This document shows, one piece after another, positions 1 to 64,000 of a stretch of DNA of 64,000 nt (positions are counted from its first letter, which is position 1; each line of letters begins with the position of its first letter). The notes under the pieces are model-generated. The model saw nothing but the letters and a program-made list of their open reading frames with translations, searched no databases and was not told where the DNA came from. The DNA comes from Antedon mediterranea (taxonomy: Eukaryota; Echinodermata; Crinoidea; Comatulida; Antedonidae). Position numbers and translations under genes: made by a program. The DNA is taken from NCBI RefSeq assembly GCF_964355755.1, contig NC_092671.1:37155304-37219303 (forward strand), in the 5' to 3' direction.

Positions 1-155
1 AACAAATATTATACATAACTTTCTTAATTGTCTTCTCATTTTAAAGATGAAAGTGCGAAGAAGACAGTCTCCTCTCCTCGTTCCAGCGTGCACCTCTTGG
101 TGGTGTGAAAAAAGAAAGAAAATGTGTCGAAAACTTTCCTAAGAAATGAGGGCGC

Positions 156-163
156 TATATAAA
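156..163 (+). promoter_or_regulatory. TATA-like octamer next to the JIP start codon
   Basis: The octamer TATATAAA ends 2 nt before the ATG at 166. It looks like a TATA box, but a transcript started 25-30 nt downstream of it would lack that ATG. It may be chance, or may drive a shorter transcript. Nothing else in the first 165 bases is recognisable. Confidence 0.2.
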
Positions 164-165
164 GT

Positions 166-3100
166 ATGGCAGCCTGTGAAGACAACAGGTCTGTTGAAAA
201 TCAAGACTATTCAAGACTAGAATTAACAACTACAGATACTTATAGGTTTGTATTAATATTGCTAGTTTGTTTATTATTTACTAGTTGTTTGTATACAGTG
301 ATTTAAAAGTAGTTTTGAAAGCTAATTATTACGATTTGAAGGGACGATGTTTGCGTCACTCAACCAAAAGGCAGCCACAGCATACACAGAGCCCAGCAGG
401 GAGGGCAGGCTTTGATTTGTCTCCTGCACTGATTTTGGTGAGAAGAGTACCAGTAGGCCTAGCCAACAGTTGCAATATACATGAAGTCGCGGTGTCGCAA
501 TACCACATTTATATAATTTGTACTGGTACCCCCAATATTAATGGCATCTTTTTCTGGATTACGTCAAGGACAGAGAGAGTAGTGTCATACTACTATCTAT
601 ATAGGCCTGGCCTAGTTTAAAGCTTCAAACCAACCCAACATTATACAGCAAGTACAGTATATACTATTTAGTATACCGGCTCAACAATGATTAATCAGTG
701 CCTATATAACATAACATAATAATCATGATGCATGCATTCTAACTCATAGGCTATATAAGCCTACCCTCCCCCCCCCCCCGCCTAAATAATCAAATTCCTT
801 CATAAATAATTGCCATCAATAAACTTAACTTAAACCTCTAACCTAAATAAGTAATCTCTTAATAAAAACTAGCCCGCGTCCTGATCATCAATTTTGTTGT
901 ATTTTGCTATTAAATTGACCACATTGTGATACAATTTTGATTAAACGATACTTTGTTTGATTTACGTCATAGATTAACGCTAATAGATGATTATGACAGC
1001 GATGGTGTTTTTGAAAACGAGGCTGAACTACTTGGAAATACTAGCTTTGACAATGTTCACTTTATAGCACAATGTAAGTGATTATTCTATATAATGTGCT
1101 TTTAATTAAACATCTACATTTTCTAAATTTGAAAAATATGTTTTTAGTCTAAGATTTCTTGTGAAATGTTCTTTTATCAATGTCTGTATATTGTAAAATT
1201 ACTACGATTTTATGTGTCAACAACTCAAATGTTGGAGCTGTAGCTTGTTGGTTAACATGCTTGCCTTCCAATCCCAAGGTCTGAGGTTCAATCCTGACCT
1301 AGTGCCAGAGTTGTAACTCACGACTCTTTCAACTCCACTCCCTAAGCCTCAAACGAGACATAGTTTATAAGCACGATAAATTATTAAATAGTTTATCCAT
1401 CCTGTAATTGGCAAGTTACTCGATGCGTATGAAATTAAAAAAAATATACAAATTTTAAACGTAACAATAAAGTTGATCTTTAATCTTTAGCTCCTGAATC
1501 GGCACAAAGAAAGGAGAATGAAACTGAAAAAGAGGAGGACACAGCTATTGACGATGATGCAGAAAACACAGACTTGGGGAATAACAACAATTATGACATA
1601 CTGCAGCATGTTCTTGATGCCTCAGATACGACGTCACATCACGAGTCGGATTCAGATTACAGAGATAAAAACGACCGATGCACTTCAAAGCTCCTTGATA
1701 TATTAGATGAGGAGCTTGCAAAAAAGAAGTGTAGTGCTAACAAAAATGAGGTAATTGAGAGAGTATAAAGCTCTGTCCACACTATCAAACTAGTTTTGAC
1801 AAAAAAAAAGTGTGATGTGCCCTAATGTGGTAGTGATATGCCTAAATATGGTAGTGATATGCCTAAATATCGTAGTGATATGATGTACAAATATGTTAGT
1901 GATATGACATTATGTCTTAACTGTATATGGGCACATCACATATTTTGTCACGAAAAGTTTGATAGTGTAGACAGAGCTTATGGACCTTGCCTATCTTTCC
2001 TTTCACATTACCTTTCAAAAAGCTGGTGCAGACTTTACACAAAACCCCTGTGTTGACGACAAAGTGTGCTAGTGCGGAGATTTGTAACGGGTAACAGCCC
2101 AACAAGTGTACTTAATTTTGTTTTTTTTTAAAATAATATAATGTATGTTCGATTTGAAACATTAATTGATTTTTAATTTTGAAAACCTTTTTTTAATAGA
2201 AAAACGAGAAAACACCAAAGAGAAAGAAAAAAAGAGGAGGTCGAAAACTTCCTCAAATGCCACCAAGTAGTAAGTTTATTTCGCATTCAAACTAACAAGA
2301 CATTCACTATCCAAAATCCTGATTAATGCAGCCACTTAAACTTTGTCCACACATCAAACTAGTTTGACAAAAAAATGTGATGTGCTCAAATATGGTAGTG
2401 ATATGCCCAAATATTATAGTGATATGACATCATCATGTCTATATATCGGCACATCACATTTTTTTGTTGCATAAACTTTGATAGTGTAGACAGAGCTTCA
2501 GAAACCCAAAAGTATTATACTGTATTAACTATTTAGTTTCTTTCAATATAGAAGTTTATATGAGGCAGTGACTGTAATAATTGATTTCTATAGAAACTGT
2601 ATATGATACCCCCAAACAATGGTTGCTAAATGATTGCATAAAAAGGTTAAAGGTCAAAGAAGACCAAAGTATAGGTACTGCAGTAACTGCAGTAGGATAA
2701 TATTGACATGGCCCCTTTACAAATCCATCCATATCAATCCATAAAATGAAAATGTTTGTTTTCTACAGAGAGCGTTCAAGATGAAGTAGAAGGTGCTAAT
2801 TTAAAACAATCCAAAAATACATCTCCAAACGTATCTACAACTCCACTATCTATTGGTGGTATATCCAATGATTCCCCAGCTGACCACCAATCAGAAAGCT
2901 CCTTAGAAAATCAGCCACTAACTGCAATAAAAAATCGACCTAGAAAATTATGCTGTAACTATCAATCTGATTGGAGCATTAGTCCGGATTATTCCATTAC
3001 TTCTGAGGTGAAATCTATAGGATTCAATACCACTAGTTCAATTAATCGACCGTTGTTAAATAGTGATAACGTGTACATAAACGAAGATAAAAGTCCTGAG

Positions 3101-6100
3101 ATACGACCCCAACGAAGGAAGAAGTCAAACGCAGGCTTTAAAGATGAAACTATATTCACGCAAAGTCCAGGTAAAAAAATTAATTGTTAAAATAAAAAGG
3201 TACATAAGCTAAATATTTTGAAAACATTTATTTCACCTTATTTATAGAGGGTGACCCTAAATAACGTATGCTGACAATCAAGGGGCCCTGTTGATTAGTT
3301 ATGATAAGTGGCTGTGTGCTGTGTGTATACTAGTACACCAGGGTAAGCCACTACATGTCTCGAAAGATGTACCAGGTTCTTTAATGTGCACATGAGCCAG
3401 AAGTGTACACTGGACCTACCATTTATAGTCCTTATCCGAGAAGACTCGTTCTACCACTAGAACCATGGAGGGAGTGAGCCTCGAACCCTTGCCGATGTTA
3501 ATATGGCAAGGTATTAAGGTTCCACTGTCTTAACAGCTTGGCCACTTACTCGCTCCATTAATATATCTTTATGTCTTTTGCAGAAATTGGCCAAAAGGTG
3601 TTTAGACCTACAACTCTAAGTCTCAATGGGTATGTGATCTCACAGACACATAAGGCTATATTCCGCTTCATTCCACGGCATCATGATGAGCTTTTACTTG
3701 ACATCAGTGACCCCGTCCATCTAGACAAGAAATCTAAAGACCTCTGGTTTGAGGGAATTAACCTACGAACTGGAAAAGAAGGATGTTTTCCAGGTCAATA
3801 TGTCCGTGAGGTCACCCCTGACACGGAGACTGAACCAGGTGAATATTGTGTATAATTAAACCATTTCCAGTTTTTAATATTAATGTTTTTTTGTTTTTGT
3901 TATAATATAATTTATTTGACTACTAAAGAGAAAAGAAATTTATTTAAAAATAAATAGTTAGTGGTTTTTTTTTTTGAAGGAATGAATGGAAAAAGAATGT
4001 ACATTAATAGGTTTCACCTGAAGTTTCTAGGCTCAGTAGAAGTGCCTTCTCACAAGGGGAATGACACACTCTGTAAGGCTATGCAAAAGGTAATGTACCA
4101 GTTAATAAATCAATAGGGACTTTTAGATTGAGTGAACCTTGGCATCTGACCTTGTAATCTCTATACTAGAGCTCGGCCGTGGTGCTATTACACCGTGCTG
4201 GGCCGGTGGAAGCACACAGGCTTAGGTGGCTGAGTGTGTAGCTTAGGCTTAGCCTAGATCCTTAATTTTCTCAACGAAGGCTGATGTCCTAGTGATACGC
4301 AATCATTTTCTGGAGATCATTAAAATTAATCGACATTTTCTTAAAGGTTGTAACAGCAAGACATGTGTCGGTAGAAATCTATTGTCCAGCTCCTTGCCAG
4401 CTTGAGATAAGTGATAAAGGAATCCGTATGATTGATTACACTAAAGAAAATAAAAATGTTATTCCGGTAAGAATTTCATTGTCCTCCTTTGATCAGTGGT
4501 GTAACGGTTATGAGCGTTTGCTGGCTAAATTCAGAGGCCCTGGAGCTTATGGGGGCCCCTGAGCAGTGCCCAGAGAAAAAAAAAAGGCAATAAAATACTG
4601 TATGTAGAAAAAGGCTAAAAACGAATGAGGCCTCCAGCATTGCGGGGTCACTTAGGGTTCCTAAACCAGGGCCCCCAGGCCTCTGTGTAACGCCACTGAT
4701 AAGGATGAAGTGGTATCCTCCTTCATAGGTGTCTATTATGATTTTAGTGACACATTGCATTGTATATTATTTTAAAATAAATTTAATGTAGTAGTAGTAG
4801 TTAGTATTGTTAAATCAATATTGTCAATTTTTTATAGAAAAAAGATTCTATGAGGAAGAAAGTTGGTAAACTGTTGTCAGGAAAACAAAAACAGGGAAAG
4901 ACGCATTTCTTTTCATTAAAAAATGTTTCATTTTGTGGCTACCATCCTGCTAATGATAGGTAATTATAGTTAAAATTTCTTGTAAATCGCATTTGAGTAC
5001 CTAGCTTCCTTATTTTGTGCTTATGAATTGTTTTTTTAATCGCATTTGAGTACCTAGCTGCCTCATTTTGTTATGAATTAGTTTGTTTTAATCGCATTTG
5101 AGTACCTAGTTGCCTCATTTTGTGGTTATGAATTATTTTCTAAAAATCGTATTTGAGTACCTATCTGCCTCATTTTGTGTTTATGAATTTATATTTTTAT
5201 ATTGCATTCGAGTACCTAGCTGCCTCATTTTGTTATGAACTGAATTTTCTTAAAATCACATTTGAGTACCTAGCTGCCTCATTTTGTGGTTATAAATTTA
5301 TTTGTTTAAATCCCATTTGACTCTCTAGCTGCCTCATTTTGTGGTTATGAATTATTTTCTTAAAATTGCATTCGAGTACCTAGCTTCCTCATTTTGTGGT
5401 TATAAATGTATTTTTAAAAATCACATTAGATTACCTAGCTGCCTCATTTCAAATGTATTACTTATAATGGAGTTTGTAATATATTTGTTTGTTGTTTATT
5501 TAGGTATTTTGGTTTCATTACTAAGCATCCATCTGAAACTAGATATGCTTGTCATGTATTTGTAACTGATGAAGGAGAGAGTGCCAAACCAATAGCTACG
5601 GCCCTAGGGTAAGTTATTATTTTATTTATTAATTTATTATTTAACTATATTTCAAGAGGGTAGCTCTAACAGCTGCACTACAGCAGTACAGGTAACTTGA
5701 AGAAATATCTAAAAAATATACAATACAGTAAAACATCAAATTACATAACATTTTCATAACAGTTAAAATTCATGACTATATACAAAATAAAACATTTTGA
5801 GATGTCAACATTCATTAACCTATCATTGTCATTTATATTTATTTGTATGAATGCAGTATCATTTTTAACAATTATTATTTTTCTTCTTTCTTCTTACAAA
5901 AATCAATTAAGAATAAAAACAATAACGATTACAATGTAAACCTATAAATAACTTAAATCATGAGAAATGTTATCTCTTATATAATATATATATATATATA
6001 TCTCTTAAATATTATAATTTATTTTATTTTAGATTTGCCTTCCAGAGATTTTATGATGAATTCATTGAGTTTACCAACCCAACTGAAGACATCTATATGG

Positions 6101-6105
6101 AGTAA
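166..6105 (+). CDS. MAPK8IP1: JNK-interacting protein (JIP1/JIP2-like scaffold), 11 exons
   Basis: Scaffold that in known family members binds JNK-pathway kinases and links cargo to kinesin-1. Exons read as 166-245, 973-1073, 1491-1750, 2200-2269, 2769-3170, 3584-3838, 3980-4089, 4347-4466, 4838-4959, 5504-5608, 6033-6105; every junction has GT/AG and a matching phase, giving 1698 nt (565 aa plus stop). The N-terminus holds an acidic segment after residue 26 ([12 protein letters not shown]), like the start of vertebrate JIP1. Residues about 90-300 are low-complexity and Ser/Asp/Asn-rich. A JNK-binding-like motif [10 protein letters not shown] is at 309-318, an SH3 domain follows at about 329-382 (AIFRFIPRH...), then a PTB/PID domain from about 396 to 560 ([24 protein letters not shown]). 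The C-terminus NPTEDIYME matches the kinesin-light-chain-binding tail of JIP1. Shorter than vertebrate JIP1 (about 710 aa), mostly in the disordered part. JIP1 versus JIP2 cannot be decided. Confidence 0.93.
1226..1430 (+). repeat. tRNA-derived SINE-like element in JIP intron 2
   Basis: The sequence has a pol III A-box-like stretch (tagcttgttggttaacatg) and, about 35 nt on, a B-box-like ggttcaatcc. The head resembles a degenerate tRNA and is followed by unrelated sequence and an A-rich end near 1436-1445. No cloverleaf with a usable anticodon was found, so a SINE rather than a tRNA gene is likely. Confidence 0.45.
1768..1979. mobile_element. Palindromic MITE, copy 1 (agctctgt/acagagct ends)
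   Basis: Starts with agctctgtccacactatcaa and ends with its near inverse, tgatagtgtagacagagct. The interior holds short direct repeats of about 18 bp (aatatggtagtgatatgc). No coding capacity. The family recurs at 2340, 8008, 11334, 20548 and as a remnant at 50020. It sits in JIP intron 3. Confidence 0.75.
2340..2498. mobile_element. Palindromic MITE, copy 2
   Basis: Same terminal inverted repeats as copy 1 (ctttgtccacacatcaaact ... gatagtgtagacagagctt) with fewer internal 18-bp units. It lies in JIP intron 4. Confidence 0.72.
3240..3556 (-). repeat. tRNA-headed SINE with conserved central domain, copy A
   Basis: Read on the minus strand it begins gagcgagtaagtggccaag, resembling a class II (Ser/Leu-type) tRNA head, with a B-box ggttcgaggctc. 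A central part follows (tcggataaggactataaa, then ttaaagaacctgg), highly similar to the copy at 20027-20310. The layout (tRNA head plus shared central domain) fits metazoan domain-SINEs; a Nin-DC-like identity is an inference. In JIP intron 5. Confidence 0.55.
4494..4698. mobile_element. Short hAT-like MITE in JIP intron 8
   Basis: Left end cagtggtgtaacgg and right end cgttacaccgccactg-like (tgtaacgccactg on the plus strand) are inverted copies. Sequence next to the ends is also inverted (gggcccc ... gggcccc). CAGTGGCGTAAC-type ends are typical of hAT elements. No convincing 8-bp target duplication is seen, so the edges are approximate. Confidence 0.5.
4985..5460 (+). repeat. Tandem repeat, about 53-58 bp, nine diverged units, JIP intron 9
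   Basis: Units share cgcatttgagtacctagc, tgcctcattttgt and ggttatgaatt, followed by a T/A-rich spacer of variable length. Nine units were counted. The array fills most of the intron between the two PTB exons and stops just before the acceptor at 5503. Confidence 0.85.
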
Positions 6106-6448
6106 AACATTCAACGTAATTTGGGGTATAGGAATAGACCCAAAACAAAAACCATATCATTTTGGCACTCAAAATTGCTCTTGCACCTTTTCCAATATTA
6201 TAATTACACATTATTGCAAATCAAAATTAAATTAGTGCAAATGATGTAAAATTGAAATGAATTGTAATTGTAAATTGCACAATTAAACGGTGTAAAATGA
6301 AACATTAAAAGCATGAAGCATACATTTTGAATATGTAGTCATCTATAAGGTCCAGTAGCTGTAGTCACCATTCACACGTAGGCTGGGGGAAACACTGAAT
6401 TATATTCAAAACCTTAGCATGCATGGGGAAAAGGTGCAGTTTTGAAGT

Positions 6449-6800
6449 AAAGGCCTATTCACACTAGGACGATAACGATCAATGATAAATAGATAAATAT
6501 GCATTTTTCATACATAAAACAAAAGAAATCTAAAAAGTTTTCATCATATATGCTTTGATGAAAATAATATTTTCACACGTCCTGAATGATGTCATGATTA
6601 GTTAAAGCAATAATATCGTGACAATACAACAATTTTATTGTTTTTATTTATCATGACGTCATTTGATTGGATTTTAAAATAAATAGTATTTTTATCAGAC
6701 AGTATAAATGATTATTCTATAGTTCTAGAACGAAAACTTGTATAATTTGTTTTGTTTTATGTAAGAAAAATGTATGTTTATCGTCAATCATAATCGTCTC
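6449..6800. mobile_element. Foldback MITE (aaggcc...aggacgataacg family), copy 1
   Basis: The left arm has cactaggacgataacgat and gataaatagataaatatgc; the right arm has the inverse (tttatcgtcaatcataatcg). The middle is also near-palindromic around catgacgtcatttgattgg. It is related end to end to 12757-13120, but its extreme right end is replaced by a (tc)n run. Confidence 0.65.
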
Positions 6801-7059
6801 TCTCTCTAACTTTTTAAAAACAGTGATATTGTAGTAGTAGTAGGTTACCACTTCAGAATTAAGATATTGTGAGCTATTTTAATTGTTAACACTCAGATGA
6901 GATTTATATTATAATTGTGCAATATTTGTCTAGATTCCATCCACAGTATTCCATTTTACTATATTTTAATACCAAATTATTTACATAAATTTATCACCTT
7001 GGTTATATTAGTATTCTTTCAAATTCAGGTATGTTTAATATTCAGTTCTTTTTTATATT

Positions 7060-7345
7060 TTTCATATTTTTCTTAGTTTTCTTTTTATGTAAAATGTTTA
7101 TTTATATTTTATTCGTGTTCTTTTATGTAAGATTTACATATTTTCTTAGTGTTCCTTATGTAAGAGGGTAACATAGTTTCTGTGTTTTCTTTTTATGTAA
7201 AATGTTTACATATTTTTTATTTGTGTTCCTTTATGTAAGATTTACATATTTTCTTAGTGTTCTTTATGTAAGAGGGTAACATATGTTCTTTGTTTTCTTT
7301 TTAATTTAAATGTTTACATATATTTTTTTGTGTTCCTTAGTTTTA
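7060..7345 (+). repeat. Two-and-a-half copies of a ~120-bp AT-rich repeat
   Basis: The blocks 'ttttctttttatgtaaaatgt', 'gtgttcctttatgtaagatt' and 'tatgtaagagggtaacata' recur in the same order at about 7080, 7185 and 7295. Intergenic, no coding potential. Confidence 0.6.
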
Positions 7346-8007
7346 AAAACAAGATGTAACCAGATCATTTCATTTGTGTTTCATTTATATAGCTTTACTT
7401 TCTTTAAATTAATAAGGAATGAAATTTTATTGTAAGACAATCTGTGAATTTTATTAGAATACGGATATTTCAGCATGTTTGAAGGAGATTGTTAATTTTG
7501 CGAGAAAAACCCTAAAATTTGACCAAAAAATTCTTCATATATTTCTTGTTCTGCTAACAGTGTATGTTACTATGCATCATATTTGTCTTCTCCTTCAGCA
7601 TGGTCTCTTTTCTCGTTTTAAAAGGGTGTTAATTATTTTACAGGGTGTATTATAACATTGTGCTATGTAAGTCTTCCCAACTTTTCTGTAAATATCTTTT
7701 AAATAGTGTGCAAAATATTTATGTTTTATTATAATCTTTTAGTGGGATATGAATATTCTCATTTATCCAGGTAGTTTTAATTTTAGAAAGATTTCAATCT
7801 AATCCACTGGACTTGTTTAGTAAACAGCAATGTTTCACGACCTAGCCAGGTCAAATTGTTGCATTTGGTCAGTGACCCGTGACAGGGGTCGAGGATCTGT
7901 AAAATCTGTTATTATAACTTGATTTTACCCTTAGCTTTGTACAGAGGTGCTTACATGGTACCTGTATACCTTGTCATTTGCCATTTGGCATGGCAGTCTT
8001 CTTTCTA

Positions 8008-8215
8008 AAGCTCTGTCTACACTATCAAATTTTATGTGACAAAAAAGTGTTTCCCAAATATGGACTTGATGATGTCATATCAATACCATAAGTGTGATGT
8101 GTTCAAATATGGTAGTGATATGCATAAATATGGTAGTGATATGCATAAATATGGTAGTGATATGATATCATCATGTCCATATATGGGCATAGAGTTTTAT
8201 AGTGTAGACAGAGCT
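8008..8215. mobile_element. Palindromic MITE, copy 3
   Basis: Ends agctctgtctacactatcaa and atagtgtagacagagct are inverted repeats. Three or more internal aatatggtagtgatatgc units make it longer than copies 2 and 5. Confidence 0.75.
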
Positions 8216-9139
8216 GTACTAATAATTCAAATGCATAATTGAATGCATCATTTATTATATGGTATGTAATTTAGTTTGATTTTGCGATAGTTATTACAAA
8301 TTTTTAGATGTTCTTTTGTTTGTTGATTTAATATGATTTTTAATTTTGTTTTATTAATTAATTTTGTTTAATATGTGAATCTTTTATCATTGCTATACAT
8401 TTTATCATTTCATTTGCAGAATGTATATAACTATATATATATTATTCATATTATATGATATTACAATATTTTTATTTAACATTTTATTTCAATGTTTTTT
8501 TAACAAGTTTACTATTTGAGTAAAATTAACACAGTTTAATTTCAATTGTTTAATTTACTTTTTTATTGACTGAATAATGTTATTGTTGTTAATCTACAGT
8601 ATACAATTCTTATTTATATAGACCACCTATCAAAAACTTTCAACAGTTATATATATATTTGTTTTAAACAAAATTGTTTATCTATTTACGTGTGTGTGTT
8701 CTATCTGTTTCTTTTTTAAAGACATAATATTTTTAATTTTCTTACCTTGATTGTACAGTATGTGCAATAACATTTGGTATAGTATTCACTATTGTGACTC
8801 TGTACCTTGGTTAAATAGTATTTATCAGGGCATTCCTAATTACAGTATCTTCTGTATAGTTTGTAACCAGCAGAGAATCATGGACGAACGACATTTTAGT
8901 ATTGGATTTTAGCTCATTTTTTATTCTTTTTGGCCTTAATTTGGTTAATTTCTTAGTAGCTATGCTATGTTATGCTCATATAATAGTTTGCTTTATAAAT
9001 AAAGAAAATATATTAAAAAGAAATCGAATTGTCTTGTGCAGTTGTGTTCTATCACATGTTCTATCACACGCAATGGAGATATAATAAATTATGTATACTG
9101 TAACTGATGTAAATTGTATTGATCAACTTTAAAAATCAC
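8216..9139. other. AT-rich intergenic sequence, nothing recognised
   Basis: Long T-rich runs with stop codons in all frames. Short open frames here lack similarity to any family I know and lack splice context. No RNA gene or repeat structure stands out. Confidence 0.5.
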
Positions 9140-10095
9140 TTGAAATATAATCTGTTTGAACGAATTAGTAATTCGTTTGAACGAATTAGTAATCTGTTTA
9201 AACAAATTATTAATTTGTTTAAACGGATTACTAATTCGTTTGAACGAATTAGTAATCCGTTTAAACAAATTATTAATTTGTTTAAACAAATTATTAATTT
9301 GTTTAAACGGATTACTAATTCGTTTGAACAAATTAGTAATCCGTTTAAACAAATTAGTAATTTGTTTGAACGGATTAGTAATCCGTTCAAACGAATTACA
9401 ACATATACTTTAAATGGCACTTGTTGTGTATGTTGCAATTCGTTTGAACGGATTACTAATTCGTTTAAACAGATTAATAATCTGTTCAAACGAATTAGGA
9501 ATCCGTCCAAACGGATTAATAATTTGTTTAAACGGATTACTAATCTGTTTAAACGAATTACTAATTCGTTTAAACGAATTAGTAATCCGTTTAAACAAAT
9601 TATTAATTTGTTTAAACAAATTACTAATTTGTTTAAACGGATTACTAATTCGTTCAAACGAATTACTAATTCGTTCAAACAGATTAGTAATCCGTTTAAA
9701 CAAATTATTAATTTGTTTAAACAAATTATTAATTTGTTTAAACAAATTATTAATTTGTTTAAACAAATTTCTAATTTGTTTAAACGAATTAGTAATCCGT
9801 TTAAACAAATTATTAATTCGTTTAAACAAATTAGTAATCCGTTTAAACAAATTATTAATTCGTTTGAACGAATTAGTAATTCGTTTGAACAAATTAGTAA
9901 TCCGTTTAAACAAATTAGTAATTCGTTTGAACGGATTAGTAATCCGTTTAAACGAATTACAACATATACTTTAAATGGCACTTGTTGTATATGTTGCAAT
10001 TCGTTTGAACGGATTACTAATTCGTTTGAACAGATTATTAATCCGTTCAAACGAATTACTAATTCGTTAGAACGGATTACGTTCGAAAAACATAT
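9140..10095. repeat. Array of about 40 nested 21-bp palindromes
   Basis: The core unit is a 21-bp word such as attaatttgtttaaacaaat. It is palindromic about the gtttaaac centre, and neighbouring units are also palindromic about the spacer (aaattaTtaattt). Several sequence versions alternate (cgaattagtaatccg and its exact inverse cggattactaattcg). A 50-bp unrelated block (acaacatatactttaaatgg...) interrupts at about 9399 and 9959, giving a 560-bp higher-order copy. Because 21 is a multiple of 3, long frames stay open on both strands; they are not genes. Confidence 0.9.
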
Positions 10096-10271
10096 ACTTC
10101 AAATGGCATTAATGGGCTTTCGTACAATTATTTATTTATCATGTGTTTTATAAATTGACCTACATATTCAATTTATAGAGGGCGCGCTATCAAACTAAAT
10201 ATTTTTAATAAAATTAAACCTGACTAGCCTAGGCCTCAACTTGTAGCATTTAAAGGCTACAGCAATTTAAA

Positions 10272-13200
10272 ATGGATGTTCCTGTTCTTGTAAAACAACT
10301 AGAGCAGCAAGAATTAGAGGTATTTGTTTTGTAATGTTTCAGTGAATTCCAGTAATCTAACAGAAATATAAGATAAATAGGTTTGTTTAGCTAGGCCAGG
10401 GGCAATCAGCAACAACAGCCCGCCGCTACTAGCTAGCCCACCTCTAGAACTAGACGTCGACTACTGCCACCACTCACTCACTGGTGCTGGATGATTTAAA
10501 GGCATACCTAGAAGGCCTACGAATTTCTCCATGATTAAAATAGTTAGCTATAAGTAACGCCAGTAGTAGCTAAGGCCAAGGCCTCCTATATAGGCTAGGC
10601 CTATGCAGGTCGATCGATGGTTAATTTATATGATGATATCTGTAATTTTATTTTAAGGGTCAGTCTAATTACCGAAAACAACCGAAAACAACCGAAAATA
10701 ACCGAAAACAACCGAAAACAACCGGAAACAACCCTAAACAACCGAAAACAAACCGGAAACAAACCGAAAACAAACTAAACAAGAAATATTTCTTACAAAA
10801 AACGCCGCGTAACTTTTTGACTGGACAGTTGCAAGAACAGTCTTCATTAATCTAATATAATAGGTCAGCCAATCAAAACGCAAGTGAACAATTGGGACTT
10901 TACTTGTGATTTATGTCATTGGCCTGTCAGCACAGTCGTTTCTTTCTAGAATTAAACGCACACACTTGTATTGGGAATAATGTATGTTTATGTGGTTATT
11001 ACTATCGCATTTAGGTATTGATAATAATAATAATAATATGGCTTTTGAATATATAATTACTGTCTGTAGAATAGCATTTATGCATTTTCGGTTCGCGATG
11101 AAAAGTTATATGAATGCATTTGTAATAGGTATTTATAATAATAGTATATGGGTTGTATTATTGCTAAGCAATCACCAAATCGCGTTATAACATTATTTCT
11201 CAGGGTTTTTTGCACCATTGATCAATACCAAACGCGTATCGGTATTATATTTTTTAATGAATCATTACATTAATAAAAATACCCAATTAAATCAATCGCG
11301 TCAGTCCAATTCCGACTTATGTTTCGATCACATAGTTCTGTGTCTACACTGTCCCAACTAGTTTAACAAAAAAAGTGTGATGTGCCCAAATATGGTAGTG
11401 ATATGCCCGAATATCGTAGTGATATGACATCGTCATGTCTATATAATATGGGCACATCATATCTAGTTTGATAGTATAGACAGAGCTTAAGGATTATATT
11501 TAAAAAATGTTTTCTTACATTTTGAAAAAAAGTATTTATTTGTTTATAAGCCCAATTTTCCAGTCTTAATTTTACATTTTAAACGAAATTATTTATTTGT
11601 TGATAAGCCGAATTTTCCAGTTTAATAACAATGACCCCTTCCAAAGTGCTTATACCATATACATTTTACATGATATTGACCGTGGGTTCTTTACGCCTCT
11701 GATGCATTTGTTTTTATTGTACCTTTTTAATAAATTATTATATGTTTAGGCCTAATCACACCCAATTTAATGAAACAGTCAGATTCCGATTTCAATTGAA
11801 CGAAAGTAGGCCTAGTACTGTATTTATTATTCATTGATAAGCCAAGGGTCCCATGGCGTTAGCCGATATCTTGAGCATTTGACTCATGTGTCAACCTGTA
11901 ACACAAATCATTCTTCAAAATCTAAAGAAAGGACCTCACACGTCTTTTTTGTGAGTGATACACTATGGATATGCCCACGGAAATAATATGTGGACATTGC
12001 AAACAATCATAGGCCTACAGTAACAAACATAACATGGCTAATAAGCATAACATTCAGACTTGTTTGTTTTCTAGTGGATTTTTATTTACTTTAGCATGTA
12101 GAATAAAACTAGTAACAGTGGCTATATTAATAATTATACTGATTATCCTTGATGTTATCGCGTCTAATAATAAAATATTTTGTTGTTGATAAGCCCAATT
12201 TTTCAGCCTTGATTTTAGGCTACATTTTGAACGAAAGTATTTATTTGTTGATAAGCCCAATTTTGCAGTCTTAATATGACCCTTCCACAGTGCATTTTAC
12301 ATGATATTGACCGAGGGTTTTTACGCCTATAGCCACTGATCAATACCATAATTAATGTACTTTTTTAAATGAATATTGAAATGTTTCAACATACCCAATT
12401 CAAAAAAACGGTCCGTTTTCGAGTTCAATCTTTTGATTATTAGAGAGGTTGGAGTTTCATTTTGAACGAAAGTATTTATTTGATTGATAAGCCAAATTTC
12501 TAGTCCTAATGATTTGAGATAAATATAATAAGTATAATTATGAATTCACCAACACTTTCAGGCCCAATAACAATGATCCCGGGCCCGAGTTTTTGTAGAC
12601 CGGACTTCCATGCACAGCCACATGTTAAGGAATATGAATCTCTTTATGATTTTAATATGGTTCGAAATGATATTACACAACAACGATTAGACAGCAACTG
12701 TGCAAGAGTCCAACTAATAAAATCGGAATGATCAATTAATTGAACATTTACAGCATAAGGCCCATACACTAGGACGATAACGATTGACGATAAATAGACA
12801 AATGTGCATTTTTAATACATAAACCAAAAGAAATATAAACAATTCCTTTGATGAAAATTATATTTTCACACGTCCAATCAAATGACGTCATGATTAGTAA
12901 GACCAATAATATCGTGACAATACAGCGATTTTATTGTTTTTATTTATCATGACGTCATTTGATTGGAATTTGAAAAACATTATTTTTATCAAAGACAGCA
13001 TAAATGATTATCCTATAGGTCTAGAACGAAAACCTTTCTAATTTCTTTTGGTTTATGTAAAAAAATGCATGCTATATATTTATCGTCCGTCGTTATCGTC
13101 ATAGTGTAATTGGGCCTTTATACAAAAAAAATAAATTGATTACGAAGTTACATGTCATTTTCACCTATCACCAAAAAACTAACCTTTTCAACACTAATTA

Positions 13201-16200
13201 ATTGGTACGAAGCCAATTTATATTATATATTTCATTAAAACTGAACTTTACGGTAAATGAAGAGTAAATATCAGTTAATATGAATAATATAACTAGTAGG
13301 TCAATGAACTTGCGTCCAGACACAGAACTGTGACATTACTATCATAAATGTTGAAACCACTTATAAACCTTTTTTTAAAGAAAATATAATTGTGTTAGGA
13401 GAAGGCTAATAAACAAATAGATAATGTACAAACCTTTTTGGATTAATTAATGAAGCAGGCGTTCCTAATAATCTGCTGCTGCTACCTAGACTGATTGTTC
13501 ACCTTCTGACGATAATTGATTGGACCCCCCCCCCCCCCCCCCCACCCACGGCATCTGATAACCAAAAAAAAAATTTACCAGGACTGTTTCAATGATTTAA
13601 TATCTGACGGCGTATTATTATAACATTGGCCTAGATTGACAGTCAAAAGAAAGTCATTGTAAATATCTCCCTTTATGTTGACAGAGCCAACATAAAGTTT
13701 TGACCATTATCGAATGATTATTTGACAGTGACCTATTATAATACCGGCCTGGTTGACAGCAAAAACGAAGTTATTATTTATTGAACAAGATTTTACAGAT
13801 TTCCGTCTACATCTCAATAATACTGTATTATCAGCAAAGGCTTTCATATAGACTCTCTTCTCCCAGACGTTTTTTGGGTCCAGCAGCTACCTATAAATTA
13901 TAGTCGAGTTTCCAAATTCACAAAACTGTCAGCCTTAGATACTAAAGCTACCGCTATGAAACAGCTTATTAATGAATGTGTCCTCCTGGGACATAGCTGG
14001 CTAGAGCCGCGGCGCGAAAAAATCTAATTACCGAAAACAAATTTTTTTTACGTCGCCCTCTATATTAATGATATATTGAAGTAGATAGCACTGCGTTACT
14101 ACACGTGAGCCTTGGTTTGGTTGTCAGGATCTGACGAGTATTCGGCACCAATATCAGGGGCGGATCCAGGATTTTGAAATAGGGAGGTGGGAGGGGGGGG
14201 GGGGGGGGCAAAGGTAAAGTTTTCCCCTATGACATGTTCATTTCAAACTGAGAAGCAAAAAGCAAAGCTAAATACGTCAGAGGTGTTTTTTTGTTTTATA
14301 GTAGGCCTATACCTCCACCCCACAAATAATCCACTGAAAATTCATTCAATAGTCTATTATTTATTAAACTTTGTTATTCGGTGGCCATATAACAGCTAGT
14401 AGGCCTACTAAGAGATTTGTAATGCCTGAGATAATCATTGTGGGTGGGTGGGTTTAGTTCTGATAAAATGATAAGAAGTATTGGAACCATGGTGGGGCCT
14501 GTGGCGAAGCTAATTTACTCCCATGACACCCCTAGCTAGATGGCCGGAAATGGGTACTCTCGCGCGTAAAATTCATGAAAAATGGAACCTCATATCATTT
14601 GACGTTATTTTAATGTTGATTCTTGAATTTATTTGTTCACTAAACGAATAACTGTAATTTATTTGAATGCAAATAGAGAGAAAATGATGCCTATGTGCTC
14701 ACGCATGAATTTGTTCAAAGTACTTGTTTCATTAAAAAATCACTTTGAAAAGAAAGAGTATAGCTAGCCTTCTGGTGTAATGCCCAATTCACCACTAGAC
14801 TTTACAAGTATTGTAATACAAATTAAAATCAAGGTTAAAATAAAATAAAAAAATATATAAAGTTAATTATAAAACATTTATTAAATAAGTTAAATTCTTA
14901 ATTCCAGCAGTGTGCGTTTTAGAGAGGATTCATTTTAAGTGCCCTTTTGCAGCGACAGCTTAATTTTGATTAAGTTGTTTAACAATTAAACGTAATGTTG
15001 TTTCCCCTGATTAATGAGTTAATGAATGTTTTTCTCCGTTGAAATATATATATATATATAAAATAGTCTGACAAAAATGATGACAGGAAGTGAAAACACA
15101 AACATTTTACATTAACTTGTAAATCTTTATTAACCTTAGGCCTAATCATATTGAGAGAACATGAGAACACAACTCAAGTCTGTAACATCTTTTAAGTACT
15201 AAATTTCATTTTGTTTTCGAGGTACAAACTCGATTCAAGATATCAGATGTATTATCAACATCTAGCCATGTTTGTTTAACTACAACAAACTAAATTTAAA
15301 TAACATAGTGTAGTAAATAAATAACATTTTTCATGTTTTAAATAATACATGAGAACACAACTGAAAATCTGTAACATAATTCCTAGTGTTAAAGCGAATT
15401 TACGATTTGCACCGAATAGAGGTGTTTTTCACAAACTGTTTTACATATAAACACAATATACACAAATAAACGTCGTAGAAGTGGTGTATTATTGTCATGC
15501 GGTACGTACATTTGAAATCGCTGAAATTATACTATGTATTCGAGAACCATCCCTAGTTGTTAAAATTGTTATAAAATACTAAAAAATATTTTATAAGTGA
15601 TTATATCGAATTACAGTACTTAAAAATGCTTATATATTAAAATGCTTATATATTATGCGTGGTGCGTGTGAGTGTTAGGCTACTATTATGTAGTTTCTTT
15701 TATATTATATGTAGCAATACTTTAACTTTCCAACTTGTATCTTTAAAACCTTATTTCATGTTTTTTTCTTTATGATAATGTTTTATTTTTCAAAGGGTCT
15801 TACGACTACAGACAATTCCTTGTCTCTGTAAGATTCATGTAACATATATATTAAATATCTAACATATTGTAGATTCTGTAAGTAAATGGTACGGTGTTAT
15901 CATTGAGTTTGTACGATATCGAGTTAAATTTTGTGCACACTTCCATTTCGTATGGTCTCTCTATCTCCTTGGCTTTGCGCGCGCGGTCTTGTTGGCTTTA
16001 GAAACACCTATCAATAGAGGGCGACATTAAAAAAATATACTGTAGAAATTTGTTTGGCGTGCGAGGTCAATATAGTAGCTGCATCAAATTTGTTTTCGGT
16101 ATTTAGATATTGTTATTTTGTTTTCGGTTTGTTTTCGGTTGTTTTTGGTTGTTTATGGTTGTTTTCAGTTGTTTATGGTTGTTTTCGGTTGTTTTCGGTT

Positions 16201-19200
16201 GTTTTCGGTTGTTTTCGGTAATTAGACTGACCGTATTTTAAAGACCCCTTCCCTGCTATTTTGGACGTTTTTTGAAAAATAATACATATATATCACTTTA
16301 AAAACATTAAACCATGTCATTCCTTGTCTTAAATGTACGTTTTATGGTAAATTATGATAAAAAGTGAGAAACAATGCACTACCTAAGTAGCTCGCGGCGA
16401 TCGGCCTCTCGTGGACGGTCTTAGGCCTAGCCTAGCTAGGCTTAGTTTTGTAGGCCTAGCTGGTAAACATCGGTAACGTACGAACATCGTACGCTAGCTA
16501 TATACCTAGCCTGACGTTGTATAGTTGCTGCATTAATTGTCTTTCTATTTTGCCAGACTCCGTTGATACAAATTGGGGAAAACCCGGTATTTTCGCTGAA
16601 AAGTTAGGAGTCTTCCATTTGTTTTGGCCTCACGATCGATCGAAAAGTGGGCGAATTACAGGTGAAAAACAAAAATATCAATCCGCGCGCAATGCATTTT
16701 GGGATTTATAGCGGGCCGCTATAATTATTAAAATCGACTTATTTTTCACATTTTTAACCGTTTAAAGACGAAAAAAGTTATCGCAATAGGACCATATAGT
16801 ATTATTTTTACATTAAATATAGTTTGTGATCTTAAATTAGATCTAAAAAACGTAGGGAAGGGGGCTTTAAGTATTAGGCCTAGCTAGGCCCTACAGTACT
16901 AGGCCTACATTTTATTTTATTATTATTTTTTATTTAATTTTCAGTCCCCAGGAGGCGTGGCAACACCAGAGGTCTATGCTAAGCTCATGCTGCTATATCT
17001 TCTTCAGAATGATTTGTAAGTGTGCAATGCATTGTATTCAACCATGGATTAAAGAATAATTATATATTTTTTATAATATTCTTTACTCCATGATTCAACA
17101 CTATAATAAGTTGAATTGCTAATTTGTTTAACCGTTAAAAATGTATAAAATGTAACTTACATTTCCTCCTCAGAAATAATGCAAGATATCTTTGGAAAAG
17201 AATACCAGAATCTGTCAAGACAGTAAGTTACGATTACATCTCCAGATTGCCAATCAATGCCCAATCAATCGATCAATCAAGCAATCCATCAATGCCCAAT
17301 CAATCAATGCCCATCAATCAATCAATGCCCAATTAATCAATGTCTAATCAAATCAATCAATGCCCAATCAATGCCCCATCAATCAATGCACAATTAATCA
17401 ATGTCTAATCAAATCAATCAATGCCTAATCAAATCAATGCCCAATCAATCAATTCCCCATCAATCAATCCCCCATCAATCAATCAATGACCAATCAATCA
17501 ATGTCCCATAAATCAATCAATGCCCCATCAATCAATCAATGCCCCATCAATCAATGCCTAATCAAATCAATCAATCAATGTCCAATCAATCAATGACCAA
17601 TTAATCAATGGCCAATCAACCAATGGCCAATCAATCAATTCACAATTAATCAATACCAAAAATTACAGACTTCCAAGACGCTGCTCTACTTGCAATCAGT
17701 TGTCCTCCAGGTCTTCTAAAATCAATTTGTAATCTGTCTACAAATTAATGTTTTTAATATCAATTTAAAACTAGGCAAACACAGATCTAGGCCAAATATG
17801 GGCTGTTGGGCAAAAGTTATGGCAGCGAGATTATGGGGGCGTGTACATACATCTCAATCATGATTGGTCAGATAGTATCAAGAACGAAATGGAAGAATTA
17901 ACAAGTAGGTATATAATTTCATAAAGCACAGATAATAGGTCATTTTTCCAAAGAGCAATATGACCATGATATGGGATCAAACTAGAGACATAAGTTCATG
18001 CCATCTTGCTTGCTTAAAGACTTTATCTTCATTGCTTCATCCTTCAGATGGGACATAAAGCTGTCACGTCTATATAATGCATATACACACTATATAGAAC
18101 TTAATTAATACACTATTAAAAGGAGTAAGGAATTGTCTCCGGTGTGCTAATCATAGTAGTATAATAGCTATTTTAAAATTTAAAATATATTTTAAAACAA
18201 TTTATCTTGCGAATATTTAAAGATATATTGTCCCCTTAAAAATGTTTGTTACAGTATTCACTTTGACCAAAAACTGGATAGAAAAAGCACGAATGTGCAA
18301 TACTCTGGGTACAGCGAAAGAAGCTGTATACAGACGTATACAGTTAGAAAGTTAAAGAAAAATAGGTTTCACCAGGGCTCGAACCGGGACCTTCTGCGTG
18401 TTACGCAGACTTGACAACCACTACACTACGAAACCTCTTACATTAAAATTGTGGGTTACAGAAAGTTTTTTAATCCATTTAAATTACAAATAAATGGTAA
18501 TAAGCACAAAGCAAAATAAACATGTGTAAAAGTGATAATTACCGATTACACAAAATAAGTATTTTAAAAAATAATAATAAGATATACTGTGTATAATTAT
18601 AATATTGCGTATACAGTACTTTTCACCATAAAGTTTAAAAAAAAAGGTTTAGCCCGGGCTCGAACCAGGTACCTTCTGCGTATTGAGCAAACGTGATAAC
18701 CACTACGCCAAGAAGCCGCATATAACTACATAACGCTGTGGTGTGTGTCACACATTGTGGCTTCTTAATTAAACAAATTAATTAACAAAAAAGCACGAAT
18801 GTGCAATACTCGGGGTACAGCGAAAGAAGCTGTATACAGACGTATACAGTTATTTCACCATAAAGGAAAAGAAACCCGAGGTTTCGCCAGGGCTCGAACC
18901 GGGACCTTCTGCGTGTTAAGCAGACTTGACAACCACTACACTACGAAAACCACTTACACTAAAAATGTGGGTTACAGAAAGTTTTTTAATCCATTTAAAT
19001 TACAAATAAATATGGTAATAAGCACAAAGAAAAATAAACATGTGTAAAAGTGATAATTACCGATTACACAAAATAAGTATTTAAAAAAATAATAAAAATA
19101 AGATATACTGTGTATAATTATCATATTGCGTATAGAGTACTTTTCACCATAACGTTTAAAAAAAAGGTTTCGTCCGGGCTCGAACCAGGTACCTTCTGCG

Positions 19201-21407
19201 TGTTAAGCAAACGTGATAACCACTACGCCAAGAATCCGCATATAACCATATAACTACATAACGCTGTGGTGTGTGTCACACATTGTGGCTTCTTAATTAA
19301 ACAAATTAATTAACAAAAAATTAAAAATCCGGCTCTATAGATTTGAGGACATGTCCCTGTAGTATATTCATGCCAAATCCCAGCTCAATACTACAACTCA
19401 TAAGGGAGGAGTAGTACTTTAAAAATCGCACTTTTTACTCAAAAAAAAGAAAGGAGAAAATGAGTAAGTCCTAGACTCGGGTACCCCGAGTAAAAACCAC
19501 ATTTATTTACCTGAAAAAAATGTAATCTGTCAGACAATGGTGAATAACTAATGGCCTATATTTAAAGTCTGATTTTATTATTCTTCATTTTTCATGTTTT
19601 TTTGGGACAATACATTTACTTTGTTATGTGTGTTGTGTAGTCTCTCATTTCTGTATCTATTACCTACTTTTTTAAATGTTGTTTTCTTGTATGTTGATAG
19701 GTGTTATCAGACAACGAATGTTTAATCTTGTATGTCAAGCATACTCTTCCATAGAAGCTGACAGGTTTGCATCCATGGTAGGAATGGCTGTAGAAAAAGC
19801 TATTCAAGGTATACACTTTACACACCTCAATATGCATGAAATATCTTATTGAAATATTTTATTTATACTGGGCGACCTCTTCTTATGATGGCAGGCATCC
19901 ACTCTCTGTTACAAATTTATAAATAAAAATTTGCAGGTTACTCATTCTTGAGATATATACACAATTATATTCTAACATGAGCTCTGACAATTAATTGAAA
20001 TATTTTATATATTTTACCTGGGTAACCTCTTCAGTCAAAGACTGGTCTCCCAGACGCCCCAGTTATGATCAGTTGCTGTGTGTGTTCTGTACTAGTACAC
20101 CAGGGTAACAACCTACAGTACTTGTCTCAAAAGATCTACTAGGTTCTTTAAAGTGCACATGAGCTAGATGTGTGCACTGGACCTGCGGTTTATAGTCCTT
20201 ATCCGAGAAGACTTGTTCTACCACCATGGAGCCAGTGACCCTCGAACCTTTGCCAATGTTATTGCTACATAAATTACGGTCCCACTGTGTGCTCGGCCAC
20301 TCACTCGCTCATATAGGCCTAAGTTTATTGAATGTTGTTGGGGCTTTTTTTTAATGAAACATTCTGCATTTTCTACAGCTGTTCTTGCTGAAGGCTGGGA
20401 ATATAATGAAGAAGTAAACATGATATTACCAAAAGCACAAGGTAAGTGGTTTTGGATTTATATCAACAATTATGGTATTCATTTTCAGTCACAGAAAGTA
20501 TAAATAGCCCTCCGTGATATTTTGGAAATGAATGAAAATCTGTAAATGCTCTGTCTACACTATCAACTTTCTGTGACAAAAAATGTGATGTGCCCGTATA
20601 TGGACATGATGATGTCATATCACTACCATATTTGGGCACATGACACTTTTTTTTGTCAAACTAGTATGATAGTGTAGAAAGCCACCACTTGGATTCAAAC
20701 CCGGAATCTTCTACTTGTGTGTGGACACCCTAACCATTAGACCACTGGACTTTCATGGTATGGTTGAAATTTGCTTGTATAGCAACCGACTGTTTAACAC
20801 TACTTCAATAAGCCTATTCCAAACCATTGGTGACCTTGGAGTCACTCTGTTGGTTGGTTAGCAACCTCTCAGCGCCACATACCGTCCACACAGCGCCACA
20901 TACCGTCCACACAGCGCCACCTACCGTCGTGACGTCAGCACCGCAGAAATCTTATAGCGACAGACTGTTTAACATCCTTGGTGTGGTACGGTGAAACAAC
21001 ACTGGTCCTCAATTGTACACATGCGCAACAGAGATAAAATTGATACGCCCTCATCTTCCAGTAAATAAGGCAAGAAGAAAAAACATTTAGATAATAGGCA
21101 CGTTCATAAATTTTTATTTTGAATTTTAATCGTTTTAACAGTATATTACAGAGCCTATGGCGTTTTTCTAATAATTTGGTTTTTTAACATAGGCCTATAA
21201 ATTTTAACTTTGCCTTTTGCAATTTGATGTATTTTTCTTTGTTGTTTTATTGTCTTAATTATGCCAAGCAAAACGAATTTCCATTTTAAAGTCCACCAAT
21301 AAAATTTCTTGAATCTTTTCTTTTTAGCAATTAAACAAGATGTACCACTTCCAAGTGAACAACAAATCATTCAGCTTACAGATTTTGTGTCCTTTCTTGA
21401 AAATTAA
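10272..21407 (+). CDS. COPS8: COP9 signalosome subunit 8, 7 exons
   Basis: Subunit of the COP9 signalosome, the complex that removes NEDD8 from cullins. Exons: 10272-10319, 16945-17015, 17174-17222, 17775-17904, 19701-19808, 20379-20441, 21328-21407; phases agree and sum to 549 nt (182 aa). The N-terminus MDVPVLVKQLEQQELE joins SPGGVATPEVYAKL, then ARYLWKRIP, WAVGQKLWQRDYGG and a PCI-type helical region (MFNLVCQAYSSIEADRFASM), ending TDFVSFLEN, all strongly like animal CSN8. Human CSN8 is 209 aa; the gap is mainly a shorter loop before the last helix. A possible polyadenylation signal AATAAA is near 21559. Intron 1 contains a 5.6-kb transposon. Duplicate copies of the last two exons lie among the downstream TRIM genes. 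Confidence 0.95.
11334..11488. mobile_element. Palindromic MITE, copy 4, nested in the 5.58-kb element
   Basis: Ends ctgtgtctacactgtccc and gatagtatagacagagct are inverted repeats with the usual interior (aatatggtagtgatatgc). Confidence 0.7.
11500..12520 (+). repeat. Diverged internal direct repeats of the 5.58-kb element
   Basis: A block of about 65 bp (acgaaagtatttatttgttg, ataagcccaattttccagtc) recurs at about 11520, 11590, 12170, 12235 and 12470. A second block (cattttacatgatattgacc, ttacgcct) recurs at about 11660 and 12295. They indicate internal duplications, not genes. Confidence 0.6.
12757..13120. mobile_element. Foldback MITE, copy 2, complete
   Basis: Left end aaggcccatacactaggacg and right end (inverse: aaggcccaattacactatga) form long arms. 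The symmetry extends through aatgcattttt arms and the paired tgacgtcatgatta / catgacgtcatttgatt centre, so most of the 364 bp can fold into one hairpin. Nested in the 5.58-kb element. Confidence 0.75.
13525..13543. repeat. Poly-C tract
   Basis: Nineteen consecutive C. A run of sixteen G lies at 14193-14208 in the same element. Confidence 0.9.
17245..17660 (+). repeat. CAATCAATGCC simple repeat, COPS8 intron 3
   Basis: About 410 bp built from irregular caatcaat and caatgccc words. It directly follows exon 3 and precedes exon 4. Confidence 0.85.
18364..18435 (-). tRNA. tRNA-Val(AAC)-like locus 1
   Basis: Read on the minus strand the 7-bp acceptor arms ggtttcg/tgaaacc pair, the D region has agtgtagtgg, the anticodon stem tctgc/gcaga closes loop gtaacac (anticodon AAC), and ggttcgagc fits the B box. 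T5 follows immediately downstream. One T-stem and one D-stem mismatch weaken it, so a pseudogene or SINE source is possible. Confidence 0.5.
18646..18717 (-). pseudogene. tRNA-Val-like locus 2, altered anticodon loop
   Basis: Same overall fold as its neighbours, but the anticodon loop reads tcaatac: position 33 is C rather than the near-invariant U, and the triplet would be AAT. Nine T follow it. The loop changes suggest a dead copy. Confidence 0.5.
18880..18951 (-). tRNA. tRNA-Val(AAC)-like locus 3
   Basis: Duplicate of locus 1. Anticodon stem tctgc/gcaga closes ttaacac (AAC, U33 present). One extra T in the 5' acceptor strand (ggttttcg) distorts the acceptor stem. The downstream T-rich stretch is interrupted (tttctttt). 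Confidence 0.42.
19166..19237 (-). tRNA. tRNA-Val(AAC)-like locus 4
   Basis: Duplicate of locus 2, but with an intact loop ttaacac (AAC). D arm gcgtagtggttatcacg is canonical. The acceptor arm has mismatches. Eight T follow. It could be a functional gene or a relic. Confidence 0.45.
20027..20310 (-). repeat. tRNA-headed SINE with conserved central domain, copy B
   Basis: On the minus strand it starts gagcgagtgagtggccgag with a class II tRNA-like head, then B-box ggttcgagggtc and the same central domain as 3240-3556 (ttctcggataaggactataa; ctttaaagaacctagtag). In COPS8 intron 5. Confidence 0.55.
20548..20680. mobile_element. Palindromic MITE, copy 5, in COPS8 intron 6
   Basis: Ends gctctgtctacactatcaac and gatagtgtagaaagc are inverted repeats. 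This is the shortest copy, with a central tatggacatgatgatgtcat. A remnant at the paralogous place in unit 3 (50020-50064) shows it predates the segmental duplication. Confidence 0.72.
20681..20790 (-). repeat. tRNA-derived SINE fragment (gaaagtccagtggtctaatg head)
   Basis: On the minus strand the sequence has an A-box-like tggtctaatggttaggg and B-box gggtttgaatcc. Related copies: 38488-38605, 50075-50170, 58780-58850. An imperfect gcgccacataccgtccacac repeat lies just after it at 20870-20930. Confidence 0.6.
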
Positions 21408-22713
21408 AAAAACTTTTAATGAAAATCAGAAAATTGTTTTATATCGGTGAAAACATTCACAAAAGATTTTGTTGAAGATTAGCAAGATATTAGTTTGTTC
21501 AAGAAATTGTTGGCATATTCATATTGTTTAATCATTGTACGATAAAAGTGCTAACATTAATAAAGATAAGGTGGAGAGTAGAATACTGAATCTGGCAGGC
21601 TATTAAACCTGACATTTAAAAAGGTAATAACATAATTATATTACGTTTTCATCATCTTGTAGTTACTAAGTCGATAATCTAACAGTTGCATTGTACATGA
21701 AATAGCTCTTTACTTCTAACAACTGCTATAATCCATAAAATAATACAAATCCCTTTTCTCATTTTTTTAAATATCATTTCTTTTACTTTAATTAATACAG
21801 CATTGTTAATTTTATTTACAGTAATATAATAATTATTATGAGGCCTATACACGTTTTTATTTCTGTTACCAGCGCGATTCACAGACAAAATAAACATCAA
21901 AGTAGATTGTCAACACCATGCCGCCTTCTGTCAAGATTGTATAATAAGTAAAATAATTATCATACGAGGCAATTATACCGTTTTGATCGTACGATTAATC
22001 GGGAAACCACCTCACGAAATAATTATAATCTTATTATTGGAGTAACATGTATATAAGACAATTATACTAGTGTCAATATTAATATTATTATGTAACTTCT
22101 TATTATAGAGAACCTTTGGGGACACCTTAAAGAACCAACAAGCGTTCCCTTTTAAAGAGGTGTCCTCTGACTAGTATTAAAATAGTAAACATATTATTAC
22201 CCAATCGGTCATTTCGAGGGAAAGTGTCCCCTTAATGGGGGTATCCCGTTTAGGGGGTCCCAAATAAGGGGTTCCACTGTAATTAAGAAACCTGTGTAAA
22301 TTAAACAACGATTCCAAGTTACAGGTCTTAAAATTACTGTATCATGTTATCTGTATAACCTTTGATAATGTACTGTATTCCTCCCCCCCCCCCCCCCACA
22401 TTAGAATACACAGTACGTAATAAAAGATATTAGTGTGTACATTAAAATAAAAAATTGAATGTAGAAATATTAAACAATAAACATCCAATTTTTATACACT
22501 ATATTAAATTAAGGTCATGTGATTGTGTTTTACGTAGTAAAATGTAAAAACATATTTTTAATTAATTTTATAATTAAACAAATATTAATATGCAAAAATA
22601 TTAAGATAACAACAGAACATTTAAATACACAAATTAAGACATAAATGGTAATAATTTAGTTTGTGTACACTAATTGCTTTAATAATGTGATTTGTTCATG
22701 TTTTGTAGTTAAT
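21408..22713. other. COPS8 3' flank and TRIM copy 1 3' flank
   Basis: Convergent 3' ends. The tail of COPS8 includes a possible AATAAA at 21559. At 22097-22144 there is a single 48-bp unit (ttcttattatagagaacc...) that is tandemly amplified at the paralogous places 44044 and 52352. A short run of related phrases follows (gtgtccccttaatggggg, gggggtcccaaataaggg), then a C16-type tract near 22382. No gene is seen. Confidence 0.7.
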
Positions 22714-24882
22714 TTAATAATTAAATATTTTTACATTGTTGGCTCTGTGGTTTGCCACTGCAACCCTCCTTGGTCTTTCTGAGATTACAGCAATCCCAGA
22801 TGGAATATCCAACCCATCATCTTTGTTATCTATTCGTTTAATGAATTTACCATTTTGATCAAATAGTTGTAGTTTAGGATTACTGGATACTATCATATTC
22901 CCATCCATGTCTATGGTTATACCATAAGGACCCTTGACTTTACCATCTTCTACACCAGAGCCTACAAGGATCTTTATCAGCTTATCATTACCATCAAACA
23001 TTTGTATTCTGTGATTATCAAGATCAGCAACAATCACATGACCCTCATTTGTTACAGCAACATCTTGTGTTTTATTCATTTCACCTGCTTCACTACCTTT
23101 AGAACCTATTTTATCAAGTAGACTACCATCATCAATATTGAATTTAAACACACAGTGACATTCGCGGTCTGCTACATATAACATCCTGGTCTTTTGGTTT
23201 ACTGTTACTCCATCAGGATATTTTAATACTCCTTTACCAAAGGTTCGGATTTCATGATATTGATTATCACACATTACAACACATTTACCTAATTCATCAC
23301 TATACACCATGTGACCATTGCCTATTTGATGCATGCGATTGACTTGTACATTTTGTGGTATTTGTATCTTAGAAACAAAACTACCTGATTGATCAAACTT
23401 TATTAAATCTTTACTGTAGCTTGACACTAACATACATCCATCAGTATCCAATACTACATCTGTCACTTTGTTTGTTTTCGAATGTTCTTTATACTCTGAT
23501 ATGTTATCTATGGTATGTACAAGTCCAACAGGTTCCACCTTGATACTCACTGGTGAACCTATGACATGTGACATATCTCCATCATTGATATCCATGTGCC
23601 AATCTCCTTCCAAATCACATCTACCTGTTACTGTGTACTCTCCCTTTCTGTGTGTTACTTCAGTGGCTGATTTCGCACCTGATGAGTTGCTTAGTGTGGC
23701 TGTTAATTTACCAACATCACTCTCTGCTAGTCTTGATACTCTCACACTAAATGGCTGTCCTTTTGTGACTGAAATGTTCTCATCTTCTTTATTAACATTG
23801 TGTACACCACCAACAGTGATAAGTCTACCAACACCTTCATGATTCATCAACTCAACCAGCTGTGGAGATGGAATAAACTTTAGTGTAATTCTTGTTTTTG
23901 TAAATGATTTGTCCAATTCATCTGCTGCAGCGTCATTCTCAACTACAGTGATAGTCGTCTGGTATGATGCAAGGTTTTCTGTTTCTGTTGGTTTATTCAT
24001 TGTTTTCTTGATTGATTCCATCAACGTGTTTACTTGTGTCAGCTTGAATTCAATACTTTTAACTTGACGATCGATAACTTTGCTTTGGTCTTTATAAATC
24101 TGTTTAAGATTTGCCATCATTATCTTTGTTTCTTCCTTCACCTTTCTGATAATTGTCTTCTTGTGAATTTCAATCGCTGTTCTGCTTAACTTCAAATTGG
24201 ATTCAAACTCTGATCTGTCTTTAGTGATAACATCTAATCTCTCTTTTAGTTTTCTTTTAATTCCTTCAGCTGTCTTCATAGTTTCAGTAACAGTTGTATT
24301 AATCTCATTCAGAGCTATCTTCATTGGGATCACCTCATGTTTATTTCTATAACAACGGACAATATGCTTGCAATCTTCACATGCAGGAAGTTTACATGTA
24401 CGACAGTAATCTTCCAGTTTTTTATTCAGGTGATTTTGGCAGTTTAGTGAATCTTCACTTTGTTCTTCTATGTCTGTATCCAGTGTGTATAGTGAATGGT
24501 TCTCCAGCGTAGGGAACATCTTATGCTGTTGGATGCATTGCCTACACATATACATTTCACATTCAGAACAATAGTGCTGAGGTTGATTCAAACATCTTGA
24601 GCATGTTTCAGGTTTTTCAGATTCAATCTTCTCAACGTATTCAACTAGGTAACTGATTGTTTCATTGCACTTCAAATGTTTCAAATCACCATCTTTAAGA
24701 TCGTACGTCTCACGGCATTTTTGACATCGTATCTTGCCGTGTCTTCTCATCAAATCTTGCAGGCAGTTCAGACAGTAAGTGTGAAGACAGTTAAGCGCCT
24801 TTGGATCTGTGAATCTTTGTAGACAGATTGAACATTCCAGATCTCTTTGGTCAAAAAACTTCAATACTGTTTTAGCAGACAT
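22714..24882 (-). CDS. TRIM-NHL E3 ubiquitin ligase-like protein, copy 1
   Basis: 722 aa in one coding exon. RING-HC finger with C17, C20, C32, H34, C37, C40, C53, C56; B-box-like Cys/His clusters at about 94-135 and 148-190; coiled coil about 190-310; filamin-type Ig domain about 355-455 (ending VIGSPVSIKVEP); NHL beta-propeller about 470-722. This order defines the TRIM2/3/71 class, in which the RING transfers ubiquitin and the propeller binds RNA or protein. The ATG at 24882 is preceded on the minus strand by ttttacag, a splice acceptor abutting the start codon; the matching donor is at 27138. Copy 1 is closest to copy 3. Its upstream exon is cut off from its original flank by the giant transposon. 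Which TRIM orthologue it is cannot be told; it belongs to a local expansion. Confidence 0.93.
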   Translation of the reverse strand: MSAKTVLKFFDQRDLECSICLQRFTDPKALNCLHTYCLNCLQDLMRRHGKIRCQKCRETYDLKDGDLKHLKCNETISYLVEYVEKIESEKPETCSRCLNQPQHYCSECEMYMCRQCIQQHKMFPTLENHSLYTLDTDIEEQSEDSLNCQNHLNKKLEDYCRTCKLPACEDCKHIVRCYRNKHEVIPMKIALNEINTTVTETMKTAEGIKRKLKERLDVITKDRSEFESNLKLSRTAIEIHKKTIIRKVKEETKIMMANLKQIYKDQSKVIDRQVKSIEFKLTQVNTLMESIKKTMNKPTETENLASYQTTITVVENDAAADELDKSFTKTRITLKFIPSPQLVELMNHEGVGRLITVGGVHNVNKEDENISVTKGQPFSVRVSRLAESDVGKLTATLSNSSGAKSATEVTHRKGEYTVTGRCDLEGDWHMDINDGDMSHVIGSPVSIKVEPVGLVHTIDNISEYKEHSKTNKVTDVVLDTDGCMLVSSYSKDLIKFDQSGSFVSKIQIPQNVQVNRMHQIGNGHMVYSDELGKCVVMCDNQYHEIRTFGKGVLKYPDGVTVNQKTRMLYVADRECHCVFKFNIDDGSLLDKIGSKGSEAGEMNKTQDVAVTNEGHVIVADLDNHRIQMFDGNDKLIKILVGSGVEDGKVKGPYGITIDMDGNMIVSSNPKLQLFDQNGKFIKRIDNKDDGLDIPSGIAVISERPRRVAVANHRANNVKIFNY

Positions 24883-27138
24883 CTGTAAAATACAATACAG
24901 TATTTTTTTCAGTTAGTGTAAACTATAAGATGTATTCCAGAAGGAATGACAGAGTATGAGGATGCTCAACATAACCTTAATGTTGGCTTTGGATGGATGG
25001 CTAAGAAAGAATATAAGAAAATGGTTTCTAAAAATGTCTACAATTAAAAATAAAAGCAACCAACATAAACTACGGTAACGGTAACCTCTGTAAGTTTACA
25101 AAAAAAAATCCCATCATCGCTACTGTATAATACAAAGGTCAACAAATATACATAATGAATGTTTATGAGTTGAATGGGGTTAATTTTAATGATTATAAAA
25201 ATTGAGGCTGTCACAAATACAACATTCGTTATTTGCTTCATAACCGTCACACATTGTGTAACAACTTTTATTCAATTTCATGTATTGTAAATGGCGACAC
25301 CACGCAGTAGATATCAAGTCGGCTTTCACAAATATAACCCAACCTATCGTATCGAATACCATGATAAAACTGTTTACACAAAGCTAAGAAGAGTGGCCTA
25401 CAATAATATAGGGCCTACGTTCAATCGTTAAAAGGAGATTTACACACACCACAAATAGGTTAAGCTTCCAAGTTTATTCAGAGTATACATATTTACTGAT
25501 ACTGTACAAGCAATGCTAAAAACTACTAAAGCTTAATAATAAACTACATTTGGCCTCTTGGGGGCTACCACTCATATGACATCGCTGTATGAAAGGTCCA
25601 GTGTGTTGTCACAGGAGCCAGATCAAATGGTTGTTATTAAGTATATCGGTAAGGATGTAATAAGTGACATCCGTTAGGTAAATTGTGGAATTTGGGGGCA
25701 AAATAATTCCCCAGAATTATACCAGCCAAATTAGCGAATAACCTGAGTAACATATGAGTAGCGCCTGTGTTGAGTTAGGTGTTGGATGATGCCGGGGGAT
25801 GGCTGGGTGGGAAAGATTGAAAAGTTTGTACAACTATCGAACGGCTAATTTAAAAATGAAGTGTGCTAGTATGCATCTTAGTAAACAACTGAAAACACAC
25901 TGAATTCCCATTGGTTGCCAATTAGAAATTAGCCTATCCTACATTTTTGTGGTTCCACTATTAGATATACCCGTTGGTCTATAGAAATACATTGTCAATT
26001 ACTGTGGTTGGAACTTTGATAAAGTGTCTCCCTTGACTAACATTCCGTTTTAATTACCTGTAAAAACAATATACCATATTCGGCGCTAGTTCCGTTTCGC
26101 ACCTGTTTTTATTTCGACTTCCTTTTGACTCCAAATTGTTAAGCAACTTATTGTGAATACCACACCTTAAAATTGGCCTCATAAGTACTTTTATGAAGAA
26201 GAATCACATAAAAAGTAACAAATAAATCCTTAAATTGATGATTTTACAGACATGTTTCTCGCATACCGTTCGCGAATTTAGCATAGCGAAGTTCAATATT
26301 TTCGTTTCTATGGAGCGCCAAAAGAGCAACAACAATAGATGGTTAAAACCTCAGTGGAATGCGTCTTCTTTTAATGCATTTATTATTGAAATACACGTTT
26401 AATTTTAATATATTTTGTCAATAAAAATGCTGTAACATTTTACTACTAATAATTTGCTGTTTTCAAAAAGCAACCAACCCTAGGCCCACGAGTAAAGACT
26501 AGGCCTAGTACATGTAATATGATGATGAATTTGTCGATTTTCATTCCTAAAAGTTCCTGCAAAAACCATGTACAGTATTATTTTTTTTGCATTGACAAAA
26601 TATGATAAAATTGAACGTAATTTTCACCAATAATGCATTAAATATACGCAATTTACTGAGTTTTTAGCCCTCTATTATGATTGCTCTTTTGGCGCTCCAT
26701 AGAAACAACAACATTGAACATGCGAAATTCACGAACCGATGTGCGAGAAACACGTCTGTAAATTCATCAATTTAAAGGATTTATTTTTTACTTTTTGTGT
26801 GATCTCCTTCGTAAAAGTATTTTTGAGGCCTAATTCTAAGGTGTGGTACTCACGATAAAGTTACTTAACCAATTTTGAGTCGAAATAAACGACAGGTGCG
26901 AAACGGAACTAGCGCCCCATATTCATCCTAACACTTCTATTACTCTGAAATCTACCCACATTTATATACCACATCCTTAGTTAAAAGAAAGTACTTGTGC
27001 CGTGTATAAACTATAATTTATTACTTTAAATTTCCTGAAAATAATACATGGCTGGATACAAAAGATATTATCCATGTGTGTTATAATACACATTGTATAT
27101 AGAACCTTATTTTTATTATAGAAAAAGTTATTACTTAC
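24883..27138 (-). other. 5' UTR intron of TRIM copy 1, enlarged by insertions
   Basis: Acceptor cag abuts the ATG; the donor (ca|gtaagtaa on the minus strand) is at 27138. The paralogous introns of copies 2 and 3 are 648 and 625 bp; here the intron is 2256 bp because about 1.6 kb (roughly 25437-27020) is inserted, including the element at 26082-26916. Confidence 0.7.
26082..26916. mobile_element. 835-bp DNA transposon with ~250-bp TIRs and 8-bp target duplication
   Basis: Left end ggcgctagttccgtttcgca and right end gtgcgaaacggaactagcgcc are inverted repeats that run on for about 250 bp (cacaccttaaaattggcctc pairs with gaggcctaattctaaggtgtg). Flanks are the identical octamer CCATATTC at 26074-26081 and 26917-26924. 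No coding frame; non-autonomous. The TIR sequence matches no family I can name. Confidence 0.88.
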
Positions 27139-27195
27139 TGTGAAAATGTTGTAAACTTCAAAAGACTGTAAATATTCAGACGAACAAGAGTCTAA
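27139..27195 (-). promoter_or_regulatory. Noncoding first exon of TRIM copy 1 (truncated flank)
   Basis: Minus-strand donor cattttcaca|gtaagt is conserved in position in copies 2 (47618), 3 (56403) and 4 (63788). The exon sequence (inverse of gttgtaaacttcaaaagact, aatattcagacgaac) matches the others up to gacgaac, where the giant element begins. Confidence 0.65.
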
Positions 27196-30130
27196 ATGTC
27201 ATCCGTCAGGGCACCTATTTATTTTACGCATGCGCACTTAATTCCTTGGATAGATGGACCGCAATTCATAGATCGTATTTTACCATTTGCACAATTATTC
27301 GATTATTACAGTGTAAGTGCAACGCGATGGTGAAAGTTGTTCTCGTTTTACCTTTGTAATTTTCATGCAATTCCACTACAAAACCATGAATCATAATTTT
27401 AGCGTACTGTTGCAAAATTTTAATCTTCGAATAATCATAATTTGCTTATATTTAGTAATTTTATTGCGTCACGGCACCTAGTTAGCTCAGTGCTGAGTTA
27501 GCTACATGCACTGAGTTACCATACGTTGTTCGGTTCGATATGAACGAAGGTCTGAATTCACTATGAATCTGGTAGTGCCCTGACGGATGATAAGTATTAA
27601 TTGTCATCCGTGAGGGCACCTATATAGTTAACATACACGTTGTTTTCCGTTAACATACACGTTGTTAATTCACTCTGTGTAACTGGTAGTGCCCTGACGA
27701 ATGATAAGTATTAATTGTCAATCGTCAGGGCACCTATATAATAGTTATAACATACACGTTGCTAATTCACTGTGAAACTGGTAGTGCCCGGTCTGACGGA
27801 TGAAAAGTATTAATTGTCATCCGTCAGGGCACCTATAGGCCTAATAGTTATAACATACACGTTGCTAATTCACTGTGAAACTGGTAGTGCCCTGACAGAT
27901 GAAAAGTATTAATTGTCATCCGTCAGGGCACCTAAATAGTTAACATACACGTTGTTAATTCACTGTGTAACGTAGTGCCCTGACGGATGATAAGTATTAA
28001 TTGTCATCCGTCAGGGCACCTAAATAGTTAACATACACGTTGTTAATTCACTATGAATCTGGTAGTGCCCTGACGGATGATAAGTATTAATTGTCATCCG
28101 TCAGGGCACCTAAATAGTTAACATACACGTTATTAATTCACTCTGTGTAACTGGTAGTGCCCTGACGGATGATAAGTATTAATTGTCATCCGTCAGGGCA
28201 CCTATATAGTTAACATACACGTTATTAATTCACTGTGTGTAACTGGTAGTGCCCTGACGGATGATAAGTATTAATTGTCATCCCTCAGGGCACCTATATA
28301 GTTAACATACACGTTGTTAATTCACTCTGTGTAACTGGTAGTGCCCTGACGGATGATAAGTATTAATTGTCATCCGTCAGGGCACCTAAATAGTTAACAT
28401 ACACGTTGTTAATTCACTGTGAAACTGGTAGTGCCCTGACGGATGATAAGTATTAATTGTCATCCGCCAGGGCACCTATATAGTTAACATACACGTTGTT
28501 AATTCACTATGAATCTGGTAGTGCCTGACGGATGATAAGTATTAATTGTCATCCGTCAGGGCACCTAAATAGTTAACATACACGTTGTTATTCACTATGA
28601 ATCTGGTAGTGCCCTGACGGATGATAAGTATTAATTGTCATCCGTCAGGGCACCTATATAGTTAACATATCATGTTGTTAATTCACTGTGAAACTGGTAG
28701 TGCCCTGACGGATGATAAGTATTAATTGTCATCCGTCAGGGCACCTAAATAGTTAACATACACGTTGTTAATTCACTATGAATCTGGTAGTGCCCTGACG
28801 GATGATAAGTATTAATTGTCATCCGTCAGGGCACCTATATAGTTAACATATCATGTTGCTAATTCACTGTGAAACTGGTAGTGCCCTGACGGATAGGATA
28901 AGTATTAATTGTCATCCGTCAGGGCACCTATATAGTTAACATACACGTTGCTAATTCACTGTGAAACTGGTAGTGCCCTGACGGATGAAAAGTATTAATT
29001 GTCATCCGTCAGGGCACCTATAATAGTTATAACATACACGTTGCTAATTCACTGTGAAACTGGTAGTGCCCTGACAGATGAAAAGTATTAATTGTCATCC
29101 GTCAGGGCACCTAAATAGTTAGCACACGTTGTTAATTCACTGTGTAACGTAGTGCCCTGACGGATGATAAGTATTAATTGTCATCCGTCAGGGCACCTAA
29201 ATAGTTAACATACACGTTGTTAATTCACTATGAATCTGGTAGTGCCCTGACGGATGATAAGTATTAATTGTCATCCGTCAGGGCACCTAAATAGTTAACA
29301 TACACGTTATTAATTCACTCTGTGTAACTGGTAGTGCCCTGACGGATGATAAGTATTAATTGTCATCCGTCAGGGCACCTAAATAGTTAACATACACGTT
29401 GTTAATTCACTGTGTAACGTAGTGCCCTGACGGATGATAAGTATTAATTGTCATCCGTCAGGGCACCTATATAGTTAACATACACGTTGTTAATTCACTC
29501 TGTGTAACTGGTAGTGATAAGTATTAATTGTCATCCGTCAGGGCACCTAAATAGTTAACATACACGTTGTTAATTCACTGTGTAACGTAGTGCCCTGACG
29601 GATGATAAGTATTAATTGTTATCCGTCAGGGCACCTAAATAGTTAACATACACGTTGTTAATTCACTATGAATCTGGTAGTGCCCTGACGGATGATAAGT
29701 ATTAATTGTCATCCGTCAGGGCACCTAAATAGTTAACATACACGTTGCTAATTCACTGTGTGTAACTGGTAGTGCCCTGACGGATGATATAAGTATTAGG
29801 CCTAATTGTCATCCGTCAGGGCACCTAAATAGTTAACATACACGTTGCTAATTCACTGTGAAACTGGTAGTGCCCTGACGGATAGGATAAGTATTAATTG
29901 TCATCCGTCAGGGCACCTATATAGTTAACATACACGTTGCTAATTTACTGTGAAACTGGTAGTGCCCTGACGGATGAAAAGTATTAATTGTCATCCGTCA
30001 GGGCACCTAAATAGTTAACATACACGTTGCTAATTCACTGTGTGTAACTGAGTGCCCTGACGGATGATATTAAGTATTAGGCCTAATTGTCATCCGTCAG
30101 GGCACCTAAATAGTTAACATACACGTTGCT
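27196..30130 (+). repeat. Left inverted terminus: unique end plus ~28 subrepeats of ~91 bp
   Basis: Each unit reads tcatccgtcagggcacct, a tagttaacatacacgttg spacer, taattcactgtg, ctggtagtgccctgacgga, tgataagtattaattg. The words catccgtcagggcac and gtgccctgacggatg in one unit are exact inverses, so single strands fold at two scales. Twenty-eight units were counted between 27590 and 30130. The outermost end of the element contains the same catccgtcagggcac word. Confidence 0.92.
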
Positions 30131-30804
30131 AGAGCACACATGGTCATATTTGATACTACTGTATTACTGTTATTAATTGTAATGTTTATACATTATTTAA
30201 GGAGTTAAATGATTGTGTTAAGGTTGTAGGATAATTGTGAGCCATATCGATAAAAGTATTTGACGCAGATACAAATGTTTTAGAACTATAATAACTTTAT
30301 TGTAATAAACTGGGAATAAACTATACAAAGTACACATCTACACAGTAGGAATAAATGGAAGAGTGATTCACATAGAAGAATGTTATCTATGTTAAGGAGT
30401 GAGCAAAGCAATGATGGATTGCTTCGTGGTCTGGGGACAGTTCCAGTATAAACTTTCACTTATCATCTATGGGTGAATGACGAGTAGGCTATTGGAAACA
30501 TTTATTGTACTGTACAATGAGAGCAAATTTTAACAGATTGTTAAATATGGTATGATTGTATGATTGCTTGAATAAAGATTTTCTGAATAAAAACTAATCC
30601 TGCATTAATCTCACATTTGTTCATTGCTTTGACTATTTAAGAAGCTGAAACTTAAATAAAACCACGCGTGATTATAGCCAACGTTAAAATAAAATTAACT
30701 ATATCTAGTTGGTTTTTGTGATGCTTTTATTCTACAGTATAATTATGTAGTCATATAACATCAATAAATAATAAAAAATATATAATTCAAACAGTAATAA
30801 AAAT

Positions 30805-30885
<81 letters not shown>

Positions 30886-31154
30886 TATGTAATAGGTTAT
30901 CATATACTTTTAAGTTACTGTAGTTTGCGACCTTATTTTATGTAGATTCGAGCCCAAGTGTATAAATACATGTAAAAGTGAAGTGAAACAGTGATATATG
31001 CGGATTGTTTTTCCCTCCAAAACTTTTTATTACAACAAACACTCCTAAATTGACGCGATGATGATGCGGGAGAATTAAGCGAATGGTTAAAGATTGATCA
31101 TCGCTTTTAATATTATCAAGTTTCATATTTTGGTGACTACGTACCAGCAGATCA
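30131..31154 (+). other. 5' flank of the transposase gene inside the giant element
   Basis: AT-rich sequence between the left array and the ATG at 31155. It contains a long (ta)n run at 30806-30883. No core promoter motif can be assigned with confidence. Confidence 0.5.
30806..30883. repeat. (TA)n microsatellite
   Basis: About 78 bp of uninterrupted ta dinucleotides upstream of the transposase gene. Shorter (ta)n runs occur in its introns at 37095-37127 and 38675-38734, the latter after a (tc)n run. Confidence 0.95.
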
Positions 31155-34100
31155 ATGTCGGAAACATCAAGTCCTAATAGACAGACGGTGGGGTTAGCAT
31201 CTGAAGAACATGATGAGGAGGTCCCATCCTTACTGCCTAGGCCTACAACTTGTCAATGGAAACCGGGAGATAAATTACACGTGCTTATAAGTACTTGTTC
31301 TGAACTTGAGGAGCTAAAGTCTTCATTCGAAATTGAAACTAACACAAGCTTTGTTAAAAGTAAAACGTTTTCATGTTTTGGAGAGACTGGTAATATTTTT
31401 AATTGTTTATTATGCTTTAAGCTTATTAATATATTACGCTTAATTTTGTGGCGTGTAGAGGGGAGGTTGAAAGGAGGGGTATAGGGGTTGAACACCGTCT
31501 CGCATCGTGCGGGACGGTCCCGTATTATAAAAGTGATTTTCTAAGGAAATACGCATTTTCAACACGTGCCTGACCACATTTCTGTTTTTATTTTAATTTT
31601 ACATCTAGCCCAAAGCCCCAACACACCCATGATTCCACCATTTTTATACATTGCCAGCCGATTCTGCTACTATAGCAAAATCGGGTCACATTGCGGTGGA
31701 TAGATTACCAATATTTGTAAATATGTATTCATTTTTTACATCAGAGAATGCAAATTTATAAATTTTAGGCGATATTGTCAAAGGTCAAGCGCCTAGCCTG
31801 CCACATTTAGATATTCAATATTGTCCGGTGTCACATTCTTAAAAGATTGCATACGACCCTCTATAAATAATGAAAAAAATACACTAAATAATATAGTCCA
31901 GAAGCACAAGAGCATAGCCGGAAATGTGATTTACGGCCATCTAGAGGGGAAAAAATTCCGGCCTAAAGTATGGATCCACTAACCAAGATCCACCCAGCCA
32001 TTGAACCTGGTTACAGCCCGGTCAATAAATTCATTCTAAACACAAACCATCTATTATAGTAAATTCTCAATCCAACCACCAATAAATAAATGAGAAAATA
32101 TAAATTAGAGCCAACTCCTTTTATCAATATGCCATACCCATACATTGTATTCGTGTTAAAGATAAGTCATCGTCGTATGCTTAAGCAACCGATAGCAAGA
32201 ACTATATTGTGTTTTGAACCTGTTTTGAAGGGTAGGCTTATAATATAAATGATATTTTTTATTCGTATCGATTTCTTTTACAGAAATAAAAGACAAACCA
32301 CACAAACTCCTCTGGAAATCCGATATCATAGTTCATCCATATATAGTTTTAAATACTGAGCGGTATATATGCCACCACGGACCACAAAGGAAAAAGGATG
32401 AAGCAGAAGTAGTAAGACACGAAGTGCTCAACATTATAATTAATTAAGGACTTTTTGATGATGAAAATGATGATGTTAATGATGATAATAATGATGATGT
32501 TAATGATGATAATAATGATAATGATAATGATGGTGATGATAATAGAATGATGGCGATGATATTGATAATGATGGTGATAATTATAATAATGATAATGAAA
32601 ATGATGATAATCGAACAGCGAGAAACTCCCGAATTGATGAGTACTATTTTGTAATTCGTCGTGTTTATAAACTAAATAACATTTAGGGTTTAGGGAGTGG
32701 AGTTTACATCCATTTTTATATATATTTTTTTAAATATCGACACCAAAATTAATATTGTCCTAACAAAAAATTACTTTCCCTAAACCCTGGTTTAATACAA
32801 ATACAACTTATTATACATTAATATATAAAATATATTATACAATATGCAAATTTAAAAATATTGAACAAACCATGTTACAGATCATTCAACCAAATGTTTA
32901 TAAAGAGTAGTTTTAAATAATATGATGCGATAGGGAGCGGATATCAAACATAATGTTGTTTATGGTCACCCTGATAAGGTTAAACAAAAATATAATTGTC
33001 ATCATCACTTTAGAAATCATTATTATCATTCATTAGTATTAATCATTATTATGATTATAACCATTATCAATTCACTAACATCATATAATAATTTATAGTT
33101 GTACTACTGTGTTTGTGTAAATGTATGATCTACATTTTAACTTCAGTGTAAGGACCATGAATACGGTAAACGACGAATTCGTTTGCAACCGTAAAAAAAA
33201 CTTGCATGTCCGGCTTCTGTTGTTGCAAGAGAAATAATTGTCTTCACAGACTTTCAGGTGAGAAACCATAGCTCATGCATAGAAAAGGGATTAATTTTAA
33301 GCCTAAAATTGAAAAATAAATATTGATTTATCAGATTTGTAATAATTATTCTGGTTCCGAATTGAAATATATTATTTAGTGTTATTTTTGCATTGTACTT
33401 CGTCTATGTATAGCGATAGGATGATGGAGGTGCAACATTATAAAAAATGCGTATAATTGCTAACAGTATCTCACTTTAAAATATGTAGTCTAGTTTACCA
33501 AAATGGAAAAGAGACAGAGCAGCAAAGAAAATCAAATTAAATCTACATAAAGAAGGCACGGACTTGAAGTTTCAGCGAAAGATTTATGTATTATTGCCAG
33601 ATATTTCCGAACACAAGAATCATTCGCATGGAATAGTAAGTTCAACAATTATATCAAGTTTAATCTTTTGATTACCACATTTGTCCGAACTGTATTTGAG
33701 AACTTTTACCATACAAACTCTTGGTGTATATTTTTTTACGTGAGTTCGTCTCCCTTTTATTTTCATATACATTTCTTTCTCTTTATACATTTTCAGGCTG
33801 AGGAAATGTCGCTTTCAATTGACCCTCGAATAGTGGCAAAATCAGAAGAATATGTTTCTGAGGGTTTCCTATCTTCAAATTTAATAAGATTACTACTAGA
33901 GGCATACGTGAAGAAGGAGTTGTTTTACGGCCAAAACTGTCCATCTTGGACAAACAGGAGATTTTTTCCAAGTCGGAGAGACATCACAAACTTAGTCTAC
34001 AGCAAACGGCAAAAAATGATAAAGAATAAATTCGATCAGGAAAACCTGATTTCTAGCATATCGGAGTGGCGTACGGATTGTCCTGATGACAACTTCCATT

Positions 34101-37095
34101 TTGAGCCATCAACCACAGCCTATTCTGATTTCCTATTCATTTTCCAATCAAAGTTTCAGAGGCAACTTCTGAAACGTTACGGAGGGGAAGTATGCCTACT
34201 GGACGCAACATATCGAACAACCCGATACGCTGTGCCGATTTTCTTTTTGTGTGTAAAAACAAATGTGGACTATTGTGTTGTCGGCGTTTTTGCCACTATA
34301 CACGAAGACCATGAAACAATCGCAAGGGCTTTGAGTAAATTCAAAGACTGGAATCCTGGATGGAATCCTCCTTTTTTCATGGTGGATAACTGTGAGGCGG
34401 AAATTAAGGCCATCGAACAATCATTCCAAGGTAGGAATTAAGCCTACATTTCATAATTTCAAGAACTGAGATTTCATTTATAAATTAAAATCAGGATGTT
34501 GGCATGGTGTAGACGATAACGATGGTAATGTTAGACGGTTGGATATAAATACATACTTTGCCTTGTTTTTTCAGGTTGCAGAATTTTTCTCTGCGACTTC
34601 CATAGAGAACAGGCGTGGATCCGCTGGTTAAAAGCAGGTAAGCATAAGCTTAACCATTCCAGCGATGATGTCCTCACTTTATTGCGAAACATCGCCAAAG
34701 CTGAGACTGTGAAGCATTATAATGCTTCTGTACAAGTGCTTCAGTCTAGCACCTATTGGAAGTCGAATATGGCATTTAGGAATTGGATCACTAATGTATG
34801 GTTAAAACACTCGGAGGTAGGTAATCAACTTTATTTATATTTAACCATACAATCTGCAAACAATTTATTGAGTTAAGATTCAAATTAACGCGGTAATATC
34901 AAAAACATTACAAAAATTATTCCAGTTTTGTGTGTGTGTGTGTGTGTATTATGGTCTTTTTGAAAAGTATTGTATACAATTAAACCGCAGTGTATTTTTC
35001 CCATTTACATTATGTCTAGTCGATTACATTTGTACAATATTTACATTTTCGGTTTATATTTTCATTTCTTCTAATAGAAGTGGGTTTGGTGTTATCGAGT
35101 CAACAGATTTAATTTGAAAGTAAACACGAACAACGGTGTTGAAAGGCAAAATCGTACATTAAAATACGATTACCTACGAACTTATACTGACCGTACGTTA
35201 ACTGGTATGCTGAAGACAGTTATCAAACATTATTTGCCGGAAATGCAGCGAAGGTATATCATTCTTTGAAATGACCGTTATGCCTTGTTAATTTGTTAGT
35301 GTGACTGGACCAGCTGGTCATATGAAATACAGTTGTAAGAAGTTAATATTAATTGCCACTTATTTTTTGCTTTATTTAGTTATGTAACTTTTTTACCCAT
35401 CAGATATGTCAGAAGCAATATCACTGCCTCGTCTGCATATCGAAAGTACAACGAACGTCTTCCAAAATTTCTTCATAATCGACCAAGGCCATTTTTAGAC
35501 CACTGTAGAAAGCGGCTGACCGACCAGACAGAAATTAGCCCTTTTCTAAAGGAGACAGCACCAGGTTCATTTGTAGTGCCAAGCCTTTCATCGTCGTTGT
35601 CAACCTACACACTAGATCTTGGAAATCATAACCACTTGCCATCATGTGGATGTTATGATTTCACTCATACGCACTGGCCATGTAAGCATATGTTGGCAGT
35701 TGTTGTCCACCACCCTGACTATTCCTGGAAAAGCCTTCCTGCTCATTACAGGAATCACCCGATATTCACCCTTGATGAGGATGTGGTTTCAGGACTCGAT
35801 GATGACATTTTGGAGGACATTTCCGTAATTGAGGAAGATTGTGAACCAATATGCACAAAGAGTGAATTTTCCAATAAAACATCTGAAAAAAATACAACAC
35901 TACCAGAGAGCATCCGTGGAGTAATTGGAAAGATCCGCAGTATGACATACCTTCCACTGCCAGTGGATATTCTTTCAGAAACAAAGCAGAAATTAGAAGA
36001 AATCTATGTGAACATTTGGACTCAGCTGCCAAAGGAAAGTGGTATCCCTGTCACCCAAATAAACCCAACCGTGGCCGAAGCAGAAAAACTACCATTTGGT
36101 ATTAGCAGTGGTTTAAGAACGGGTAATAAAATGTTATTGTCATTATGTTAGTTGTATACATGTACTTACGCTGTGCAAACTTTTAGATTATATATTTTTA
36201 TTCACAGACCTCGGGAAGAAAAGAACCAATTCCGTATGTCAAGCTACAAAGAGAAAGTTATCTAAGTGTAAGTCGTATTGTCATCAAGCATTACCATGAA
36301 CATCGAGTAAGTTTTTGAACAAGTTGAACAAGCTCATAATTAATTTTTATTGATATTTCAGGGCGTTACAGTAACAATGTAGGCCCACCAATGGAAAAGA
36401 AAAGGCTTAAAGACCTTCCATTAAGAAAACGACGGAAACCCAATGTTCAGGTACACTGCAAAGATGAGGCAATAAGAATTCCTGAAGAACCTAGTAAGGC
36501 AAAAAAAATTGGTAAGTTATTAAGACTACCATGGAGTATTTACATATATACTGAAACATAACTAATATAAGTAACACATCACAAACTCTAGAATAACGAA
36601 AAAACGTTTGTTTGTAAACAGCCAAGGCCTTACTCAAAGGAACAAACTTCCTATTATTATAAAACAAATCAAACATTTTGTTCAATTTAGGAAAGAGTTA
36701 TAGAAATATCTTTTATTTAAATATTAAACCCTTTATTGTATTATATAGTACTGTTGCTTCATATTCTCACTTGTTCTTATTATTTTTTGTAACCATGTTA
36801 AAAGGCCAATTCAACTGAGACAAGTTTACTTCTAGATTGGTCCTCATTTTATGCTCTGTGCTATTCGATGAAATAAATGAATGATCAATTTTTTTTCCAT
36901 TTAAACATTTAAACAAGGCATTGAAAAGAGCTCCTCAAAGAGAAGAAAAGGCATCTCTCAGTACAAGGCTTGTGCAATTCCTCTTACAATGCCAAGTATG
37001 TTCATTGGTAACCTTAGAGCTTAAATAAAAAAAAAAAGTAGTAACAATACATATTCTAAATCCATATGCATTTTAGGTAAACTAACCGCCTGGTA

Positions 37096-37129
<34 letters not shown>

Positions 37130-38658
37130 TATATATACTTCTATAAACTCATTTATTTATGTTTTGATGATGAGAAACAGCCACCCAACTCATGAGCATA
37201 ATTCTCAGCCTTTTTAATAACCTGTCTTTATAATCCCACTAGTGTGTAGTCGTTGTGTGCCCATTATCCCAAAGGAAAGCATCAATTCTAATGGTGTGAT
37301 TGATTTTAATTGAATGTAAAATGGTATATACCGTCATTATTTAATTACTTACTATTCATTTATTAACATTTTCAGATGATTCTGTTATTAAAGATTTGGT
37401 AGAAATCGCTAAAACACATAAATATGTTCCCCACAAAATAAAATATGGGGCCGAAGTGACAACCCCAGCACATGGATTGGTGCTAGAGGCTCTCCGATCA
37501 GACGAAGAGGTGTACGAGGCAAGATACCTACAATTATGTTCACGTGCCTCAGAATTGTTGCCAGGTGAGGTAGGAGATGCAACAACAATAATGCAGGTGG
37601 TTGTTGCCCTCATCTCAATAATTCAAACCGAAGGGCTCTCAATTGAAGAAGTAAACGAAACTATAAGTTTGAAACCATCGCATCTTCAACTCACAAGAAA
37701 ATGTGAAAAATCCCTTAGAGGTAAACTAAAAGTTGGAACAACTTCACTCACTTATAAAGATATGGGAACATTACGTCCAGGCAAGTGGTTGAATGACCAG
37801 GTAGGATTGTCACCAAGTGGCCACCATTGAGAGGCCCACTGTGTTGAAATTTGATATTAAAAAATCTAACTAAATATGCAATAAGTAATAATTTAATGTA
37901 ACAATAAATAAATTTACCAACATTTGAGTTTACCAAGTTTCGATCCTTATAATTAAACATTTTTATTTAATTGCAGGTTATCCATGCCTATCTTAACTTG
38001 CTAAAGAACGAATATTGTGACCAGCTCTTTGTCCTGCCTTGCTTCCTAGCCTTGAAATGGGGAAGGAAACAATATGAAGATTGGTTGTATGAAAAGATAA
38101 CGTTAGTGTTTAACTATTAGCAGTACTGTCGATCATTATCAACTTTACATGTTATATATTTTACAATTATTTTTGTTATTTTAAGGATGGTTTGGAATCC
38201 TACGAGTGGGTAATGCTTCCAATTTGTTACAATAGACATTGGTTTTTGTTAGTAGCCAACAATAAAAAGAAAACCATTGGAATCATTAACTCTGTCAAGA
38301 ATCATAACACAGAAAATACTTTCATTGAGCACTGGGGGTAAATACTTATATCAAATTCTCATGCCTTCGTATTGATCATAGATTTAAGATTATGATTTAC
38401 CACAAATCAGAAATATGTTTTTATATACATAGGCCTATAAGGTATAATAAACGATAAAGATGAGTAAATCTGTGAGATTCTGTTAGAATGAGAAGAAGTC
38501 TTTCCAATCGGGATTCAGACCAGGAACCTTCTGCTTGATATGTAGATTTCTTAATCATTAGACCACTGGGGCTTTCGCAGTATTGTTCAAATTCGCTTGG
38601 ATAGCGACACTTTAACACAGCACTAGTCACTCTTTCCGCCTCTCCCCTCCCCCACCCA

Positions 38659-38737
<79 letters not shown>

Positions 38738-39282
38738 CGAAACCTTATACAGTATGATTTTTTTTATCATTATATTATCACAGAAGATTCCTAAGAGCAA
38801 GGTCAAAGTTGACAGGGTTTGAGCATCAGACGTACACACCAATAAAGTATAATTCGGGTATGCAAACGGATGGCAGCAGTTGCGGTATTTTCGTACTTAT
38901 GGTAAAGTTAATACAATATATACAGTACAATTGTTCCTAATTTAGATATAATTAACATCAATAAAAATGCAATACATAGAGTGATCGATTTATACCGTTG
39001 TAATTGTAGAATGCCGAAGCAATCATGGCATCTGTACGGCCAAGGGTTCTGCGACAGCACCATTGTCCTGCCTACAGGATTTACATAAAAGAACGGCTCA
39101 TGCAGAATTCAACAGCAAACAAACATGAAATGTGCGACTTGCCATTTTGTACTAGACCTTCAGGCAGCAACGTAAAATGGGTGCAGTGCGATAGTTGCCA
39201 ACGATGGATGCATTTTGATTGCTGCAAGGTAACATCCGTAAAGGATGATTATGTATGTGTCATGTGCAGTGAAAATGTGTAA
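31155..39282 (+). CDS. Composite MULE transposase-SWIM-Ulp1-PHD protein, 16 exons, one in-frame stop
   Basis: Exons: 31155-31389, 32284-32411, 33147-33257, 33489-33635, 33797-34430, 34575-34816, 35078-35253, 35404-36122, 36208-36267, 36362-36511, 36918-36995, 37376-37800, 37977-38105, 38186-38337, 38784-38901, 39010-39282; phases agree, 3777 nt, 1258 codons. Cys/His finger about 108-205 (CHHG, CKDH, CPAS, HKNHSHG), FLYWCH/GCM-like. MULE transposase: D343 (LLDATYRTT), D404 (FMVDN), C425-x2-H428 (CDFHREQAW), E521 (TNNGVERQN). SWIM 639-653 (CGC...CKH). Lys/Arg-rich linker about 790-890. Ulp1-like C48 domain: GKWLND at 1029-1034, H1096-W, N1113 in place of the usual Asp, Q1156-x5-C1162-G. PHD 1210-1254 (C4HC3). 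Codon 137 (33192-33194) is TAA: inactivating, or spliced differently. The exon 13 donor (gtgttt) is weak. It should mobilise the surrounding element; the protease part may cut SUMO-like conjugates (inference). Confidence 0.85.
32455..32605 (+). repeat. (ATGATAATG)n simple repeat in transposase intron 2
   Basis: About 150 bp of irregular gatgat/aataatgat words. Confidence 0.9.
38488..38605 (-). repeat. tRNA-derived SINE fragment in transposase intron 14
   Basis: Minus-strand head agtggtctaatgattaag with B-box-like ggtctgaatcc, same family as 20681. A younger insertion into the giant element. Confidence 0.5.
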
Positions 39283-40320
39283 TTACATTTGTGCACTGAC
39301 AATTAATATAAATCTGTTTACTTAATTCAGAGTTTTTTACCTGAACAAAATGAAAATTTAAAAAAAACATGTTGGAAAGGGTTTGCCTGAGAGATGAAAG
39401 AAAAAGATTTGTAATACCAGATTAATACAGTATGTAAATAAGGTTACCTTTAGGCTTACGCTTTTAAACAAAATAAACAATGCATTAATAGATGATAGTT
39501 ATGTGATCAGCAAATGTAAACATTTCTAGTTATCAAAATTGACGGGGTTAAGTTGCTTATTAAAATGTTTTACAAAAAAGGGTACTAAAATGTAGGCCTA
39601 ATGTGTTTTTGAAATTGAATATTTAACCATGTTCTTGAATATTTCAAATGTCATTACAAACGGCAGATTTGTAATAGTATCGTACAGTAAATGTTTTTTT
39701 TCTTCAATCCATTAAAATAATTATTTTTGTACTTTATATACACTTTTAAACAAAACGAATACGATTTTGGTGAGTTATATAGTTATACAGTAGTTGTTTA
39801 TTCAAAATGTTTTACAAAAAAGAGTACTGAAAGAAAGACTTACTGTGTTGAACAACAAAGACGAATACATTTTTTTTATTGGAAAAAAATATGCCAAGTG
39901 TTTTTAAAAGGAAGTGTCTAGAGGCAAGTTCTTAAATATTTCTGAACATGTCATTACAAACGATTTGTAATAGTATCGTACAGTAATTTTTTTTTTTCAA
40001 TCCAATAAATAATTATTTTTGTGTTTTATATACGCTTTTAAACAAAAACGAATAAGATTTTAGGGAGTTATAGTTCGAAAATACCCGATGCATTATAGAT
40101 GATATAGTTACATGTGGTCAGTAAACGTAGTAATAAATATTTACGGGTCTAAGTTAGTTGTTTATTAAAAATGTTTTACAAACAAGGGTACTAAAAAGTA
40201 GGCCTACTGTGTTAAACAACAAAAGACAAATACAAATTAAACAAAATATGTCAAGGTTTACAAACGAGAGATTTGTAATAAATGTTCAATAAATGTTTTA
40301 TTTAATCCAATGAAAATAAG
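39283..40320 (+). other. 3' flank of the transposase gene with three diverged repeats
   Basis: A possible AATAAA is at about 39470. A block (ttattaaaatgttttacaaa, agggtactaaaa, gtgtttttga..., catttgtaatagtatcgtac) recurs at about 39555, 39800 and 40160, spaced 243 and 361 bp. It joins the right terminal array at 40321. Confidence 0.6.
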
Positions 40321-42765
40321 TTACACAGTGAATTAACAACGTGTATGTTAACTATATAGTTGCCCTGACGGATGAAAATTAATACTTATCATCCGTCAGG
40401 GCACTACCAGATTCTTAGTGAATTAACAACGTGTATGTTAACTATTTAGGTGCCCTGACGGATGACAATTAATACTTATCATCCGTCAGGGCACTACGTT
40501 ACACAGTGAATTAACAACGTGTATGTTAACTATTTAGGTGCCCTGACGGATGCCAATTAATACCTATCATCCGTCAGGGCACTACGTTACACAGAGTGAA
40601 TTAACAACGTTTATGTTAACTATATAGGTGCCCTGACGGATGACAATTAATACTTATCATCCGTCAGGGCACTACCAGTTACACACAGTGAATTAATAAC
40701 GTGTATGTTAACTAAATAGGTGCCCTGACGGATGACAATTAATACTTATCATCCGTCAGGGCACTACCAGTTACACAGAGTGAATTAACAACGTGTATGT
40801 TAACTTTATAGGTGCACTACCAGTTACACACAGTGAATTAATAACGTGTATGTTAACTATATAGGTGCTCTGACGGATGACAATTAATCCTTATCATCCG
40901 TCTCAGGGCACTACCAGTTACACAGTGAATTAACAACGTGATATGTTAACTATATAGGTGCCCTGACGGATGACAATTAATACTTATCATCCGTCAGGGC
41001 ACTACCAGTTAGGCCTACACAGTGAATTAACAACATGATATGTTAACTTTATAGGTGCCCTGACGGATGACAATTAATACTTATCATCCGTCAGGGCACT
41101 ACCAGTTAGGCCTACACAGTGAATTAACAACATGATATGTTAACTTTATAGGTGCCCTGCCTGACGGATGACAATTAATACTTATCATCCGCCGTCAGGG
41201 CACTACGTTACACAGTGAATTAACAACGTGTATGTTAACTATATAGGTGCCCTGACGGATGACAATTAATACCTATCATCCGTCAGGGCACTACCAGTTA
41301 CACAGAGTGAATTAATAACGTGTATGTTAACTATATAGGTGCCCTGACGGATGACAATTAATCTTTATCATCCGTCAGGGCACTACCAGTTAGACCTACA
41401 CAGTGAATTAACAACATGATATGTTAACTTTATAGGTGCACTACCAGTTACACAGAGTGAATTAATAACGTGTATGTTAACTATATAGGTGCCCTGACGG
41501 ATGACAATTAATCCTTATCATCCGTCAGGACACTACCAGTTAGCCCTACACAGTGAATTAACAACATGATATGTTAACTTTATAGGTGCCCTGACGGATG
41601 ACAATTAATACTTATCATCCGTCAGGGCACTACGTTACACAGCGAATTAACAACGTGTATGTTAACTATTTAGGTGCCCTGACGGATGACAATTAATACT
41701 TATCATCCGTCAGGGCACTACGTTACACAGTGAATTAACAACGTGTATGTTAACTATATAGGTGCCCTGACGGGTGACAATTAATACTTATCATCCGTCA
41801 GGGCACTACCAGTTACACAGAGTGAATTAATAACGTGTATGTTAACTATTTAGGTGCCTTGACGGATGACAATTAATACTTATCATCCGTCAGGGCACTA
41901 CCAGATTCTTAGTGAATTAACAACGTGTATGTTAACTATTTAGGTGCCCTGACGGATGACAATTAATACTTATCATCCGTCAGGGCACTACGTTACACAG
42001 TGAATTAACAACGTGTATGTTAACTATTTAGGTGCCCTGACGGATGACAATTAATACTTTTCATCTGTCAGGGCACTACCAGTTTCACAGTGAATTAGCA
42101 ACGTGTATGTTATAACTATTATAGGTGCCCTGACGGATGACAATTAATACTTTTCATCCGTCAGGGCACTACCAGTTTCACAGTGAATTAGCAACGTGTA
42201 TGTTATAACTATCATAGGTGCCCTGACGGATGACAATTAATACTTATCATTCGTCAGGGCACTACCAGTTACACAGAGTGAATTAACAACGTGTATGTTA
42301 ACGGAAAACAACGTGTATGTTAACTATATAGGTGCCCTGACGGATGACAATTAATACTTATCATCCGTCAGGGCACTACCAGATTCATAGTGAATTCAGA
42401 CCTTCGTTCATATCGATATCCGAACAACGTATGCTAACTCAGTACATGTAGCTAACTCAGGACTGAGCTAACTAGGTGCCGTGACGCAATAAAATATAAG
42501 CAAATTATGATTATCCGAAGATTAAAATTTTGCAACAGTACGCTAAAAGTATGATTCATGGTTTTGTAGTGGAATTGCATGAACATTACAAAGGTAAAAC
42601 GAGAACAACTTTCACCATCGCGTTGCACTTACACTGTAATACTAATACAGTAATCGAATAATTGTGCAAATGGTAAAATACGATCTATGAATTGCGGTCC
42701 ATCTATCCAAGGAATTAAGTGCGCATGCGTAAAATAAATAGGTGCCCTGACGGATGACATTTAGA
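40321..42765 (-). repeat. Right inverted terminus: ~22 subrepeats plus unique end
   Basis: Inverse of the left terminus. Twenty-two subrepeats (gtgccctgacggatgacaat ... catccgtcagggcacta, spacer acgtgtatgttaac) were counted from 40330 to 42400, then the 400-bp mirrored unique end. Some units are partly deleted (about 40805, 41438). Array length differs from the left arm (22 against 28 units), so the arms expand and contract independently. Confidence 0.92.
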
Positions 42766-42868
42766 CTCTTCCAGCCTAGTAGACTGGAAATGTGAACAGT
42801 CTACTTCCGATCAGTTATTTCCTGATGTTAAGGGATTCCCCTGTTAAGTACCAATTAGTTCGAGTTGA
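42766..42868 (-). promoter_or_regulatory. Severed upstream flank of TRIM copy 1
   Basis: Begins agcctagtagactggaaatg and cttccgatcagttatttcct, matching 56535-56600 next to TRIM copy 3. In copy 3 this lies just upstream of the noncoding first exon; here it is 15.6 kb away from the rest of its gene. Confidence 0.6.
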
Positions 42869-42869
42869 G

Positions 42870-43068
42870 TTTACATATCTCGTGTTATGTTGACAACGCT
42901 CGAGTTGAGTTTACACATCGCTCGTGTTATGTTGACATCGCTCGAGTTGAGTTTACACATCGCTCGTGTTATGTTGACATCGTTCGAGTTGAGTTTACAC
43001 ATCGCTCGTGTTATGTTGACATCGCTCGAGTTGAGTACTGTATACATATCGCTCGTATTATGTTGACA
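42870..43068. repeat. 42-bp minisatellite, five units
   Basis: Unit tcgctcgagttgagtttaca, catcgctcgtgttatgttga. A large array of the same repeat is at 58885-60475. Its frames stay open because 42 is a multiple of 3. Confidence 0.9.
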
Positions 43069-44803
43069 CACATGCGCAACAGAGATAAACATTGATACAC
43101 GCCCTCATCTTCCAGTATATTGGGCAAGAAGAAAAAAAAACAATTAGATAAATAAAAAAAAGGCACGTTCATTAATTTATTTTTATTTTGAATTTTAATC
43201 GTTTTAACAGTATATTACAGAGCCTATGACGTTTTTGTAATCTGCATTTTAATTGTTTTTAACAATATTTTAACGTAGGCCTAAATAGTATTTTAAAATT
43301 GTCTTTTGCAATTTGATGTATTTTTCTTTGTTATTTTATTGTCTTAATTTATATGCCAAGCAAAACGAATTTCCATTTTAATTTTTGTTTTGTTTTGTGT
43401 CCTTTTTTTGAAAATTAAAAAAACTTTGAATGAAAAGCAGAAAATTGTTTTATATATGTGAAAACATTCACGAAAAGATTTTGTTGAAGATTAGCAAGAT
43501 ATTAGTTTGTTCAATAAATTGTTGGTAAGACTTTGAAAAACATTTTGTTGGCATATTCATATTGTTTAATCATTGTACGATGAAAGTGCTAACATTAATA
43601 AAGATAAGGTGGACAGTAGAATACTGAATCTTGCAGGCCATTAAACCTGACATTTAAAAAGGTAACAACAACATTATATTATGTTTTCATCATCTTATAG
43701 TTACTAAGTCAATAATCTAAAAGTTGCATTGTACATGAAATAGCTCTTTACTTCTAACAATTGCTATAATCCATATAATAATACAAATCCCTTTTACTAT
43801 TTTTTAAAATAGCCTTTATTATACTTAAATACAGTATTGTTAATTTTATTTACAGTAATATAATAATATTATTATGAGGCCTATACAAGTTTTTATTTCT
43901 GTTACCAGTGCGATTCACAGTCACCACTATGTCTTCTTCGGTCAAGATTTTATAATAATAAGTAAAATAATTATTATCTTATTATTGGGTAACATGTATA
44001 TAAGGCAATTATACTAGTGTCAATATTAATATTATTATGTAACTTCTTATTATAGAGAACCCTTGGGGACACCTTAAAGAACTAACAAGCGTTCTTATTA
44101 TAGAGAACCCTTGGGGACACCTTAAAGAACCAACAAGCGTTCTTATTATAGAGAACCCTTGGGGAAACCTTAAAGAACCAACAAGCGTTCTCTTTTAAAG
44201 AGGTGTCCTCTGAATCAGTATTAAAATAGTAAACATATTATTACCCAATCAGTCGTTTTGCGGTAAAGTGTCTCCTTAATAGGGGTATCCCGTTTAGGGG
44301 GTCTCAAATTAGGGGTTGTACTATAATTAAGAAACCTGTGTAAATTAAACAACAAATTCCACAGATCACAAAGTTACTGTATCGTGTTATCTGTATAACC
44401 TTTTATAATGTATTCCCAAACCCCTCCCCTCCACCCTCACATTAGAATACACAGTACGTAATAAAAGATATTAATTTGTACACTAAAATAAAAAAAAAAT
44501 TTAAAGTAGAAATATTAAATACTAAACATCCAATTTTTATACACTTTATTAAAATAAGGTCATGTGATTGTGTCTTACGTAGTTAAATGTAAAAACATAC
44601 TTTTAATTAATTTTATAATTAAACAAAAATTAATATTTCCAAATATTAAGATAACAACAGAACATTTAAATACACAACTTAAACAATTAAGACATAAATG
44701 GTAATAATTTAGTTCGTGTACACTTGCTTTAATAATGTGATTGTTCCTGATCTGTTCTGATTACGAACATTTAACATAAATGTTTTCATGTTTTGTAGTT
44801 ATT
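43069..44803. other. Paralogue of the COPS8 3' flank with a decayed exon 7 remnant
   Basis: Sequence from cacatgcgcaacagagataa onward aligns to 21028-22713. At about 43354-43425 the COPS8 exon 7 region is reduced to its flanks: atgccaagcaaaacgaattt is followed by an internally deleted stretch and only tgtgtcctttttttgaaaat remains, so no exon. 44044-44187 holds exactly three 48-bp units. Then comes the 3' flank of TRIM copy 2. Confidence 0.65.
44044..44187. repeat. 48-bp minisatellite, three units
   Basis: Unit starts ttcttattatagagaaccc and ends gaaccaacaagcg; 144 bp. Single copy at 22097 and fourteen copies at 52352 in the paralogous positions. Confidence 0.92.
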
Positions 44804-46969
44804 TTAATAATTAAATATTTTTACATTGTTTGATCTGTGGTTTGCCACTACAGCTCTCCTTGGTCTTTCTGAGATTGCAGCCATCCCACATGGAGTATCC
44901 AACCCATCATCTTTGTTATCTATTCGTTTAATGAATTTACCATTTTGATCAAATAGTTGTAGTTTATGATTACTGGATACTATCATATTCCCACCCATAT
45001 CTATGGTTATGCCATGAGGACACCAGACGTTACCATCTTCTGTACCGTAGCCTACAAGAATCTTAATCAGCTTATCATTACCATCAAACATTTGTATTCT
45101 GCAATTTCCAAATTCAGCAACAATCAAATGACCATCCTTTGTTACAGCAACATCTTCTGGTTTTTTCATTTGACCGGCTTCACTACCTTCAGAACTTATC
45201 TTTCCCAGTAGACTACCATCATCAATATTGAATTTAAACACACAGTGACATTCATAATCTGCTACATATAACATCCTGGTCTTTTGGTTTACTGTTACTC
45301 CCATTGGATATTTTAATACTCCTTTACCAAAGGTTCGGATTTCATGATATTGATTATCACACATTACAACACATTTACCTAAATCATCACTATACACCAT
45401 GTGACCATTGCCTATTAGATGCGTTTGATTGACTTGTACATTTTGTGGTATTCGTATCTTAGAAACAAAACCACCTGATTGATCAAACTTTATTAAATCT
45501 TTACTGTAACTTGATACCAACATACATCCATCAGTATCCAATACTACGTCTGTCACCTTATCTTCTTTATCATGTTCTTTATACTCTGATATGATGTTTG
45601 TGGTATGTACAAGTCCAAGAGGTTCCACCTTGATACTCACTGGTGAACCTATGACATGTAACAAATCTCCATCAGTGATATCCATTTGCCAATCCCCTTC
45701 CAAATTGCATCTACCTGTTACTGTGTATTCTCCCTTTCTGTGTACTACTTCAGTGGCTGATTTCTCACCTGATGAGTTGCTTAGTGTGGCTGTTAATTGA
45801 CCAACATCACTCTCTGCTAGAATTGATATTCTCACACTAAATGGCTGTCCTTTTGTAACTGAAATGTTCTCATCTTCTTTATTAACCTTGTATATACCAC
45901 CAACAGTGATAAGTTTACCAACACCTTCATGATTCATCAACTCAACCAGTTTTGGAGATGGAATAAATTTTAGTGTAATTCTTGTTTTAGCAAATGATTT
46001 ATCCAATTCATCTGCTGCAGCGTCATTCTCAACTACAGTGATAGTTGTCTGGTATGATGCAAGGTTTTCTGTTTCTGTTGGTTTATTCATTGTTTTCTTG
46101 ATTGATTCCATCAACGTGTTTACTTGTGTCAGCTTTGATTCAATACTTTTAACTTGACGATCAATAACTTTGCTTTGTTCTTTATAAATCTGTGTAATAT
46201 TTGCCATCATTATCTTCGTTTCTTCCTTCACCTTTCTGATAATTTTACTCTCGTGAATTTCAATCGCTGTTCTGCTTAACTTTAAATTAGATTCAAACTC
46301 TGATCTCTCTTTAGTAATAACATCTAATTTCTCTTTTAGTTGTCTCTTAATGCCTTCAGCTGTCTTCATAGTTTCAGTAACAGTTTTGTTGATGTCATTC
46401 AGAGCTGTCTCCATTGGTATCACCTTGTGTTGATTTCTATAACAACTGAGAATATGTTTGCAATCTTCACATGCAGGAAGTTTACATGTACGACAGTAAT
46501 CTTCCAGCTTTTTATCCGGGTGATTTTTGCAGTTTAGTGAATCTTCACTTTGTTCTTCTATGTCTGTATCCAGTGTGTATAGTGGATGGTTCGCCAGCGC
46601 AGGGAACATCTTATGATGTTGGATGCATTGCCTACACATATACATTTCACATTCAGAGCAATAGTCCTGAGGTTGATTCGCACATCTTGAGCATGCTTCT
46701 GGTTTTTCGGATTCAATCTTCTCAACGTATTCAACTAGGTAACTGATTGTTTCATTGCACTTCAAATGTTTCAAAGCACCATCTTTAAGATCGTACGTCT
46801 GACGGCATTTTGGACATCGTATCTTGCCGTGTCTTCTCATCAAATCTTGCAGGCAGTTAAGACAGTAAATGTGAAGACAGTTAAGCGCCTTTGGATCTGT
46901 GAATCTTTGTAGACAGATTGAACATTCCAGATCTCTTTTGTCAAAAAACTTTACTGTTTTAGCAGACAT
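44804..46969 (-). CDS. TRIM-NHL E3 ubiquitin ligase-like protein, copy 2
   Basis: 721 aa, one coding exon, same domain order as copy 1 (RING, two B-box clusters, coiled coil, filamin-type domain, NHL propeller). All eight RING zinc ligands are kept. It lacks one Leu near the N-terminus (MSAKTVKFFDKRD). It shares with copy 4 the versions HIYCLNCL, ETALNDINKTV and VWCPHGITIDMGG, so copies 2 and 4 are sister genes. The ATG is again immediately preceded by a splice acceptor (tttacag); the donor of the upstream noncoding exon is at 47617 (aag|gttagt). Confidence 0.93.
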   Translation of the reverse strand: MSAKTVKFFDKRDLECSICLQRFTDPKALNCLHIYCLNCLQDLMRRHGKIRCPKCRQTYDLKDGALKHLKCNETISYLVEYVEKIESEKPEACSRCANQPQDYCSECEMYMCRQCIQHHKMFPALANHPLYTLDTDIEEQSEDSLNCKNHPDKKLEDYCRTCKLPACEDCKHILSCYRNQHKVIPMETALNDINKTVTETMKTAEGIKRQLKEKLDVITKERSEFESNLKLSRTAIEIHESKIIRKVKEETKIMMANITQIYKEQSKVIDRQVKSIESKLTQVNTLMESIKKTMNKPTETENLASYQTTITVVENDAAADELDKSFAKTRITLKFIPSPKLVELMNHEGVGKLITVGGIYKVNKEDENISVTKGQPFSVRISILAESDVGQLTATLSNSSGEKSATEVVHRKGEYTVTGRCNLEGDWQMDITDGDLLHVIGSPVSIKVEPLGLVHTTNIISEYKEHDKEDKVTDVVLDTDGCMLVSSYSKDLIKFDQSGGFVSKIRIPQNVQVNQTHLIGNGHMVYSDDLGKCVVMCDNQYHEIRTFGKGVLKYPMGVTVNQKTRMLYVADYECHCVFKFNIDDGSLLGKISSEGSEAGQMKKPEDVAVTKDGHLIVAEFGNCRIQMFDGNDKLIKILVGYGTEDGNVWCPHGITIDMGGNMIVSSNHKLQLFDQNGKFIKRIDNKDDGLDTPCGMAAISERPRRAVVANHRSNNVKIFNY

Positions 46970-47617
46970 CTGTAAAATATAATACAGTATTTTTTTCAGT
47001 TAGTGTAAACTATAAGATGTATTCCAGAAGGAAGGACAGAGTGCGAGGATGATCATGATCAACATAACCCTAATGTTGGCTTTGGATGGATGGCTAAGAA
47101 ATAAAATAAGAAAATGCTTTCTAAAATGTCTACTATTAAAAGAAGAGCAACCAACATAAAGTACGGTAACCTCTGTAAATTATTATTTACGGGAAAACAA
47201 TCTAAAACCATCATATTCTAATGCAAAGATCAACAAATTGAGTTGAATGGGATAAATTGTAATGATTTTAAAAATTGAGGCGGGGCCATGATGAATTCTG
47301 TCACGAATACAACATTCGTTATTTGCTTCATAACCGTCACACATTGTCTAACAACTTGTTTTCAATTTCATGTATTGAAATGGCGACACCATGCAGTAGA
47401 TATACAGTCGGAATTTACAAATATAACCCAATCTATCGTATCGAATACAATTATAAAAATGTTTACCCAAGCTAAAAAGCGTGGCCTACAATAGTAGGGC
47501 CTACCTTCAATCGTTAAAATGAGAGAAATATGGCTGGATACAAATATTATCCATGTGTGTTATAATACACATTGTATATAGAACCTTATTTTTATCATAG
47601 AAAAGGTTATTACTAAC

Positions 47618-47700
47618 TTTGAAAATGTTGTAATCTTCAAAAGACTGTAAATATTCAGACGAACCTTCTACTTGTGTTCCTGTTCCTGCTGTCTGTTGTG
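47618..47700 (-). promoter_or_regulatory. Noncoding first exon region of TRIM copy 2
   Basis: Minus-strand donor cattttcaaa|gttagt gives a 648-bp intron to the ATG. The block aatattcagacgaaccttct is shared with copies 3 and 4. The transcription start is not determined. Upstream sequence (47700-47900) contains two copies of a block with acttgtgttcctgttcctgc and agtagactggaaatgtg. Confidence 0.55.
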
Positions 47701-47900
47701 TATTAGGGAATATACCTTCTGGCCTTCAAATACTGTTATTTAACGTTCTTTCTAGTAGACTGGAAATGTGTACCGTACTTGTGTTCCTGTTCCTGCTGTC
47801 TATTGTGTATCAGACAATGTACACTCTGGCCTTCAAATATTTTTATTGAACGTTCTTTCATCTAGCCTAGTAGACTGGAAATGTGAACTGTACTTGCGAT

Positions 47901-48435
47901 CAGTTGAATGTGTGTAGATTATTAGTGCTTGATAATATAACATTTGTATTTAGAAAATCAGGGTAGTAAATTAATAACAAAAAAAAACTTCTTTGTTTGC
48001 TCTTTTACGTAATTGTGCAATAGAGGTAAACAAAAGTCAGTTTACATAAGATAGTGTTAACAATATATTTAATATTAACGTTATATTTTTACACACGAAA
48101 GACCCTTTTGAGAAGTTGACTCAAACTTGTGTGTGAATAGGCCTATACTTTATATAATTTCTTATGCGGATTTTAATCCTAAGTTATTAATAAAAGTTAA
48201 TGAGTGCCTGGTCCTCGAAAGACAATATGGGTTATAATGTTATTGTTTTAATCCGTTTTAATTATTAAATACGGTTTGTCGATGTTTACACAAATTAAGT
48301 TGGAAAAAATAGGCCCTTTAATTTGAATTCATGAGCAATTTGTAACTATAATTAAAATTGGGAAAATCCAGTGTTCTGATTAGACTTGCTTTATGTATTT
48401 GTGTTTGCCAGTTACGCTTAGCAACTAGAGACAAA
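47901..48435. other. AT-rich intergenic sequence, nothing recognised
   Basis: Upstream flank of TRIM copy 2, partly shared with the flank of copy 3 (gcttgataatataacattt, tttagaaaatcag). No gene or RNA is seen. Confidence 0.5.
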
Positions 48436-48439
48436 AAAA

Positions 48440-49012
48440 GCACCAATAGATTTATCATGTAACCAGGTCCATGGATTTATTATTAACTTGTATAGACCAA
48501 TAGATTTATCACGTAACCAGGTGCATGGATTTATTATTAACTTAGACCAATAGATTTATCACGTAACCAGGTCCATGGATTTATTATTAACTTGTATAGA
48601 CCAATAGATTTATCATGTAACCAGGTGCATGGATTTATTATTAACTTATATAGACCAATAGATTTATCATGTAACCAGGTGCATGGATTTATTATTAACT
48701 TATATAGACCAATAGATTTATCACGTAACCAGGTCCATGGATTTATTATTAACTTGTATAGACCAATAGATTTATCACGTAACCAGGTCCATGGATTTAT
48801 TATTAACTTAGACCAATAGATTTATCACGTAACCAGGTCCATGGATTTATTATTAACTTAGACCAATAGATTTATCACGTAACCAGGTCCATGGATTTAT
48901 TATTAACTTGTATAGACCAATAGATTTATCACGTAACCAAGTGCATGGATTTATTATTAACTTATATAGACCAATAGATTTATCACGTAACCTGGTCCAT
49001 GGATTTGTTATT
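48440..49012 (+). repeat. Minisatellite, 54/48-bp unit, eleven copies
   Basis: Unit accaatagatttatcacgta, accaggtccatggatttatt, attaacttgtatag; some units lack the last 6 bp. Both lengths are multiples of 3, which produces a spurious frame. Confidence 0.92.
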
Positions 49013-49590
49013 AACTATTTATTTGTATTTAAATCAACAAAAGTTAACTAAATTAAGTATGGTAACACAATGTTGCATAAAACAAGAATAAGGCTATTGA
49101 ATGAATGAATGTTTGGTTCAAACTATGTCCTTTGAACAATGATATTTCTTCCTACTGGGTGCATGATTTATTACAGTATTTTGTCATCATTTTTTCCAAT
49201 CGTTCAATTTACACAAACAATTAACTCGTTGAATGAGTAATGTTCGTAATTCAAATTCTTTATAAATGGCAAGCATGCGCAGTCATATACAGCGGAATTA
49301 TACATTACCAATCACTTATTTAGATTTGAAGTGAAAATTGAAAAAGCTGAAACTTCAATCTTGTTTTATAACACACCTAAACTAAGTTTAAATTCAAATT
49401 TATTGTAAATTGCGAGCATGCACAGTCATACACAGCGCAATCACGCATTACCAACAATCACTTATTTTGAATTGAATTGAAAATCGAAAAACTAAATCTT
49501 CAATCAGTAAAAATAATACATAGCGTAGCACATAGCGATACAACATCAACCAATCAAATGACAAAGACAGGCATGGATGTACCCTGTAGG
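49013..49590. other. AT-rich intergenic sequence with a diverged internal duplication
   Basis: Blocks around 49255-49380 and 49390-49500 resemble each other (aattctttataaatggcaag / aaatttattgtaaattgcga, then catgcgcagtcata, cattaccaatcacttattt). No gene is seen. Confidence 0.45.
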
Positions 49591-49599
49591 CCTAATACA

Positions 49600-49830
49600 A
49601 CAAATTGTATAAAACCTAATTTTTACAACACCTAATAATTGTAGAGAAAGTATTACTTGCATTGAAAATGTCGCAGACGTCTTTCTTTTTAAATGTTGAC
49701 TGAAATTATTCAGGCGAACTTGTGTTCCCGTCTGATGTGTGTTAGCCAAATATACCTTTGGTCCCCTTTAACGTTATTTTCTATATAGGTGTATATCTTC
49801 TGCGATCAGTTGAATATGTGAAGGATATTT
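49600..49830 (-). promoter_or_regulatory. Orphan, diverged copy of the TRIM first-exon/promoter module
   Basis: agaaagtattacttgcattgaaaatgt, then tattcaggcgaacttgtgttcc, and cgatcagttgaatatgtg follow the same order as at 47610-47900 and 56390-56600, but no TRIM coding exon lies within reach on the minus strand before unit 2. The donor equivalent is degraded (aat|gcaagt). Confidence 0.5.
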
Positions 49831-50019
49831 TGTGACAATACGTCTGTTAAAAGGTGTATTGCACAATGTAAGGTACCAAGTTCACTGCAATGTACATATA
49901 TATATAACAACGTTGTATTTGGATAACCAGGGTAGTAGTATACTGTAGTATTAAGAACTTTGTTCTTTTGCGAACAGTTTAATTTAATAAGTAAATAGAT
50001 AGACAAGCCGGTTTAACTA

Positions 50020-50300
50020 CAAACTCTGTGACAAAAAACGAGTCTGATAGTGTAGACAGAGCTTTAGACTGAGAGAAAGCTACCACCTAGATTCAAACCC
50101 GGAATCTTCTGCTTGTATGCGGACACCCTAACAATTAGACCACTGGACTTTCATGGTATGGTTCAAATGTGATTGTATTGTATAGCGACATTTTAACACC
50201 CTTGACGAGGTATGGTAAAACAACACTGGTCCTCAATTGTACACATGTGCAACAGAGATAAAAATTGATACGGCGCCTCATCTTCCAGTTCATATAAGGC
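50020..50300 (-). repeat. MITE remnant plus tRNA-derived SINE at the start of unit 3
   Basis: actctgtgacaaaaaacgag and gatagtgtagacagagct are the joined ends of the MITE seen whole at 20548. Next comes the SINE head (on the minus strand agtggtctaattgttaggg, gggtttgaatc). Then aacactggtcctcaattgta and cagagataaaaattgatac align to 20990-21060. Confidence 0.65.
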
Positions 50301-50606
50301 AAGAAGAAAATAAGGCCATATACATGGCTGCAGTCGCGTGCTCAAATTTGAGTTAGTATTTACCGACCGACCAACCGTCCGACCAACATAACAAATAAAA
50401 ACATTTAGATAATAGGTACGTTCATAAATTTACTTTTATTTTGAATTTTAATCGTTTTAACAGTATATTACAGAGCCTATGACGTTTTTGTAATCTGCAT
50501 TTTTAATTGTTTTTAAACAGTACGGTATTTTAACAGTATTTTAACATAGGCCTATAAATAGTATTTTAGCATTGCCTTTGCAATTGGATGTATTTTTCTT
50601 GTTTTA

Positions 50607-51552
50607 TCTATATATAAATTTACGTAAGGGCAAAATTCGGTAAATCGCGCGTTACTTCTAGAATGTTTACTCGATGGTATATAAAGTTGGTTCGTACTTT
50701 CGATACTGATTTTAACCACCTGATGCAACCCTGTTTACTAATTAAATTGAGTTCGATAATTAGTTATTGACGATTAAAACGAATTTAGGTTCAACGATTT
50801 GCTCCAAATAGGGGTGTTTTCCGATCGTGGTATACACTGTCTAATGCATGTCCATCTTGAAAAATACCCGCATACAATAATACGAGGATGCTTCGCATTT
50901 TCCTATCTCCTCCTACGATAATTGTTATTAATCGCTGAAAACCGGTTGAACAGCTCGAGTAAAGCATCATAATGTTGAAGACAGGCCGATTTTCTTTAAA
51001 AAATACTATTTTGATAGAGGGGGTTTTCACAAATCGTTTTACATTTTATAAACATATACACTGACGTCGTAGTGATGTATCGTTACATGTACTGTACTAA
51101 TACAATCGACTAGGACGGTGATAGTTTCAACAAAGTATTACATCGCAATGTTTTACTGTGTTTAGTGGTATATTATTTGTAAAATATGAAAACAATTAAT
51201 ATTTCGTTACTAAATGGATAAAGAATATATTTAAAAATTGTTCCTCTTTGCACCCATCCTCTTCCCCATCCCTCAACCCTATGTTACATACAAAACACAA
51301 ATTAAGTTTGTTTAAATTTGACTTTTAAACAATTTTTCTCTTTCGGAAGTAATTCCAGGGTGTTAATTTTAGTTGAGTACATAAATCACAGTGTCTATTT
51401 ATTCGTTCCTGTAAACGACATGTATTATTGTCCTGCGGTACGTACATTTGAAATCGCCAGTTTTTTAGCGCTGAAATGATTATGTATTCGATAACCATCA
51501 TCTGTGGGGCACGGCCTACATGGTACGCGAGCGATGCGAGCGTACCATCTAG
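50607..51552 (+). mobile_element. Non-autonomous Helitron, 946 bp, with a known empty site
   Basis: Starts TC (tctatatataaatttacgta) after a host A and ends with hairpin tggtacgc...gcgtacca, then tCTAG before a host T, the classical Helitron terminus. The paralogous place near COPS8 exon 7 (about 21244-21262) reads gttgttttAttgtcttaatt; here it reads gttttA, element, ttgttttaatt, an exact A^T insertion without target duplication. No RepHel frame. The phrase gcggtacgtacatttgaaat also occurs at 15500 in COPS8 intron 1, a possible relative. Confidence 0.9.
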
Positions 51553-51634
51553 TTGTTTTAATTATGCCAAGCAAAACGAATTCCCATTTTAAAGTGGACC
51601 AATAAAACTTCTTCAATCTTGATTTTTTTTTTAG

Positions 51635-51714
51635 CAATTAAACTAGATGTTCCACTTCCAAGTGAACAACAAATTATTCAGCTTACAGATTTTGTGTCCT
51701 TTCTTAAAAATTAA
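51635..51714 (+). pseudogene. Duplicate of COPS8 exon 7
   Basis: 80 nt with acceptor ttttttttag and stop at the same place as the true exon (21328-21407). The frame is open and reads IKLDVPLPSEQQ ... FVSFLKN, with Gln-to-Leu and Glu-to-Lys changes. A separate, intact exon 6 copy lies 7 kb downstream (58590), in the wrong order for splicing into this one. Confidence 0.85.
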
Positions 51715-52351
51715 ACCTTTTTTAATGTAAATCATAAACTGTTTTATATCGGTGAAAACATTCACGAAAGATTTTCTTGAAGATTAGAAAGATATTAGTT
51801 TGTTCAAGAAATTGTTGGTAAGACTGTGAAAAAGATTTTGTTGGAATATTCATAATTGTTTAATCATTGTACAATAAAAGTGATAATATTATTAATGATA
51901 AGGTGGACAATAGAATACTGAATCTGACAGGCTATTAAACCTGACATTTGAAAAGGTAACAACAAAATTATATTACGTTTTCATCATCTTATAGTTACTA
52001 AGTCGATAATCTAAAAGTTGCATTGTACATGAAATAGCTGTTCATTTTTAATAATTGCTATAATCCATATAATACTACAAATCCCCTTTTTTTTAATATC
52101 ATTTATTTTACTTTAATACAGTATTGTTAATTTTATTTACAGTAATATAATAATATTATTATGAGGCCTATACAAGTTTTTATTTCTGTTACCAGTGTGA
52201 TTCACAGACAAAATAAACATCACTGTTGATTGTCAACACCATGCCTCCTTCTGATTTTATAATAATAAGTAAAATAATTATTATCTTATTATTGGAGTAA
52301 CATGTATATAAGGCAATTATACTAGTGTCAATATTAATATTATTATGTAAC

Positions 52352-53023
52352 TTCTTATTATAGAGAACCATTGGGGACACCTTAAAGAACCAACAAGCGT
52401 TCTTATTATAGAGAACCATTGGGGACACCTTAAAGAACCAACAAGCGTTCTTATTATAGAGAACCATTGGGGATACCTTAAAGAACCAACAAGCGTTCTT
52501 ATTATAGAGAACCCTTGGGGACACCTTAAAGAACCAACAAGCGTTCTTATTATAGAGAACCATTGGGGACACCTTAAAGAACCAACAAGCGTTCTTATTA
52601 TAGAGAACCATTGGGGACACCTTAAAGAACCAACAAGCGTTCTTATTATAGAGAACCCTTGGGGACACCTTAAAGAACCAACAAGCGTTCTTATTATAGA
52701 GAACCCTTGGGGACACCTTAAAGAACCAACAAGCGTTCTTATTATAGAGAACCCTTGGGGACACCTTAAAGAACCAACAAGCGTTCTTATTATAGAGAAC
52801 CCTTGGGGATACCTTAAAGAACCAACAAGCGTTCTTATTATAGAGAACCCTTGGGGATACCTTAAAGAACCAACAAGCGTTCTTATTATAGAGAACCCTT
52901 GGGGATACCTTAAAGAACCAACAAGCGTTCTTATTATAGAGAACCCTTGGGGATACCTTAAAGAACCAACAAGCGTTCTTATTATAGAGAACCCTTGGGG
53001 ATACCTTAAAGAACCAACAAGCG
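52352..53023. repeat. 48-bp minisatellite, fourteen exact-length units
   Basis: 672 bp, 14 x 48. Units differ only at a few sites (accattgg/acccttgg, ggacacc/ggatacc), and variant types cluster, with ggatacc in the distal five. The minus-strand frame stays open through the array; it is not a gene. Confidence 0.95.
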
Positions 53024-53608
53024 TTCCCTTTTAAAGAGGTGTCCCCTGAATAGTATTAAAATAGTAAACATATTATTACCCAATCGGTCGTTTCACGGGA
53101 TAGTGTCCCCTTAATAGGGGGTCCCAAATGAGGGGTTCTATAGTAATTAAGACACCTGTGTAAATTAAACAACAATTCCAAGTTACAGGTCTTAAAGTTA
53201 TTATTGATAATGCATCCCCCCTCCCCCCCCCCCCCTCACCCCACATTAGAATACACAGTACGTAATAAAAGATATTAATGTGTACGTTAAAATAAAAAAT
53301 TGAAAGTAAAAATATTAAACATTAAACATCTAATTTTTATACACTATATTAAAGTAAGGTCATGTGATTGTGTCTTACGTAGTAAAATATAAAAACATAT
53401 TTTTAATTAATTTTATACTTAAACTAAAATTAATATGCCAAAATATTAAGATAACAACAGAACATTCAAATATACGACTTAAGCAATTAAGACATAAATG
53501 GTAATTTAGTTTGTGTACACTAATTGCTTTAATAATGTGATTGTTCCTGATCTGTTCTGATTACGAACATTTAACAGAAATTTATCAATTATCTGGATGC
53601 ATGTTATT

Positions 53609-55777
53609 TTAATAATTAAATATTTTTATATTGTTTGCTTTGTGGTTTGCCACTACAACTCTCCTTGGTCTTTGTGAGATTACAGCAATCCCTAATGGAA
53701 TATCCAACCCATCATCTTTGTTATCTATTCGTTTAATGAATTTACCATTTTGATCAAATAGTTGTAGTTTATGATTACTGGATACTATCATATTCCCATC
53801 CATATCTATGGTTATACCAACAAGACCAAATACTTTACCATCTTCTACACCAGAGCCTACAAGGATCTTTATCAGCTTATCATTAGCATCAAACATTTGT
53901 ATTCTGCTATTTTCAAAATCAGCAACAATCAAATAACCCTCCTTTGTTAAAGCAACATCATGTGATTGTTTCATTTGACCTGCTTCACTACCTTCAGAAC
54001 CTATCTTACCCAGTAGACTACCATCATCAATATTGAATTTAAAAACACAGTGACATTCACGGTCTGCTACATATAATATCCTGGTCTTTTGGTTTACTGT
54101 TATTCCATTAGGATATTGTAATACTCCTTTACCAAAGGTTCGAATTTCATGATATTGATTATCACACATTACAACACATTTACCTAAATCATCACTATAC
54201 ACCATGTGACCATTGCTTATTTGATGCATGCAATTGACTTTAACATTTTGTGGCATTTGTATCTTAGAAACAAAACCACCTGATTGATCAAACTTTATTA
54301 AATCTTTACTGTAGCTGGACACTAACATACATCCATCAGTATTAAATACTACATCTGTCACTTTTTCTGTTTTATGATTTTCTTTATACTCTGATATGTT
54401 ATCTATGGTATGTACAAGTCCAACAGGTTCCACCTTGATACTCACTGGTGAACCTATGACGTGCGACATATCTCCATCAGTAATATCCATGTGCCAGTCT
54501 CCTTCCAAATCACATCTACCTGTTACTGTGTACTCTCCCTTTCTGTGTGTTACTTCAGTGGCTGATTTCTCACCTAATGAGTTGCTTAGTGTGGCTGTTA
54601 ATTTACCAACATCACTCTCTGCTAGAATTGATATTCTCACACTAAATGGCTGTCCTTTTGTGACTGAAATGTTCTCATCTTCTTTATTAACATTGTTTAC
54701 ACCACCAACAGTGATAAGTTTACCAATACCTTCATGATTCATCAACTCAAAAAGTTTTGGAGATGGAATAAACTTTGGTGTAATTCTTGTTTTAGCAAAT
54801 GATTTATCCAATTCATCTGCTGCAGCGTCATTCCCAACTGCAGTGATAGTTGTCTGATATGTTGCAAGGTTTTCTGTTTCTGTTGGTTTATTCATTGTTT
54901 TCTTGATGGATTCCATCAACGTGTTTACTTGTGTCAGCTTTAATTCAATACTTTTAACTTGACGATCGATATCTTTGCTTTGTTCTTTATAAATCTGTGT
55001 AAGATTTGCCATTATTATCTTCGTTTCTTCTTTCACCTTTCTGATAATTGTCTTCTCGTGAATTTCAATCGCTGTTCTGCTTAACTTCAAATTAGATTCA
55101 AACTCTGATCTCGCTTTAGTAATAAAATCTAATCTCTCTTTTAGTTTTCTCTTAATTCCTTCAGCTGTCTTCATAGTTTCAGTAACAGTTGTATTAATCT
55201 CATTCAGAGCTATCTTCATTGGGATCACCTCATGTTTATTTCTATAACAACGGACAATATGCTTGCAATCTTCACATGCAGGAAGTTTACATGTACGACA
55301 GTAATCTTCCAGTTTTTTATTCGGGTGATTTTGGCAGTTTAGTGAATCTTCACTTTGTTCTTCTATGTCTGTATCCAGTGTGTATAGTGAATGGTTCTCC
55401 AGCGTAGGGAACATCTTATGCTGTTGGATGCATTGTCGACACATATACATTTCACATTCAGAGCAATAGTCCTGAGGTTGATTTGCACATCTTGAGCATG
55501 CTTCTGGTTTTTCAGATTCAATCTTCTCAACGTATTCGACAAGGTAACTGATTGTTTCATTGCACTTTAAATGTTTCAAATCACCATCTTTAAGATCGTA
55601 CGTCTCACGGCATTTTGGACATCGTATCTTGCCGTGTCTTCTCATAAAATCTTGCAGGCAGTTAAGACAGTAAGTGTGAAGACAGTTAAGCGCCTTTGGA
55701 TCTTTGAATCTTTGTAGACAGATTGAACATTGCAAATCTCCTTTGTCAAAAATCTTCAATACTGTTTTAGCAGACAT
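53609..55777 (-). CDS. TRIM-NHL E3 ubiquitin ligase-like protein, copy 3
   Basis: 722 aa, closest to copy 1 (shared MSAKTVLK start, HTYCLNCL, KIALNEINTTVTETM, IVRCYRNKHEVIP). The RING reads CSICLQRFKDPKAL with all zinc ligands; both B-box clusters, coiled coil, filamin-type domain and six-bladed NHL region are intact. Its C-terminal NHL blades have their own changes (KVFGLVGITIDMDGN, DIPLGIAVISQRPRR). The splice acceptor abuts the ATG; the donor is at 56402 (aaa|gtaagt), a 625-bp 5' UTR intron that is probably closest to the ancestral form. Confidence 0.93.
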   Translation of the reverse strand: MSAKTVLKIFDKGDLQCSICLQRFKDPKALNCLHTYCLNCLQDFMRRHGKIRCPKCRETYDLKDGDLKHLKCNETISYLVEYVEKIESEKPEACSRCANQPQDYCSECEMYMCRQCIQQHKMFPTLENHSLYTLDTDIEEQSEDSLNCQNHPNKKLEDYCRTCKLPACEDCKHIVRCYRNKHEVIPMKIALNEINTTVTETMKTAEGIKRKLKERLDFITKARSEFESNLKLSRTAIEIHEKTIIRKVKEETKIIMANLTQIYKEQSKDIDRQVKSIELKLTQVNTLMESIKKTMNKPTETENLATYQTTITAVGNDAAADELDKSFAKTRITPKFIPSPKLFELMNHEGIGKLITVGGVNNVNKEDENISVTKGQPFSVRISILAESDVGKLTATLSNSLGEKSATEVTHRKGEYTVTGRCDLEGDWHMDITDGDMSHVIGSPVSIKVEPVGLVHTIDNISEYKENHKTEKVTDVVFNTDGCMLVSSYSKDLIKFDQSGGFVSKIQMPQNVKVNCMHQISNGHMVYSDDLGKCVVMCDNQYHEIRTFGKGVLQYPNGITVNQKTRILYVADRECHCVFKFNIDDGSLLGKIGSEGSEAGQMKQSHDVALTKEGYLIVADFENSRIQMFDANDKLIKILVGSGVEDGKVFGLVGITIDMDGNMIVSSNHKLQLFDQNGKFIKRIDNKDDGLDIPLGIAVISQRPRRVVVANHKANNIKIFNY

Positions 55778-56402
55778 CTGTAAAATACAATACAGTATTT
55801 TTTTCAGTTAGTGTAAACTATAAAATGTATTCCAGAAGGAAGGACAGAGTGTGAGGATGCTAACGTAACCTTAATGTTGGCTTTGAAGAGCAACCAACAT
55901 AAGGTACGGTAACGGTAACCTCTGCCAATTTACAAAAAAAAATATCTAAAACCATCACTGCTATAATAATACAAAGATGAACAAATATATACATAATGAA
56001 TGTTTCTGAGTTGAATGGGGTATTATTTTAATGATTTTAAAAATTGAGGTGGATCCAAGATGAATTCTGTCACGAATAGAACATTCGTTATTTGCTTCAT
56101 AACCGTCACAGATTGTCTAACAACTTTTATTCAATTTCATGTATTGTAAATGGTGACACCACGCAGTAGATATCAAGTCGGATTTCACAAATATAACCCA
56201 ATCTATCGTATCGAATACAATTATAAAAATGTTTACACAAAGCTAAAAATAGTGGCCTACAATAGTAGGGCCTACCTTCAATTGTTAAAATGAGAGAAAA
56301 TAATACATGGCTGGATATGATACAAAAGATATTATCCATGTGTGTTATAATACACATTGTATTTTTAACCTTATTTTGATTATAGAAAATGTTATGACTT
56401 AC

Positions 56403-56600
56403 TTTGAAAATGTTGTAAACTTCGAAAGACTGTAAATATTCAGACGAACCTTCTACTTGTGTTCCTGCTGTATGTTGTGTATTAGACAATGTAACTTCTG
56501 GCATTCAAATATTGTTATTGAACGTTCTTTCATCTAGCCTAGTAGACTGGAAAGGTGAACCGTATACTTCCGATCAGTTATTTCCTGATGTCCCTGTTAA
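56403..56600 (-). promoter_or_regulatory. Noncoding first exon and upstream flank of TRIM copy 3
   Basis: The uninterrupted reference arrangement: donor, aatattcagacgaaccttct, then 100 bp, then tctagcctagtagactgg and cttccgatcagttatttcct. Comparison with 27139-27195 and 42766-42868 locates the insertion of the giant element. Confidence 0.6.
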
Positions 56601-56854
56601 GTACCAAGTACCTTGATAATATAACATTTTATTTAGAAAATCAGATTAGTGAGTTAATAAAACTTCTATGTTTGCTCTTTTGCGCAAATTTGAAGTTGAC
56701 CCGACCTTCCGGCACGGTTCCGGTGAATCGAACATCAATGTTTTGTTTTCACGACGCTCCTCGCGGCTTTGGGCCAATCGATTTTCCAGATGTGAACCTT
56801 TAGTGGTATTGCACAATGTAAGGTACCAAGTTCATTGCAATATACTTATTATAA

Positions 56855-58321
56855 TCTATATTATAAGTGAGAGAGTTTGTCTGTCTGTTTGTTTGTCTGT
56901 TTGTTCGTTATACAAAATTTTGTTACTGCACATAATCTTACATATGGGGTATCAAAATGACCGCAATTGTACCGGGAATGTTCTAAGCTATATTTCAACA
57001 TCATCCGCCACCTAGGATCCAAGTTAGGGACCAAGCTATATTTCAACATCATCCGCCACCTAGGATCCAAGTTAGGGACCAAAATGTGGTCAAACCCCCC
57101 ACTTTCGATGTTTGTTCGTTATACAAATTTCTGTTTCTGCACGTAACCATGCGTATGGGGTATCAAAATGATGGCAATTGTACCCGGAAGGTTTTAAACT
57201 ACATTTTAAAAAATTCCCCCGGCTCTTGGGGTTTTTGTCGGAGGGGTGGTGGGGGGGGGGGGGTGGTGTGGTGGTTTGTGATGTCATTTTTGCTAGGGCT
57301 CGGGGTTGTAGGCTATCGAATTGTAAAATTATACTACAAAAGTTTTACAGTATTTTAATTATCCTCAGCAAGGTGTTTGGGGAAATATAGATATAGATAT
57401 ACATATTTTATTCATTACCCAATATGACACCTATTCAATTACACATTTAGCAAAGTACTTTAACCATATCCAGCTATGTATCGGTCTCTTGGATTTTCTC
57501 ATTACAGACATCCATTCCTGTGTGAACATAAACACGTTGTTTACCGTTACTGTGTTCAACTACATCACGATGCCTCCAAGGAAAAAACTTGGGGGTTGGG
57601 AGTTGTGCTTCAGGGGATAGTGGGGGTTTTGCTTAGACCAGAATTGTGTTTGGAAAATGTTAAAGTATTTAATTATTCCTGGGAAGCGGCTGGGACTTTG
57701 GGGTGGGGATGTAGGCCTATCACAATGACCGAAACTGTATTTGGAATGTTTTAAACTACATTTGAAAACTGCCACTGAGGGATTATGGGTTGGGAGTGAT
57801 AATAACATAATTTGTACTGCAACCGGCTTCAACACATCACCCAGTGTATCTGGGGTGTGTTTGTAGGGGGAGGAGGAGCGAAAATACTAGCGTAATGAAG
57901 TAGCCTATATGATTGGATTGTACTAGGAAAAGTTACTAAATTTGAACTGTCCAGGGGAGGAGTTAAGGTTTGTTGATGGTGGCTGGGGTGGTGAAAGGAG
58001 AAAGAAGGCTGGGGACCGCAGTATTTAAATTACATATTTTAATTATCAGCAAATATGAAACCTATTTATTTACACAATTTACAACGTACTTCAACCATTA
58101 TTAGACCCATCGTAGCTATGCATACTCCTCTCAATTCGAAGCTTAGGTTGAATTGAATTTGTCCATCACTGGGAAGAATTTGTTTTTAAGAAAGAGTATG
58201 GGGTGTTATTGAAGAGGGGTGGAGGTTGGTGAGTATAGACAGATACTGGCGTCGGGTGTTATGTACTGAGAAGGCTGTAAACTAATTTTGAAACCCGCCC
58301 TGGGGCGGGTATAATTGCTAG
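56855..58321 (+). mobile_element. Non-autonomous Helitron, 1467 bp
   Basis: Starts TC after A (tctatattataagtgagaga, then a tgtctgtttgtt-rich stretch) and ends acccgccc-tgg-ggcgggt hairpin, ataattgCTAG, followed by T. Internally it has two to three diverged copies of a ~200-bp block (gttatacaaatt, atggggtatcaaaatga, gcaattgtacc) and a doubled 47-bp piece at about 56985-57080. No replication-initiator or helicase frame is present. A G14-type tract is at about 57248. Confidence 0.85.
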
Positions 58322-58589
58322 TATATTATAATTCATGATATTATTCCCTTTTATGTTCATTTCAATCTTGTGAGTTTAAAATATTTAAAGTTATGTTTAA
58401 GCCGAGTGTCCGGTCCTTTAAGAGATAATATGGGTGATACTGTTATGATATTAATATCAATACTTTTTTTAATTAAATGTGTGTCAATTAGACCTACTTT
58501 GAATTCATGATCATTAGGCAATAGCTATAATAACTAATAGCTAATTTTTTAATTGGGAAAATCCAGGAAACATTCTGCATTTTCCACAG

Positions 58590-58652
58590 CTGTTCTTGCA
58601 GAAGGCTGGGAATATAATGAAGAAGTAAACATGATATTACCAAAAGCACAAG
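58590..58652 (+). pseudogene. Duplicate of COPS8 exon 6
   Basis: 63 nt with acceptor ttccacag and donor gtaaaa, flanked by the same intron sequence as 20360-20520. The protein frame (AVLAEGWEYNEEVNMILPK) is unchanged, so the copy is recent or was homogenised. There is no exon 5 or 7 nearby. Confidence 0.9.
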
Positions 58653-58779
58653 GTAAAAGTGGTTTAGGATTTATATCAACAATTATGCTATTCATTTTCA
58701 GTCACAGAGAAATTCTAAATAGCCCTCAGTGATATTTTGGAAATGAATTCAATTATAAACGGTGATAAGAAAATCTGAA

Positions 58780-58860
58780 AGAAAACCATTAGATTCAAAC
58801 CCGGAATCTTCTGCTTGAATGCGGACACCCTAACCATTAGATCACTGATTGTATAGTATG
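58780..58860 (-). repeat. tRNA-derived SINE fragment
   Basis: Same head as 20681 and 50080 (minus strand: gatctaatggttagggtgt, gggtttgaatc). It lies in the paralogue of COPS8 intron 6. Confidence 0.55.
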
Positions 58861-58884
58861 GCAGGACGGACATAATGTCAAGTA

Positions 58885-60475
58885 GACATCGCTCGAGTTG
58901 AGTTTACACATCGCTCGCGTTATGGAGACATCGCTCGTGTTATGGAGACATCGCTCGAGTTGAGTTTAGACCGTATCGCTCGTGTTATGGAGACATCGCT
59001 CGAGTTGAGTTTAGACCGTATCGCTCGTGTTATGGAGACATCGCTCGAGTTGAGTTTAGACCGTATCGCTCGTGTTATGGAGACATCGCTCGAGTTGAGT
59101 TTAGACCGTATCGCTCGTGTTATGGAGACATCGCTCATGTCGAGTTTGTGTTAACAACGCTCGTGTTCAGTTTATACATCGCTCGTGTTATGGAGACACC
59201 ACTCGAGTTGAGTTTACACATCGCTCGTGTTATGGAGACATCGCTCGAGTTGAGTTTACACATCGCTCGTGTTATGTTGACATCGCTCGAATTGAGTTTA
59301 CACATCGCTCGTGTTATGTTGACACCGCTCGAATTGAGTTTACACATCGCTCGTGTTATGGAGACATCGCTCGAGTTGAGTTTACACATCGCTCGTGTTA
59401 TGTTGACATCGCTCGTGTTGAGTTTATACATTGCTCGTGTTATGTTGACACCACTCGAATTGAGTTTACACATCGCTCGTGTTATGGAGACATCGCTCGA
59501 GTTGAGTTTACACATCGCTCGTGTTATGTTGACATCGCTCGACGTGTTGAGTTTATACATTGCTCGTGTTATGTTGACACCGCTCGAATTGAGTTTACAC
59601 ATCGCTCGTGTTATGGAGACATTGCTCGAGTTGAGTTTACACATCGCTCGTGTTATATTGACATCGCTCGAGTTTAGTTTACACATCGCTCGTGTTATAT
59701 TGACATCGCTCGAGTTTAGTTTACACATTGCTCGTGTTATGGATACATCACTCGAGTTGAGTTTACATATCGCTCGTGTTATATTGACATCGCTCGAGTT
59801 TAGTTTAGTTTACACATCGCTCGTGTTATGGATACATCGCTCGAGTTGAGTTTACACATCGCTCGTGTTATGGTGACATCGCTCGAGTTGAGTTTACACA
59901 CATCGCTCGTGTTATGGATACATCGCTCGTGTTGAGTTTACACATCGCTCGTGTTATGGTGACATCGCTCGAGTTGAGTTTACACATCGCTCGTGTTATG
60001 GAGACACCGCTCGAGTTGAGTTTACACATCGCTCGTGTTATGGAGACATCGCTCGAGTTGAGTTTACACACATCGCTCGTGTTATGGATACATCGCTCGA
60101 GTTGAGTTTACACATCGCTCGTGTTATGGTGACATCGCTCGAGTTGAGTTTACACACATCGCTCGTGTTATGGTAACATCGCTCGTGTTGAGTTTACACA
60201 TCGCTCGTGTTATGGAGACACCGCTCGAGTTGAGTTTACACATCGCTCGTGTTATGGATACATCGCTCGAGTTGAGTTTACACATCGCTCGTGTTATGGA
60301 GACATCGCTCGAGTTGAGTTTATACATCGCTCGTGTTATGGAGACACCACTCGTGTTGAGTTTACACATTGCTCGTTTTATGTTGACATCGCTCGAGTTG
60401 AGTTTACACATCGCTCGTGTTATGGTGACATCGCTCGTTTTGAGTTTACACATATCGCTCGTGTTATGTTGACAC
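58885..60475. repeat. 1.6-kb minisatellite, 42/45-bp units
   Basis: About 37 units of tcgctcgagttgagtttaca, catcgctcgtgttatggaga and variants. The first units carry gaccgtatcgc (45 bp) instead of cacatcgc (42 bp). All frames on both strands stay open over long runs; no gene. The short array at 42870 is the paralogous site. Confidence 0.95.
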
Positions 60476-60998
60476 ACATTCTTTGTTTTTCTCCTATCCC
60501 AAGGTTAAGGAGTGATTTAGAAAGATGTTATGGTTAGCATACATTTTCTTTCGGCTCATTAAATTATCGTTAAAATGTAACAGGTTTTCACTGTTAGGCT
60601 TAAAGTTTATTTGTTTGTAACAAAAAACTTATCTAGGCTTCCTTCTACACATGCTTTTTATTATGTTACATCGTGTATTTTTTGTATGTGTAGAGAATTG
60701 TTAATATACGAAACGAAACGAAACTGATATAATAAGTAATTCAACAAAAGTCATTTAAGATATTTAAACTTAATTTTAATGCATTTAGTATTATTTACAT
60801 TATAAAATTGGTTCAACAGAAAGTATAAAAATACAAGGCTATTTAATTTTAATTTTTCTTACATTCCTTGGCATCTGAAACGAAGATATGTAATTAATTT
60901 TGTTGGTTTATTATATACGATGTGCATAGTGTTATGGTAGTTGGCGTGTGTGGCCGCACCGTCCCAGAATAAACATGTTTTCATGTTTTGTAGTTATT
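60476..60998. other. 3' flank of TRIM copy 4
   Basis: AT-rich, with no counterpart to the 3' flank of the other copies until catgttttcatgttttgtag at about 60975. The 48-bp repeat and the COPS8 exon 7 region are missing in this unit. Confidence 0.5.
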
Positions 60999-63163
60999 TT
61001 AATAATTAAATATTTTTACATTGTTTGATCTGTGGTTTTCCACTACGGCTCTCCTTGGTCTTTCTGAGATTGCAGCCATCCCACATGGAGTATCCAACCC
61101 ATCATCTTTGTTATCTATTCGTTTAATGAATTTACCATTTTGATCAAATAGTTGTAGTTTATGATTACTGGATACTATCATATTTCCACCCATATCTATG
61201 GTTATACCATGAGGACACCAGACTTTACCATCTTCTTCACCGTAGCCTACAAGAATCTTAATCAGCTTATCATTACCATCAAACATTTGTATTCTGCAAT
61301 TTCCAAATTCAGCAACAATCAAATGACCATCCTTTGTTACAGCAACATCTTCTGTTTTTTTCATTTGACCGGCTTCACTACCTTCAGAACTTATCTTACC
61401 CAGTAGACTACCATCATCAATAATGAATTTAAATACACAGTGACATTCATAATCTGCTACATATAACATCCTGCTCTTTTGGTTTACTGTTACTCCCATT
61501 GGATGTTTTAATACTCCTTTACCAAAGGTTCGGATTTCATGATATTGATTATCACACATTACAACACATTTACCTAAATAATCACTATACACCATGTGAC
61601 CATTGCCAATTTGATGCATGCAAGTGACTTTTACATTTTGTGGTATTTGTATCTTAGAAACAAAACCACCTGATTGATCAAACTTTAGTAAATCTTTACT
61701 GAAGCTTGGCACTAACATACACCCATCAGTATCTAATACTACATCTGTCACATTGTTTTCTTTATTTTTTTCTTTATACTGTGATATGTTATCTATGGTA
61801 TGTACAAGTCCAAGAGGTTGCACCTTGATACTTACAGGTGAAGCTATGACGTGTAACATAGCTCCACCAATGATATCCATGTGCCAGTCTCCTTCCAGAT
61901 TGCATCTACCTGTTACTGTGTATTCTCCCTTTCTGCGTGTTACTTCAGTGGCTGATTTCTCACCTAATGGGTTGCTTAGTGCAGCTGTTACCTTACCAAC
62001 ATTGCTCTCTGCTAGAATTGATATTCTCACACTAAATGGCTGTCCTTTTGTAACTGAAATGTTCTCATCTTCTTTATTAACCTTGTATATACCACCAACA
62101 GTGATAAGTTTACCAACACCTTCATGATTCATCAACTCAACCAGTTTTGGAGACGGAATAAACTTTGGTGTAATTCTTGTTTTAGCAAATGATTTATCCA
62201 ATTCATCTGCTGCAGCGTCATTCTCAACTACAGTGATAGTTGTCTGGTATGATGCAAGGTTTTCTGTTTCTGTTGGTTTATTCATTGTTTTCTTGATTGA
62301 TTCCATCAACGTGTTTACTTGTGTCAGCTTTGATTCAATACTTTTAACTTGACGATCAATAACTTTGCTTTGTTCTTTATAAATCTGGGTAATATTTGCC
62401 ATCATTATCTTCGTTTCTTCCTTCACCTTTCTGATAATTTTACTCTCGTGAATTTCAATCGCTGTTCTGCTTAACTTTAAATTAGATTCAAACTCTGATC
62501 TCTCTTTAGTAATAACATCTAATTTCTCTTTTAGTTGTCTCTTAATGCCTTCAGCTGTCTTCATAGTTTCAGTAACAGTTTTGTTGATGTCATTCAGAGC
62601 TGTCTCCATTGGTATCACCTTGTGTTGATTTCTATAACAACTGAGAATATGTTTGCAATCTTCACATGCAGGAAGTTTACATGTACGACAGTAATCTTCC
62701 AGTTTTTTATCCGGGTGATTTTTGCAGTTTAGTGAATCTTCACTTTGTTCTTCTATGTCTGTATCCAGTGTGTATAGTGGATGGTTCGCCAGCGTAGGGA
62801 ACATCTTATGATGTTGGATGCATTGCCTACACATATAGATTTCACATTCAGAGCAATAGTCCTGAGGTTGATTCGCACATCTTGAGCATGCTTCTGGTTT
62901 TTCGGATTCAATCTTCTCAACGTATTCAACTAGGTAACTAATTGTTTCATTGCACTTCAAATTTTCAAATCACCATCTTTAAGATCGCACGTCTCACGGC
63001 ATTTTGGACATCGTATCTTGCCGTGTCTTCTCATCAAATCTTGCAGGCAGTTAAGACAGTAAATGTGAAGACAGTTAAGCGCCTTTGGATCTGTGAATCT
63101 TTGTAGACAGATTGAACATTCCAGATCTCTTTTGTCAAAAAACTTTACTATTTTAGCAGACAT
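60999..63163 (-). pseudogene. TRIM-NHL gene, copy 4, with a 1-nt frameshift
   Basis: The start and RING finger (MSAKIVKFFDKRDLEC...) are open from 63163 to 62957 and then shift. The rest (B-boxes to the last NHL blade, same stop as the other copies) is open from about 62960 to 60999 in another frame. The lesion is a missing G: cttcaaatgtttcaaatc in copy 1 is cttcaaattttcaaatc here, about codon 69, between RING and B-box 1. Otherwise about the same length as copy 2 and nearly identical to it over long stretches. A sequencing error in the T run is possible; if so this is a fourth intact gene. The splice acceptor before the ATG and the donor at 63787 (aaa|gtaagt) are kept. Confidence 0.85.
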
Positions 63164-63787
63164 CTGTAAAATATAATACAGTATTTTTTTCAGTTAGTGT
63201 AAACTATAAGACGTATTCCAGAAGGAAGGACAGAGTGTGAGGATGATCAACATAACCCTAATGTTGGCTTTGGATGGATGGCTAAGAAATAAAATAAGAA
63301 AATGCTTTCTTAAATGTCTACTATTAAAAGAAGAGCAACCAACATAAAGTACGGTAACCTCTGTAAATTATTATTTACGGGAAAACAATCTAAAACCATC
63401 ATATTCTAATGCAAAGATCAACAAATTGAGTTGAATGGGATAAATTTTAATGATTTTAAAAATTGAGGCGGGGCCATGATGAATTCTGTCACGAATACAA
63501 CATTCGTTATTTGCTTCATAACCGTCACACATTGTCTAACAACTTTTTTTCAATTTCATGTATTGAAATGGCGATACCATGCAGTAGATATACAGTCAGA
63601 ATTTACAAATATAACCCAATCTATCCTATCGAATACAATTATAAAAATGTTTACACAAGCTAAAAAGCGTGGCCTACAATAGTAGGGCCTACCTTCAATC
63701 GTTAAAATGAGAGAAATATGGCTGGATACAAATATTATCCATGTGTGTTATTTACTTATTTTTATCATAGAAAAGGTTATTACTTAC

Positions 63788-64000
63788 TTTGAAAATGTTG
63801 TAATCTTTAAAAGACTGTAAATATTCAGACGAACCTTCTACTTGTGTTCCTGTTCCTGCTGTCTGTTGTGTATTAGGGAATATACCTTCTGGCCTTCAAA
63901 TATTGTTATTTAACGTTCTTTCTAGTAGACTGGAAATGTGTACCGTACTTGTGTTCCTGTTCCTGCCGTCTATTTTGTATCAGACAATGTACCTTCTGGC
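63788..64000 (-). promoter_or_regulatory. Noncoding first exon region of TRIM copy 4
   Basis: Near-identical to 47618-47830 upstream of copy 2 (aatattcagacgaaccttct, ttgtgttcctgttcctgc, ctagtagactggaaatgtg). It runs off the end of the window. Confidence 0.55.

Follow-up and report, generated by a model that had tools for sequence, protein, structure and literature searches.

A Gene-Bearing, Probably Disabled Foldback-Type MULE with an Inferred Transposase-SWIM-Ulp1-PHD Gene in Antedon mediterranea

Introduction

The question raised by this locus of Antedon mediterranea is whether a pair of long mirrored ends and the gene that lies between them constitute a single transposon, and whether such a transposon differs from those already described. 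The sequence analysed is a 64,000-nt stretch of assembly GCF_964355755.1 (NC_092671.1:37,155,304-37,219,303, forward strand), hereafter called the window, to which all positions refer unless another location is given. The original prediction was of mirrored termini around one fused gene encoding MULE, SWIM, Ulp1/C48 and PHD domains, and of an unusual, perhaps undescribed lineage.

Results

Bounds and Ends of the Element

The inverted match between the two ends spans positions 27186-42770, and gene-less sibling copies run two bases beyond this match at each end (GG...CC). In the window, the right CC is kept and the left pair is AC instead of GG. Comparison with the sibling copies therefore corrected the predicted bounds of 27196-42765 to those of a 15.6-kb element (Table 1). 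The predicted mirrored termini were found as inverted arms of 2.95 kb on the left and 2.45 kb on the right, that is, as the terminal inverted repeats expected of the Mutator superfamily. The inverted arms far exceed what chance would produce: among 1011 inverted pairs, the longest measures 397 nt, with 99% complementarity over a separation of 13.5 kb. An assembly artefact was rejected because seven places carry full outer termini (12 ends, 5 paired).

Table 1. Window positions of the element, its arms, the gene model and the encoded domains.
Feature	Position	Strand	Remarks
Whole element	27186-42772	.	Bounded by inverted termini, AAGAGTCTAAATGTCATCCGTCAGGGCACC
Left arm	27186-30131	+	Outer TIR of ~375 bp, then tandem array; 25 head-to-head pairs of 16-bp core
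Right arm	40319-42772	-	Left arm mirrored: 19 head-to-head core pairs and outer TIR
Single gene, 16 inferred exons	31155-39282	+	GT-AG sites and homology
Exons 1-4	31155-31389, 32284-32411, 33147-33257, 33489-33635	+	
Exons 5-8	33797-34430, 34575-34816, 35078-35253, 35404-36122	+	
Exons 9-12	36208-36267, 36362-36511, 36918-36995, 37376-37800	+	
Exons 13-16	37977-38105, 38186-38337, 38784-38901, 39010-39282	+	
In-frame TAA	33192-33194	+	Codon 137
ALS2CR8-type N-terminal domain	32301-34000	+	aa 85-275, exons 2-5; Pfam E 3.5e-29
RNase H-like MULE catalytic core	34139-35143	+	Pfam and residue comparison
SWIM zinc finger	35642-35707	+	aa 638-659; Pfam E 1.5e-5
Ulp1/C48 domain	37783-39090	+	aa 1030-1195, exons 12-16; Pfam Peptidase_C48 E 1.3e-16
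PHD finger	39145-39267	+	aa 1214-1254; Pfam E 2e-4

The arms consist of hairpins in tandem, each hairpin unit pairing two copies of the terminal-block core head to head, and the left-arm array comprises 25.2 copies of a 90-bp unit (TRF). When sites of the 16-bp core TCATCCGTCAGGGCAC were counted on both strands with up to 2 mismatches, 54 were found in the left arm and 41 in the right, with none in the middle of the element or in the remaining window; in 20 rounds of mononucleotide shuffling, the 58.6 kb beyond the arms gave a single site in total. The predicted DNA fold of a 182-nt stretch has an energy of -46.9 kcal/mol (z -11.4), a value reached by 0 of 200 shuffles. The length of the array varies among copies, and the ends are thus those of a Foldback element: long inverted termini built of internal tandem repeats in variable number and able to fold back.

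Gene Model and Protein Domains

The exon model was derived from GT-AG sites and homology, independently of transcripts. The predicted 15 introns and 1258 codons were recovered, with the amendment that the frame carries a TAA at codon 137, where the relatives at C4:14.16 Mb (itself broken elsewhere) and on C6 both have a residue. The splice phases join through the gene, and this codon is the sole break.

The product was searched against Pfam as two pieces, with X at the stop codon, and this domain-wise search confirmed the four predicted domains. The MULE model (PF10551) was matched at E 7.3e-8, with 33.2 bits against a cut-off of 27.6, which places the core among MULE-type DDE transposases, and a ZSWIM1-3 RNaseH-like model was matched at E 2.3e-13. 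Comparison with the C6 relative and with the usual MULE motifs gave D343, D404 and E521 as candidate catalytic acidic residues. In the PDB, the C48 part matched yeast Ulp1 (E 6.3e-11), and its catalytic positions are occupied by H1096, N1113, Q1156 and C1162. The His-Asp-Cys triad plus Gln of an active SUMO protease is therefore incomplete in the window copy, the Asp position being Asn; the same Asn is found in a sibling relic at C4:31.858 Mb, whereas the C6 relative has all four residues, with Asp at the place of N1113.

The PHD finger scored 21.8 bits, slightly under the Pfam cut-off of 24, and its closest PDB matches were KDM5B (2.0e-9) and KDM5A (4.8e-6). W1225 and W1234 align with both tryptophans of the KDM5A finger, and by alignment the window and C6 fingers both have the two-tryptophan cage of the KDM5A PHD3 type, described for the H3K4me3-reading finger of KDM5A (PMC9814790). 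By its sequence, the finger resembles the H3K4me3 reader of KDM5A/B.

A Second, Divergent Element and the Possible Role of the Arrays

A second element of 13.2 kb was found at C6:9157143-9170366, flanked by a 10-bp target-site duplication. Its domains lie on one strand in the order of the window gene (Pfam E-values: ALS2CR8, 5.5e-27; MULE, 4.6e-12 with 46.7 bits; C48, 7.1e-13; PHD, 1.1e-5), with a SWIM match below the cut-off (E 0.015). The PHD finger matched KDM5B first (3.5e-6), with both tryptophans in place, followed by ING-type fingers and by KDM5A only at 0.0072. Both ends carry 69-bp units (9.8 and 9.1 copies, TRF), and sites of its terminal block (up to 2 mismatches) numbered 12 and 11 in the arms and zero in both the middle and the flanks. 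The end sequences are quite different from those of the window element. The heptamer GGGCACC is common to the terminal blocks of the two families, which could be a chance event (~2% by a post hoc count without simulation).

It may be asked whether the arrays have a role in transposition at all. Arrays of this kind could be silencing or satellite by-products of unequal exchange, acting through dsRNA or as a hindrance to replication; they fold strongly into hairpins that would give dsRNA if transcribed, their length differs between copies, and Tetris arrays are described as satellite building blocks in Drosophila virilis (PMC4079207). We regard this explanation as unlikely, because the array of each of the two families repeats that family's own terminal block, and the repeated TIR units of Galileo are reported to contain transposase binding sites (PMC3688188). 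The reading that we favour, with some reservation, is that the arrays are repeated transposase sites.

One Gene or Two

The domains of the window gene lie in one frame, and their order recurs at C4:14.16 Mb and on C6, as expected from the proposal of one fused gene. Alternatively, a MULE transposase gene (exons 1-8 or so) might adjoin a separate Ulp1-PHD gene (exons 12-16). Such a division would account for relics that, in the DNA examined, have only the Ulp1-PHD end (two) or only the transposase end (three), and exons 9-11, which link the two parts, have a short length of 60, 150 and 78 bp, with no convincing match seen in the C6 element. However, the splice phases of the window gene join through, codon 137 apart, and the relic at C4:14.16 Mb and the C6 element retain the same order and strand. 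Two genes are accordingly improbable, and the region from transposase to PHD finger is probably fused in a single polypeptide.

The dN/dS values between the window gene and four relic copies were 0.47, 0.50, 0.62 and 0.81, of which the last two, over the Ulp1-PHD part, are a weak signal of selection there; against the C4:14.16 Mb relic, the ratio was undefined due to saturation of synonymous sites. A relative at C4:22.2 Mb (36%) gave matches to the transposase and SWIM region, with no Ulp1 match within the 20 kb examined. A pattern search for relatives among viral contigs gave two matching stretches, neither of which was confirmed.

Copies Without the Gene and Genes Without the Arms

Four gene-less copies with paired ends were found elsewhere in the genome, so that the gene is present in one of the five paired-end copies of the window family. 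These four are covered to 99.8-99.9% by arm sequence and to 0% by the element middle, and no protein match was found in them. Three are flanked by a perfect 9-bp target-site duplication and the fourth by one matching at 6 of 9 bases, which, with the 10 bp of the C6 element, falls in the Mutator range of 8-11 bp, usually 9. As arms-only copies, they fit what is expected of non-autonomous derivatives. Between the window element and a copy on C3, the left outer termini are 100% identical and the right ones 99.5%, and the left terminus on C5 is 100% identical to the right terminus on C10; this near-identity suggests fairly recent movement of the family.

SWIM fingers and Ulp1 are also associated with Zisupton/KDZ elements. 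The MULE match and the 9-10 bp duplications argue against that assignment; duplications of 8 bp (Zisupton) and 7 bp (Kyakuja) are described in PMC12730594, the main text of which mentions neither Ulp1 nor SWIM.

Gene relics on C4 share 75-97% DNA identity with the window gene over the matched pieces, and inverted-repeat and arm searches of the surrounding DNA examined found no arms. The relic at C4:31.858 Mb is ~95% identical over most of 37415-39610, with pieces kept to ~40104-40213, and thus ends roughly 100-215 bp before the arm. The armless relics, the four copies without the gene and the lack of a detected target-site duplication at the window copy would be understandable if the gene, as a mere passenger or a host gene after domestication, had become enclosed by the arms of an arms-only element that another transposase moves. 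This is very improbable, given that the encoded protein is itself a MULE transposase and the gene-less copies show the 9-bp duplications typical of MULEs; moreover, the C6 element, with different ends, carries the same type of gene within its own arrays and a 10-bp duplication, and a stop codon and mostly degraded siblings are unlike a host gene that has been kept. On whether gene and arrays travel together, the evidence is mixed: the C6 element, with its equal domain order within its own terminal arrays, and the domain order of the C4 relic speak for it, and the arms-only copies and the armless C4 relics speak against it.

The window element is almost certainly a Foldback element of the MULE type. 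Wnt exons, which are not known outside animals, were found in the same genome, in accord with an animal host. The in-frame stop, the altered left end and the absence of a detected target-site duplication make this copy's own mobility doubtful, and there is a high probability that the best explanation of the locus as a whole is a gene-bearing, probably disabled member of a Foldback-type MULE family.

Discussion

Plant MULEs that encode Ulp1 are known as Kaonashi. Ulp1 MULEs of Arabidopsis, maize, rice and melon resemble the window element in this domain but are plant lineages (cited in PMC2836005), as is FARE of Arabidopsis, cited in PMC3169594 as being of Foldback type and as encoding a transposase with a MULE domain. 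The notion that the parts would be without precedent in animals did not hold. Mutators of hydra and lancelet encode Ulp1 according to Repbase reports cited in PMC2836005, the Figure 1e legend of which names an alignment in which Ginger1 and Mutator transposases are compared in their Ulp1 and PHD domains. These MuDR-type Mutators join an animal Mutator transposase with Ulp1, as the window element probably does; compared by description, long hairpin-array arms are not mentioned for them in the available text of that paper.

Foldback MULEs have likewise been published from animals. The MULE Muta1 of Aedes aegypti is active and was classed as a type-2 Foldback element by its authors; Muta1/Phantom elements have tandem repeats in subterminal position besides a terminal palindrome, derivatives of Muta1 that lack the gene were mobilised in yeast, and the 14 Aedes MULE families make 8-9 bp duplications (PMC5225508). 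In contrast to the window element, Muta1 has a 504-residue transposase of a FLYWCH-bearing family and nine 12-bp repeats instead of kilobase hairpin arrays, and Ulp1 and PHD are absent from the main text of PMC5225508. Tm1 of root-knot nematodes is a Mutator/Foldback family with 9-bp duplications, a variable number of repeats in its arms and gene-less groups beside transposase-bearing ones; it differs in its ~14-bp repeats and 496-residue Phantom-like transposase, with Ulp1 and SWIM absent from the main text of PMC3169594.

Other superfamilies share single features. The predicted likeness to FB and Galileo holds for the long Foldback-like ends, in which repeats provide extra transposase sites, but is an analogy only: the transposase of Galileo is of the P type and contains a THAP domain instead of a MULE core (PMC3688188), and no P-type transposase or THAP was among the Pfam matches of the window product up to E 1. 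Several Ginger1 families have a C-terminal Ulp1, and Ginger1-9_HM has Ulp1 and PHD, whereas the core is of the Gypsy-integrase type (PMC2836005). Rehavkus elements are related to MULEs and share with the window element a PHD finger and 9-bp duplications, and they also contain a minisatellite. An assignment to Rehavkus instead of to the MULEs proper is nevertheless very improbable, since the Pfam MULE model scored above its cut-off in both the window gene and the C6 relative and, in a weak comparison by description only, TIRs of 26-400 bp, a minisatellite before the 3' TIR and no listed Ulp1 (PMC6446971) contrast with kilobase arrays at both ends.

The best reading is therefore that the window element is a variant of a known transposon type, the parts of which have precedents. 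What is unusual is the whole combination, the kilobase hairpin arms and the KDM5A/B-like PHD finger. Among the titles and abstract openings covered by a literature search, with Repbase and most subscription papers outside its scope, none described an element with both Foldback ends and an Ulp1-PHD transposase.

In the mechanism that we propose, the transposase would recognise the terminal 18-bp block GTCATCCGTCAGGGCACC, with the ALS2CR8-like N-terminal module binding DNA and the RNase H core cleaving strands. Because each hairpin holds two block cores head to head, dozens of additional sites for transposase binding would be present in each arm, which could raise the local transposase concentration and favour synapsis. 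Insertion would proceed by a 9-bp staggered cut, a step that is well supported, and the arms-only, gene-less copies would be mobilised in trans. Plausibly, the Ulp1 part acts on the transposase itself, or on chromatin or repair factors present at the ends, by stripping them of SUMO or a similar tag; a part for deSUMOylation in transposition is a tentative proposal from sequence. The absence of the usual Ulp1 Asp weakens it in the window copy. The KDM5-like finger may plausibly guide the complex to H3K4me3 and hence to active promoters, although actual H3K4me3 reading is likewise somewhat doubtful.

A broader reading, which we consider rather unlikely as a whole, is that of a distinct animal lineage of giant Foldback MULEs, in which a chromatin-guided transposase, with an Ulp1 deSUMOylase and a KDM5 PHD3-like H3K4me3 reader in one polypeptide, is coupled to self-amplified arrays of its recognition block; these would act as binding-site sponges and thereby let arms-only elements outcompete the gene-bearing parent, and at least two families would have amplified the block separately, one of them as head-to-head hairpins.

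A testable idea is that the transposase recognises chromatin marked by H3K4me3 and that the many repeats of its binding site assist it. If true, this would bear on the occurrence of Ulp1-type proteases in unrelated cut-and-paste superfamilies (PMC2836005), on the growth of huge Foldback ends and on the insertion of MULEs into open chromatin, with the epigenetic marks of which maize Mu sites co-localise (PMC2774946). The presence of two divergent families in one genome makes each of these claims testable by comparison.

Structure of the window element and its arrays

The window is part of contig C2 in a genome of 354 Mb (18 contigs). This genome gave 38 Wnt matches at E up to 0.001, against none in any of 14 control genomes, which marks it as that of an animal, since Wnt genes are not known outside animals. 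The window element, a Foldback-type Mutator (MULE) transposon, is a unit bounded by mirrored ends (see the table of features). The outer 375 bp of the left and right arms were 98.1% identical over ungapped columns, or 92.8% by BLAST with gaps counted. The repeat unit of the arrays is not arbitrary but is built from the core of the terminal block: each 46-bp hairpin consists of two cores of the block GTCATCCGTCAGGGCACC placed head to head with a short loop between them. With up to two mismatches allowed, the left arm contains the 16-bp core TCATCCGTCAGGGCAC at 54 sites (25 head-to-head pairs) and the right arm at 41 (19 pairs), and neither the 10.2-kb middle nor the remaining window contains it. 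One match in total came from 20 mononucleotide-shuffled versions of the 58.6 kb that lie outside the arms. The folding of 182 nt of array as single-stranded DNA yielded −46.9 kcal/mol (z −11.4). Across the genome, with up to 3 mismatches, the 46-mer had 163 matches (72 and 91 by strand), and the reversed 46-mer used as a control had none.

The left end of the window element reads AC where sibling copies have GG, and no target-site duplication was found within about 600 bp on each side when up to two mismatches were allowed. These two observations suggest that the window copy may be a rearranged one.

Features of the window element and of related copies
Feature	Position	Description
Window element	window 27186-42772	
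Left arm	window 27186-30131	~375 bp outer terminal sequence, then tandem array, period ~90 bp, 25.2 copies (TRF)
Right arm	window 40319-42772	mirror of left arm
Gene	window 31155-39282	inferred from splice sites and homology; 16 exons, 1258 codons
ALS2CR8	aa 85-275	Pfam
ZSWIM1-3 RNaseH-like + MULE	aa 322-428	Pfam
SWIM	aa 638-659	Pfam
Peptidase_C48	aa 1030-1195	Pfam
PHD	aa 1214-1254	Pfam, slightly below cut-off
Arms-only copy, C3		5561 bp
Arms-only copy, C5		3425 bp
Arms-only copy, C10		2516 bp
Arms-only copy, C8		2924 bp
C6 element	C6:9157143-9170366	13,224 bp
C6 array	4732-5413 (joined locus)	9.8 copies
C6 array	16324-16954 (joined locus)	9.1 copies

The window gene and its product

The gene contains an in-frame TAA at codon 137 (33192-33194), within the N-terminal domain. 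This stop looks derived because the matching position holds a residue in two relatives, the C4:14.16 Mb relic and the C6 element; the C4:14.16 Mb relic has a separate stop of its own nearby. The dN/dS values (NG86) of the window gene against four relics were 0.47, 0.50, 0.62, and 0.81, one further relic pair being saturated and left without a value, and the window-type gene appears to have been under constraint in the past, more weakly across its protease end.

The closest solved structures to the protease part were yeast Ulp1 and SENP2/SENP1, and the His, Gln, and Cys of the Ulp1 catalytic set are all there. The position of the Ulp1 Asp (codon 1113) is Asn in the window protein and in the C4:31.858-Mb relic and Asp in the C6 protein. 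In the PDB, the window PHD finger was closest to KDM5B (2.0e-9) and KDM5A (4.8e-6), and the C6 finger matched KDM5B first, followed by ING-type fingers, with KDM5A at 0.0072. The matched KDM5B chain is presumably the third PHD of that protein. Both Trp of the two-Trp cage of KDM5A were aligned in the window and C6 fingers.

Arms-only copies

The outer-terminus query gave 34 match rows genome-wide, 12 of them ends that were full-length or missing only the first five bases. These 12 ends make up five paired copies (window, C3, C5, C10, and C8) and two unpaired ends (C8:7.507 Mb and C7:9.857 Mb), the partners of which were absent from the DNA read. The C3, C5, C10, and C8 copies consist of 99.8-99.9% arm sequence, and neither the element middle nor its protein had a match in them. 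Perfect 9-bp duplications (ACTGAACTC, GCTAGGCTA, and TATTTGCAC) lie outside GGAAGAG...CTCTTCC in the C3, C5, and C10 copies, and the flanks of the C8 copy, TTCCAAAGC and AACCAGAGC, are equal at 6 of 9 bases. The termini of the window and C3 copies were 100% and 99.5% identical, and those of C5 and C10, one of them flipped, were 100% (C5 left with C10 right) and 99.7% identical, which suggests that the latter two are one lineage that transposed recently. From such near-identical termini, we infer fairly recent movement of the arms-only elements.

Contig C4 held 8 of the 14 match rows for the transposase core; the arms-only paired copies are instead on C3, C5, C8, and C10.

A second family and the association of gene and arrays

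Searches with the window protein reached a second, divergent family on C6. This element starts with GGTAAGCGTTATATGGGCACCAGTCGTGCA and is flanked by the 10-bp duplication GAAAACATAA, and each end consists of an outer terminus of about 340 bp and an array of 69-bp units, the two arrays being inverted. With up to 2 mismatches, the left arm of the C6 element has 12 copies of its terminal block and the right arm has 11, and its middle and flanks have none. The gene, on the minus strand, encodes ALS2CR8, MULE, SWIM (sub-threshold), C48, and PHD domains in the same order as the window gene, and the segments matched and used, taken one by one, are open frames. The two proteins were 34% identical over one long tblastn alignment of the transposase core, 45% over exon segment 316-424, and 37% over the Ulp1-PHD part. 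The C6 termini are present at three further loci, one of which, C5:14.94 Mb, also keeps some of the 5′ interior.

The strongest evidence that the gene and the terminal arrays form one unit is the existence of two divergent families that share this type of gene and have ends built of repeats of their own terminal block. The relics of the window-type gene on C4 speak against it: no window-family arms were found in the DNA fetched at C4:14.475, 14.49, and 14.50 Mb (transposase part) or at C4:13.35 and 31.858 Mb (Ulp1-PHD part), and in the C4:14.16-Mb relic, which retains the domain order, arms were absent within the 33 kb read. The C4:31.858 Mb relic is about 95% identical to the window over most of 37415-39610, with pieces up to about 40104-40213 that end roughly 100-215 bp short of the arm. 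Decay of the arms would explain these armless relics, and so would movement of gene fragments by other means.

Beside the Ulp1-PHD relic at C4:31.86 Mb (L032) there is a pair of 235-bp inverted repeats (4738-4972 and 5105-5339 of the locus) with 99.6% identity. The window-family hairpin, spacer, and termini had no match in this locus.

Proposed mechanism and comparison with known elements

Given a MULE core and duplications of 9-10 bp, the obvious mechanism is cut-and-paste transposition in which the target is cut with a stagger of 9 bp. The arrays may be read as amplified transposase-binding sites, because both families multiply a block starting a few bases inside the ends. In Galileo, binding sites were identified within the tandem repeats (PMC3688188), and Muta1, whose repeated ends are short, transposes in yeast (PMC5225508). 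We propose that the PHD finger would guide the transposase to H3K4me3 chromatin, because it is nearest to KDM5B/KDM5A and both cage Trp are aligned; PHD3 of KDM5A is described (PMC9814790) as reading H3K4me3 by means of a cage that consists of only two Trp. An effect of Ulp1 on repair factors was suggested in the Ginger paper (PMC2836005).

Mutators that carry Ulp1 have already been published for hydra and lancelet (PMC2836005), and a figure in the same paper, by its legend, aligns Ulp1 and PHD domains from transposases of both the Ginger1 and the Mutator type. Animal Foldback-type MULEs have been published as well (PMC3169594, PMC5225508). The TIR lengths stated in one survey are 14-500 bp in the text and up to 640 bp in a table (PMC6446971), whereas the arms described here are kilobases long, and the total lengths of the window and C6 elements, 15.6 and 13.2 kb, compare with the 1.4-10.0 kb stated in an arthropod survey (PMC13359780). 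Relative to these published descriptions, against which newness was judged, the arm lengths, the total lengths, and the hairpins built of head-to-head terminal cores are new, as are the joining of such ends with a long Ulp1-PHD transposase and the recurrence of this joining in two families; a twin may exist solely as a database entry (Repbase).

Surroundings of the window element

Four long uninterrupted frames on the minus strand (22717-24912, 44807-46999, 53612-55807, and 61002-62969; 656-732 residues) are alike and have RING- and B-box-like cysteine patterns that appear TRIM-like by eye. Tandem duplication of this cluster might account for the missing target-site duplication of the window copy, since the transposon sits between the first and second frames. 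Long minisatellites are located at 9113-10150, 52192-53055, 58902-59846, 42860-43068, and 44044-44191, some of them open in several frames. The 48-bp unit of 44044-44191 is similar to the array near 52.2-53.0 kb, and a minisatellite with a 42-bp unit begins about 90 bp to the right of the window element.
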